NCBI GenBank assembly: GCA_030407005.1
Contig: JAUDYN010000007.1
Span: 2,604,001 to 2,668,000 of the forward strand
Direction of reading: 5' to 3'
Length of the DNA stretch: 64,000 nt
Source: Desarmillaria ectypa
Lineage: Eukaryota > Basidiomycota > Agaricomycetes > Agaricales > Physalacriaceae
Shown here: piece by piece, positions 1 to 64,000 of the stretch
How the letters are laid out: every line of letters starts with the position of its first letter
How positions within the stretch are numbered: the stretch's first letter is position 1
Program-made: the position numbers and the translations under genes
Notes under the pieces: model-generated
Told to the model about the DNA's origin: nothing
Database searches by the model: none
The model's input: the letters and a program-made list of their open reading frames with translations, nothing else

Positions 1-3000
1 TGACCAGCTGAAGGCCAACTTCCCCGAGCTCATCTTAAAAGAACAAAGGTACGTTCTGCCAGAGTTTTGGGATTACCTGTTCTAATCCAAGATTGGCTGT
101 AGCACCCTTGTCAGGCATTCTGCCGCGCGCGTCTTAGCCGCCATCTCATCAATTGAGGTCCCTGCAGGCACCTGGCCTCAGCTTCTGCCCTTTCTCCACC
201 AGGCCTGCACCTCTCCCATGGTTTCCCACCGTGAAGTCGGTACATTTATGCTATATTCCGTGCTCGAGAACATCTGTGAAGGTTTCCAAACTCACCTTAT
301 GGAGCTCTTCAAGCTCTTCGGGCAAACTATAAATGATCCGGAATCCATCGAAGTCCGCATCACCACAGTCAGGTTGGTACAAATCATTGACCCGTCATGA
401 TGTTAAGTTGATCAAGTATACAGAGCACTGGGTGTCATTGCCCAATACATTGATACTGATGATAAGCAGGAGCTCGTATGTGGTCGACGGTTTTCGTTTT
501 AAATACCCTCTGACGACATTCTAGGCCATGTATCAAGCTCTCCTTCCCGCCATAATTCAAGTCATTGGCCAGACGGTCGAGACTGGCAATGACGCCGGAG
601 CGCGCCATTTGTTCGATGTTCTGGAGACCCTGCTCATCCTTGTAGGTACCATTCAGTTTTCAGCGTTGTCATTGTCATAATGACAATATCAACAGGAAGT
701 TCCCATCCTTAGCAAAAACATACCTGACCTTGTTAACTTCCTTCTCCGATGCGGAGGTAATCGCAACTTCGAAGCTGACCTGAGAGTTCTAGCTCTTAAT
801 GCATTGAACTGGACTGTTCAATAGTGAGTATCAAGGGCTGCGTCGCGTCGAATTTTGCTAAATTGGTGAACTCCGAACTAGTAAGAAATCCAAGGTCCAG
901 AGTGCCGGTCTCGCTCCCGTAATGTTGGAGCATCTCATGCCTATTACGACTGAAGAAGAGCCCGACGATGTAGACGACGAGGCGCCTTCTCGGGTGAGCG
1001 ATGTCTTTTTTTTAATGTATATTTGCCTTGACAGCGCTATTTTAGTCCGCTCTTCGAATCATCGATGGCCTTTCCTCCAACTTGCCACCCACCCAAGTTT
1101 TCCCGTTCCTGCGAAGCCTCATTGTACAATATTTCTCTTCGGCTGACCCTGCCCAGAGGCGAGGTGCCATGTTGGCTCTTGGCGTTGCTGTCGAGGGTTG
1201 CAGCGAATTCATGGGAGCTCAGATGGCCCAAGTCTGGCCCATGATCGAAGTAGGTTTGCAAGATAATGATGCTGGTGTCAGGAAAGCCACCTGTGCTGCT
1301 GTCAGCTGCCTCTGTGAATGGCTTGAGGACGAGTGTGTTGCCAAACATGCCATGCTCGTTCCAGTAAGTGCTAGCTCTCTATAAAGAGTATTTGCTTCTA
1401 AGGTTCGCAATTTGCAGGCCATAATGAACCTCATCAATGATGAGCCCACTCAGCGTGCTGCCTGTGGAGCTCTCGACACTCTTCTTGAGATCTTGCACGA
1501 TGTTATTGATCAATATCTTCACCTTATCATGGAACGTCTTGCTGGTCTCCTGGAGACAGCGCCTCTTCCCGTCAAAGCCGTCGTCACTGGTGCCATCGGA
1601 AGTGCAGCCCATGCATCCAGGGAACGTTTCCTCCCATACTTCGAGCACACCATGTCACGTCTGCAGCACTTCCTTGTTCTCACCGGTGAGGGAGAGGAGA
1701 CTGAACTTCGAGGAATCACTATGGATGCTATTGGAACGTTTGCCGAAGCTGTTGGCAAAGATCTTTTCCGGCCCTACTTCCCTGACATGATGAAGCAGGC
1801 TTTCCAAGGCATTGAGATGGAAAGTGCTCGTTTGAGAGAATGCAGTTTCTTGTTCTTTGGCGTTATGGCTAGGGTGTTCGGCGAAGAATTTGCTCCATAT
1901 CTGCCTAACGTTGTTCCTCCGTTGCTACAGAGCTGCAAACAAGACGAAGGTGGAGCAGAGTGTATGCGTCTTGTATTATGATCTTTTCGTACTATTGACG
2001 ATTTCCTCTCTAGTTTCTGTCTCTGACGCTGTCGCAGCCTTTGACTCCGGCTCTTCTCCTTCCAATGCCATTGCAATCTCTGATGATGATGGTCATGGTG
2101 CCGATGGTGTTGAGTTGGACGATCTCGATCTCAATAAGATGATGGACGTCAACAGCGCGATTGCTGTTGAAAAAGAGATTGCCGCTGACACCATCGGCAC
2201 TCTCTTCGCTTCGACCAAGCATCATTTCTTCCCTTATATCGAGCCCTGCTCCTTGGAACTCACCGAACTCCTTAATCACTACTATGAGGGCATCAGGAAG
2301 AGTGCGATGGATTCTTTGCTTGAGATCGTCAGGACCTTCTATGATTTGAGCGATCACCAAGATTGGGTTGCCGGCAAAGTTGTGGTGCGTCGCAAGTATC
2401 GGTTCGGAGTTGTCGATAGCGCCTAACGGTGCCTTTAGCGAGTGCCTGTTCAAAGCACCGTGACGGACCTCATTAACCATGTCGTCCCCAATTTACTGGA
2501 TATGTACCAGACCGAAGACAACAAGTGAGTGTTGATTTCGTTTTCATGTTGGCGCTAGCGCTACGTGATGAAAATTTTAACTCAGCTCACTTCGACGCAA
2601 ATGCGCATGAGACTACTTTTTAAATCCCTCTGATCGCATACATCGACCATCTTCTATGAAACTCTGAACTAATTGCCTTTCATTTCATAGGTCTGTCGTC
2701 TCTTCTCTATGCGTAGGTTTCGCAGAAACTTTGAATAAGATTGGTCCCGCGTTTGTCGACGGATGTGTGTTATTTCCCGATTTTGCCTCGTGCATCCCCC
2801 TTATGAGTTGACAGACCTCGACCGCGTTTCTGAGATCGCTGTTCAAATACTCGGACAAAAGGCGTTCTGTCAACAAGATCCTGACCAGGATGAAACTGAA
2901 GAAGCCCCCGAAGATCAGGCTGAATATGATTCTGTTCTGATTTCTTCCGCTGGAGACCTTGTGTCCGCTTTGGCTAACATCTTGGGTGCTGATTTTGCTC

Positions 3001-3737
3001 CAGCTTTCGGCACGTATTTCCCTCTCATCTCCAAGTTCTACGTAAGCATATTTTGTTGGTTCACGCATCCTTGTGACTGACTTCCTCTCTTCTAGAAAAA
3101 AGGCCGTTCACTTAGCGATCGCTCATCTGCCATTGGCTGCTTGGCTGAAATCATTGCTGGCATGAAAGAGTCAGTGACGCCGTCCTCGGAACCCCTTCTT
3201 GAGCTCTTTTACCGTGCCTTAAGCGACGAAGAGCCCGAGGTCCTCAGCAATGCAGCATTTGGTATCGGGTTGCTCGTCGAGCATTCTCAGATGGATTTGT
3301 CACCACAATATCTTCACGTCCTCGCTGCCCTTCAACCTCTCTTTGTCGTCCTGCCTGACAGTCCGGCTTCTCGCCTCAATGCCAAGGATAATGCGGCTGG
3401 TGCTGTTGCACGCCTCATCGTGCGGAGTACTGCCGCCCTTCCCCTCGACCAAGTCCTTCCCGTATGGCTCAATGCACTGCCATTGAAGAATGACTTCCTC
3501 GAGAATCGCCCTGTGTTCCGCGCCATCTTCCACCTTTTCCGGACCAACTCCAATGTCCTCCTCCCTCATCTTGATACTCTCTTACAAGAATTTGTTGTTG
3601 TCCTTGACCCAAGTCAGCCTGACCAAGTTGGGGACGAGGTTCGAGCAGAGCTGATTCAACTCATCGCTATGCTAAACCAAGAGGACCCGGCGAAGATTCA
3701 AGCAGCGGGGTTAGCTGTGTTCGTGCCGGGTGCTTGA
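1..3737 (+). CDS. KAP123: Karyopherin beta, importin-4/Kap123 type (5' partial)
   Basis: Nuclear import receptor that carries ribosomal proteins and histones through the nuclear pore. The gene enters the window already in frame (exon from base 2), so the N-terminal HEAT repeats are missing. I read exons joined at introns 49-114, 373-423, 476-524, 642-695, 824-881, 994-1045 and further ones near 1364, 1962, 2383, 2526, 2765 and 3042. The rebuilt protein runs through family blocks such as LPFLHQACTSP, FLYSVLENI-like, IMNLINDEPTQRAACGALD and AFGIGLLVEHSQ, all alpha-helical HEAT repeats, with the usual acidic linker (DLDLNKMMDVN). It ends at GLAVFVPGA and a TGA at 3735-3737. No frameshift was seen. 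I did not check the phase of every downstream intron. Confidence 0.93.
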
Positions 3738-4017
3738 GATAAATGAATTGTTCTGGTTGTATTCTCATTTTATTTTGCTTCACGATATTTACTACCTGTT
3801 ATGGATCCATCTACTTACGACACATGTTTTTCTTGCTTTCTTCCATCATTTTTAGAGTAGCATGTTATATTGTTGGTACCAGTGTTAAGACCTTCGGCGG
3901 CCCAGTGCTACGCGTGACAAAAATGGACGCGTTGTTGGTTCGTGTTGATCAGTGTCTTCCTGAAATCCGCCATCATCGTCGCGAACAGTGAGCTCGCTGG
4001 GCGACTCGTCAAGCAAA

Positions 4018-6887
4018 ATGGCGTGTTCGCTCTTGTCCATCTCTACAGTATCCTTTCTTTTGCTCTCTCTGATTTTAGCGTTACCCGTTCTGGCGTCTGG
4101 CGTGTTCGTCTCGGTTGAACTAGCAGCACAACTCCCACTTGTTGCACGCATTGGTGAGACCTACCTTTGGACCGTTTCGAACAGTACATTTGGCGGCTGC
4201 AGCGACGTGCTGAATCTCTCGACGTCGAGCTTGCCTCCCTGGCTATCTTTTGACCGCGACTCGACCACATTCTACGGGAAACCGATGGCGGACGACGGAA
4301 ACGGCTGGGGCATTAACATCACAGTGACTGCTCAAGGCTGCGGTTCCTCCGCTTCTTCCACTTTCACCCTTTTTCTTACATCCAACCCGGCGCCTACTCT
4401 TAACACCCCAGTGGCATCACAGTTTCGCACGCCTAATCCTTCGTTATCATCCGTATTCGAAATTAACGCGACTTCTGCACTAGCGACTCAGAATCCTGCA
4501 CTACGGATTCCACCAAGATGGTCATTTAGCATCGGCTTTCAGGGAAACACCTTCACTTCCCCGGACCGCCTGCACTACGCGTTGTTGCAAGCAGATGGCT
4601 CGCCTATTCCCTCTTGGATGCGGTACAACTCCCAGGAATTTACTCTCGGAGGCGTTACTCCGGTAAGGGAATCTGTGCCTATACCTTCCACATACAGTCT
4701 GGTCCTGCATGCATCAGATGAAGAAGGGACGACGGCGCTACAGCAACGATTCGATATTGTCTTGGCTGATCACGACGTTTCGTTATCTCGTTCAGTTCTC
4801 CCTACCATCAATGTCACTGCCGGCACACCTTTCAGCCTAGCTCTAAACTCGTCACTTGATTTCTCGGGTGTTTTAGTAGATGGTGAACCATTCCAACCCG
4901 AATACCTTGCTGATTTGTTGGTCGATACGTCTTGCTGTGCATGGTTATCGTATGACCAGAAGACGAGGCATTTGTCTGGAAATTCGGCTTCGGACTCTCA
5001 GAGCCGCGAACCAGTTCTTCTCGTCAAGCTGGTCACCATCTTTAACGAGACACTCCAGACGAACGTTTCCATGGCATTAGTTCCTTCTTATTTTTCTACA
5101 GGCACAATACCACCTATCGTGGTCGGTGGTGATGGACACTTGAAATTTGATCTGAATCCTTACTTCTCTAACACCAGCGAATCCAACGATGTCGACTTGA
5201 GCGCTTCCTATGATCCTAGTGAGGCCGGCAACACAATGTACTTCGATGGCCAAACTGCCATGCTGAATGGCACCATTCCGAGCACTTTTTCCAGGAAGCC
5301 TATCAACGTCACCTTTGCTGCGTATTCCCGCACTACACATTCGACTTCGCACACCAGTGTTTCCATCACCCTTGTTCCTTCTGGTCACAAATCGGAGGAC
5401 TTTGATGGCTCAGGTCGCCATGGTGGTCTCTCTGGTCCAACTCACGCTAAGCTTGTACTGGGATTGAGCATAGCGTTCGGGGTAGTTGGTGGGATGCTTG
5501 GCCTCGGAATTCTTCTAGCATTGTTTAGGCGTTGCGCACGAGTTGAAGATACTGCTTTGGGAGGCCAAGTGGGTCAGCAAGCCTGGTCTGAAAAGGACCG
5601 TAAGTGGTATGGCGTCGAAGAAGGAAAAGAATATGGGCATTCGGAGAGAGTGAGTTTCCGCTATCTTGAGCTATTCCAAATCATTGACTTACATATCATC
5701 AGTCACCAGAGTACACCCGAAGCCCTCCCAATTACGGGAATCTTGGTCTACATCGCGTCTTGGAAAGGAGTCGCTCTGATCTACCATCCAATTCTGGCAT
5801 GCAGAGTCCCGGAGTAATGAGCAAACGAGAGTTCATCGCGAGGATTCGAGAAACCGTACGGACCGTCAGTGACAAATATGCTCGATCATGGCTAGCTCCT
5901 CAAGTCATCAATCTGAACCGGCCAGTCATTGGAAAACCAATATTGATCACCCCGGTTCCAGTTTCTTGTTCCCCTCCTGATCCTTTCAGTGACCTCAACT
6001 CGGGTCCTGGCAGTAGTTTCTTGACGAGAACGTCGTCGTCATCCGATGATGGCTCCATTCCACAAAGACGAACTGATTGTTTGACTCGCCCCCCGCCTGT
6101 TGTTCATTTTGAGGATAGTCGAAACGTATCCAGGGACTCCATTGCATCGGTTGTTGCTCATGCCGCTGAAGCTGTTGTGCAGACAGCGTCCAGGACCAGC
6201 ATACGAAGTGCCATGTCTATATCTTCCGACCATCACGAACCTATGCCGTCTCCCGTCGCCGTTCGACCTCGTCTCGTACCCTTCACCAGTGCGACTCGCG
6301 TCCCAGTTCCCAGTATGTCCGTGACATCTCCTGATTCTCCCGAAAGCAGCATCGAGGGCCCTCAGCGAGTCACGAGCCAGAAGGCGCTGGTGGAGAAGCA
6401 GGTACGGACACCATTCTCAGGTGTCAAGAAGAGCGGAAGCGGCGACGAACTCGCTATTGGTATTCACTATGTGCAAGCGTTGGGCGCGGAAAATCCTGTA
6501 AACACTGCAGGGTCAACGCTGACGGTTTCGACGAATGTCCGATCCTCATTTTCTTCTCTAGAGTCTTCTCACCATGGACATGAGACGGGCGAGATAAAAG
6601 CAGTCAAAATGGTAGCAAGAGTTGGGGAGCGGTTCAAATTCCGCATTGCCCTTGAAGCGACTTCTCCGGGCTCGTATGGTGGATCCCGCAGATTGCAAGC
6701 GAGACTGGTGTCTGGGCAGTCGTTGCCGAAGTTCTTGCATGTTGACCTTAATGGGAGACGAGGATCGGCCGCTGTAGCGTTTTATGGTGTGCCCAGTGCT
6801 GCGGACACTGGAGAGTTCGATACGGGCGTGTACGACGGGAATGTTTGTGTAGGTCGACTGTACTTGGAGGTCATTGGTCGGGGATAA
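4018..6887 (+). CDS. AXL2: Axl2-like cadherin-fold membrane protein
   Basis: Two exons (4018-5649 and 5703-6887) joined in phase 0 give 938 aa. The ATG at 4018 is followed by a hydrophobic signal peptide (residues about 5-25, core SFLLLSLILALPVLASG). An upstream in-frame GTG at 3988 is not needed. Several dystroglycan-type cadherin-like domains follow, with WSFSIGFQGNTF and LPPWLSFDRDSTTFYG, the latter being the typical 'P.WL.FD..T..F.G' pattern. One transmembrane helix lies at about residues 480-505 (VLGLSIAFGVVGGMLGLGILL). The cytoplasmic tail is about 430 aa, rich in Ser/Pro, and ends in a beta-rich segment. In yeast Axl2 marks axial bud sites. In a mushroom its role is more likely general cell polarity or septation, which is inference. 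BUD6 lies 55 kb away, probably by chance. Confidence 0.82.
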
Positions 6888-7101
6888 GATCTCCTTCGAC
6901 TCTCCTTTTTTCTTCTCTATTTTATCGCGTACTATAACATGTATCAACACCTCTATTGTATCCAGCACTAGTATTCAGTAACTCCCCTCTATTTGTATCG
7001 TACATACTATTTTCTATACCCTTATTTACATACCACTAGACATCATTTTTATTTAGCGCAAAGTTAATCACACATTTTTTCCATCACAGTGGAATTTAAA
7101 A

Positions 7102-8470
7102 TCAATCCAAAGTGCCCTGCGCTTCGATCATCGCCTGGTAGAGACCATGTTGTTCACCTAGTCCATAAGTCAATGTCATGCGCCCCAAGATATCGATGCC
7201 ACTTGTGGCCGCAGTCTCGAGCTAGTAGATAGAGCAGATCAGTCAACGGCTATGCATAATAGATTGACGCTCACTAGAGATATGACATCCTCCAGGAGAT
7301 GTGCCTGCCCCACAGCCATACCAAATCCCGGTCCTTCATAATCTGCGTTGGCGATGTGAACATGGAAATGATCTGCCTGAGAGTAGGAAAAATCTAGGCC
7401 AAAGAAGATCAAGGATACGAACAGTAACTGGGTTGATAATGGATCCACATCCTAAGCGAACCGGTTGGCAACCCCCATTTCTCTTGAACGACCCGATAGG
7501 CCTCTTTCCGAATGGACTTCAAGAGAGGAAGGTGCCCTAGAAGATAACCATCAGACCGGTCGCAGTTCCGATACTCAATATCTGCATGCTGTTACCAAAA
7601 CGCAGGTCACGAAGACTACGAAGGGCGGGCTCTCGCGCGATCGCGACCAGGTACAAGCTCCCAATGGTGTGTAAGTCCCATTTCATGTCGGGCAGCAAAA
7701 TAAATTCAGGAGAAGAAAACAATACGGCCTCTTGCTCAGCTTCCCCAGAAAGGATTTTTGTTACCCTGAAAATCATCATCAATGAGGGCGACAACTGTGC
7801 AATAATTAGGAACGGGCATACCAACGCGTCCGAGCAGGAGGAAAGGTGTCGATATACGGCCTCACTATACTGGCGTATAGTTCTGGCGTCTCACGCACGA
7901 GGGTAGATTTCTGTGGGGAATACTGTTACTTTTTGTGAGTATCTAGATCGTCCTTCAAGGGCGTGCACGCATGATACCTTCCGAATATGATCATCTGTGG
8001 CAGGGCATATAATGTCAATTTTAACGTCCCCCTGCGGTTGCTGCTCCTCTGAGGATGATAGCCAACCCGCGAGCCACGAGTACTGTACCAGGATATTAAT
8101 TCAAGGACTGGTATTGACCATGGGAGTTGCCACCCACGATGTCAGTTGATTGGATTAGCTTCACGCTGGAGACGATCGTTGGCTGTTCAGATTGGAAGAA
8201 ACGTTCGGAAAGCTCTGGGACGAAAGCGGTCTTTTCGATGCGAATGATAGCCCTCAGGCGCTCCGATGTATATTCAATTCCATGGGTCTCGGTATCGTCT
8301 GGACGGCCTAGCAACCAGGAGGCGGGAAATGAGCCAAGCAGGGCAATTCTTTTCTTTTCGGGTTCTAATTCCGGAATGGTTAGTCTAGAGAGTCAGGGTG
8401 CGGGTGCAAGGGCACCTTCGTTCAGAGTCCTATCAAATTTGAATGATTTGAGTTTCGCCAGGGCATCCAT
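7102..8470 (-). CDS. DCS1: Scavenger mRNA decapping enzyme DcpS (HIT family)
   Basis: Hydrolyses the m7GpppN cap fragment left after 3'-5' mRNA decay. Eight exons sum to 972 nt (323 aa): 8470-8416, 8364-8138, 8082-7978, 7910-7822, 7765-7602, 7536-7423, 7372-7275 and 7221-7102. The order of motifs is that of the family: AIIRIEKTAF near the N-terminus, VKIDIICPATDDHIRK, RETPELYASIVRPYI, ILLPDMKWD, SLYLVAIAREPALRSLRDL, then the histidine triad YYHFHVHIANADYEG and VGQAHLLEDVISL. The triad codons are split by an intron between TAC T and AT CAT. The first intron (51 nt) removes an in-frame TGA and has a perfect CTAAC branch point. The product is of normal length and should be active. Confidence 0.93.
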
Positions 8471-8746
8471 GATTAAAGTTCGGAGTATGTAAGTAAAAGT
8501 CCCATTTAAAGAATGACACGAGTCGTATTGGTGCATTATTATTTAGCTTGTCCCAAGGGATCGAGTCAGATATGTACACACGAAAGCAACAACATGAACA
8601 GACAAGAAAACAGAATATGTACCGTTGACTACTAAACGGATAGCTAGCGTAGGTCTTCAATGTTCATTCTACCGCTCCCATTACACAGCGATAACACCCC
8701 CTCACCGCCGCATCACCCGGTGCCACCACATCGTACGACTAGCTCC

Positions 8747-9170
8747 TTATGATTTCCAGATGAGGATAGCAAGCGAGCCAACGTAGAAATAGATGAAATG
8801 TTTGGTTTCTGGGGGGAGCAAGCAGATGAGCAGGCTGAGCAGGACGCGTCGAGGGCGCCGAGTCCCATCGAGCATGGCAGAGGCACTCACCATGTGTAAC
8901 ATAGCTCCCAAAGTTCTTCCCAACGACGACGTGCCATGTAGGACCGTGTCTTCTATCAAACTCTTTCTTGATCTGAGCAGCAATGTCTTTCTCGATGTTG
9001 TACTTCTCGAGTGCTGCCGACGCGATGTCCACACTCTCTTGTTGCATCTCCTCGCTCATGTCCACATTCTTGATGATTGCCTTTGGTGCCAAGGCCCCGT
9101 CAGTAGCACGAGGGCCTGAGCCGGCATCAATGGAGGAAGAGGTGGGCGCGTCTGTTTTCTCTGCCATCAT
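8747..9170 (-). CDS. DYN2: Dynein light chain LC8
   Basis: Dimeric hub protein of the dynein motor and many other complexes. Two exons (9170-8891 and 8808-8747) with one 80-nt intron give 113 aa. The core shows the LC8 signatures [36 protein letters not shown] and, after the intron, [20 protein letters not shown], which forms the strand-swapped dimer surface. The core is close to the usual 89 aa. It is preceded by a 20-30 aa Ser/Ala/Thr-rich extension that LC8 proteins normally lack. Two ATGs stand in tandem at 9170 and 9167, and the first is used here. It lies about 280 bases upstream of the DcpS start on the same strand. Confidence 0.95.
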
Positions 9171-12076
9171 GGTTGGGTACAGAGGGGATCTGGGCGATAC
9201 GGTGAGATGAGGAAGCTTTTATACGGGAGAAATGAGTACCCTTTTGTGATCTGCAGGCGAGGTGAAATGGAGGTCGTTGTGGAATGAGCCGGTCGTAGGC
9301 AAGAATCAGGGTTGAAAATTGGGGCACGTGGTCTAGGCTTTTATGACTTGGGCACGGACACTGGCAGGCAGTAAAAGTTAGCATGCACATGGTACCCATC
9401 CTCAACGGCTGCAGTCGTCCTCTTTTCGGGTTTCGGGCGATTCATTTACCAGCAACCTGCCATCCGTCTGGTTCATTTTCTGTTCGCTGGTTTGCCTGCC
9501 ATCCTCGAATTTTCTAACAGCACATGCTTCCATCTCACGGCTCTGTACTACTACCCCCACGTCCGAACTGGTTCTCGACTTGTTGACCTTCTTTACCCTC
9601 AGAGAGAAGCAGCCGCTGTGGCATAGTGAAATAAATTTTATATAGATTTGCTTTCCTCCCTTTGTCTTTGCCCATATGGGCTCCTCAAAATATTTCTCGC
9701 CCTCGTTTTGACTGCATGATCTCTGTCGTGGCGTACACAACCATACGACACCGTGCCTGTATGTGGTTCTCACCCTCGACTATCATCGTACCTGGTCCTT
9801 GCTAAGACGTTCTCGCCTTGCCAATAATGCGAGTTTGCCGCCTCGTATTCATAATAATATCAGGGATGTTTCATCATCGACCTGTTCTCGTGTTCTCCTG
9901 ACCCAATGCCGCTCCTTCTGCTCCATATGCTTACCAGTGTCCCGCGATAATAATCTGTTGGCCTCTTCACGTACACATAAATACCCGAGAAGCCACCTCA
10001 CTCCTCATGTTGACCATCACTTGAGCATCCATTCGTGTGGGCTGACATCATATTTTACGCTTGATTCAATGCACCGCCCACATGTTTGCGTTTGCTATAC
10101 TTGTCTTATTCAATGTTGCCGACCTTGAGCGTTTCTTTTATCTTCGACTTGCTTGTTCCACGTTCTGGATAGACACTATCGCGTTAATCCGCAGTTTCTG
10201 GACACTATCTCTTGGTCATCATAGATGATGCATCATGGAGAACGCGTATTTTCTGTCAAGATCTATCACACGACAGTTTCTAACAGCGTCGGAATGCTCA
10301 TGGAAACTCAACACAAAGCTGATTTTAGCCATGTTCGTGTGCTGATGTAGAGGGTACTCTTGGCAATCTGTCTGGATATCGATGAGGTCTGATACAAGCA
10401 CTTGCTGATATGTTTAAGATTACCATGATCTATAGCCACCATGTTTCCCGTAATATCCTTCTTTTTCACAATCCATAACATTCCCGGGTAGGTCTGATTT
10501 ATTCATCAAAACTGTTCACGATCAATAGTAGACTGGTGCACATTATGAGTCAGGGCCCTCCATGCAAGCGCTGCAGATTGCCTATGAGAATATACGTACG
10601 TTGCAAGAAGTGGAGACGCGATATGTTTGCTATATGTAATCTTCCCGATACCCAGACGCGAGTGGCTCCTCCTATTCCGCTCAACCGACGTGATTTCAAC
10701 CGCACAGCGCGTGAAGCAATGCTCTAGAACGAATTCGGAGCGTGTCACCAGACATGGTCTATGTACGGCTCGTACGCGCCCCGCAGTCTTAGATGGTACA
10801 GATATATCCCGGTACTTCACAAGGACGTCCACGAAATGCCGCCTTCGTGAGAACAAGTAGCCAACTTGTCTCGTAAATAGTTTCGTGAGGGTTATGGATT
10901 TGTTCTAGATTTGTATGCTCAAGTTCTCCTCCATCTGAAATGTCATCTGAACAAGGTGGACCAAGTCGCGTAGGGCCGCGGAAGTTTCTACTAAATAAGA
11001 CCGGGCCGGCGGGATGATTTGGTTCCGTTTCCGCGTTGGGGAGGATCGGTAGCAGCATTTACTCTAAGATTTACATTACGAACGGATGTCAGCGAAAGCA
11101 TCAATAGCTGCAATTGGGGATATAATCTATCATCGGGATTTTACGGTACCCTGAAATCGCGGCATTGCGCGAAGACCTTAAGGACTCGGAGAACATCATC
11201 GGTAAATTAACCAGTTGACGCTCATACTAGTATTGGAAAATAAATGTGTTGGGAGGCGTCCAAGGATTGCCTCCGTCATGAAATGTCGTCGGACCTAAGG
11301 GTGGCGATCGCACTGGCACCGGGATTTGCTATCAGTGGATTCATGGTTGTAGTGGATATCCGTCTTTCACGGCGTCTGAATGGCGCCGAAGCAAGTACGG
11401 CTTGGTGCGATAACTTCTTTGAGTTACTATCGAAGTCCATCGCTATGGTTAATGTTGAATGTACTTATTCTACATCATTAAAGAGATGCAGTTGCCGTCA
11501 CGGTTTACTTACGTGCTATCATTGCTGTGCTACGTAATAGACTTGCTAGAATCAATCTCGGATGTCATTCGACTGGAGCCAGAGTCTAAGAAAGCACCAA
11601 TGACAAGGTAGATTGTTCTCCCCCAATAGACGCGAGAATGTCCCCAGGATAGGCCGATACATTTGGGGCGCCACCGCGTCGACACAGGCCGGTAATCATC
11701 CCCAGAAGAAAGCGGATCGAATGCCAGGGAACAAGGTTGTTGACTGCCGTAAAAAGGTACATGACAATATCGACCAGTCTAGATTGTACATTTTTCTACA
11801 GATTTTTTCCCCAGAGAGCATCATTAGTATCGATTCCGATGAGGTAGACTCCGTAGATACATAGGCATATTGGTGAAGGAGAACCGAAAGGACTTTATAG
11901 TGGGACGGATGAGGTAAGCAGCGAGATTTTTGGGGCGCTTCCGATCAGTTATTGACCCCAGTAAAACCCGGGTGACCCCTACTTTTCCTTCATTACTTCC
12001 ACTGGGTCTACCTTTTTAACGACCAGTTCGGCCTTTCTCGTCGTTCTGCACGTCCAGCACCCACTCTTGAACCGCC
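9171..12076. other. 2.9-kb stretch without a convincing gene
   Basis: Lies between the divergently read DYN2 (minus) and ACC1 (plus), so it must hold both promoters. Open frames of 60-145 codons occur on both strands (for example 9402-9773 minus and 10506-10856 minus), but none has recognisable motifs or continues across splice sites. A short plus-strand stretch near 11284-11430 and a minus-strand one near 11870-11620 have a membrane-protein flavour and may be remains of a decayed transporter; this is a guess. A CACGTG E-box lies at about 9326-9331, roughly 155 bases upstream of the LC8 start. The last 100 bases before ACC1 are pyrimidine-rich. Confidence 0.5.
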
Positions 12077-15000
12077 ATGTCGGCCTACAATCATTCCAGA
12101 GTGCAGCATTTTATCGGTATACGTCATTTTTTGCGTGCTTTCATGTGGGGCTAACGTGTATTTTTCAAAGGCGGCAACTCTTTGGAGGTCGCACCATTGA
12201 GTAGCATGCTTGATTTCGTCAAGGAGCACGGAGGGCATACTGTGATCACCAAAGTACGTAGAAATACAAATTTCGACCGCCGGAGGCAGCTCATCATCAT
12301 CGTCATAGGTTCTCATTGCAAACAATGGTATTGCTGCCGTCAAGGAGATTCGTTCCATACGCCAATGGAGCTACGAGACGTTCGGACGAGAGCGTGAGGT
12401 CGAGTTCACCGTCATGGCGACTCCAGAAGACTTGAAAGTCAACGCTGAGTACATTCGTATGGCCGACAGATATGTCGAAGTCCCGGGAGGCTCCAACAAT
12501 AACAACTACGCCAATGTCGACCTTATTGTCGATATCGCTGAACGTGCAGGCGTGCACGCTGTATGGGCTGGATGGGGTCATGCCTCCGAGAATCCGCGTT
12601 TGCCGGAGAGCTTGGCGGCCAGCAAACACAGGATTGTGTTCATTGGTCCCCCAGGAACTGCGATGAGGAGTTTGGGAGACAAGATCTCGAGTACTATCGT
12701 TGCTCAGCACGCTGAGGTCCCTACCATGCCGTGGTCTGGAACCGGCATTTCCGACACTATTCTTTCGAAGGAGGGTTATGTCACCGTTCCTGACAAAGCA
12801 TATATGGACGCCTGTGTCACTTCGGTTGAGGAGGGTTTGAAGAGGTCGGAGGAGATAGGGTACCCTATAATGATCAAGGCTAGTGAAGGTGGAGGCGGAA
12901 AGGGTATTCGAAAGGTGGAGAGTCCTGAAGGATTCAAGAACGCGTTCCACGCTGTTTCCGGAGAAATTCCTGGTGCGTTCTCATTTTGGTCATTTTTTCT
13001 GCTTTGCTGATCGCGAGGTAGGATCTCCAATATTTATTATGAAGCTCGCGGGACAGGCACGTCACTTGGAGGTTCAGCTCCTTGCTGATCAATATGGAAA
13101 TGCTATCTCCCTCTTTGGACGTGATTGTTCCGTCCAGCGACGTCACCAAAAGATCATTGAAGAAGCGCCCGTGACGATTGCGCCAGAGGCTACTTTTGAA
13201 CAGATGGAGAGGGCTGCTGTTCGTCTCGCTAAGTTGGTGGGATACGTCAGTGCAGGGACTGTCGAATGTTCGTGTCACTGCCCTCTTCCTTCTTTCGCTG
13301 TCTCGTTTATACGTTTCTTTAGACCTATACAGCCACTCTGAAGACTACTTCTACTTCCTTGAACTTAACCCGCGTCTCCAAGTCGAGCATCCGACTACCG
13401 AGATGGTCTCAGGCGTCAATTTACCCGCTGCACAGCTCCAAGTTGCTATGGGTATTCCCCTTCATCGTATTCGTCATATCCGCCAACTCTACGGTGTTGC
13501 ACCAAACGCGTCTTCCGAGATTGACTTTGACATGATCAAGCCTGATGCCAATCAGCTTCAGCGCAGGCCCCGTCCCAAAGGACACGTCGTCGCTGTTCGT
13601 ATCACTGCCGAGAATCCCGACGCCGGGTTCAAGCCATCCTCCGGTTCTCTGCAAGAACTGAATTTCCGCTCCAGCACGAACGTTTGGGGTTACTTTTCTG
13701 TTAGTACCGCTGGTGGGTTGCACGAGTTCGCAGACTCGCAGTTCGGTCACATCTTTGCTTATGGTGAGGACAGAAGCGAGAGTAGAAAGAACATGATCAT
13801 TGCTTTGAAGGAGATCAGCATCCGCGGAGAGTTCCGGACGACTGTCGAGTATCTGATCAAGTTGTTGGAATTGGAGGCATTTAAGAATAACACCATCACC
13901 ACTGGATGGCTCGACTCCCTAATCAGCAACAGGCTGACCGCAGAGCGCCCTGACGCGACTTTAGCTGTTATATCTGGTGCCGTTACCAAGGCATACCTAG
14001 CCTCCGAGGCGTGCTGGACTGAGTACAAGCGCATTTTGGACAAGGGCCAAGTTCCTTCTCGAGATACCTTGAAGACGATTTTCAGCATCGACTTCATCTA
14101 TGAGAACGTCCGATACTCGTTCACTGCCGCGCGTTCTTCTATGACCGTGTGGACTCTCTACCTTAATGGTGGACGAACTATGGTCGGCGCCCGCCCTTTG
14201 GCCGATGGTGGATTGCTCGTTTTGTTGGGTGGAAAGAGTCACTCTGTGTACTGGCAAGAGGAAGTTGGTGCGCTGAGGTTGATGGTTGATGCCAAGACCT
14301 GCTTGATCGAGCAAGAGAATGATCCTACGCAACTGAGGAGCCCAAGTCCCGGAAAGCTCATCCGGTACTTCGTTGACAGTGGCGACCATATAAATGCTGG
14401 TGAACAGTATGCTGAGATTGAGGTGAGAGCTATGCGTTGACTGACATCGGTTATACTGAAAATTTTGTCCATAGGTCATGAAAATGTACATGCCGCTCGT
14501 CGCCTCAGAAGACGGTGTCGTACAGTTGATCAAGCAGCCTGGTGTCAGCCTGGAGCCTGGAGACATTGTCGGTATCCTCACGCTCGATGACCCCGCTCGT
14601 GTTAAACACGCTAAGCCTTTCGAGGGCCTTCTTCCCTCGATGGGTACCCCTGGTGTCGTCGGTAACAAGACTCACCAACGTCTGGTCTATTGTCTGACCC
14701 TTCTCAATGATATTTTGGACGGCTTCGATAATCAGGTAATCATGGCATCCACCGTGAGAGATTTGGTTGAAGTTCTCCACGACCACGATTTGCCCTATTC
14801 GGAAGTCCATGCCATTCTCTCGGCTCTTTCAGGACGCATGCCCTCAAAGTTGGAGGACAGCATACGCGCTGCCCTTGATTCAGCTAAAGCCAAGGGAGAT
14901 ACCCAAGAATTCCCCGCCGTTAGAGTCAAGAAACTTCTCGAACATTATATTCAGGATCATGTTCTTCCTCAGGACAGGACCATGTTCCGCACGCAGCTTG

Positions 15001-18000
15001 GCGATCTCTTTGATGTCGTCGAACGGTTCATGAGTGGCTTGAAGGGACATGAGACCGAGACGATCACGAACCTTTTGGCGCGTTATGAGGCCACTGAGAA
15101 ACTTTTTGGTGGAAGCATCGAAGCTCGTGTTTTGGCTCTCCGTGATCAATACAAAGATGACTTGGACAAGGTCGTCGCCCTTGTCTTGAGTCATATCAAG
15201 GTCCAGAGCAAGGCTAAGCTTGTCATGACCCTCCTTGATCATGTCAAGACTAGCGGCCTCGCTGTATCTGACCCGGAGAGTCGACTCTACCAGGTTCTGC
15301 AAAACCTTGCTGCTCTTGAGGCGAAGTACAGCTTTTCCATGCTCACTTTTGTGCCGGTTTTGATCGTTTTCTGCATAGATCCTCGACATCCGTGTCTCTG
15401 AAGGCTCGTGAAGTGTTGATCTTTGGACAGATGCCATCATATGAAGAACGCATGGCGCAGATGGAGTCCGTCCTCAAGAACTCGGTCACGAACCAGTACT
15501 ATGGCGAGCAAGGCCGGGGTCGAAGGTGTGCTGTTTTGAATTGATGCTGTGGAACGGGATCTGACGCGTAATATAGGACTCCCTCCGCTGAAGTGTTGAA
15601 GGAACTTAGTGACTCTCAATTCACCGTATATGATGTGCTTCCGACATTCTTCAACCACCCTGACCCTATGGTCACCCTTGGTACGTTGTTGGCATCATAC
15701 TCTGCTCGCTGATCTTCTGACCCATCATCAGCCGCGTTCGAGGTGTATGTACGCCGCGCGTATCGAGCATACAGCGTGCTTTCGATTGACTATGAAGAGG
15801 GTGATACCTTAGATGATGGCGAGATCCCTAGCGTCCTTACATGGCGGTTCAATATTGGACAATCTCATTCTCCTCCGTCGACACCGCGTATCGCATTTGG
15901 GTGAGTAACTCATGTTACACAATTATGTTTATCTCGTTTACAAGTTTTGACAGTGAACCCCGTCGCTCTGGCTCAGTCAGCGACCTGACATACTTGATCT
16001 CCAAGAACCAGGCACAGCCCATTCGCACCGGTGCTATCGCTTCCTTCCCCGACTTCGCAGCTCTTGTCCGCGGTTTCGGGAAAGTAGCATCAATGTTACC
16101 ACCGTTCGATGCTGAGGAACACAAGCAGCGTCATGGAAAGGACGACCAGCCGCCTAATGTCATCAATATCGCTTTACGTCTATTCAAAAAAGAGGACGAT
16201 ATGTCCGAGGATGACTGGTTCACCAAGATCACACCGTTTATCAATGAACAGCGCGAGACTCTGGCTCGTCGTGGCGTTCGCCGTGTTTCCATTTTCCTTT
16301 GCCGACAGGGTCAATACCCTGTTTATGTTACCCTTCGCGAGGTCGACGGTGTGTGGGGTGAGGAGCAGGCTATTCGTAACATCGAGCCTGCTCTCGCTTT
16401 CCAGATCGAATTGAGCCGCCTCAAGAATTATATCTTGAAGCCCGTGTTTATCGAGAGCAAGCAAATTCACATGTACCATGCTGTTGCGAGGGAGAATCAG
16501 TTGGACAACCGGTTCTTCATCCGAGCGTTGGTCCGACCTGGCCGTCTCCGTGGCACTATGAGCACAGCCGAGTACCTCATCTCTGAGACCGATCGACTCG
16601 TGACGTCCATTTTAGATGGACTCGAGTTTGTTTCTGCCCAGTACCGCAATGCCGACTGCAACAACATCTTCATCAACTTCGTCTACACACTCGCTGTGAC
16701 CTACGAGGATGTTCTAGCTGCTATCTCTGGTTTCATCGAGCGCCATGGCAAGCGGTTGTGGCGTTTGCATGTCACCGGTTCTGAGATTAGGATCGCTCTG
16801 GAGGATGACGAGGGCAATGTAACCCCCATTCGTTGTGTCATTGAAAACGTATCCGGCTTCATCGTGAACTACCATGCTTACCAGGAGATCACGACGGACA
16901 AGGGCACCACTATTCTCAAGTCGATTGGTGAGAAGGGTCCTCTTCACCTGCAACCCGTCCATCAAGCATATCCTACGAAGGAGTCCTTGCAACCCAAGCG
17001 GTACCAAGCTCATCTAATTGGTACCACTTACGTCTATGACTTCCCCGACCTCTTCTCGAAAGCATTGCAAAACGTTTGGGCCAAGGCACGCAAGACTGAT
17101 TCGTCTCTTGTGCCGCCGAAGTCGTTCTTGGAGTCCAAGGAGCTCGTTCTTGATGAGCACGACCAGATCACTGAGGTCGACCGTGCACCGGGCAACAATA
17201 CCTTCGGAATGGTTGCTTGGGTGTTTACCATGAAAACTCCAGAGTATCCCAACGGAAGAAGGGTGGTTGCAGTTGCCAACGACATCACCTTCAAGATCGG
17301 TTCGTTTGGACCACTTGAAGACCAGTTCTTTTATCTCGCCACTCGATACGCTAGGGAGCATGGTATTCCCCGCATTTACCTGTCCGCCAACTCAGGTGCT
17401 CGACTTGGTGTTGCTGATGAAGTTGTACCGCTGCTCTCTGCTGCGTGGAACGACGACGCACAACCAGAAAAAGGTGTCAACTACCTTTATCTGACACACG
17501 ACAACTTCCTCAAATTGCAAGAGAAGGGTCCCTCTGTAAAGACGATCGAGGTTCACGAGAACGGCGAACACCGACACAAGATCACTGACGTTATTGGTTT
17601 GCAGGACGGTTTGGGTGTAGAGTCATTAAAAGGCTCTGGTCTTATTGCAGGAGAGACGTCGCGGGCATATGATGATATCTTCACGATTACTCTGGTTACC
17701 GCCCGTTCCGTTGGTATTGGTGCCTACCTTGTTCGTCTTGGAGAGCGTGCCGTCCAAGTCGAGGGTCAACCTATTATTCTCACTGGTGCTGGAGCACTCA
17801 ACAAAGTGCTTGGTCGAGAGGTTTATACCTCTAACTTGCAACTCGGCGGTACCCAGATCATGTTCAAGAATGGTGTTTCGCACCTTACAGCCAGCAGCGA
17901 TCTCCAGGGTGCTACCCAAATCTTGGAGTGGATGTCCTACGTTCCGGATGTCAAGGACGGCGCCATTCCGGTTCGTGAAACCCCTGACAGCTGGGATCGT

Positions 18001-19358
18001 GACATTGGCTATACACCGCCCAAAGGCTCGTACGATCCTCGTTGGTTCATAGAAGGAAAAGAGGACGAGACTTCGTCAGAGTGGCTGAGTGGATTCTTCG
18101 ACAAAGGTTCCTTCCAAGAGACGTTGAGTGGTTGGGCGCAAACAGTTGTCGTCGGTAGAGCTCGTCTCGGCGGTATTCCTATGGGTGTGATTGCCGTCGA
18201 GACTCGCACCATCGAGCGCATAGTCCCTGCTGATCCCGCTAACCCGGCGTCGTTCGAGCAGCACATCATGGAGGCCGGTCAAGTATGGTACCCCAATTCC
18301 GCTTACAAGACTGCCCAGGCAATATTCGACTTCGACCGGGAGGGTCTTCCTCTCATCATCTTTGCTAACTGGCGTGGTTTCTCTGGAGGTCAACAGGACA
18401 TGTACGACGAAGTTTTGAAGCAAGGTTCAAAGATCGTCGACGGTCTCTCAAGTTACAAGCAACCTATCTTCATTTACATTGTTCCTAATGGCGAGCTTCG
18501 TGGCGGTGCTTGGGTCGTCCTCGATCCTTCTATCAACAAGGAGCAGATGGAGATGTATGCTGACGTTGATGCTCGTGCCGGTGTGTTGGAACCTGAGGGT
18601 ATTGTCGAGATCAAGATGCGTCGTGACAAGCTGCTTGGACTGATGGAGCGACTCGATGAGACTTATGCCTCCCTCAAGCGTGACAGCAAGGACACCGGCA
18701 AGACCCTCGAAGAGCGTGCTGCTGCCAACGCTGCCTTGTCGAGCCGTGAAAGGCTGCTCGCACCAACGTACAAGCAGATTGCTATTCTGTTTGCCGATCT
18801 TCATGAGTAAGTACAGTTTTCTTTTGATGTCATTGCAGTTAATTTACTTTTTTCTTTCTAGCCGCACTGGACGCATGGAGGCCAAGGGCTGCGCGAAACC
18901 AGCTATGTGGAAAGACGCACGTCGGTACTTCTACTGGGCCGTGCGCGCGCGGGTCGCAAAGTCTGCTGCTCTTCGCGAACTCGCCGATGCTAGCCCTGGA
19001 GCTACGTACGAGTACCGTGCCAAGCTCCTTGATACCCTTGCCTCGCTTGAGCCGACTACGCCTTACCGCCAGATGGCCGAAAATTTGGAGGATTTGGACC
19101 TCGCACCCACGGTTGCTCAACTACGCGCTGACCATCTCCTGCGGCGCCTATTAGAGCTTGCCAAAGAAGATCGCAAAGCGACGATGAATAGTATCATGCG
19201 TCTGGCGGACAATATGTCTGAAGATGAGAAGACTTCGCTGATCGGTGTTCTACAAACCTCCTCTCGCTCACCAGGTTAGCTACGTTCAATTCCTTCTGTG
19301 TTCACTATCGCTAAGAGTCCTTTATTCAGGGCCTCCGTCGTACGCTCACTCTTCGTAA
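12077..19358 (+). CDS. ACC1: Acetyl-CoA carboxylase, multidomain
   Basis: Makes malonyl-CoA from acetyl-CoA, bicarbonate and ATP, the committed step of fatty-acid synthesis in the cytosol. Twelve exons sum to 6,699 nt, giving 2,232 aa, the normal size. Exon starts are 12077, 12171, 12309, 13022, 13323, 14475, 15379, 15577, 15732, 15954, 18862 and 19330. The start ATG sits in a strong ACCGCC context. Biotin carboxylase comes first, with [16 protein letters not shown] and the ATP-grasp loop EGGGGKG near residue 235. The biotin carrier site EVMKM follows, with the biotinyl lysine at residue 714; an intron lies just before the Val codon of this motif. The central domain follows, then carboxyltransferase with [14 protein letters not shown] near residue 1,615, [19 protein letters not shown] and [15 protein letters not shown] short last exon adds GPPSYAHSS. 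No damage seen. Essential in most fungi. Confidence 0.98.
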
Positions 19359-19721
19359 AATGTGTAACCAACACGCGCCTGTTAGTTGTAATTATATCAT
19401 TTTTTCTCTTTCACTCAATACGTTTACCCTCATCTGCTGTATAACCACTTCAACACACATAGACGTAGTTTATTTGCTCACGCATTGCTTTACATGACCG
19501 GATATAATTGATGATGTCCACCTTCCATCAGTACTGAGTACTTCTGTTTCATTGCCCGTAGACAGCCTCAAAAGAATTTAGAGCGTTGATGTGGGGGAAT
19601 AATAAATATTTCCTTCTTCCTCTCTCCACGAACAATAGATAGGTCTGTCTAAAGGTAGGTGTTAGTGCTATATCATCTTGCAGCCGCCTTTACATTGGAT
19701 CAAAAGCGAGAATCGAAGGAC
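19359..19721. other. ACC1 3' flank up to the inverted repeat
   Basis: About 360 bases between the ACC1 stop and the first base of the left repeat arm. It holds T-rich and AATAAATA-like stretches (for example 19600-19610) suitable for 3' end formation. No gene is seen. It shows no obvious similarity to the sequence outside the right arm, so the repeat ends abruptly here. Confidence 0.6.
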
Positions 19722-20252
19722 GTATTACTAATAAGGCGACGTGCATGTCCCCGCCCATCGAAGAGAGGATGTGAGGTCAAACCCTCCTGCTGTGGCCACT
19801 GCCTCGGGACACAACGGTAGCCCGGTCGATAACGATCTTGCAGCAGGCGGGAGACGGTGCAAGTTGCCCTCGCAGTCCGTCATAAATCCCTCCGGTACAG
19901 CTACCTACCTCGACGTAGTCGATACGTCGAGGGGAGCGCGTCCACCAACATCCAAGAAATGCACGCCTCCAAAAGAATACAACACATATCTTTTTTTTTT
20001 CTACGCCGACCAATCATTGTCCCAGCGGTATTTTGCGATATTTGAATAAGTAAATCGTCCGTTCTGCGAGATCCCAATAACTGAACTGTCCGTGCCACCC
20101 AATCATCGTATCGAAGTAGTGCGATTGCAGTTCTTCAATTTGATGCGGGTGGTCTAGAAAACAAGAGAATGAAGAAAATGGAAAACAAAAAAGGAGAGGA
20201 GATGCTTAGCTCTGAAACTCCAGGTGGCTTTTTCAACTTGCGAATGGAAGAA

Positions 20253-21542
20253 TCAGAGACAGCAGTCTCCCTTGCACCGTGAGCGTGACGGGTATCTTGG
20301 CGCGACTCCGAACGGAGAAGGTTGACGCGGTGAAGGCGGAGGTCCCATTGGACGTCCCCGGCCCAGGAAAATATATCGAATGCGCCTGAGTTTGACGATA
20401 GCGAGTCGAAGCCGCCTGATTGCAATACGATAGGGAGGCCTTCGAGGTGGTAACGGCGGTGGAGAATCCTTTGGAAGTCCCTCACCCGGCACGATGCTTG
20501 AAGCTTGAACAGGATTGATGACGGTGAGTGGAGGTGGGACTGCGATACCACGGGGAGAGTCTTCATATGGCTTCAGTTCTACTTCTGCGACGACTATCTG
20601 CGTCTCGACAATGGAACTTCCGGTCAATGTCACCGGAGGGAAAAATGTATCGAGGTTTGTGACCAGAGAGCGAATGGTCTGCAACGAAGGGCGGCCGAGA
20701 GGTTCAATGGCAAGCATCAGGTTGAGAATGTCCTGAGAACCAGGGGAGATGGCATATCCATCCAGGAAATAATTTTCCCTATTGTCACGGTACGCCTTGA
20801 ATCGAGGGTCGGAAGATGTGGCACAGCTCCAAGGACGGTGTCCAGTGACGAGGTTGAAAAAGATGACGCCCAATGACCAAAGGTCATTATGAAGACTAGA
20901 ATACCGTTCATTTATATTGTACTCGTTGATAACCTCTGCAGAAGGCTGTCAATGTCTGAAGATAGCGAAGAGGAATAATGACTTACCTGGGCTCATATAT
21001 TCAGGCGTCCCACACGTGAAGTCGTCCGACAGTGCATCTTCCGTCGATAGACCGAAATCTGATAGAAACGCTTGCGAGATATCCTCAGAGAAGAGAATGT
21101 TCTCAGGTTTGAGATCCCGATGATATACGCCGAGATCGTGACAGTGTGCAACACCGTCGAGTATCTGAATAAACGTCGACCGTATACGATTCTCATCGTT
21201 CCAAAATGCGCCTCTCTCGATAGCCGTGAGGAGGTCACCTCCAGTACATAAATCCATGAACGCGAACAGATACGGCCCTCGGCGGAAGAGGAAGTTAAGA
21301 CGAACGATATTTGAATGTTTTGATAGTTTGCGTTGAATTAAAAATTCCAGGGGATCGTCCACGGATTCTGGATCGATTTGTATGCATTTGACCGCATACA
21401 TAAGTTTCGGGAAGATGGGCGTTAAGACGTCCACGGCGTGATACACCTTGCCAAAAGCGCCGGCGCCAAGGCATTGGGTTAGACGATAACGGCCTCCATC
21501 AAGGAAGGCATCGGTCATATCCGGGATGTTGTATGAAGACAT
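20253..21542 (-). CDS. Ran1/Sks1-like serine/threonine protein kinase (left copy)
   Basis: Two exons, mirror image of 38155-39444, give 412 aa. All catalytic elements are present: glycine loop GAGAFGKV (26-33), ATP lysine in YAVK (52), catalytic Asp in YHRDLKPEN (143), DFG (162-164) and GTPEYMSPE split by the 51-nt intron. The start ATG follows a long pyrimidine-rich leader. The HRD and activation-loop sequences look like the fungal Ran1/Pat1-Sks1-Ksp1 group, which links nutrient state to growth or meiosis; the exact subgroup is inference. The C-terminal 110 aa are proline- and arginine-rich and end in a cysteine cluster (CKGDCCL). It is identical in translation to the right copy, so both should be functional or neither. 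Confidence 0.88.
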
Positions 21543-22314
21543 CTAATGGGATAAATGAGTAGAAATAAAAAGCGAGGGGAGAAAATACGCACTTGATAAA
21601 ATTTGAAGAAAAGGTTTTAAAGGGATAAACAAGACTATCAAAGCCTTGTAGTTGCAAATAAAAGTTGGTATGGAAGTATAAGAGCAGTGGGACTGTCAAA
21701 GTCTCAATTCTCAGGAGATGGTGGGTGTAGGAAATCAAAAGGTGAAAAGGCGATTTCTGATTCGATTGGAGCCTTAAATGCAACCCTGCCATTCCACAGA
21801 GAAGTAACATGTCTGAGACACGCTAACATGTGAAAAAACTATCAAAAAGCGCGCTTGGACAGAGAGCGTCGCGTTCAAAGTGAAAGTGGGCGGAAGCAAA
21901 ACACGTCGATGGACATGACGTCATGAAGATCCAGATTTCCGGGCCGGGAATGGACACAGTCATGAACGCTTGCGGATACATGTATGAGACGGGTGTCTCT
22001 ACTCTTTCTGGTATGGGTTAAAATATTTTAGAAATATTTATACGCCAAAACCAACTTGGAAACCGTTATTCCTTTTTTATTTTACTTGTTCCTGCAGAAT
22101 TGCGGTCCGGTCATCCCGTCCGAAATCAACTTTGAACCCTAACCCTAAGCATTACTTCTTTTCCTCCTCAATGCATATTTTTCATTGTGGAAGCGTCGCA
22201 ATGGTAGAACTCCTTTTTAATATTTGGCCGGAGACACAGCCATGTTGATTCTATCCTGCCAATGGTGCAACCATGGTTGTGCTCCGCTTCTCTGCCACGA
22301 TCCACTACGAGGTA
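21543..22314. other. Intergenic part of the left arm, between kinase and F-box relic
   Basis: Shared promoter region of two divergently oriented genes, about 770 bases, repeated in the right arm (37383-38154). It includes T-rich leader sequence next to the kinase, an AT-rich piece with AAATATTT motifs (22020-22080) and two telomere-like units. No gene is seen. Confidence 0.6.
22137..22148 (+). repeat. Interstitial telomere-like repeat, (CCCTAA)2
   Basis: Two perfect CCCTAA units inside the left arm. Fungal telomeres of this group use TTAGGG. Two units can occur by chance, so this is only a note. The same 12 bases appear reversed at 37549-37560. Confidence 0.6.
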
Positions 22315-23519
22315 ATGCCGTCTACTCTACACGGTGTTAACGACGACGTGCTTGGTGTTATCTGCTCCATACTTGACAAGTATGAAGTATGTGGTTACTT
22401 GTCGTTATGTTTGAAATCTTAATCCCGTATAGTTAAAGCAAAGCAAATTTCACTCGTCGATAAACGGTTGAGAGAGATATCTCTGCCGCTGCTCCTTCGA
22501 CGTGTGTGTGTCCACTTTATACACAGGGATGTTGTGTGGAAACTAGTGATAGATGCCATTGAGAGCATGCTTGCTTCGATGGCTTTCGACGTCGTTGTCG
22601 GGCACACTAGGTGAGGGTTGACTCGGCGGGTATCGTTAACATCCAAACGCGATAGATTTCTTGATATTCGTGTTTCGGATGATAAAAGTGAAGATCCGAT
22701 GCCCTCCGTCCTACCCAGTCGACTTGCCAAATTTCTGTCCTGGCTTCACTATTGACGAAAAACAGGCTCAAACTTTCGAAGACAAATTCACCATGGCGCA
22801 CATCGAGCTTCCTACCATCACTACTCTCATGGTGGGAGCTTATTGTGATTTCATGGTACGCCTCTGCCCGAACGTTGAACATGTGGCGACCTATGGTTGG
22901 GTATGGCTCTGTTCGAATCGTGGTAGAGCTTCCAGAGAACATTCGTTCAGGCTTATTGCTGCAGCGAGAGGGGCAAAAATTCTGAGGCACTTTGAGATGT
23001 ATGAAAAGTGGTCATCGATCTGTTGCAGGGTGAGCTAGTGAGTTCATTTCCCCCTTCACTTCTGGTTTTCAGCATGCTCTTAGCTGTATACGACGCAATT
23101 CCTTCAATCGCAACACTAACCTTGGGCGGCGCTCGGGTCATAGATAGTCTTCTGGTTTGTCTGTCATCTCGTCACCACTTTCAATACCCGCTTATGATGA
23201 TGATTTATCAGGCTCTTATTCTGAGTCAGTTCAAGAAACTGAAAACACTTGGACTGGTGGACACTTCCTCTCTACACGTCGGATTTAATCCTCCAAGGTG
23301 CGGAAACGTGTATATTGGTCCGAATGGTGACGAGATCCGGAGGAAGGTGGAAGCACAGCACGGAGTCGCGTTGCAGACACCGTCTTTAGCGCTTGCATCA
23401 ATCTCGATGTTTTTATTCTCGCAAACCGCTCGAAAGCAATCGCTACACGGTTTTCTGCGGGCAAAATTCGGGACATTCAATGGTGTCTGGAGGAGCAATC
23501 GAAGATCACGAAGGTCTAA
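22315..23519 (+). pseudogene. F-box-like/LRR protein, broken (left copy)
   Basis: An F-box-like start (GVNDDVLGVICSILDKYE, then after an intron ISLVDKRLREISLPLLLRRV) is followed by leucine-rich segments typical of the large mushroom F-box families: ELPTITTLMVGAYCDFMV, CPNVEHVATYGWVWL and HVGFNPPRCGNVYIGPNGDE. The frame changes near 22740 without a plausible intron, and again near 23405, where the family frame continues as DIQWCLEEQ and then stops. I therefore read it as a pseudogene, though short introns could rescue part of it. Bases 22315-23404 are shared with the right copy; the last 110 bases are not. If expressed, such proteins are substrate adaptors of SCF ubiquitin ligases. Confidence 0.6.
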
Positions 23520-23784
23520 AGTCCCCTATTTCGCTGGTCCCGTAGATATATTAGATATTTTTTATGATTTCTGAACGCGATCATCGTATTACACAGTACA
23601 CTACCACCTCGATGTTTGGAGTTCTTTGCATTTGGTCTGTGTTAGAATTACAGGATGTTTCGGCTGGCCTGATGCTTCATATTGATGCGTGAGCTGCGGG
23701 TACAGACCATGCACTAGCTGATTCAATCTGTTTCGAGCAACGATTCAGGAAACATTAAGTAATACTGTACTATCATGACCGTAT

Positions 23785-24376
23785 CTTCACACCGTATTAC
23801 GCATTATGCACGTATTCACTGGGACGGATCTTCACAAGCTTGTGTTACGCGTTACGGTCAAAGTAGAACTTCATTTTGTATTACTTGCAGGATCCGTTTT
23901 CTACCAGTGCACCTGACGATGATAGTGATATCCCATTGGATGTTATCGCGGATCTTGTGCATTCCCGAGGCATGGATCTTAAGCCGGGATTTGTGGCAAT
24001 TGCTGCTGATGGTGCCATTCCCTGCTCGACGATTGCGGAAGCAGACGATTCATTGGTGGTATCACATCAAGATGCTCCAGAGCCGGATGTCTCTGGTAAG
24101 TAAGCGTGGCCGCAAGATCAAGCGATCGACCTGGTACGAGGGCGAAGAATAGGAACGGTCTTAGAGGTAGATATCCCTGTGCACGTCATTTTTTTTAGCC
24201 ATCTACACCTCACCACAAATATTACAATGTACGGCAGCACGAAATTCTCGATTTTTGATAGTCCAAAAGGCTGTTTATTCATACAAAATATACCATCTTC
24301 ACTGTGCTGTGTTACGTGTTACGATACTCACAGATCTTCACATTACGAGCCCGTGTTACGCGTTATGTGAATATGC
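23785..24376 (+). repeat. Pair of degenerate direct repeats rich in TTACGCGTTACG
   Basis: Two imperfect copies of about 80 bases, near 23785-23865 and 24296-24376, share the order TTCAC, GTGTTACGCGTTA-like blocks and GATCTTCACA. They are about 510 bases apart and bracket the orphan exon at 23891-24095. They could be ends of a decayed non-autonomous element, but I see no target-site duplication. Confidence 0.4.
23891..24095 (+). pseudogene. Orphan exon-like ORF of unknown origin
   Basis: An open stretch of about 68 codons with a good acceptor (TTGCAG) before it and a good donor (GTAAGTAAG) after it. It encodes an acidic start (DPFSTSAPDDDSD) and no motif I recognise. A second short open piece downstream ends KRGRKIKRSTWYEGEE. 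No start codon exon or partner exons were found, so it is probably a relic of a gene or transposable element. Confidence 0.35.
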
Positions 24377-24424
24377 GATCGTAATAGTACAGTACACCCC
24401 CCCCCCAGTCAACATCAGGAAAAA

Positions 24425-24860
24425 GGCTTTTGCTACGTAGCACCCTGCCAGCGCTACGTATTGCTACCCCAGGTACGTAGCTCGATAGCGTGCCGCCAGT
24501 GCTATGTAGCATCAGTAGTGGTCCATAGCTCTGTGCTTCGAGTACGTGCCAGCATATAGTATCCCTTTCTTCAAGTCTATTGTGGAGGGGGGGGAGTAGA
24601 GTTAATTATTAGTTGTATGACCATTCTAATATACACATTTTGACTGCATTTCAGCGCTGTGTATTTGGGTGATTATTACGAGCACTAGTGAATACTGTAT
24701 TGTATGTATAGATGCAGTACTGCTGCGTATCCCTGACATGCAAGCTATGGGTGTGCTACGTAGCACTACGTAGCATTCGCAGGAGTGCTACGGATGCTAT
24801 GTTAAGGGGTACCTGACTACGGGGCTATGGAAGCTATGTATAGGCAGTACCTATATATAG
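24425..24860. repeat. Cluster of GCTACGTAGC palindromes
   Basis: TGCTACGTAGCA (a perfect 12-base palindrome) and near variants (GCTACGTA, GTACGTAGC, GCTATGTAGC, CACTACGTAGCA) recur within two sub-clusters, about 24430-24515 and 24750-24860. C runs and G runs flank the block (24398-24407, 24588-24596). No gene is seen from 24150 to 25050. Confidence 0.6.
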
Positions 24861-25052
24861 CTTGGTGTATTTTTCCTGATGAACCCAAAGCAATAGAATC
24901 TTGAGGCTGAGGATACCGATATTTCCGACGACAGTACGAGCCGCACTACAATACAAACCAGGAAATGGTGGTGGTTAAAAGGGAGTTGAGCAGTAAGCAG
25001 TACAGAAAAGGTACAATCTTGCTGAAATGTATGTATGAGAAATCAATGTACA

Positions 25053-27470
25053 TCAAAGAAAGAAAGAAGAAAATAGACCATTTGACTGTTCAACCTTAGA
25101 GCCGGCCGTATCATCGAACTCAACTGCCTGGAACGCCTGACCGGTAGAACTAAGTAACATCTGTTCCCCCCACAAGCGCGCAGGGATCTCGTGATTATGT
25201 CGTAGGAAGAAACGTATACGCTCCAACCATTCTCTCAAGAGGGCAAATCTACATCTTGTTCGGGCACTCTCTTCCACCCACCCCGAACCTCCTTTTTCGA
25301 TCGCATGAAGTGAAATTTGCGCGAGCCAGTAAAATTGTAAGGTGTTGTGTACCAAGGACGATTTGTTATAGACCGGCCCTACGACGTCGCAGCAATGCAT
25401 CCACGTTTGGAGCCAGTTGTGTAAAATGGACTGCAAACGGACGTAGTCTCTATTGGAAGTGGGAAACGAATAAATGTCTCTGAGGATGGCGTGTACCAGA
25501 ATGAAATGGGAAAATGGATTTGGCGGGGTTGGGGGCGGCGTAAAAATGCAGCCGTGATGAGGGAGTTCTGATTCCCCAGCCAGAGTGGCAAGCGCTTGAT
25601 GTAAATTGACTCCAGACAATCTCGTGGAACCCGTGGAAAAGCACGAAGGCCTTTTTGTCATTTCCAACCATTCGATAGCGCTTGGGGCATTCCATAGGTC
25701 GTCATCGCTTGGCAAGTTGACATTAAATTCCGTTGATTTAAAAGAAGCCGGTCTCGAAAAATAGATGGGGTAACAACAATCGTGAAAATACGAGAGTACC
25801 AGAGTACTACAACGTTGTGAGATTGAGGAAAGCAGATCAATGCATACGATATACCGTTTCATAGTCTCGTGCATGGCCCATTCACGCCAGGATTGTTCCA
25901 GTGAGAGTGTATCATTCAAATCAGGAACTGTCCAAGAGCGAAGACGCGTAACCAAGCCGGTTTGGCGGATCATCTGTAAGGTGTGTGAGTGACAGAGTGA
26001 GAGGCTGAGATAGCGGATATACCATAACTAGCATCTGATGATAGACGCTGGTGATCACCTGTTGTTCGGCGTCTTGATGAAAAAGACCGACGGTCTGAAG
26101 CAGAACAACGGCTAATATTAAGAAGTCTTGATCGATTATGGGTTTTGCAGCCTGGGTACAAGCATCAATACCCGAAGAATACTGAGTTCCGGGACGTACA
26201 AACTCCTGTACGAGGAGATTACGAGAGGATAGCGTTTCCTCGATGAATGTTGCAGCCTGTTTTGTCTTGACAAAGAGCGCGCCACACGCTTTCATGGCTC
26301 GAACGAGAATAGAGGGCTTACGGTCCGCAGACCACGTTGCAAGATGCACCAAAGGAAGATGTTTACAGAAGTCGGAGAAAAAATACCGGGCTAGAGAAAG
26401 AATTACCTATAAGAAGAACGATGTATTGGAAACAGGGACCTACTATATTCCTGATCTTCTGAAGTACTCGGAAGAGTACCCATCACCGGCGATGAGTATC
26501 GCGAATAATCATATGATGAAACTTTATTGTTATTAGAGTTGAGCCATGAGAAGTCGAGGCCATCGTTGAATGGCACGTGTGGGTCTAACCAGTGGTAAAA
26601 CGGACATAACATATCGAAGGACCTCTCCCACGCGTGTTGATTTTGATCCTCTTTAATTTGGGGTGATAACGTACGGGGAATTTCGTCCACTGCCCGCCAG
26701 TCCAAGGGCGTAGGCGATGAATAATGTGTCTCGCCCTCCGATGCGGTGTTAGCAGGCGGCAAAGAAGAGGGCGGGGAGAGCGGAGTACATGACGATGACA
26801 AAGCAGGGGAACCTTTGGAGATGTCCATTGTTTCGCCTTCAGGTTGCCGGTGAGGCTGTTTACCAACAAACACGCATTCCCCTCCCCGAGCAACGCATCT
26901 CGAACAGGGTTGTTCAAGCTGTCTATCGCATTTAGTTCTAGACAGAACACAAGCCTGTGTATCAGACTGATGATCAGTGCTTTGTTTCTCAAATCCCATC
27001 TCCTATACCTCGCACCTCGCATGCCCTTCTCTTCCTTGGCTTTTGATCGAGCCTAACGACATATTTAGTTATCTCATTACGACCAAGCACAGCTAAAGAA
27101 GCTTACGGTCCCTTACAAGTCTTCAAGTGTCGTTTCAATACGTCGAGTCTGGCGAATTGAGTCTCGCATTGCTGGAAAAAATGTTGGTAAAGATGCATTA
27201 TACAACTATCTGTCACCTACGATGCACTGATGCATGCGCTGGAAGGAGTCTGAAAATTTTTAGCTATCTGCACGATGGGTCATTGACAGTGGGGTACTCA
27301 CGAGAGCGTATATGCTTATGCAAATGAGTAGGTCGCGTATATCTAGCAGAGCAAATAGGACATGTCAGACTCTGAGGCAGCATAGCACCCTTTGCCTTCG
27401 CGTCCAGCACGGTCGCCGGCTCAAAGAGCTGAAAAGTCACATAATCGTAGGCGGGAGAGGACGCTTCCAT
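25053..27470 (-). CDS. Transcription factor with two zinc fingers plus Zn2Cys6 and fungal TF domain
   Basis: Seven exons (27470-27302, 27249-27221, 27171-27107, 27052-27016, 26954-26444, 26390-26023, 25973-25053) sum to 2,100 nt, or 699 aa. Finger 1 is C37-x2-C40-x12-H53-x3-H57, and finger 2 is C65-x2-C68-x12-H81-x3-C85. A basic stretch (KPRKRR) leads into a complete Zn2Cys6 cluster with cysteines 99, 102, 109, 117, 120 and 127, whose first CxxC is split by an intron. A Ser/Pro-rich linker follows, then a fungal middle-homology region (RAMKACGALF, YHQMLVM, FILVHAILRDIYSF). This C2H2 plus Zn2Cys6 design is known in fungi and binds DNA in the nucleus. Targets are unknown. The MFS transporter 3.5 kb away is a possible but unproven target. 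Confidence 0.87.
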
Positions 27471-29419
27471 AGGGAGAGTATATGCAAGGAATCAGATTCG
27501 AGATGCAGGTTGAGGTGAAGACGCGTTTGGCGCTTGTTTTTATATGATGCATTTTCGGCTGTAAGAAGCTAGTATAAAGAGGGAGGTTAAACGGTGTAGG
27601 CCAGCTTAACACAGCTGCATCACTGCCGGCGGTTGCTAGATATGTGCAGATTCTGACTCTGAGATCCTATCAAGTCCCCGGATAATAAGATAGCGCCTGT
27701 GAGTCACCAGTTAGGCGACTGTGACCCCCAATGTGAACAGGACTGATCACACTCACCTATTGCAGAGCATTTCTTCAGGTAAGGTGTGCAACATAGGTGC
27801 GGGCGCCAATTGCCTTTGATAAAGTGGAAGCTTCGGCTTCTCACTTAGCCGAATACAAAGTTCCCACCCTCGTGGTAGTTGTCCCTGGATCCTTGCTATT
27901 TTCGCGATGATCCCCAGTGGAATGTGTTGGAATCGCAGATGCTGGATCAACTCTTGTCAGAATTAATAGCAGTGATTAGGGATGCGTTAGGCATTGGCGA
28001 GATGGAAAAGCGTATTAGCTTGCATGCTGTAGGGGTTTCTGAGTAAAAGACAATTAGGCCCATGTCCCGTGCTCTAGTAACTGTCTCACTGCGTCCTGAA
28101 GCACGACGTCCTCTACTATACCACGCATAATGCTGGTGAATAAGCCCTGTGAGAACTAAAGACATTTCGGAAATGGAATTTGAACACCGTCACAGCGGAT
28201 AAGCCAGGGTAGGAGATATACATAAGAGCTCGTTATCGCACCCATGTCAATCTAGAAGTCAGGGTCAGCTTGTCGGGTTGGATCCATAAAATCTACTCAC
28301 TCGAATGTCCTTGGCACTTTACACAATGCCTCGCTGAACCAAATGATTTGTTCAGAGCCCAGACGTTAGTATCCCTAAAAAGTGTCACGAGATTTGAATA
28401 GGACCAGCACAACCATGGCAGCAGGTTGAACATTTCGTTACGTAAGTGACAGTACACCTACAGCACAGCCTAAGCACGCAAGTAGACCATTGAGAGTTGA
28501 CCACTCGATATTAGGTGTGGCGGGATCAAGGTATTGGCAAGTATTAAATAGATTGAATCGCTAGCATGGATGGACGGCAAATTCTCTGGAAGCTTTAGCT
28601 CGGTGTTCATAGGTGATCTATGAGCATCGAAATCGCTGACAACTTGCGCGTCATTCTTCGACCACCATGTTTCCTGAGCCTGTCAGATTCTGCTTGTTAC
28701 CTTCAACAAAGATAACAGCAATGTGTAGCAGTGCCATATGTAGCATGGATACGGCGATCTTGAAATTGGGTGCTCTAAGCCGGGTTTTAGCCAGGATAGA
28801 AGTAATGATCTGCTTTTGCATTGTACAAATATGGCATATGAGGGGATTTATCTCAAAAGTCAGCGCCTTTAAGGAGGGATATTTTGGAAATAATATGCGT
28901 GAAACATACTCCCTCTCCTCCATATAGTTCTCGGGTTAGCAATTGATGATGTACCGGACATAGACCTCGACGACCTCCAGAGTAGAAGACATAAGAACTC
29001 CGAGAGCTTCAAGAAACGAAAGCCACGTATTATCTTCCCGCCAAAGACGTAGATAGAGAAATAGTTGCGATAAGGATAGTGCTCGCAGGTCCTTTACTGG
29101 CCAACGACCATTGCTAGAACTACACAGATTTTAGCAAGAATCGGAGATGCAGATGAGCAGCACGCAGGCCACGACGTTCAACTGTAGTGCAAATGAGATA
29201 GAGCACAACGTCGTTGAAACCATCGAGCGCACCATCGTGTAACCCCCCCGTCATTGTCGTTGTTGATTGCAGTACGGACTTGGTGTTGGTGTTGTTGGTG
29301 TTGTTTGGTACGGACCGTACGATAGCTTCTACTATGACGCATTATTTGTCCCTATTAGCCTAGGGAGGTGATCCAAAAATTTGGGCTATTTTTTTGGATT
29401 TCCTCAACTTCGGATTTCG
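27471..29419. other. 1.9-kb gap between the transcription factor and EBP2
   Basis: Must contain the divergent promoters of both neighbours. A minus-strand stretch near 27950-27770 reads HTLPEEMLCNR and another at 28923-28651 reads like a weak leucine-rich segment. Both recall F-box proteins, but the frames are broken and I cannot assemble a gene. A GGTGTT-type microsatellite lies at 29280-29310 and a C run at 29242-29249, just upstream of EBP2. Confidence 0.45.
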
Positions 29420-30812
29420 ATGGTTTCTTCAAAATCCAAAACGCCGGGAAAGCGCACAAAAGGCAAAGTCGTCGACCCTCCCGTTGTTGTGCCTTCGGAT
29501 TCTTCGGACTCAAACGACGAAGACTCTGACAATGGAGGTGTCGACGAAGAAGGAATGGAGCGTCTCATGAAGGCTCTAGGAGATGAAGGTTTGGATGAAT
29601 TTGACCAGGCGCAGCTAGGAGCTCTCGGTGGTGATAAGGAATCATACAGTCAGAGCGAAGATGAAAATGGCAGCGACGAAGAAGATGCTGAGGGCATTGA
29701 CGCAGTGAACGACAGTGAAGAGGAGGAAGAACAAGAACAAGTAGCTAACGAAGACGATGCAGAAGAAGATGAGGGCGATGTCGAAGAAGAAGTCGCTCTT
29801 GAGGACATTGAGGACGTCGACGATGATGTTGTTCCACGGCAAAAAATTGAAATCGACAACCAGGTATGTGTTGCCCTTCCTAGAGTATTATCATTCTTAC
29901 ATCTTCCACGCAGGCCGCTCTCGCACGCATACGCGAATCCATACAGCTGGACACCTCACTTCCATGGACAGAGACTCTCGTTCTGTCGTATCCAGAAACT
30001 ATAGATGTCGACGTGAATGACGATCTAAACCGTGAAGTTGCATTGTATGTACCCTCTCTTCATATACTTGAGCCTGTCCTAATATCATTTACTCTCAGTT
30101 ATAAGCAGGCACTTCACGGAGCCAATGCTGGTCGAGCATTGGCGGCAAAACACAAATTCCCATTCACGCGCCCTTCGGATTACTTTGCAGAGATGGTCAA
30201 GACGGACGCACATATGGAGCGGATACGACAGCGTCTATTGGATGAGAGCTCAGGCATCAAAAAGAGCGAGGATAAACGCAAGGAAAGGGAAGGGAAGAAG
30301 TTCGGGAAGCAGGTACAAATTGAAAAACTCAAAGAGAGGGAACGTTCGAAGAAGGATATGGAGGAACGACTGAAGGGCCTGAAACGAAGTATGCTTCCGC
30401 CTTTCTCTTGTGCACGTCAGGAAACTGAATGATTCCTGTAGAACGAAAGGACGTCCTCGACAACCCCAATGCCGATGACGACGCCTTCGACGTCGCTGTT
30501 GAGGATGCTATCTCAGATCGTCCTGCGAAGCGCGGTCGTGGTGGACTTTCGCGTCAGAGCCGGGACAAAAAGTTTGGATTTGGTGGTGGAGATCGGCGAT
30601 CAAAGCAAAATACCCGAGAATCAACCGATAACTTTGAATCTGGGTCTCGGAAAGGTTCTTTCAGAGGCAGTGGAAGGGGCGGTAGAGGCGGTAGAAGTGG
30701 CGGCGATGGAAGGGGCGGAAGAGGCGGGAGAGGCGGTGGAAGTAGTGGTGGACGCCATAGTTCAAAGAGACTTGGTAAATCCAGACGCGTTACTGCTCGC
30801 AGTAAGACATGA
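29420..30812 (+). CDS. EBP2: rRNA-processing protein EBP2
   Basis: Nucleolar factor needed for 27S pre-rRNA processing and 60S subunit assembly. Four exons (29420-29863, 29914-30044, 30099-30388, 30442-30812) sum to 1,236 nt, giving 411 aa. The ATG at 29420 is the first in frame; the longer open frame upstream has none. Order: basic start, very acidic stretch (residues about 35-145), then the conserved EBP2 block with LARIRESIQLDTSLPW, YKQALHGANAGRALA, PFTRPSDYFAEMVKTD, and a charged helix KKFGKQVQIEKLKERERSKK. The C-terminus has the usual KFGFGGG and KRLGKSRR signals. Between them sits an unusual RGG-rich segment of about 30 residues. Convergent with the MFS gene, with 141 bases between stops. 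Confidence 0.95.
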
Positions 30813-30953
30813 TAATATATCTGGACATGGTGCAATACCATCATATTCTTCTTCCCTTCTCAGTGTTGCACGATTAAATTGCAGGAAGTTGGCACCACTT
30901 TGCAAGAAACTATGAATGAATTGTAAGATACATTGCAAAATGATTACACCACC

Positions 30954-33389
30954 CTAGTGTACAACTACTCTTTCACTGCTTTTAGTCATGCTATGTCCTT
31001 CACGCTCTTTCAAGAATAGCACGCAAACCCCCGCAATCACAAATACAACAACGCTGGTGTATACAGGTACCGTTCTATCGATCATCAAAAGCATTCCACC
31101 GATCAGAGGAGCTATCATTCCTCCGCTAAGATAAAAGTCAGATATACTACACAATGTGAAAAGAAGACGCTTACATTCGTGACAGGGCAGACGCAATCCC
31201 GCACGCCGTCCCTCTAACTATGAACGACATATTTTAGGAAAGGCAGAAACATCACCGACAAACGAAGAATCTTACCTTTCGTGCCAAATATCTCTGGGGT
31301 CCAACTGATGCCAAATCATCAATATGCCAGCTTGGGCGAAAGCGAAGACACATACCCATATAACACCGCCCACATCGTTGTCGCACTGAGACTGACTCCA
31401 ACCGTACTTGCTCTAACTGCCCATGATGATTCCACCATCACAAACACCACGCAGAAAATAGCTGTTACAAACGTGCTCCCGGCCAACGACCAACGGCGGC
31501 CGAGACGTGATTCTATCATATATGCGCCAATCTACTCAAGTTATTTAGTCATTATAGGGATAGATGATTATAAAACTGACAATAGCCCCAGGACAACCAC
31601 CAATGGTGAATATTACCACGTCCCATAGACTGTCTTCTAATGATTTCGTAGTCTCCCCAGATGAGTCTTTACCAATTTCAAGGAGTTTTGGGAGAAAGAC
31701 GTTGAACATGGTATAAGCTGAACATACGAGATAAGCATACGTCTCGGGAAGGAAGAATCTTCCTACCGAGCGACATAGCACACCAGGCTGCCCACATAAA
31801 CAATGTTGTTCTCAACCACTCCGGGGTAAGAACCATCAGAATCCGATCCCACCATGCCCATAGAGGACGTCTCAGCCAACTTGGTAAGACACTGTATAGC
31901 TGCTTCTCGTACACAGACGATGTGCGTCTTCGAGATCGGGAGGTAGGACGTGATGAGACCCGACGTGGTCGTACTATCGGTTCGACATCTTCCTTGAGCG
32001 AATGAGGCTCTTGGTACGGGATCGTCGGAGTTTCAAAAGAATGCGACTCGAGCTGCTGTGCCGGCGATTCTCCCGTCGAGTGATAGTCAGCAACTCTGGT
32101 GGGGGAATTGGTGCCATCATCGCCAGCAGGTCGCGTATCCGGCGCCACGGCCGGATGTTGATCTACACTCCGAACATCCTCAACATCGTCGAGGTCGAGA
32201 GAAAGCGGAGCGCCGTTAAATCTTGCTATCATTTGCAGCGACTCGACAGCTTCTTGATGACGCCCAGCATGTACTAGGAAACGAGGAGACTCGTGTAGCC
32301 GGAAAAAGACCATTCGGGCCGAAAACATGCTGAGTGTCTGCGAAATGAAGCGTTAGTTGATCTATAAAACATTGATTGTTTACGTACAATGAGACCCAAT
32401 GTAATGAGAAGGTACTTCCATCCCTGATTCTGTACATCGACATCGCATCCAGCCGGCGGCGGTGAACACGAATGATGGGGTACAATGAGCAAGGCTACGA
32501 TAGCAGACAAGACGGCACCAAACGAGAAGAAGACTGACAACGCAGTCACCAGGTATTGCTTCCCTCTCGGCATGTGTTCCAAAAGTAGAGTGCCATCAGT
32601 GGGCATTGAACCCTGAATACGCGTCAATCAAGAGTTGACCTCAATAGTGGACGCGACCTACGCCTACAGCTGTGCCCAGCAAGAAGAGAAGGGTACATAA
32701 AGACGTGTACGACCAAGATAAGGAGGCCAATAGCCCAAAAAGTGAAGTAAAGAACAGCGTGGCGTTAAACGCGGTGCTTCGACCCATGAGGTCGGAACCT
32801 GAAAACGGGGGTGAGCTGAGCAAACCAAAGGCGAGTTCTACGTACAGGTCCCCCAACCCACTGCTCCGAACATCATGCCACAGAATAACGAGGAGGACAC
32901 AGCCCCAATGTACCTGTCCGGTACTGAAAAATAGTTGTAACAAGCAATGCAGTATGCTAGGTAGTACACACCGGCATAGTGAAGCTGCACACGAGGTAGG
33001 ATGATAGCCACTGCTTGAATCCACATCTGAACATCCTGTCAAGAAGGAAGAATTTTGTGCAAATGCATACTGACATTGTCGGCCATCCAACCTAAGGAAC
33101 TTTGTTAGACTCGACACTACGAAGAAATACCGAGAAAAATCACCAAAACCACACAGCGACAGGAGCGTCCATTGATAGCTGCCCATACCAATACGGTCTA
33201 TGGTTCTATCCAGCTGTAGGCGAGTGAGGAAAAAGAAATTGTCAACAGTGAGTAGCGCACCGGAGTCCGCCCATCATCCAGTTCATCGTCGTCGATGAGC
33301 TGCTGCTGCTCGACGTCGTCATCGTCGATAAAGTAAGAGTCCATTTCATCTGACCAAAGCACAGAGGCACGCGGGGTTACACTGCCCAT
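30954..33389 (-). CDS. MFS transporter, SV2/SVOP-like
   Basis: Membrane transporter of the sugar-porter-like branch. Thirteen exons sum to 1,839 nt, giving 612 aa; the first is 33389-33261 and the last 31125-30954. After an acidic cytosolic start comes DRTIDRIGMGSYQWTLLSLCGFGWMADNMWIQ, quoted here as two family blocks (DRTIDRIGMGSYQW and LCGFGWMADN), diagnostic of SV2/SVOP relatives. Then AVSSSLFCGMMFGAVGWGT, MPRGKQYLVTALSVFFSFG, FFRLHESPRFLVHAGR and a long hydrophilic central loop with many Arg and Ser. The second half has YTMFNVFLPKLLE and YGWTPEIFGTKVRGTACG. About 12 helices are expected. Substrate is unknown. No damage seen. The start lies in an arginine-free acidic segment rich in Asp. 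Confidence 0.92.
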
Positions 33390-34013
33390 TTTGGAACCCC
33401 TCTGTACAGTCAGCAAGCGAAATATCGCAATTCAGTAATCACAAGTCGCAATTGAGTCGTCCTTTCTCCGATAAACAGCTGTAGTGGAGCCTTGAGGATA
33501 TCAGTGTCAGGTCACTAGCGTCTCCGACATCAACGTCAATGGCGAGACGGTCGTGGGAATCCGTCGTCACCACTGTCTAACGGCCCGAAAACCCGCAGTA
33601 TGAACAAAACGATGGTGCAGACTGATATGGTGCTTGACAACGTTGACAACGGCGTCCCGTCTTCTCTACGCGACGCTCTGTCGTCTTAATTGTTTCACGA
33701 ATGTCCATCTAGCTCAGGCAGCTATCGATACGCCCCGCCTGTTCACTTTCCGGGCTTAGTCCGGGTCAATACCGCTCTCGTTCTGCCTAAAATTTAAAGA
33801 GGCCTTAATGCTTGTTTCGTCAGCTCTCAATATCATCGCGGCTAGCACCTAACCATCACAACTCATTTACGTGACAGGCCACTAGATATTCGCCTTACCC
33901 AAGGCACCATAGAAAAGTCCTTTCCAGACGTATTTCGACGACATTTCGCTCTGTTTGCCGTTTCGCAAACTCGTAACCTTTGATTTTCTACCTGAGCGAA
34001 AGCCAAGCCCAAC
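33390..34013. other. MFS transporter upstream region
   Basis: About 620 bases of ordinary composition before the next relic. It should hold the MFS promoter. I see no ORF, repeat or clear TATA element. Confidence 0.5.
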
Positions 34014-34640
34014 ATGGATGTGGAACTTCCCACCGTAACATCACACGTTGAACATCTGGTGACTAACAGTTGAGTATGGCTCCATTCGAAACGTAGTGTG
34101 CATTCGAGGGAGCATTCATAGACTTATCCGTGTAGCTGACAGCACTAAACCCTTAAGCCTAAACACTTTGAAATGAATGAATGGGACAAATAACCTTCCT
34201 TAGAGGTGAACCCAGCACTATTCTACACATCTCATCTCATAGTGATTCATTACACGACACAGGACCGAGTAACCCAAGTCATTACAGGAAACGCGAAATC
34301 AGCAATCTCCCCATACCAACCACCACGGTATATCACATAGAAACAAAGATTTTCAGAATGGAATGTGCCCATTTGGCGTGGTAATGGCCTTTCGGCTTTG
34401 GACCATTATCGCTGACTTGTTCGTCTTAGCTGTATACAACGCTATGTCCAATGTTTCGACACTGACGACGATTGGGAGCCATTCTGAAGAACCTCTCAAT
34501 ACTGTCACGACTTGCTGTTACTGTCTGCCGAAACTCACGCAGACATATACAGGCTTTTGTTCCTATCTTGTGCGAATTCGAGGCACTCAAGAAGCTCGTA
34601 TTAAGTACCGAATGTGGCTTACTTGGGAGCATATACATGC
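34014..34640 (+). pseudogene. Decayed third copy of the F-box-like family
   Basis: Two blocks match the F-box-like pseudogene of the repeat arms. Bases near 34014-34140 correspond to the ELPTITTLM ... EHVATYGWVWLCSNRGRASREHS region but carry stop codons. Bases near 34413-34480 (LAVYNAMSNVSTLTTIG in one frame) correspond to LLAVYDAIPSIATLTLGG. The copy is on the plus strand, opposite to the right-arm copy 1.5 kb away. No intact frame survives. Confidence 0.6.
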
Positions 34641-36129
34641 CGCGTGGCAATGAGGTACAAAACTTTGCTGACGCTGTCGCAGTATACGTCGATGCGGACG
34701 TAGGCGGTTACGCGAGGTCGTGAGTCGCTTGCAGTTCGGCTGGGCGTAGAGGAGAAACGAGGTTTTCGTAGACTTGAAAATGTATCTAGGACTAAATCAG
34801 TATAAAGAGCGAAAGGACCACTTACTAGGCTCTAATCAGAAGGCTCGTGGGCTCGCTCAATGGCTCAGTGCTCGTGGTAAAAGGGAAAGAAAAGTAAAAT
34901 CCAATTTCATCGGACAGGTACAGATAACGAAAGAGGGGGTGGCCGTACGCGTGCTCGTGCGTTGCCAGAGCACATAGATAGTGTCTTTGTATATGTGGAT
35001 GTATTCTATAATAAAAAGTGTCAAAAGAAGTAGAATTTCTTAGCTACAAACCTTGGCCTCGAGCAAGAGCAAATTTTTGACCGGGATACGCGCAACTACG
35101 GCATAGGAAGAGCTTGCTGCCCCGCTCAGCGTACGAACGGTGGTCTAAGCTGTCGTTGCTCGATTCCCAGCGCATTCCGAGCTAAATTTATCTGCTGTTG
35201 GCCTTGGTCCTTCGCGTCAGATGGGGTAGGGGGGGGGGAATGGTGGTGGAAGAAAACTAGAGAGAGAAATAAGCGAAAGGAGAGAGTAATATACTGGTAA
35301 TAGCAGGCGACACTCATACGACTCATACGACCCCTTCCACCATTGCTTGAGATAGCTCAATTGTCAGTGAGGTGAGCTACCTCAATATTGTTATCGAGAT
35401 CTTGAGCCATGTTGTCCTAAGGCCGAAATGTTGGATGCATGCTCCTCGATCCTGGAGCTATGCATCGTCGCAGGCAGAGAGAGGGTGAACCTATAGAGAA
35501 GAAATGGCAGTAATATGAAGCAGATGGCAGTGGAAAAGAAGAAAGAGACGTAGCAAACCGAAAAGGAAGTACAAGTCAGCCGGCCCGAGACGTCGAGTCT
35601 ATGAGCACGGCAACTCGTACTACCACAACGCGGAGAGAAGCCAAGCTCATAAACGCGTTGCCCGTATGGTCTTCGGGTCCTGCAATCAAACCGAGGTAGT
35701 GGTAGTTGGATCGCTTTCTAAGGCCACGGTAACCAGGGGAACGAGATGGGGTATCCTGGATATCGCTTGATCTGCAGAAGAGCAAGAGAAGATTGTGAAG
35801 TTCTGGTCATCAAGTACGTACGAGCTCGAGGATTTCTTTTTCCCCCTTGGCTGAAGGTCGACATCATATGTAAGATTAACATCGTTTAACGTCAATAAAG
35901 GCTGGGCTTGTCCCACGTGTCAGTATTGAACAGATTACAGACTCGAAGAGGTACCTTGCATCTTTCCGATCGACCCAGCTTTGCGATGCAGGAGAGAAGA
36001 AGACGTAGTACGTGATCAACTGACTCACAGGCAGGCATGAGCAGATGAAACGGACGACTTTGTATGGCAAGGATCCAATGATCGCGCCGTGATTGCAATA
36101 AGTACGCACTCAACGACTGGGTACAGATT
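34641..36129. other. Relic-rich stretch without a supported gene
   Basis: Short open frames on both strands without motifs. A run of nine G lies at about 35229-35237. A minus-strand piece near 35916-35686 (LLTLNDVNLTYDVDL) has no recognised family. The part nearest 36130 may be the decayed 3' end of the adjoining F-box relic. Confidence 0.4.
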
Positions 36130-37382
36130 GAGTGCCTTCCCGGGATTCCGGAATGAAGATGTAAAAACAACAGGCACAATAGACCCCGCAATCGTCTGCC
36201 GTTCCTCTTCACACCATTGAATGTCTTGAATTTGCCGTCCTTTTCCTCTGGTAATGATAGCCTTGGAGATATGGCCAAGAACCAGGACATCAAGATTGAT
36301 GCAAGCGCTAAAGACGGTGTCTGCAACGCGACTCCGTGCTGTGCTTCCACCTTCCTCCGGATCTCGTCACCATTCGGACCAATATACACGTTTCCGCACC
36401 TTGGAGGATTAAATCCGACGTGTAGAGAGGAAGTGTCCACCAGTCCAAGTGTTTTCAGTTTCTTGAACTGACTCAGAATAAGAGCCTGATAAATCATCAT
36501 CATAAGCGGGTATTGAAAGTGGTGACGAGATGACAGACAAACCAGAAGACTATCTATGACCCGAGCGCCGCCCAAGGTTAGTGTTGCGATTGAAGGAATT
36601 GCGTCGTATACAGCTAAGAGCATGCTGAAAACCAGAAGTGAAGGGGGAAATGAACTCACTAGCTCACCCTGCAACAGATCGATGACCACTTTTCATACAT
36701 CTCAAAGTGCCTCAGAATTTTTGCCCCTCTCGCTGCAGCAATAAGCCTGAACGAATGTTCTCTGGAAGCTCTACCACGATTCGAACAGAGCCATACCCAA
36801 CCATAGGTCGCCACATGTTCAACGTTCGGGCAGAGGCGTACCATGAAATCACAATAAGCTCCCACCATGAGAGTAGTGATGGTAGGAAGCTCGATGTGCG
36901 CCATGGTGAATTTGTCTTCGAAAGTTTGAGCCTGTTTTTCGTCAATAGTGAAGCCAGGACAGAAATTTGGCAAGTCGACTGGGTAGGACGGAGGGCATCG
37001 GATCTTCACTTTTATCATCCGAAACACGAATATCAAGAAATCTATCGCGTTTGGATGTTAACGATACCCGCCGAGTCAACCCTCACCTAGTGTGCCCGAC
37101 AACGACGTCGAAAGCCATCGAAGCAAGCATGCTCTCAATGGCATCTATCACTAGTTTCCACACAACATCCCTGTGTATAAAGTGGACACACACACGTCGA
37201 AGGAGCAGCGGCAGAGATATCTCTCTCAACCGTTTATCGACGAGTGAAATTTGCTTTGCTTTAACTATACGGGATTAAGATTTCAAACATAACGACAAGT
37301 AACCACATACTTCATACTTGTCAAGTATGGAGCAGATAACACCAAGCACGTCGTCGTTAACACCGTGTAGAGTAGACGGCAT
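36130..37382 (-). pseudogene. F-box-like/LRR protein, broken (right copy)
   Basis: Identical to the left copy from its ATG (complement of 37380-37382) to position 36293, including the frame change near 36955 that breaks it. After 36287 the two copies differ, but this one keeps the better family tail in another frame: ISKAIITRGKGRQIQDIQW, then CEEERQTIAGSIVPVVF. That tail is the expected C-terminal block of this F-box family. So the right copy looks like the more complete member, now joined to the shared sequence in the wrong frame. Confidence 0.6.
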
Positions 37383-37548
37383 TACCTCGTAGTGGATCGT
37401 GGCAGAGAAGCGGAGCACAACCATGGTTGCACCATTGGCAGGATAGAATCAACATGGCTGTGTCTCCGGCCAAATATTAAAAAGGAGTTCTACCATTGCG
37501 ACGCTTCCACAATGAAAAATATGCATTGAGGAGGAAAAGAAGTAATGC

Positions 37549-37560
37549 TTAGGGTTAGGG
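37549..37560 (-). repeat. Interstitial telomere-like repeat, right arm copy
   Basis: Two TTAGGG units read on the plus strand, mirror of 22137-22148. Confidence 0.6.
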
Positions 37561-38154
37561 TTCAAAGTTGATTTCGGACGGGATGACCGGACCGCAATTC
37601 TGCAGGAACAAGTAAAATAAAAAAGGAATAACGGTTTCCAAGTTGGTTTTGGCGTATAAATATTTCTAAAATATTTTAACCCATACCAGAAAGAGTAGAG
37701 ACACCCGTCTCATACATGTATCCGCAAGCGTTCATGACTGTGTCCATTCCCGGCCCGGAAATCTGGATCTTCATGACGTCATGTCCATCGACGTGTTTTG
37801 CTTCCGCCCACTTTCACTTTGAACGCGACGCTCTCTGTCCAAGCGCGCTTTTTGATAGTTTTTTCACATGTTAGCGTGTCTCAGACATGTTACTTCTCTG
37901 TGGAATGGCAGGGTTGCATTTAAGGCTCCAATCGAATCAGAAATCGCCTTTTCACCTTTTGATTTCCTACACCCACCATCTCCTGAGAATTGAGACTTTG
38001 ACAGTCCCACTGCTCTTATACTTCCATACCAACTTTTATTTGCAACTACAAGGCTTTGATAGTCTTGTTTATCCCTTTAAAACCTTTTCTTCAAATTTTA
38101 TCAAGTGCGTATTTTCTCCCCTCGCTTTTTATTTCTACTCATTTATCCCATTAG

Positions 38155-39444
38155 ATGTCTTCATACAACATCCCGGATATGACCGATGCCTTCCTTGATG
38201 GAGGCCGTTATCGTCTAACCCAATGCCTTGGCGCCGGCGCTTTTGGCAAGGTGTATCACGCCGTGGACGTCTTAACGCCCATCTTCCCGAAACTTATGTA
38301 TGCGGTCAAATGCATACAAATCGATCCAGAATCCGTGGACGATCCCCTGGAATTTTTAATTCAACGCAAACTATCAAAACATTCAAATATCGTTCGTCTT
38401 AACTTCCTCTTCCGCCGAGGGCCGTATCTGTTCGCGTTCATGGATTTATGTACTGGAGGTGACCTCCTCACGGCTATCGAGAGAGGCGCATTTTGGAACG
38501 ATGAGAATCGTATACGGTCGACGTTTATTCAGATACTCGACGGTGTTGCACACTGTCACGATCTCGGCGTATATCATCGGGATCTCAAACCTGAGAACAT
38601 TCTCTTCTCTGAGGATATCTCGCAAGCGTTTCTATCAGATTTCGGTCTATCGACGGAAGATGCACTGTCGGACGACTTCACGTGTGGGACGCCTGAATAT
38701 ATGAGCCCAGGTAAGTCATTATTCCTCTTCGCTATCTTCAGACATTGACAGCCTTCTGCAGAGGTTATCAACGAGTACAATATAAATGAACGGTATTCTA
38801 GTCTTCATAATGACCTTTGGTCATTGGGCGTCATCTTTTTCAACCTCGTCACTGGACACCGTCCTTGGAGCTGTGCCACATCTTCCGACCCTCGATTCAA
38901 GGCGTACCGTGACAATAGGGAAAATTATTTCCTGGATGGATATGCCATCTCCCCTGGTTCTCAGGACATTCTCAACCTGATGCTTGCCATTGAACCTCTC
39001 GGCCGCCCTTCGTTGCAGACCATTCGCTCTCTGGTCACAAACCTCGATACATTTTTCCCTCCGGTGACATTGACCGGAAGTTCCATTGTCGAGACGCAGA
39101 TAGTCGTCGCAGAAGTAGAACTGAAGCCATATGAAGACTCTCCCCGTGGTATCGCAGTCCCACCTCCACTCACCGTCATCAATCCTGTTCAAGCTTCAAG
39201 CATCGTGCCGGGTGAGGGACTTCCAAAGGATTCTCCACCGCCGTTACCACCTCGAAGGCCTCCCTATCGTATTGCAATCAGGCGGCTTCGACTCGCTATC
39301 GTCAAACTCAGGCGCATTCGATATATTTTCCTGGGCCGGGGACGTCCAATGGGACCTCCGCCTTCACCGCGTCAACCTTCTCCGTTCGGAGTCGCGCCAA
39401 GATACCCGTCACGCTCACGGTGCAAGGGAGACTGCTGTCTCTGA
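38155..39444 (+). CDS. Ran1/Sks1-like serine/threonine protein kinase (right copy)
   Basis: Exons 38155-38710 and 38762-39444 give 412 aa. The translation is the same as the copy at 20253-21542, including the glycine loop, Lys52, Asp143, DFG and the Pro/Arg-rich tail. Promoter and leader are also the same for 770 bases upstream, so the two loci should be expressed alike unless wider context matters. Because both copies are intact and so similar, the duplication is either very recent, kept uniform by gene conversion, or an assembly artefact. Confidence 0.88.
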
Positions 39445-39975
39445 TTCTTCCATTCGCAAGTTGAAAAAGCCACCTGGAGTTTCAGAGCTAAGCATCTCCT
39501 CTCCTTTTTTGTTTTCCATTTTCTTCATTCTCTTGTTTTCTAGACCACCCGCATCAAATTGAAGAACTGCAATCGCACTACTTCGATACGATGATTGGGT
39601 GGCACGGACAGTTCAGTTATTGGGATCTCGCAGAACGGACGATTTACTTATTCAAATATCGCAAAATACCGCTGGGACAATGATTGGTCGGCGTAGAAAA
39701 AAAAAAGATATGTGTTGTATTCTTTTGGAGGCGTGCATTTCTTGGATGTTGGTGGACGCGCTCCCCTCGACGTATCGACTACGTCGAGGTAGGTAGCTGT
39801 ACCGGAGGGATTTATGACGGACTGCGAGGGCAACTTGCACCGTCTCCCGCCTGCTGCAAGATCGTTATCGACCGGGCTACCGTTGTGTCCCGAGGCAGTG
39901 GCCACAGCAGGAGGGTTTGACCTCACATCCTCTCTTCGATGGGCGGGGACATGCACGTCGCCCTATTAGTAATAC

Positions 39976-40887
39976 ACAAAACGTCTGTGGTCCTTTGACT
40001 CGTGACATAAAAAATATCCCTCTCGCTTTCTGACACCTTATGTTGAGCCAGGCAAGTGGAGCCGTACAACCTTCTTACCTTTTGCCCTAACGACACTGCT
40101 TCCTTGAGTTCGATTCTTTACAACCCGTGCCTGTTACTCATTTATATTGCACGACCATGTTTTCCACAGTTAGGAACAAGCGGGCATTGCGCTGGCACTC
40201 TCAACCAGGGCAGTGAACAGGTTCTCTTGCCACCTTGAGCCCGTTACTAAACCAGAAGTACGAAAATACCTATGGTGAGCCGATCAGAGTCTCTGCTACA
40301 CGCGCATTCATTTTCATAACGCAGTAATGTCCCAGGCAGAGAATCCCAGATGCCGCACTAGACAAACTGAGTCCATAATACTCGCCCAAAGAATAGTCAG
40401 GCGTGGAGGGTAAACCCCAGATTTCGAGAGTAAATGCCGTTCAGACCCATATGCATCCATTCACCCTTCTGGAACCCGCATGACGATAAGCATTCCCCTT
40501 CTTGCTTCGGCATGCGGTCCGTCAACTCTTCCACACGAAACGAACTTCTGTCATGGTGCCACTGATTGATGCCGATATGCTCTGTGACCTCGAGATCTTC
40601 ACGATCGACTGGGCATTTTCTTCGCCCAAACACTACCCTCCAGGGTGTTGCCATGGCAGATGAGTTGGGTAAAGGTACCTTGACACGTCGCATCGCAATG
40701 GCGCTGCAGCAACTTCCGAACCGCTTGAAATTCGAAGGACATGACGTCACAACTCAAATTAACTGCTCCCTGCGGAAGGTGGCGAGTGAAAGGGTGATGA
40801 TATGATATTATTACCTGTCGCCTTCTAAGTTCCCACCACTTTGCTTTTTATCCACGTCACCCTCTCTCGACAGCGATTGACACCCTC
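39976..40887. other. Gap between right arm and the dehydrogenase gene
   Basis: About 910 bases with no supported gene. Open frames at 40566-40805 (plus) and 40397-40750 (minus) overlap each other and have no motifs. The last 100 bases should hold the dehydrogenase promoter. Confidence 0.5.
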
Positions 40888-41953
40888 ATGGCAGCGACTC
40901 CAACATCTTCCTACCACATTCCAAACCTGTACAACCTCCATGGCCTAGTCGCCGTGGTCACAGGTGGTGGAACGGGTATCGGTAGGGCGTACAGCTGCGA
41001 TCGGCACATCTTTCAACTGATCTGTAGCACCTAGGACTGATGATCGCGCGCGGTCTGGCCGAGAATGGCGCGAGAGTGTATATTACAGGACGGCGGAAAG
41101 AGATCCTCGAGAAAGTCGTCAACAGTGGGACTATCAAAGGTGAAGTCGTTGCGTACGTCCATGCCAGTTCTCTTGTTATGGCACTACTGATGGGAGGGAT
41201 GCTTTAGTCTACCTATGGATGTGACGAGTAAGCCAAGTATCCTAGAGGCAAAGAAAACGCTGCAAGAGAAGGAAGGCAAGATACATGTCCTGGTCAACAA
41301 CGCAGGCCAAGTTGGACCTATATCATCGTGGTTTAACGACCTCTCTTCGCCTAATCACAAAGATGCAGAGACGCTTGGACAAGCTCTATTTGACGAATCA
41401 GAGCAAGGCTGGGCCGACCTCTACGCCATCAACGTCTACCCTCTCTTCTTCGTGACAATGGCGTTCCTCGGATTACTCGACAACGGCGCCAAAGATCCAC
41501 ATAAACCCGGGTACACGTCGAGTGTCATCAACATTACTAGCATGAGTTCCATGATGAAACAAGCACAAGAGCATTTCGCGTACAATGCTGCCAAGGCGGC
41601 GGCATCACACTTGACGCGCATGATGGCCACAGAATTTGCTCTCAAGCACGTCCCAGTGCGGGTGAATGCCATCGCGCCTGGGATGTACGAAAGCGAGATG
41701 ACCAAAGACGTGATCTCACCGGAGGAGCTCGATAAAATGGCCAAAGGAGTGGTGCCTATTCCTGCAAAGAGGCCTGGAACGTAAGTATGATTAACACCTT
41801 ATTCTTATGGAGCCCAGAGACTGATTGTTTCTGATTCATGACAGCGGTGAAGAGATGGCCGGAACTGTGGTATACCTTGCGTCACCAGCAGGTTGTTATG
41901 CAAATGGCCAGGAGATAGTAATCGATGGAGGTTGTCTCGCTGTGAATCCTTGA
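40888..41953 (+). CDS. Short-chain dehydrogenase/reductase
   Basis: NAD(P)-dependent oxidoreductase of the classical SDR type. Four exons (40888-40981, 41035-41152, 41208-41780, 41845-41953) sum to 894 nt, giving 297 aa. The cofactor motif TGGGTGIG is completed across the first intron (GIG then LMIARGLAENGARVYITGRR). NNAG follows, then the catalytic Ser in NITSMSS and the YNAAK motif (Tyr-x3-Lys). The C-terminus has VNAIAPGMYESEMT, GTVVYLASPAG and IDGG. It resembles 3-oxoacyl-ACP-reductase-like or rhamnolipid-type SDRs. The substrate cannot be read from sequence. No damage seen. Confidence 0.93.
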
Positions 41954-42225
41954 GGCTGAGTGAAGAAGGTATGAGAAGAAGACGGGATATACCATGTATT
42001 CAATATAGACCTTCCTGTAGGCTGCCGCCGTAGATAACCGCACATCACCTTGTGTGTGTAACACATTCCTGAACATATTTTTGACGTGATTATGAGCTAC
42101 AAGCTCATGTACATCTTGAAAGCAGTATTATTATCCACGGATGTAATACTCATATATATCTTCATATGGCTGATACTGGTCGTCTCCTTCGGTTTCAGAG
42201 AAAATTTGGGAATCTAGGAGCAAGT

Positions 42226-43483
42226 TCACGTACCAAGATGAAGCAAGTTTTTGCGGTAGAGATTTGGAAGTGCAGCCTGTATTTTCTTTGTGAAATGGGA
42301 TACGGCCTCGTCCCAATACTCCTCATGCATTGTGGGGAAAGCAAAGCGCACTCGAACGTGGCAGCCTGTACTTGAAATTGGGTCCAAGGTATGCCAGTCC
42401 TCATCATTTCCAGGGAAACCGTTCTGCTTACGATATGCTTCGAAGTGAACAGTGAACTCTTCTACGGCATGCAGCTCCCCTTCAATGATGTCTTGCGCAA
42501 AGAAGGCCATACACTTGGAAGGGATGAAAGTGTCCTTGAACAGATTTCGAAGAGACGGAAAAGATGACAAGGGGCCTGAAACATGACCGAAAATATTAGC
42601 GGCGTCATAAATGGGTATAAAGAATCACCTACTTGACAAAGCATTCTCGAGGCCGAGACGTACGATGTGCCAGTTTCTACGCGCTTCAGGATGATCTCGA
42701 GCGCATCTACACTTGGTAAAGTAGCAGCTCGGCTCTCATATGACAGCACCGCGAGCCTCCGTATTTGGCCAAGATCAAAGCGCGACTTGGCACTCAAAAG
42801 CCATTGCGTAAAGTTTTGTAGGAGGACAGCGTCCAAATTCAAGTGAAGAGAGATCAGGCGAAGGCGCTCGTTGCTGTCTCGCTTGGCAGGCATAACATTG
42901 TCGAATGTGTTAATGGTAACTTCCGAGAAACTTATCTCGCGAACGGCGACTAGGTCTGAGAGAAGATACAGAAAATTGGAATAGAGATCGAATGTCATAC
43001 AAGATAAACAGACATCAGTGAGGGAAGCGGTGCGAAGAGTTGACTTGTACGCGTCTGCGACGGACGCCCAACAATCTGGTCCCACACGTCACCATGGTCA
43101 AGTTGGAATGAAAACGCCTTCAAGTTGGTCAACAGGGGGAAAACATCGGGAGAAGCTGTTTCCGTTTCATGGTGCCTCGAGGGGTGTATCTAATATGACC
43201 ACCCATCTGGAAAAGCATACAGCTTGATGGTTTTCACAAGGGCACCTAGGTGTGGAGACATGCAAAGGAGATCTCGAAATTTATGAAGGTCGTCATGAAT
43301 GTATTCAGGCGTGCAAAAGCGCTGTTCATAGAAAATGTTCTCCTGTGCATGTTCTGTCCAGGCCCGGCATACCAAGGAGCAAGCACGAAGAGAAGGAATG
43401 TCATCCGAAAGGCAGTCGATGATGGCATTGAGCAGCTCTTGAGGTAACTGTGGGAATTCGCCCGTGGGATTGGAGCTCGGCAT
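42226..43483 (-). CDS. F-box protein (one junction unclear)
   Basis: The ATG at 43483 starts a classical N-terminal F-box: FPQLPQELLNAIIDCLSDD then LRACSLVCRAWTEHAQ. It is followed by LGALVKTIKLYAF and a leucine-rich body: LRTASLTDVCLSCMTFDL, FSEVTINTFDNV and LRLISLHLNLDAVLL. A further intron near 42640-42575 leads to a C-terminal exon ending RKNLLHLGT. Between about 43200 and 43060 the frame changes twice. I find no ordinary intron pair that repairs it, only a 38-nt candidate, so the gene may be frameshifted. If intact it would be a substrate adaptor of an SCF ubiquitin ligase. It belongs to a different F-box subfamily from the relics in the repeat arms. Confidence 0.6.
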
Positions 43484-45911
43484 TTGAGTGAAAACTAGAA
43501 AACTAGATCGATTGGCCACCTCTGCTGATACAGCTCAGGTAAATAAGCGTAAACCAATCTACCTCGGTAGCTCATTGTAAGTATGTATAGTACAGTAATG
43601 TAAGGAAAGGGCATCTTAAATAGAAAGTAAGTCAAGGGGACGAAATATGAGATAGGAAAGACGGCAACTGGATGGTGACAGTGTAGCTGTTGGCTTTCTT
43701 TTTTGTAGGAGCTGGGGTGAGGATATAGGTCGGCCGGGTTCAGACATCTTAGACGATTATATACTCTTACCGCGGCTATTGGAATTCTTTCCTTCCAAAC
43801 ATGGCCGTGCCTTTGCTGAAATAGCAAGTCTTGTTCTTTCACCATGACCACGGTTCCTCCAGTGTTTGTGGAGATACTTGTATACGAGGCCCAGCACTCT
43901 GAAATGTCGGCTAACATCCGGGAATCGTTCTTGAGTGCTTGCCCCTGGACTAACCGAACCTGGAAAGCCGTCTTTGTACCAACCTCGCATACATCTACTA
44001 CCTGTGCAACATAGCCTGGCTCCGAAAGTACATTATCTATCAAGTCTTCATCCCCGGCTTACCCGCACCCAAAGCAAAGTAATGGAAATAGTGGTGAGAA
44101 GAGTACATCGGCTTTGTGATATTCCCATTTGTGTCCGCTACCACCGGTACCTGTGCACGCGGGGAGACAACCGAACATATATATTACCATGATAGACTCG
44201 GACCTTCCGCGGCACATACACCACTCAACCTTGTTTCCCGCAATGGAAACATTGCGCAAAGTTGATGTTCCTGGAGGCTTGCCGTCTTTCCTAAGTACAG
44301 GACTCGAAAACCATTGTTGAACACTTGATGGCGTCCGCTATGAAAATTGAGATGGCCTATCGAGCGGAAGAGGATATCGGGGATATCAATCGGCATTTAT
44401 GGATAGCTTCCAAAGGGCCTCCAAGTCGCGGCAGCAGTACATGGGTGGCGCCTCTTCTTTTTGCTTAGTCTGATATCCATATATCTAGGGTTGGGATGTC
44501 TTACTACCCTCTTCAATCGCTTAGAATACAAACGGGTGTAGCAGTCTTTGTCTCTTGGGAGCAGGCACAGGCCCAGTTTGTATCACAACTCTCCGTATGA
44601 TCTTTGATAAGGACACTTGGCCTGAAGGAAACTGGAACGTACAACTTAAAGGAAATAACGTTTGAATGTAGGTCGTGACAGTCTTGTCGATCCGTATGGA
44701 GGTGGGTCGTTCAACAGATGTAAAGTCTGCGATCTGATCGGAGGTTGAAAGTGCGCTATGACGTTCCAAAAATCGACGGCGGCTGACTCCAAGTTTGTAT
44801 CCCATCTGTATTGTGAGCGCATTGAAAAGTCAATCAATCGTCTGGGTATGCTGATTGTATCCGACCAGCGTGGATCCTTGTCGTCGCATTCATTCAAATG
44901 GGAAGGGGAATCTTCGCGGCGTTATCGAACCGACTCCTTAGCCCAAAGCACGTGATATGTTCTATTGCTTCTCTCCCGCAATGTGCCCATAAATATCTCA
45001 CCAGCTGTTTTTGGCTCCATTGCCGGGTTTGTCGCCCTTTTCAATTGGATATGGACTAGTGTCTTGTGTGTCGCTTAATTTTTTACCCTTCATCGCTCAG
45101 TTGTAACTTGCTCATACAATAGGCTCTCATACAATTACCGCCCTGACTCAAGACATGCGCTCACAAGCGCTAAAGCTCACCTTATATCCTATGCCACCCT
45201 GGCGGTCGTATGGCTAGGTATGTAGTTGACTGAATGCAGCTTAATTGCACGGCTAATCTTTGGTCAATGGTAGTCCTGTCGATTGCCTGACGGAGCAGCT
45301 ACCTCGCCAGTGCGACTTTAAGATATTCACAGACGGAGACGCGTCTATTTGGTGTACGGCATACTCACTAGCAGCTGGCATGGGATAGATTTTGACCATT
45401 CTTTGTGCGTCTCAATAATGCTACTTCCCTCCACCGATTTTAACGAAGGATACAAATACAGGCTTCGCCACGGCGATCGTCGTTTACAAGAGGTCGTGCA
45501 GAGGCCCAGCTAAGGGCATATCCGTTAACGTCGCGTTGTATGATGAAGGATATCAGGAAACTGTAACCTATGAGTTTTGCATCCTTTTTTTCGGACTACG
45601 TGATATTGTAATCTATGAGTAATGTAACCATTTGTACTTCACAAGCAGCTCATCACAATAAAAAATGCACGCAGGGATTGTTTTGGTCATGTAGGAGGTA
45701 AATGCGACACAAGTAACGCCCTTTTCGGCCAGGTAGTATGTTTGACAATACTATTGTTTATTCTCTTCAGTCTCGAAGGCATATAATACAGTTGTAGAAC
45801 ATTCAGAAATTGAATATGCTCCTGAGGTACGTCCGCCATTGTCATTTCGCTTAAATCGTATTGGCACGACTTTCGTGTGTAATTCGAAATGGTGACTCTT
45901 GATGTAAGAAC
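43484..45911. other. 2.4-kb relic region
   Basis: No complete gene. A plus-strand piece at 43979-44070 is homologous to the minus strand at 62520-62612 and is listed separately. Other open frames (43495-44043 minus, 44521-44805 minus) have no family motifs. From 44950 to 45900 I see no coding signal. The GMC gene ends at 45912. Confidence 0.4.
43979..44070 (+). repeat. Dispersed relic, copy A (IYYLCNIAWLRK block)
   Basis: About 92 bases match the reverse strand of 62520-62612 at roughly three quarters identity. One shared frame reads NLAYIYYLCNIAWLRKYII here and NLTCIYYLCNIAWLRKSII there. The copy here runs into stop codons soon after. The family is not recognised; it may be another F-box/LRR group. 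Confidence 0.5.
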
Positions 45912-48900
45912 TTAAATCAAGCCTTTGATGATATCCGCCGCTATGAAGGAATTCAGTACCAGACCGGCTCAGCCTGCAAAAAACTCACCTTGCTCAGCAA
46001 TTCCATATGCGAGTGCTGGGTGAACCGGGTTAGTTAAGAAAGGAGAGGGAACGATATATCACTTACATTGGGTATGTGCAGAGACTTGCATGGGTGCAAT
46101 GGAGAGATCCACAACGCGAAGATTGGTGGTACCATATACCTTTAGGATTTTCATTGTAAATACACCACCATGTGGCGGATGGATGGATGGATGTACCTTG
46201 AGTTTGGAATCGACTACTCCACCCTTGTCCCTCGGAAGCATCGAGGCGGTTCCGACCGTATCTATAGGAAGTGAAGTATGTAGATTTGAGTTTAAAGCTG
46301 CTAGGGATTCTGACATACGCCAAGTTGAGGTCAGAACCTGTTTGATCCAAGCTGGAGTAACACGATGAGAAAATGTGCATTTCATGTAAGATGTCTATTA
46401 CCGCCAATTTCCTCGTCAGTCTGGACGTTCGGACCAGGGTTGACTTCCACCGGCTCCTCGTCTGATACATGAAATGAGTGAAAAGTTCAAGTGAAATATG
46501 CAAGAGTGTCGCACCTAGAACATCCTTGAATGGGGCCGTTCGGCAGACCTTCCGTACAAATTTTACGGTTTCAATTAGAGCTCCGAGATCTGAGAAAACC
46601 ATGAGATGAGGAATCAATCTACAGCAAGTGTACTACTTACCAGCTTTATCTTCGAAGTAACGAGGATCGTACGCAGGATGCACTAAGGGATCACTGGAGG
46701 TAATGTGCTGTTATATCCTCAGACGCAAGTCGAAGATTTTGCGGGAGAGAGCATACCGCCGTGCCTCGAGAGAACAAACTATTGTTCATGCAGAAGATGC
46801 TGAAATGCTTCTTTCCTGGCCTAGGGGGATCTGAAGAATGGTATTGAGAGGAGCACGGGTAACTATCGGAGCATCTTTACTTGGACCTGATAGGAACCCT
46901 GGCAAAGTCGTGATCTCGCAGTCCAAGGCGTTTCTTTCGACTCTCTGAATCTGCATTTTGAGGGTCTCTGTAGCTCCGGGAGAGTATCTTCCTTGACCTA
47001 TCTTCTCTTTGATGTGATTGATAGTCGCCGAATATACGGCATCAGAGTGGGGAGACAGTGCACTTAGAGGCAGGAAGGCGAAGTTGACGATGCCCATACT
47101 GAAAACTCCCTCTCCATGGGCGCTATAATAGATAGTAAGCGCGGCAGATGTTAAAGGTATGCCATGAACAGACTGAAGATCGACGTGTTTCTGGCGTTCA
47201 ACTTCATCGCCAAGGACGTCGAGAGTGTCGTCCGCTACTCCATCCTTCAATTCTGGGATGCGGTGTCAATTACTTGAGTAGTGTGGCATCATCAAAGCCT
47301 GACCATAGCTTAGCGACGCAAAAACATGCTCTTGCACATTCTCCCCCACAGGAAGATCAAGCCTTGGGATGATGCCAGCCTGTTTCAATATGTCGGGGCA
47401 TCCGATTCCGGAGAGCTCCAATAAATGGGGTGTCTTTAGCGCTCTGAATCACGGTTACTTCAAACATTTTTATGATGAATGATGCCACCTACCCAACACA
47501 TAAAATCACTTCCTTATCTGCGCGTACCACGCAAGATTTTTCTCCACAAATAAATTCAACTCCGGTGGCAGTCAAGTCTCCTTCCGTATCGGAAAATACT
47601 ACTTTGGTGGCGTATGCGGAGAGCAGAATAGATAGATTCGGCCGGTCCGAGTTTCGAAGATAGAAGTTCTGACTCAAGTTTGAGTCGACTCCCTCAGGAA
47701 GGAAGGGTACCATACCGTCGAGTAAGAGCGCGAATGGGATGAGGGGTCCAATGTATTTGCTGTGAAGAAAGTACCTTGGGGCTACGAAGAATCAGAACGG
47801 AGATAAAGAGAGGTATAAAGATAATGCACTCACGTCTCCGTCAAGCTAAAATATTTGCATAATATCAGTGACCGACTTTTCAGTTCAAAAACTCACAAAC
47901 CGGTAACGGGGCTTTCGGCACACCCAAATTCACTAATGCCTGGAGAACATTCTGTCAGCATACCATCGCACTGACAGTGACCGCAGATACCTCGTGAAAA
48001 CGAATGTCTACGTCCGGAAGATTACGCGGAAAAGATACTTGAAGGGGACCTTAAACGGTTGGTCATGATTAGCAACACAGTCCCGTGCCGTTACTCATAA
48101 ATAAGCTACCGTTCTTCGGTAAGTTCCAAGCTTCCAGACTACCTCGTCGTTCAAGTTGTGCTAGAGAGCCACTTGGCGGAGTGATACTGAGCAAGTGTAT
48201 CCGTGAGATAACATTGACTTCACAAAAAAGGAGGGAGCTTACGAGATTGCTTTCGAAAGATATTTGCTGAAGTTTTCCCAGTTCCAACCGGCATTTCCAA
48301 GCTTCTCCCAATCTGTACGCTGAGATCAAGGGCGTGATGGTGATAGGAGGTAGCATACCATCTATGTCCCCTTTCGCGGGATTTGTCCAAACAGAAAAGT
48401 TGATTGCAGAGCTTCCTCCAAGAACTTTGCCTCTAATCAATGACGGTAAGTGATAGGGATCGGTTTAAGAAAACGTGGTACTTACCGATCCCATCCGATC
48501 TGTCTTCCTACAACATTCTCCTGAGGGACCTAAAAGTGCAAATTGAAGTTGCTAGATAGCAAGCTGTAACGTTCCTACCGTCTTGAAAGACCAGGCGTAA
48601 ACATCCTGACCGAGATGAGCGCCAAACTGTACCGGACGTGCTGGAGGATGCTAGACTTAGCAATAGCCCACGAAGGTAGAGGACTCACATATCAGCTGAT
48701 CCTCTGGGTTGAAGCCACCAGCTTCAAGAACAAGGACAGACACCGAAAGATCTTCTGAAAGCCTCGCTGCAAGAGTCAAACCTGCGGTCTGTGGGCCATT
48801 AGTAAATGGGGCCTGCGATCGAGGGATGAGGCTCATACCCCGCCGCCTGTGACCACATAGCAAATAAGGCTTGCATTCGACAGTTAGACGCTTGGAAAAT

Positions 48901-48964
48901 ACGTACCGACAAGCACATAATTGTAGGATTGAGAAACACTATCGTTCACAGAGATAAAAGGCAT
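45912..48964 (-). CDS. GMC oxidoreductase (aryl-alcohol-oxidase/choline-dehydrogenase-like)
   Basis: FAD-dependent oxidoreductase. I assemble 24 exons within 3,053 bases; they sum to 1,875 nt, giving 624 aa, a normal length. The FAD motif GGGTAG (residues 20-25) has its first three glycines encoded mostly by an 8-nt microexon (48839-48846). Then LVLEAGG, GKVLGGSSAINF, a 12-nt exon at 47834-47845, LKTPHLLELSGIG and LPVGENVQEH. The C-terminal catalytic block is TWHTVGTASMLPRDKGG (His561, its codon split by an intron) and SIAPMQVSAHTQ (His604). The likely start MPFISVNDSV lacks a clear signal peptide, so it may be intracellular. Alcohol substrate unknown. No frameshift remains once all introns are placed. 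Confidence 0.9.
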
Positions 48965-50577
48965 GGTTTGCAGAGTCGAGGTCAAATTAGCGTGAAAGTG
49001 ATGGGAGGGGATAGAGCTTCCCATACAAAATGGCGAGCTTATTTGGCCCGCGAAAGTACGTTTGGAGGGAAATGTTGAAACCCCACGCGCGTTCCTTTTG
49101 CTAGTTCAGTCCATATGCGCAGTCTGGGCATTCCAATTTTTGCAAGCGGATTGAATCAAAGGCAAATACATCAAATGATCCTAAGATCGTATCAGAAATC
49201 AGAAAGGGCGAATGAAGCAAAGGGACGCGAGGATTTAAGTTTGACAACGTGGGCCATTCTAGGTTTTGCCAGTGAGAAACAACGGGCAACCTGTCGAATT
49301 TTAATTAATGCGATTGTCAAATCCTTCGATAAATTTCATTTGCCCGAGAGAAGTTCTGCATCGCACTAAAATTTAAGTATTTTTACCCATAAATACGATA
49401 TTCAAAGTTTCCTTTCAGTATTTTTGTAAATAAAAAAAGACGTATAAATATTTGGAACTTTTCACTGTAAATTTTGCAGAAAACAGTGAGGAATCAAAAA
49501 TATTTTTGGTACTTTGTTCAGTAAAAAAAATTATGAAAAAGCTATGCATATTTTCTATGTATTCGTAGATAAAAATACATTGTCTTTCATCCAGTGCTGC
49601 TCATCCACTGTAATTTCTTTACGTTGGCAACTCCGGCATCGCCGGAGCTGTACCATCAAAATCCCGAGTACCGTGTCCATCCAATCTTCAGCTTACATGG
49701 CAAGCTCCTGCTCACTCCAAGCCCAGCATATTCGCCAGAATTTTGGAAAAAAGATGCTACAGAAGCATCAAAACATGATCTAAGAACATGCCCAGTATAA
49801 ACTATCAGGGTTTTTATTTCCCTACTTAACACTACATGGAAATTTTAATTCTTAGGCTAAAATATTGAGTTCTCTAACTTTATTTTTTCTAATAACTTGG
49901 CTAAAATATAGAAAGATTATCTGGAATATTGTTTCAATATTCTTATTTATCGGGGAAATATTGAAACTTTCCCAAATATTTCAGAAAATATTTAAAATAT
50001 TATCTCAATATTATCGTTGAATTTATCAAATAAATAAATAGTTATAAAATTCAATATTTCAGACAAAAATATTATGCAGTGTAACTGATTCGCGGAACCG
50101 TCGGGGTTCCATGTTTGTGGATCTGCAGGACAAAATACTAACCCCCATACGATTCTATTACGAGAGTATACATAGATCGGCAGATCTGTCACTTGAATAT
50201 TGTATGCTTCTTCGGGTGTAAACTGTACATCCCTGACACCCTAACGCTGTCTTATTGGTGGGGAACTCAGGATACTCTTCCCTAGCATGGCCACAGGATG
50301 TTTCCCTTCATGAGATCGATTTCATTTGGCGCGCTATCGCTGCGGCGTGTACCTGTATGCGCCAAAAACGGAGTCAAAAGGCAGCGTGACCCTGAATGGT
50401 CCAATGTTTTAGGGTTCAGATTCCCTTGCTACCAGTCGAATGGAAATTTATCACCGTAGTCCATGTAGTTCCCTGGTGAAGGGATATCCGAGCGGAATGT
50501 GACAAGGTCTCAACCATGCCTTGACGAAGTTTTCTGTTTAAATGACCGCCAGTCGACTCTCCCCTCACCTAGTGAAC
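48965..50577. other. Gap between GMC gene and DUF6534 gene
   Basis: 1.6 kb holding the divergent promoters of the two neighbours and the AT-rich patch listed separately. An open frame at 49594-49800 (PASPELYHQNPEYRV in part) has no recognised family. No other coding signal. Confidence 0.5.
49370..50080. other. AT-rich patch
   Basis: Two strongly AT-rich blocks, about 49370-49570 and 49800-50080, full of AATATT, AAATATTT and AATAAATA words, enclose about 200 bases of ordinary composition (49600-49800). The change from the surrounding sequence is visible by eye. It could be an inserted element, an organelle-derived piece or a mutated repeat. Confidence 0.65.
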
Positions 50578-51979
50578 ATGTCGGATTCCTCTAACAAAAT
50601 TCCCGCTGGCGTCGGGGTGTTGTGAGTACACGACCAATATCTTTTTTATCACCTGCCACTCATTCCAATTTGATCAGAACAGGTGCTGTGGTAGGTGTAG
50701 GGATTTGTGAGGCTTGTACACGTCGCCTCATTTCATTCTGCAGTTTTTCGGCAACCTTTTCAATTGGGGGCTCTTTGGATGTCTGGTGGTCCAAATATGT
50801 GGGTCTTTCAGAATCGTTGCATGCGTAACTCTTCATGAGGGTTTGGATCAGATTTTTACTATTTGAATTGCTCTACGGACAGACTTGTGATTCGGGGTCT
50901 TGTCGCGTTCACACTTGCTCTCGAAATTGTTCAGACAATATTGGTGACCCATGACGCTTTCATAACGTTCTGCTCGCAATGGGGCACACCGAGCGCACTT
51001 CTACGGGTCGGTTATATCTGGCTCACCTTGCCGATATTTGGGTCTTTGAGTGGGTGAAATTTTACAGCCGTTATATGTTCCCGGTCGTTTATCTTCTTCA
51101 GTGAGCTTTGTCGCGCAATCATTCTATGCATGGCGGCTTCGTCTTTTGGCTAAAACATTTTGGCTTCCTGCGATTATCGTCCTGGTAAGCTGATTGTCTA
51201 TGTCATGAGTGTCGCTGTGCCTACTTCTCTGCAGATCTCCCTGATACAATTTATCGCTGGTATTATAACAGGAGTAATTGTGATAGGTATAAATGATGTG
51301 AGGGAGCGTGCGTGTTTTTGCCTTGGGTTTCTTCGTATTACTCACTATCGAGTCATTGACAGTGTCCAAGTCATTCGAAGTTGCTTCGGTACGATTGAAT
51401 AAAGAACCAAAAATCATCAACTCATCGCTTATACTGATAGGTCTGGCTCGCGGGAACAGCATTATGCGATGTCATCATCGCAGGGTCCATGGTGTTCTTC
51501 CTATCAAAATCTAAGACCGGCTTCCACCGGACAGACATGCTCCTTACACGAATCACCATCATCACCCTCGAAACTGGGCTTGCCTCTGCCGCAGTAGCCA
51601 CACTGGACATGATACTGTTCCTCAAGTTCCGGGACGAAAATTGGCATCTCTGCACTGCGATCATGTTATCGAAGCTCTACGCAAACAGTTTGCTTGTGGT
51701 GAGGACAATGATATCTCTATGGCTAGTATAATGTCATATATTCATTCACTCATGCAGGTTCTTAACTCGAGGAGACGCATAGTTACTCAAACATTCAGTG
51801 ACTCAGACAACTTGTACTCCATGGGTCCTCTGGGATCGTCAATTAGGATCGCTAATAGACCACATGCTATCAACGTCTCGGTATCTCGAGAAGTTCATGG
51901 CGACTCCGGGGCCATCCATGTTCCAATGGGTAATCTTGATATAAGGGACGTCTCAACAGCCAGTTCATCCAAAGGATAA
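50578..51979 (+). CDS. DUF6534-type seven-helix membrane protein
   Basis: Membrane protein of a family very common in mushroom genomes, function unknown. Nine exons (50578-50621, 50678-50690, 50744-50798, 50852-51049, 51102-51184, 51235-51286, 51363-51388, 51441-51698, 51758-51979) sum to 951 nt, giving 316 aa. The second exon is only 13 nt. Helices are seen at FFGNLFNWGLFGCLVVQIY, GLVAFTLALEIVQTILVTHDAF, VGYIWLTLPIFGSL, FWLPAIIVL, FIAGIITGVIVIG, then the hallmark VWLAGTALCDVIIAGSMVFF, KSKTGFHRTD and ITLETGLASAAVATLDM. The hydrophilic tail (about 75 aa) is Ser-rich. Convergent with the GH16 pseudogene, 109 bases away. Confidence 0.85.
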
Positions 51980-52088
51980 GTAGGCTTAAACCTACATGTT
52001 AGACACAGAACCATCGTAATTTGACAAGGATTATGGATGATCGTCTGCAGACCTTTTAATGTACGAAATGCATATATTATTGAATGAC

Positions 52089-53025
52089 CTAGCATTCTAC
52101 TTTCACGCTATGAATAAGCGTTCTGATATTATCCGGTGCGTTCTTCCAATCAATAGGTCCTTTAACCCAGGATGTAGAGCTAGCTTCACAACTAGAGTCT
52201 CAAATGCCCATCTGCATTCTTATCTTATGCGTATAATATGTTTTTCCGTCGTTCGTCGAATCCTCTGTTATGGCTTCGTCAAGGCAAGGCACACAAAATG
52301 GCGGAAGCTCACTTTTCTGCACGCTCCGTACTTCATCCCCATCTACGGACCAAGATATCCTGTCCTCATTCTAGTCAATGACGTACGTATGGGTACCGGA
52401 GGCGTCGGTGTCATCATAGCCATGAGTGTCCCAAATATGGGTTCTGAACCAGGCGGCGTCACGAAGAAATTTGTTTGCCAATGATCGACATCACCGCCAA
52501 GAATTTCAGTGTCAATCTCATCTTGACTGTCTAGTTCATACTGTTAGATCTGAGGTCCGCCACGGGATGTCTCTGCTCATAGGACATACCAGAACCTATG
52601 AGAAGCATAGCGGAAACAATACCTGCCACCTTGGGGGTCTCCGCTACAAAAGTCACTTTGCCATGTCTACTCAATGAAAAGTCAGTTCCAGTCCTCTACT
52701 CAAAGCCTAGATCTACTCACGACATAGGCTTGGTAACATTGATAGTAGCTGCCATGCCTACTTTATCATTGATGCCATCTTTGGCTGTAACATCGCCATC
52801 AGGCTTCTGATGCCTCAACTCTACAGCACCGTTCCCGGTGGTGAATGACCCTTTCGGACTAATGGCGATGAAATGCACGTTGCTTGCATCGGAATCTGCC
52901 ATCGAACCTGCAGGAAAGTCTGAATCGAAGGCTTCGCAGTCGTTGTCATCCCGTAGAATAATAGCTAGCGCAGTGGAGAGAAGCACCTGCATCAACAGAA
53001 GGAGCGGAAGGAGGACAGCGAGCAT
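52089..53025 (-). pseudogene. GH16-like glycosidase, pseudogene
   Basis: Mirror-oriented paralog of the intact gene at 57103-58034. The first exon is fine: signal peptide MLAVLLPLLLLMQVLL, then DFPAGSMADSD and INDKVGMAATINV. The second (HGKVTFVAE ... LLIGSG) and the catalytic block DEIDTEILGGDVDHWQTNFF also survive. After PGSEPIFG the frame shifts. In the other frame the homologous YDDTDASGTHTYVID is interrupted by TAG, and DEVRS follows. The C-terminal part, RMQMGI then SWVKGPIDW and ending HSVKVEC, contains a TGA where the intact copy has Trp. At least one frameshift and two nonsense changes, so it is dead. Intron positions match the paralog where they can be compared. Confidence 0.85.
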
Positions 53026-53327
53026 ATTATTTTGGCGATACCAGATCGTCTTTAGCCTTGACTTCCTCTGCACCAGGCAGATTCGGCTTCTTGAGTTGTA
53101 AAGGTCCGCAATGAAAACGAGATATGCGCGCAGCGTTGATAAGAGGCTGGGAAGGACGTACAGTGCACGCGATGCACCACCTTTTCATATACAACTACCT
53201 TCCAACTGTACTGTCTACTCATCATCTCCGTCATCACTTCTGCTGTGTGGCTGTTGTCCTGGATAGATTAAATTTAAGTACACCTTGTTTAAGTTATCTG
53301 AAATTACATAGGTTTGACCCTTATGGA

Positions 53328-55741
53328 TTATGGTGCCACACCCCGTCCGACGAGGACCATCTCATCGAGAATCTCATCTTTCTCAGTTCGTTTATATGTT
53401 CTTATAGTCTCCCCATAATCTGAAATTTGGTAAACCCGGAATCGGCGATCGAACCTGCTCAAAATAACTTAGAATCGAAAATCTCAGATGAGATGAAGTG
53501 GCTACTTACCCTATCTTTCCGTAACCCGAATACGAGCTGAGCCAATGTTAGCACAGCATCAGGTAGTACAACAAGTCAAATACTCACCCCCCACCCCCGA
53601 AGCACAGCCAAATGCCGTGCACGCGACGGCAATTCTCAGTGACTAGCAATAGTTCAAGGTCAGGAATATAGGCGATGACCGTAGCAAAAGAAATTTGCGT
53701 ACGATGACAATGGCCATTCGCCACAACTTTGACTTCATGCTCAGTTCCCTTCGAAACATGTTCGCTCTCCAATGCGGTCAGCAATGCTTTTTCAAAGAAT
53801 CCATCAGTCCCCTTCGCATTTCCTGCCGCCTCTTCTCCATGGATACCCACATCGAGTGGTTGCCCTGTTCGAGGGTCGGTATCCGCTGGTGTATAGGATT
53901 CAGGTCTATCACAATGTGAGGGGAGCGATGATCATGAAAGATATACAACATACAAAGGAATGTGGAAGAACATGAGGGCGTTTGGTTTGGCTAACTTGGT
54001 CGTTATAGGAGTCACTTGATCTTCTTGTCGCTTGGTCCACGAGTCGCCAAAATCTTTGCCTGTATCAGGTGAAAAGGGGCGTTCTATTGGCGATATTGAA
54101 CCTGTGGGAATCGTACTGCATTAGCATAAACAGAAAGGAGACCGATCGGATAGCATACCCGATTCATGTAAGAACCAATCAATTTGATCCTGCCGTATCC
54201 AGTCGTATGCCGTGGGCATAAACGCTCCCCAGAAGTTGTAGAACCCGTTGGAGTAGGATCCAGAGTCCAAAAAGTATAGAGTCAATAAATGCGTCTTAGA
54301 CCTGTGTATCCATGTCAGCCTTGTTCTATCAAGTAAGTGTGAGAGAAACCCACGCATCCGCACTCAGGACTTTGAGAACATAATTCCCGACGCCATGTAC
54401 GTCCTCCGGTCCCCGCTGAACCAGACTATAAGGTAATGCCTTCATCAACTCTATCTGCTCTTCTCTCCCTGCCCCAACTTCACTATCATGGTTTCCAAAA
54501 ATAGCCGCCCAGGGTATTCCTCTTTCAGTCACAGCCCTAGCAAACTTTGCCAGAGCTGACTTGGGATCCCAAGACGTGCCTTGACCATTAAGCTGATCAC
54601 CACTAAAGACTACAAGGTCAGGCTTCTCCGCATCGATCACCCTTCCCAGCATCGTGGAGGTTAGGTTGTCTGAATTCTCGCAAGGGAAGTCGACGTCCCG
54701 GCACTTGCCTTGGGAGACAGAAAAGTGAAGATCAGCCACCTGCAAGATCTTGAAGTCGCCAGGGTGTGAGAAATGAAGTGGCGGGGCGCGTGGCGGAGAC
54801 TTTACACCGCGGCGGTACGTTAACCAAGTATCAACAGTTCTTCCATTGGCGGGTAGCGTGGGCGGTTGCAACTTCTCGAATCCGTACCACGGAATATCCT
54901 CCCCATACAGAACATCAAGCTCGGTTATTATTTGACTGCGTTCTTCCGCAGTCATAGCACCTGAAGTCTTTCCCACACGATACCATAGGTACATGGGTGG
55001 AACCCCAATAACACCGGCCCGAGCGGAGAGGGAGACCTTACGCCAGCCGTCTTCCGAGCTCAGCTCCTCGTCTTTAGGAAGCAAGCGGATATCAGTGATG
55101 AGATTTATATCTTGTCGTCGTGTCCGTCTGTAGTACAAGCTCTATGCCACACTCAGTCATGCTAGAATAATGTATTTAAAATACTACTCACCAGGTACCC
55201 AGACCAGTATCCTGCTTCTACGTTGAGATTCCTTTCGACGCGGACCCAATTGCCTCTAATAGCATCCTTTTCCGGAGTCGTGTCAGGTGCACAGAGATCT
55301 TCCGCAAACTTGGGGTCAATTACACATCGCGTAAGGGTGATTTCAGACACTAGATACGTGTAAGCTTAGACGATTACGATTAAGCAGGTAGCACATACGG
55401 CCGGTATCGTGAGGCAGTAGCGGTCCCCACACATCCAAAGGGAGACTAGACGAATCGTAAGTTGCGTCGCCTTGGGTGACATTCCACCAATCCACACCGT
55501 CTGGAATGTCCTCGTCGGTGCCGGATGTTGGAGTAGTGGAATTTGCGGCGGCCAAGTCACTCTCCGACATCGATACAATGTCCCATGACTGCCAGCCAAT
55601 TCTTTGCTTTATACCAGGTCCAGGCGTCGGTTGATAGAGAATGAAAACATAAGTGAGCATAAGGGAGAAGCATATTATAGCCATTATGGGGGCACATGTC
55701 GACCTTAGCCCTAGGAAAAGGCGTCTTAGGGAGAAAGCCAT
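53328..55741 (-). CDS. DCR2: DCR2-like calcineurin-type phosphoesterase
   Basis: Metallophosphatase related to yeast Dcr2, which acts in cell-cycle entry (Sic1) and in dampening the unfolded-protein response (Ire1). The ATG (complement of 55739-55741) is followed by a signal-anchor helix at about residues 18-37 (IMAIICFSLMLTYVFILY), so it is a type II membrane protein. Exons 55741-55399, 55349-55192 and 55141-54354 are in phase, and three or more follow. Metal-binding motifs are all present: QVADLHFS, VVFSGDQLNG, AIFGNHDSE and ANGHCHRT. The last exon ends LVGRGVAP. I did not sum the last exons, but all joined frames continue the family sequence. It shares a 220-base divergent promoter with uL23m. 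Confidence 0.9.
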
Positions 55742-55962
55742 GGCGTCTGGGCCAGCCGGAGAGAATGGTTTGTTTGCACGTCGAGTCTTGCTGGCGAAGA
55801 TAGAGGTAGGAAAGAAAGTAGCTCAAGGACGACTACGCCAGGGGTGATGAGCGTGTCTGTATGTGTATGTCACGTGTCAAGGTTTTCTCTCGACAGCGAC
55901 GGTCATCATCGGGTCACGTCGGCAGTGAATTCACCAACACTGCGTACGCCGCCGACAACAAC
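55742..55962. promoter_or_regulatory. Divergent promoter of DCR2 and uL23m
   Basis: 221 bases between two head-to-head starts. Contains a palindromic CACGTG (E-box/CDE1 type) at 55871-55876 within TCACGTGTC, and a second TCACGT at 55914-55919. An upstream in-frame ATG at 55861 could extend uL23m, but the E-box position and the mitochondrial presequence favour the ATG at 55963. Confidence 0.45.
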
Positions 55963-57006
55963 ATGCTAGGGATAGCATTCCGACGTCTCTACTCGACAGG
56001 GCGGCCGACGTCTGAGAAGGGCATCGCCATTCGATCTGCAACGGCAACAACTACTGCTTCCTCTGGCCCAAAAAAAGTGAAGATCAAGCGACCGTCGTCG
56101 GCTATGCCTGAAGCCGCCCTCATCGCCCGGACAGCGTCTACTCCCATTGCTGTTCGAGCCCGCCGCGAGAAAAAATCGGGTCGAGCCATCAAGCCAGGGG
56201 AAACCGACGCAACACTCCTCGGACTCACACCCAGCGACCACGCTCGCTACCTTCGTCGCAAAGCGCAGGGCCTACTTTCTCACAGGGATGGAGACGAGTC
56301 GGAAAAAAAGTGGCATGAGAGACAGAACAAGCAGCGGTCGCGGATTCGTGGTATGAGGACGATCACTCGGGACGGGAAGCAGGAAGTCGAGGTTGTTGGG
56401 CAGACCATCTACCTCCCAAATATCATTTTTCGTCTCGTACGGAATAATACGCCTCCAGGACAACCTTACAACCCCTACGAAGCCACCTTCCGCATCCCGC
56501 TCTCCATTACAAAGACCGATATTCGTTCCTACCTCCTCGCTGTTTACGGCGTGAAGACTACATACATCCGAACCGACATCTACCGCCCTGCCGTTCCCCG
56601 TCGCGGAGCAGCGCAAACCAAGACATCTTACAAACGAGCCGTAGTTGGGCTTGTAGATCCCTTTTACTACCCTCATCGCCTGGAGGAGATGGACGAAAAG
56701 GCAAAGGAGGAAAGGACGAAGAGGCTGGAAGATGCATTCCAAGTCAGCGAGGGCAAAGAGACGCAGAAACTGATGTTCTTGAAGTTGACCCGGGAACTCA
56801 GCTCGAACAACAAGATGAAGAACCCGATGGCTATGACGCGGGCTGCCATATTGGCACGGGTATCGGAGCGGAGGAAGTTACGAGAGAGTATCGTCGAAAA
56901 TGTGGTCGTGGACTGGTGGCAAAAGCGTGCAGATGGACAGACTATTCAGCTGGAGGATCCCAACAAACCCATCTCACCGTCAGCGACTCCACCTACTCCC
57001 TCGTAA
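55963..57006 (+). CDS. MRP20: Mitochondrial large-subunit ribosomal protein uL23m
   Basis: Structural protein near the exit tunnel of the mitochondrial ribosome. A single exon from ATG 55963 gives 347 aa. MLGIAFRRLYSTGRPT is a typical presequence (Arg-rich, then RLYS/T cleavage). The uL23 core is at YLPNIIFRLVRNN, ATFRIPLSITKTDIRSYL, YGVKTTYIRTDIYRP and KRAVVGLVDPFYYPH. Fungal mitochondrial versions carry similar long extensions at both ends. An upstream ATG at 55861 would add 34 residues without changing the core. The stop is 96 bases before the GH16 ATG, a very tight same-strand spacing. Gene symbol by similarity to yeast MRP20. Confidence 0.9.
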   Translation: MLGIAFRRLYSTGRPTSEKGIAIRSATATTTASSGPKKVKIKRPSSAMPEAALIARTASTPIAVRARREKKSGRAIKPGETDATLLGLTPSDHARYLRRKAQGLLSHRDGDESEKKWHERQNKQRSRIRGMRTITRDGKQEVEVVGQTIYLPNIIFRLVRNNTPPGQPYNPYEATFRIPLSITKTDIRSYLLAVYGVKTTYIRTDIYRPAVPRRGAAQTKTSYKRAVVGLVDPFYYPHRLEEMDEKAKEERTKRLEDAFQVSEGKETQKLMFLKLTRELSSNNKMKNPMAMTRAAILARVSERRKLRESIVENVVVDWWQKRADGQTIQLEDPNKPISPSATPPTPS

Positions 57007-57102
57007 CATTTAATTTAATTTTTTATTTTTCTCTTTCTCGGTCACATGACTCGCTGTCAGGCGCGTATTTAAGTTGCTCTCCCTGAGCGCGGTAAAACAG
57101 TC

Positions 57103-58034
57103 ATGTTCACTCTCTCACTCTACGGTCTTCTTCTCGTTCTCACATATGGATGGATGGTTGAAGCGTCCGGCGACTTCAGCTGCAAATCATTTCACACAAC
57201 GTTCCCTTCTGGCTCAGTGTCAAATACTGGTTCAGACTCGCTCTTCATAGCCCTCAGCCCTCAGGAAACCTATGAGACTGGCGATAATGGACTCTCAATG
57301 TATCTGCTCAGACCTGAAGGAACTGTCAAGACCGCCGGCAACGTGAACGACAAAACTGGTAAAGGCGCGACAATCAACTCTACAGAACTCTGCGTGTGCG
57401 TATTTACGCCTTTCCATTGCCCCTCTTTGGTCAAACAATAATAATAGGCATGGGAAACTATCCTTCGAAGTTTCCGCCCCAACGGTTCCGGGCGTGGTCA
57501 CCGCAATCATTCTCATAGGTTCCGGTAAGAACTTGGATTGTGTACCGCCTCTAGCGTCCCCTCATGGTCACTCGTTAGACTCGTTAGACGAGATCGACGT
57601 GGAGCTTCTCGGTGGCGACCCGACCCACTGGTCTACCAACGTCTTCGTTTTCCTACCCGGCGAGAAAGAACCGATGTACAACAAGTACGATTCTACCGAG
57701 CGCGTATCGGACTCCGACGGAAATATTGCCCAAAAGCACACATACTTTATAGACTACAATCTAGAAAGGATTATTTGGGGCATCGATGGCAGGGTCGTAC
57801 GGACACTCAAGAAAGGTCGGTCAATTTCATATGCTGCAGTGAGATTAACCATTGTCACGTTTTGTAGAACAAGCAGGAGAACGTTATCCCAGTCATTGTC
57901 TTCGCATCCAGTTTGGTATTTGGGATGCGAGTGGGCAAAAAGGGACGTCTGAGTGGGCGAAAGGACCTATTGACTGGGGCACGCAGCACGAGAGAATACC
58001 GGCGCACGTTCATAGTATGACACTGGAGTGTTGA
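57103..58034 (+). CDS. GH16-like secreted glycosidase/transglycosylase
   Basis: Secreted protein of the GH16 fold that probably acts on cell-wall glucan or chitin-glucan links. Four exons (57103-57395, 57448-57524, 57579-57815, 57868-58034) sum to 774 nt, giving 257 aa. Signal peptide at residues 1-22 (core LYGLLLVLTYGWM). Then DKTGKGATIN, HGKLSFEVSAP and the catalytic motif DEIDVE, with the two active-site glutamates at about 128 and 132, followed by LLGGDPTHWSTNVFVF. Then QKHTYFIDY, IIWGIDG and IQFGIWDASG, with a C-terminal WAKGPIDW. The DEIDxE motif plus GGDP..W.TN resembles the CRH1-like branch. A pseudogene paralog lies 4 kb upstream in the opposite direction. Confidence 0.88.
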
Positions 58035-58448
58035 GTTTGTGATACAATCCGTTTTCAGAGATGTTTATTTTTGAAGGGTATTCTGTACTATGTCTTTTGT
58101 GATTGTACTTTGGTTATACTATTTTATTCTGATGTATCTTCACTTCAATTTGGCCGACTAGCTTCACCGTCTCGCGCATTTGCCGTTGTCTCTTCTGTTC
58201 CAACACTCACAGCGGAATTCGCACTTAATACTGCTGTGTCGTCAAAGCACCAAGATATCATCAACGTGAGAGTAAACGCCAGCTCGAGCGAGATGAAGTC
58301 CGAAATCTAATGACGCTCTGTAATAATTAAAGAATGATGTGAAAGCAGGAAAGCAGAATACAGCACTATGAAACACTACACAGCTCATGCCGTGGAAGAT
58401 GACACGAAAATAACAGACTCCAAAAGCATATGAAAGTATATCTCGAAA
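58035..58448. other. Convergent 3' flanks of GH16 and BUD6
   Basis: About 410 bases between two stops. T-rich after GH16 and with AATAATTAAAG near 58322. An open frame at 58071-58310 has no motif. No gene is seen. Confidence 0.5.
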
Positions 58449-61400
58449 TTACGAACCCGAAGAAATATGTGGCGAACTTGATGAAGAAGCCTCGCCTCCC
58501 AGCACCGCACCTCCTCCAACACCACCACCATTAAACATGGCCCTTAACGTTAGATCATTTCGTTTCTGCCTCACTCGTTCCGCCTCCTCCGCTCCTCCCG
58601 TCATCCTCAGCTTCTTCGCGCCAACAAAATCCGACAATTCAGCATGCAGATCATCCGAACGGCTTTCCAGCTCCTTCGCCCGAATCTTCCGACTCTCTTC
58701 AATCGCCTTCAGTCGTTTCTCAGGATCGATGGCCGCACCGCGAATTTCCATCATGACCGTGCTCAATCCGCCGTGACTGTCTTCTGGCGGCGGCAACTGG
58801 AATTGGCGTCCTTTCGGTATCCGCTGTGTGCCCATGCTAACCACCTGCTCCAGATGCCCAAAGAGTTCCGCTAGTGCCTTGTGATCCTCGAGAAGGTCGT
58901 TGAGCAACTCTTCATTGTGATTCATGAACTGCTGTTCCTCGACAATGTTTTGTAGCTCCTCCTGCCATGTCTTCTTCCACATCGGCTTGATGGTCATGAT
59001 GTGCTCCTTGAGACTCTCAAGTTCAGACGCCGCTGCATCCACGTCTTTCTGGACCGTCTTCATGTACTGCGGCTTGGGCGTTATATGCCGTTTAAGCACG
59101 TCTGCCTTCACGGTGTCAATCGTGTCTTGCAGCCTCTCGACTTCGGTCAAGATATTCTGACTCCGAGTGTCCAGATTCTTCTTGCCAGCATCAATGAATG
59201 CTCGAGCACCGCCGACGCTCACGTTAGCTAGCTGCTTCACCGATTGCGTCTGCGTCCGCAAATTGCCCAATGACTCTTTCGTCTGCTTCATAAATTCAGT
59301 ATACAACTGTCGCATAACTCCAAGGTCTCGCCGGAGATTTTGCACCTCATCGAATTGTGTCTTTAAATCGGTCATAACGCGCGTTGAGTATTCTGAAAAT
59401 ACGGAGCTGCCTGTCATCTGTGGCTGTAGTGATTGTCCAGTGATCTGCGGTATGATAGAAGGCATGGGAGTGGGAGCAAGGGGAGATGGGGGGGAAGAAG
59501 CCGAGCCAACGAATCGAGATAGCCGTCTAGCAACATGTTGAAACTGTTTATCAGTGGGCCGTGCGGGCGCGGGAGTACTCTCTGCAAGAGGTTGGGTAGC
59601 AATAGTAGGGAACTGTGCGGATTGCCGATTGTTACTAGCAACAACTGATCGCAGCTCTTTGATATCTTGAGACAACGTCGAAATTTGGGTATCAATATGC
59701 TGCTTGATCTGGTCAAGAGCTGCAAATGAAATGAGCAAAGATATTAAATGCCGTAATAATTCACTCACGTTCGATGTTCAGGGACAGGAGACACTTTTCT
59801 TTAACTTCGTCCATATCTTCGAGTTCATATTGCACGCCACTCGAAGGATCGCGAATATATATGGCAGGAAAGTTGTCGAGACCGGGATTATATGAAAAAC
59901 GATCCACGAATAATACTCTAAGCGATGAAAAAGACATGCCAGGTTCTATGATCGCCTTTTTAACTTCCCTGCCAAGTTGCAAGAAAACGGTGAACTTGGA
60001 TGACTCTGGTTCCGACTCAAAAGTAGATACCGTTGCCGGCTTTTTCACTGAGAAAGGAGGCTCAGACGGTTCCGGTGTCCTAGCAGGCGTCGATGGTAAA
60101 GGCGGGATAGGAGGGGTTGTTGCTTGCCGTTCTGAGCCTCGAGAAGGAGAACGAAGAGATACAGATGAGCTGCCTCCTCGTGTTGGAGGCAGAGAGGAAG
60201 TCTCTTCGTCGTCTACTTCCGTAAGAACGGCCAATTCTCCTGGTGTAAGGGCAGATGAAACTGCCATGGAACGTCGGTTCGCCTGTCCTCGTACAGATCG
60301 ATCTCGCGAGGTGGAACCCGTCATTTTGGATATATTATATGTCGAATACCGCTTTGATGCCCTGCGTTCTAGGGTATCGCTTTGTTTGAGAGCAGCAAGC
60401 GAACTCGCCACAGCCGGAGCTTGCGCAGCATCTATGGGCGGAGTTTCGGAGGGCGGAGTCTCTGGCGAGTCATTCCTTTCATCAGATGGGTGTTCGGGAC
60501 TTGACGGTTCGACAACGAGACTAGGAGCAGGTGGAGGGGAAGTCATGGGTTTATCAACCAAAGAATAGCGTTTCACGCTTGATGGAACAGCACGCTGGAC
60601 TGATGCGGGAGGCGTCGCCGTGGTAGCAGACGATTCATCATCAAAAGAAGTGTCGGGAGGAGGGGGTTCATTAGGTGGCAGAACGGGAGGAGGTACCGGC
60701 AGTGCATCGTGTGGATTAGGCATCTCCCCGGATATATCTGGATCGGGGTCAAGGGGAGGCGACGTGACTTGAGGAGAAAAACCTCCCACGAATGACGAGT
60801 TTCCATTTAGTTGTTCGCGAGATGACTGACCAAGACTTCTCTTTCCCGACGACGACCCACCTCTTCGATAATCTCCACTGTCCGCAGCAGTTCGCGATAG
60901 CTGACTCCGATGGGATGGTTCCCGCCGCGTTGTTCGATCAGTACGTGACGAACGACTGTCGGTCCTCTCATGGCCAGACTGTTCAGACCTTCGTCGATGG
61001 TCAGAGACAATGCGCCGATATATGGACTGCTTGCCCCGCAGACCTTGCAGCAGCTGGGTGATGATTTGTCTGACAGTCGGAAGGTATATCTCAAGATTGT
61101 CGGGTGTAGGATCTTCAGCAAGACATTGCTCTAGGACTGTTCGCAAGTCGTCTGGTACAGATAGAAGCTCACTGGACACGGTGAATAGACATGACTGGGA
61201 TTTTTCAAAGCGGTACTCACTTCATATCGATATTGAACGCGGCGAATGCTGCCACTGCAGCATTGAAGTCGTTCCCTAACTGAACGTATACATCACTGAC
61301 ATTGGTTTCGTCCACTTGCATGAGACTCCATTGCGTGAGTGCCTCCAGCAGCATTTTGATAGACATTAGCAGACGTGTCACTGCAGATTCCACCGCTGGC

Positions 61401-61575
61401 TATAGAAATATCAGTACAAAGGAAGACTCGCCGACTGCAGTACGCTCACATGGGCCCGTGAATTGCCTGTTCGCTCACTGCGTCCCGAATGGTTGGAGGA
61501 AATAGATTGATTGTCGCGACGCGAGGAATGGCCTTGGGCAACAGAATTTGACGAGTTAGACCTACTCGATGACAT
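58449..61575 (-). CDS. BUD6: Actin-interacting polarity factor BUD6/AIP3
   Basis: Polarisome subunit that promotes formin-driven actin cable assembly at growth sites. Four exons (61575-61450, 61399-61221, 61171-59769, 59719-58449) sum to 2,979 nt, giving 992 aa. The N-terminal half has AVTRLLMSIKMLLEALTQWS and VYVQLGNDFNAAVAAF, the AIP3 N-terminal signature, then a long Ser/Pro-rich linker. The conserved AIP3 core starts at FTVFLQLGREVKKAIIEPG, then IYIRDPSSGVQYELEDMDEV. Coiled coils follow (ALDQIKQHIDTQ, LDTRSQNILTEVERLQDTID, MWKKTWQEELQNIVEEQQF, NDLLEDHKALAELF). Length and order match fungal orthologs. The start ATG is the first in the open frame. No damage seen. Confidence 0.94.
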
Positions 61576-64000
61576 TGTGGAAAGGAATCGTTGGGTGTAT
61601 GTGCATGAGGCACGATAAATGAGAGCAAGCCGAAAGTGGGACAAGCCCTGTAACGGTCGTGGGAACTATATTCTATTAACGGATAGCGTTCAGGACGTGG
61701 AGAATTTTCTCATGCCTTCAGTCATTAATGTCAACCTTCAGTTCTAACGGCCATAATACTGGGTTCTTCGCAAGGCTCGGGAATTATTCGTATAACAGCG
61801 ATATAAACCCATTGTAAGCCTACTAGTACGAGTTTAAGCACCTCAATAAGCCCGTACTACATGCTGAAACTTGACCAGTCCTTCTCTCGGCAAAAGAGCC
61901 GCCACAACACACGTTAACTGTGCGTCTTTCTGCGCTGAAAGGCTTCTCCTCCTCTGTTTTACGTCTGACTTGAAACCGATGCGTAGTGTGTAGATAAAAA
62001 TGAGTGCAGTTGTTTATATTTCCGGCGATAGAAGGGGGCGGTAAGCTACCATAATCCTGATGCATGAATGTCAGACAAATCAAATGGAAGAGGCCCCATC
62101 CACGTACGACGGTGGGGTCGTTTGGATGCTATCCAAGCACCAATTGACATACTTCAGATTTCCTGGTTGCTCCGATTTGTACCAGGTTTGATGAGACCAT
62201 AACGCATCAAAAATTATCTTCTGATTGTGCGGGAAAAGAGGCGAAGAAATGTACTCAGTAACATCGACCTTGTTCAATGTATAGGTTAATGCTTCATACT
62301 GACCTCCGTAGCCTGATAAGTACCGATGGCAGATAACGTGGATGGGAAGATCAGTACCCGTAAATGTGGTTTCCGTCCACAGCTCCTCTAACTGAACTCG
62401 CAAGGAATATATCTGATGTTCAGGAAAAGAGCCTTGAAGCCAATGTGATTATGTAGTTGCATGAGGATCTTGCTAACTTTCCGTGCGGCTCTGTCCTCGA
62501 CGTGCTCCTGGCAGTCGACGAAGCAGGTAAGCTGGGGAATGAAGTCGTGTAGATAATGGATTTTCGGAGCCAAGCTATGTTGCATAGGTAGTATATGCAT
62601 GTGAGGTTGGTGATGTATATACCCTGGGAAGTGATTAGGGATGGGACCGTCCGGTCGATCATGGTGAAGAGGGCACAGATGAACTGGTCCAAAACCAGAC
62701 AAGGCGGCTTCAAAAATTTAGTGAAGCTCGCACAGGCTACGACCAACTCACTGGTTCCACGATCATCTCCTGGCAAACTAGAAGTTAGTTAACGTTCCAT
62801 TGCGTGATGACCATGCCGTTGATCACAACATGCTCTTCGAATCATGGAAGTAAGTATTGAGGCAGTCTAGATTTCAGGACGAGTACATGCGTGCAAGATG
62901 CTGGAAACAGCCTTTGCACGTCACTGATTGCCAACCTAGATTCCTCAAAAATTTAGAGTTTTCCTCCAGGACGGTGTGCTGATTTCACGCTGGTCGATAG
63001 TTCAAGCGGGGACAACAGCGAACGGCGTGAGAGTGAGCGCCATCGACTGGGTCGTCCTGCCTATGCATCAAAGTGATCAGCAACGAACGCCATTTGAGCA
63101 TACATAATCCCCCTACAGAGTTAATCCGGTATCTTGCTCTTTCGATGCGTCCAGACCAGAGCGTCTTTATTGCGCCTGTGGCCACCGGTTCCTAGAGACT
63201 TGTCGGTGTCTGCAGGCCGTAAGTAACTGCTTCACGTTGCCAGCGTCCTGAAATTGGACTAATGGATCAGAACCGCAAATCCCTTGACATACGGACCTTC
63301 GTATTGGCGATAGATCGTGATTAAGGGCTTGTCGATATTCGACTAGATATACTGACAGAGAAGCATGTTAGCAGTTTGAACTTGTCTGCGGAATAGCAGC
63401 TAAATAAGATGAAAAGTACAAAACTCGCTAATGCCTACGTCATTCCCATTTTTATGGAGGTGGGAGGATACCGTTCAAGAGACTGTTGCAAGCCCAGGCT
63501 CAGAAAATGCCCTTTAGATGTCGCGACGCAACGACACGGTCTTGGATGACCTCCTCTGATATGAAATCAAGTAAAAAGAGAATAAAAAGAATAAATAGCT
63601 GCCTGGAACATCCGACGAGGTGGCTAGGCGCTTTTTGTCGTGAAGAGCCAGCCATGAAGCAAGCGGCGAGGAGTTGGCGCTATATCGGCGGCCCCGGTTG
63701 AAGTAAATGGCGCGCTTGGATGCTCTCGAATCCGGCAGTTCCCGTTGGTAATTTGGTAGTAAGTAGGAGCGCAACTGCAGGCAATTGCTATAGTACGAAC
63801 ATTGCGGACGTTCAATGTGGCGCGGGAGTTCAGGACCCACTTTCACAGCGAGATTCTGGGCCTGGTCTGTGTAGAAGCATATACTTGGCAAAGAAAACTA
63901 GTAGCTGAAACCGCCTTCCGTGAAAGAAGGTTAGAAACCGGGCCGCTGTCAACTGCTTCAACCCTAAGAGCTGCGTAAGCATAAACAGCACCGAGTGCCT
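61576..64000. other. BUD6 upstream region and relics
   Basis: The first 250 bases should hold the BUD6 promoter. Beyond it, minus-strand frames at 62776-62080 look protein-like (LVLDQFICALFTM, LFLNIRYIP, WTETTFTGTDLPIHVICHRYL) but need several frame changes, so no gene is called. They may form one decayed F-box/LRR-type gene. From 62800 to the window end only short unrelated frames are seen. Confidence 0.4.
62520..62612 (-). repeat. Dispersed relic, copy B (IYYLCNIAWLRK block)
   Basis: Reverse-strand counterpart of 43979-44070, listed there. This copy sits in a longer open stretch (complement of 62420-62776, about 118 codons), so it is the better preserved of the two. Confidence 0.5.

Follow-up and report, generated by a model that had tools for sequence, protein, structure and literature searches.

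Gene Content of the Locus

The stretch of DNA analyzed here, referred to as the window, covers 64,000 nucleotides of the genome of Desarmillaria ectypa, the marsh honey fungus, and it includes two arms of 3689 bases each (19722-23410, plus, and 36287-39975, minus) that are reverse complements of one another and enclose a spacer of 12.9 kb. Each arm carries a protein kinase gene (Pkinase PF00069, E 7e-45), located at 38155-39444 on the plus strand in the right arm and at 20253-21542 on the minus strand in the left, the latter coordinates being mirrored from the right copy. The gene has one 51-bp intron and encodes 412 amino acids, and the two proteins are identical to each other and to the database protein P0028 (100%), in agreement with the original prediction of an intact kinase gene per arm. 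The arms also carry the body of an F-box gene that extends past the arm into the spacer on either side (left, 22273-23519, plus strand; right, 36181-37424, minus strand, with the same body and a frame open to 36025). This gene looks degenerate in both arms, a point not raised in that prediction.

The spacer is represented by a dispersed repeat with 29-nt terminal inverted repeats (83%) at 23763-24394, a Zn2Cys6 transcription factor gene (25053-27002, minus strand), with the Pfam domains Zn_clus (E 1.8e-5) and Fungal_trans (E 9.1e-6) in separate open frames, a gene for the rRNA-processing protein EBP2 (29420-30812, plus strand, an extent taken from open frames; Pfam Ebp2, E 2.6e-52 on 29884-30429), and a probable membrane transporter gene (30954-33431, minus strand), of which one frame resembles MFS_1 with an E value of 0.0022, below the Pfam cut-off, and three frames have no match, its extent being our own reading of adjacent frames. 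No mating-type gene was recognized among the open frames scanned. Closest to the right arm is a third, heavily degenerate F-box copy (34020-35800, plus strand), recovered by tblastn in pieces (34020-34118, 34390-34479, 34514-34675, and 35642-35800; E 2e-5 to 0.003). Inside it lies another dispersed repeat (34675-35627, given as plus, the strand being arbitrary) that has many genomic matches, the best at 91%, spanning approximately 34668-35630, and whose TG..CA ends and 4-bp ACGC flank, as read by eye, suggest a solo LTR. The description of the spacer genes as unrelated to the arms needs amending at this copy, as well as at the spacer edges, where diverged C-termini of the arm F-box gene are encoded.

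Near-Identity of the Arms

The base-by-base comparison bears out the near-perfect inverted repeat of 3,689 bp, with no indels and with paired coordinates adding up to 59697, and it places the two mismatches originally noticed near the ends at exactly 19734 (A versus G) and 23405 (C versus T). The tract free of differences measures 3,670 bp (19735-23404 on the plus strand, paired with 36293-39962 on the minus strand), and both mismatches fall within 13 bp of an arm end, which has a chance of approximately 5e-5 if two are placed randomly. In a repeat search with 20-base seeds this is the single inverted pair of at least 60 bases in the window, extended to 3,725 nt. With 10-base seeds, the interval 19000-41000 contains an extra 73-nt pair at 74% (34045-34117 and 36753-36825), a match of the degenerate F-box copy in the spacer to the right arm. 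When the genome was searched with the whole arm, three copies and one 48-bp match were found, and nothing else.

Identity over 3,670 bp is also what an artefact of assembly or polishing would produce, through a false arm or through the erasure of real differences between the arms in the consensus. However, the two arms differ in the sequence of their outer flanks and also in that of their inner flanks, and the right flank (39950-41000), used as a query, has itself as the sole match in the genome. Moreover, each inner flank encodes a distinct F-box C-terminus with relatives of its own, and a linked kinase pair is found in Armillaria ostoyae (see below). An assembly fault is therefore an unlikely source of the arms, although polishing may have erased differences between them.

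F-Box C-Termini Beyond the Inner Ends

Beyond the inner ends, local alignment gives a score of 50, whereas 200 shuffles reached at most 38. The arms are far more alike than this homologous sequence just outside them, with 0 differences in 3,670 positions versus 16 of 35 residues shared between the two F-box C-termini encoded by the inner flanks. This observation bears on another possible origin of the arms, an inversion with staggered breaks, in which the segment between the cuts becomes duplicated at both ends as the spacer is inverted. While such an event does yield an inverted duplication around a segment, it is expected to leave unrelated sequence at one inner flank, and here the F-box frame carries on into both flanks, which are diverged homologs of each other, making this origin highly improbable.

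The affiliations of the C-termini were assessed using 16 of 27 F-box matches, with subsets for each test, seven of these called A and nine called B; the labels were assigned by eye from the C-termini or, for P0012, which is without a C-terminus, from its body. Partial and distant rows were dropped (P0014 and P0018-P0027, among which P0021 is the window's own model). The 35 residues encoded by the left inner flank (23405-23519, plus strand) match six A proteins at 23-26 positions and nine B proteins at 9-18. Those encoded by the right inner flank (36181-36292, minus strand), also 35 in number, match five B proteins at 20-23 positions, four other B proteins at 14-18, and six A proteins at 17-19. 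The left C-terminus resembles an Armillaria F-box subfamily, A, and the right one, less clearly, another, B. The last block of the F-box body is nearest to A (36-48 of 55 versus 27-36 of 55 for B, in rows with 55 columns). On the left, body and flank are thus both of A type, whereas on the right the A body gives way to a B-like flank, and the junction on that side is likely the recombinant one. Within each of A. nabsnona, A. fumosa, and A. borealis, the B-type F-boxes and the A-type gene are found on separate contigs, an observation that counts against the old pair proposed below.

The F-box body in the arms may itself be a mosaic of A and B, judging from protein comparisons that are clear with respect to D. 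tabescens and not significant with respect to Armillaria alone. Over residues 187-264, compared to the D. tabescens proteins P0012 and P0008, it has the P0008 state at 16 of 17 two-state sites, versus 17 of 67 outside this block (0 of 1000 shuffles; runs test for this reference pair, p 0.025). When the reference rows are restricted to Armillaria, this block once more shows the strongest B character (7 of 7 or 9 of 9 sites), a result equalled by 113 and 121 of 1000 shuffles. In the first 185 residues neither subfamily is clearly favored.

Outer Ends and a Third Copy

No homology was detected beyond the outer ends, with 600 bp per side scoring 31, versus a maximum of 41 in 200 shuffles. At the outer edge (19722-19734, plus strand), the 12 bp past the terminal mismatch are common to both arms, and this 12-mer has no occurrences in the window other than those at 19722 and 39964; it could represent junction microhomology. 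Further evidence comes from a third, partial and diverged copy that sits outside the window, approximately 240 kb away, and that had not been part of the original prediction. It consists of the 3' half of ACC1 and the kinase, and it carries the left-arm base at 19734. As it continues unbroken past 19722, the left outer junction must be old. The left arm, whose junction with the ACC1 flank is also present in this copy, is the likely donor, and the right arm is the likely recipient. The split at 20770 in the comparison with the third copy was picked after the similarity profile was known.

A mobile element with defined ends was suspected at one point, as the match to the third copy starts at query position 1, and was rejected, since the surroundings continue into ACC1. 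Long copies at three places would suit such an element, but the third copy extends beyond the outer end of the arm into ACC1 and has its inner limit elsewhere, so that no termini are common to all three, and we find this explanation hardly credible. A separate observation concerns the left flank of the third copy (L005:493-564), which matches 22126-22195 at 75%, while a genome search with 22118-22290 returned only both arms and not L005.

Kinase Pairs in Related Species

Armillaria ostoyae possesses two relatives of the arm kinase, with the tags 06804 and 06811, seven locus tags apart, and F-box A is 06805; there are six tags between these kinases, and we counted six genes or remnants between the kinases of D. 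ectypa. The A. ostoyae proteins are identical to each other at 461 of 510 positions (90%) and are 65% identical to the D. ectypa copies, which in turn are 100% identical to each other. In A. borealis, two kinase-tail proteins and F-box A are each encoded on contigs of 273,084 bp. These are protein data, in which locus tags indicate the gene order for A. ostoyae, and equal-sized contigs the linkage for the other relatives. The kinase pairs of A. ostoyae and A. borealis resemble each other much more than either resembles D. ectypa, a pattern that independent duplications would also produce. Homogenization within Armillaria is unsupported by the A. ostoyae/A. borealis quartet, in which one informative site groups by species and one by position, and identity in the tail of the A. 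ostoyae pair (223 of 261) is not above the cross-species level.

The major alternative to be weighed against these pairs is a first-time duplication, on a right side previously without a kinase. In this scenario, a break near F-box B would have invaded F-box A, the kinase would have been copied by break-induced or template-switch synthesis, and the end would have been rejoined via the outer 12-bp microhomology. Such a scenario accounts for the same junctions. It also agrees with the situation in D. tabescens, which encodes A-like and B-like F-boxes on same-sized contigs and for which no protein so named appears among the kinase matches at E <= 1e-70 or 1e-90 (best-sharing 7990 or 7994 candidates scored), and with the presence of another duplication of this kinase in D. 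ectypa, suggesting a locus prone to copying. However, A. ostoyae has its linked pair with six tags between, versus six genes or remnants here, and in A. borealis two kinase-tail proteins share one contig size, so that independent duplications at nearly the same place would be required. We regard a first-time duplication as a possibility that deserves attention, if a rather doubtful one.

Proposed Gene Conversion of an Old Pair

Overall, the divergence between the F-box paralogs beyond the inner ends, the restriction of mismatches to the extreme ends, the linked kinase pair in A. ostoyae, and the two kinase-tail proteins in A. borealis all favor homogenization of an older pair. The explanation that we consider probable is that of an old inverted kinase/F-box pair, in which the left arm has recently overwritten the right one by ectopic gene conversion. 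An old inverted pair of segments, each with a kinase and an F-box gene, would have flanked a spacer of approximately 13 kb adjoining ACC1, with the F-box paralogs diverged into A on the left and B on the right. In D. ectypa, a recent break in the right copy would have been repaired from the left template, by ectopic gene conversion or a long tract of break-induced copying that may have started where the F-box genes are homologous, close to the C-terminus, and continued through the F-box body, the kinase, and the kinase 3' flank, to the limit of common sequence. The right copy would thus have become a 3.67-kb replica of the left, retaining its own F-box C-terminus at the inner end and its last 13 bases at the outer end, with one recipient base left at each end of the arm. 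Earlier, shorter exchanges may be responsible for the possible mosaic in the F-box body. We infer the mechanism, its left-to-right direction, the prior kinase on the right, and a potential for flipping of the spacer by crossovers between the arms from these patterns, and the arms themselves are presumably old. Of the three options originally offered, a very recent copy, active homogenization, or an assembly fault, the evidence leans toward the second, as homogenization of an older pair, while the word "active" goes beyond it, a single recent homogenizing event being enough to account for the arms.

Parallels in Other Systems

Going by titles and abstract openings, we found no paper on this kinase/F-box repeat locus of D. 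ectypa. The closest parallel is the flip/flop region of Saccharomyces chromosome XIV, where Salzberg et al. (2022; PMC9731477) describe a multi-gene region bounded by two inverted repeats of approximately 4 kb, nearly identical and bearing gene pairs, and ascribe the identity of the arms to gene conversion between them. Both systems have near-identical, inverted, gene-bearing arms around a multi-gene spacer. They differ in that the D. ectypa arms measure 3.7 kb and the spacer 12.9 kb, the arms carry a kinase and a degenerate F-box gene, and the host is a mushroom, known here from one genome and one orientation. The same paper (PMC9731477) cites Caceres et al. for a recurrent inversion of the mammalian X, in which, likewise, a segment lies between inverted repeats kept alike by conversion; the genes and the kingdom are different, and recurrence is a feature of the mammalian case. 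A third example, mentioned there and in PMC4238957, is the mating-type inversion of Ogataea/Hansenula polymorpha, also a fungal chromosomal segment, for which inversion is observed, while here it is hypothetical, and, unlike in that mating-type switch, no mating-type gene was recognized among the frames scanned in D. ectypa.

The locus presents a mushroom counterpart to the well-studied yeast region. Its footprints are clear, one edge being marked by diverged paralogs and the other by a short stretch left unconverted, and a third copy elsewhere polarizes the event. More speculatively, armillarioid fungi in general might possess an ancient flip/flop beside ACC1, with an inverted pair predating the Armillaria/Desarmillaria split, arms repeatedly re-homogenized, and an EBP2-containing spacer re-inverting within species, as in Saccharomyces. 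If conserved, the locus would provide a test of whether inverted pairs are homogenized for dosage or merely from facing each other, as well as a test of spacer inversion in natural populations.

Arms and their genes

The source genome is a 40.6-Mb assembly of 32 contigs, of which the window covers C30:2604001-2668000, and the species, Desarmillaria ectypa, placed in the Physalacriaceae, inhabits marshes. PMC10700112 names a D. ectypa strain, FPL83.16. As to the arms (left, 19722-23410, plus strand; right, 36287-39975, minus strand), the original prediction of a near-perfect inverted repeat with two mismatches and without indels is confirmed: over 3,689 bp they are exact reverse complements, with 0 indels, differing only at 19734 and 23405. 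The mismatch-free tract of 3,670 bp (19735-23404, identical to 36293-39962) places arm divergence below about 0.08% at the 95% level. No second inverted pair of at least 60 bases was reported when the whole window was searched with 20-base seeds. The predicted intact kinase gene is likewise present in both arms, encoding 412 aa with a Pkinase match, 100% identical to D. ectypa protein P0028. The second gene in each arm is an F-box gene, an identity that rests on the source names of its homologs and on sub-threshold Pfam matches of relatives (F-box_4 in two of the three scanned, at 14.6 and 15.9 bits, below the cut-off of 32; no F-box match in the third, D. tabescens P0008), the composite translation itself giving 0 Pfam family matches. 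We read this gene as degenerate, because frame changes, the same set in both arms, are needed relative to full-length Armillaria relatives.

Junctions and proposed mechanism

Beyond 23410 and 36287 both sides read on as F-box C-termini, differing from each other. Over the 35 residues past the boundary, the left one matches six proteins of the Armillaria F-box subfamily A at 23-26 positions and nine of subfamily B at 9-18, and is clearly A-type by sequence. The right one, at 17-19/35 to A, 20-23/35 to five B proteins and 14-18/35 to four more distant B proteins (P0010, P0011, P0015, P0016), appears, more weakly, B-like; D. tabescens P0012, truncated at its C-terminus, is absent from this comparison. 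At 23405, the terminal mismatch most plausibly marks the base at which unconverted paralog sequence starts. If the left arm overwrote the right by ectopic gene conversion, one would expect an identical tract bordered by a diverged paralog on one side and by a few leftover bases on the other, as seen. Break-induced synthesis of a first-time copy would give the same junctions and is a live rival. Database model P0021 (210 aa), of an F-box-derived D. ectypa gene, spans the right-hand inner boundary in another frame and is probably mispredicted.

A third, diverged copy, oriented like the left arm and comprising the ACC1 3' half, the kinase and the intergenic region between them, lies outside the window at C30:2371593-2377884 (6.3 kb; L005:593-6884 in the extracted segment), about 242 kb from the source locus, and matches window 15770-22117 at 95%. 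Its kinase is intact (protein 96% identical); of ACC1 it retains a fragment that has indels and, as we read it, an in-frame stop. It is continuous across the position matching 19722 and carries the left-arm base at that matching 19734. Even where it is most similar, it differs from the arms by more than they differ from one another, and so should predate the event that left them identical; since this older copy is unbroken at 19722, the left outer junction would be older than that event too. Compared with the left locus, divergence falls from 4.18% over 15770-20770 (206/4,929 sites) to 1.04% over 20771-22117 (14/1,346; Fisher p 8e-10, the split at 20770 having been picked after the profile was seen), and noncoding sites alone differ at 30/964 versus 5/574 (p 0.004), a drop that may reflect exchange between the third copy and the arms as well, or else a difference in constraint.

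Probable linkage in relatives and likely F-box mosaicism

In A. ostoyae, kinases ARMOST_06804 and ARMOST_06811 (461/510 identical to one another, 65% to the D. ectypa kinase) and A-type F-box ARMOST_06805 are each on a 3,820,363-bp contig. In A. borealis, EV421DRAFT_1909262 and 1909269, matching the kinase tail only, are on contigs of 273,084 bp, as is the A-type F-box P0004, and A. novae-zelandiae, A. luteobubalina, A. fumosa and A. nabsnona also have A-type F-box and kinase on equally long contigs. Six locus tags separate the A. ostoyae kinases (tags taken as gene order, those covered being 06804, 06805 and 06811), and six genes or remnants those of D. ectypa under partial annotation (the F-box of each arm, the transcription factor, EBP2, the transporter and the degenerate F-box). 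The pattern points to an old kinase pair without proving it. Counting against an old pair, the A. ostoyae/A. borealis kinase quartet gives no support for homogenisation within Armillaria, in A. nabsnona, A. fumosa and A. borealis the A-type and B-type F-box genes are on separate contigs, and no named D. tabescens kinase is among the kinase matches at E <= 1e-70 (best 7990 candidates scored) or E <= 1e-90 (best 7994).

The arm F-box is likely, but not securely, an A/B mosaic. When D. tabescens P0012 (A-like) and P0008 (B-like) serve as references, giving 84 two-state sites, residues 187-264 are P0008-like at 16/17 and the remainder at 17/67, a contrast as strong occurring in 0/1000 shuffles (runs test p 0.025). 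With Armillaria rows only, block 184-264 is again the most B-like (7/7 sites for six A rows versus four B, 9/9 for six versus eight), equalled by 113/1000 and 121/1000 shuffles, respectively. The block after 264 is nearer A, most of all A. ostoyae P0001 (48/55; other 55-column rows, A 36-43 and B 27-36; shorter rows, P0012 28/37, P0015 28/42, P0016 27/42), and the first 185 residues have no clear A or B preference outside the D. tabescens comparison.

Known systems

The nearest known system, described in PMC9731477, is a flip/flop region on Saccharomyces chromosome XIV that is alike in build. There, inverted repeats of 4.2 kb enclose 24 kb; they are homogenised within both strains and species, and the enclosed region re-inverts. 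By our reading the D. ectypa locus would work in the same way, and by analogy a crossover between inverted arms of such length and likeness could flip the spacer. Only one spacer orientation is seen here. The repeat is a real, well-preserved mushroom example of an already known phenomenon; a literature search, judged by titles and abstract openings, found no publication on this locus.

Spacer content and minor observations

The spacer holds genes for a Zn2Cys6 transcription factor, EBP2 and a probable transporter, a third, very degenerate F-box copy, and two dispersed repeats. One repeat (34675-35627, about 953 bp), whose ends are TG..CA and whose 4-bp flank is ACGC, interrupts the degenerate F-box gene, has many genomic copies, the best at 91% identity, and is probably a solo LTR. 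The other (23763-24394, 632 bp) is MITE-like, with 29-nt terminal inverted repeats and partial copies elsewhere in the genome. Two telomere-like CCCTAA units (22137-22148, with a right-arm mirror) lie between kinase and F-box, near the end of the third copy's match. Just beyond that copy's left end, L005:493-564 matches window 22126-22195 (72 bp, 75%, E 4e-7), the arm sequence just beyond its right end. An 18-mer with TGACGTCA is 94% alike at 21906-21923, upstream of the arm kinase, and at 40732-40749, upstream of a short-chain dehydrogenase gene that lies to the right of the repeat; it may be a common regulatory site, or chance.
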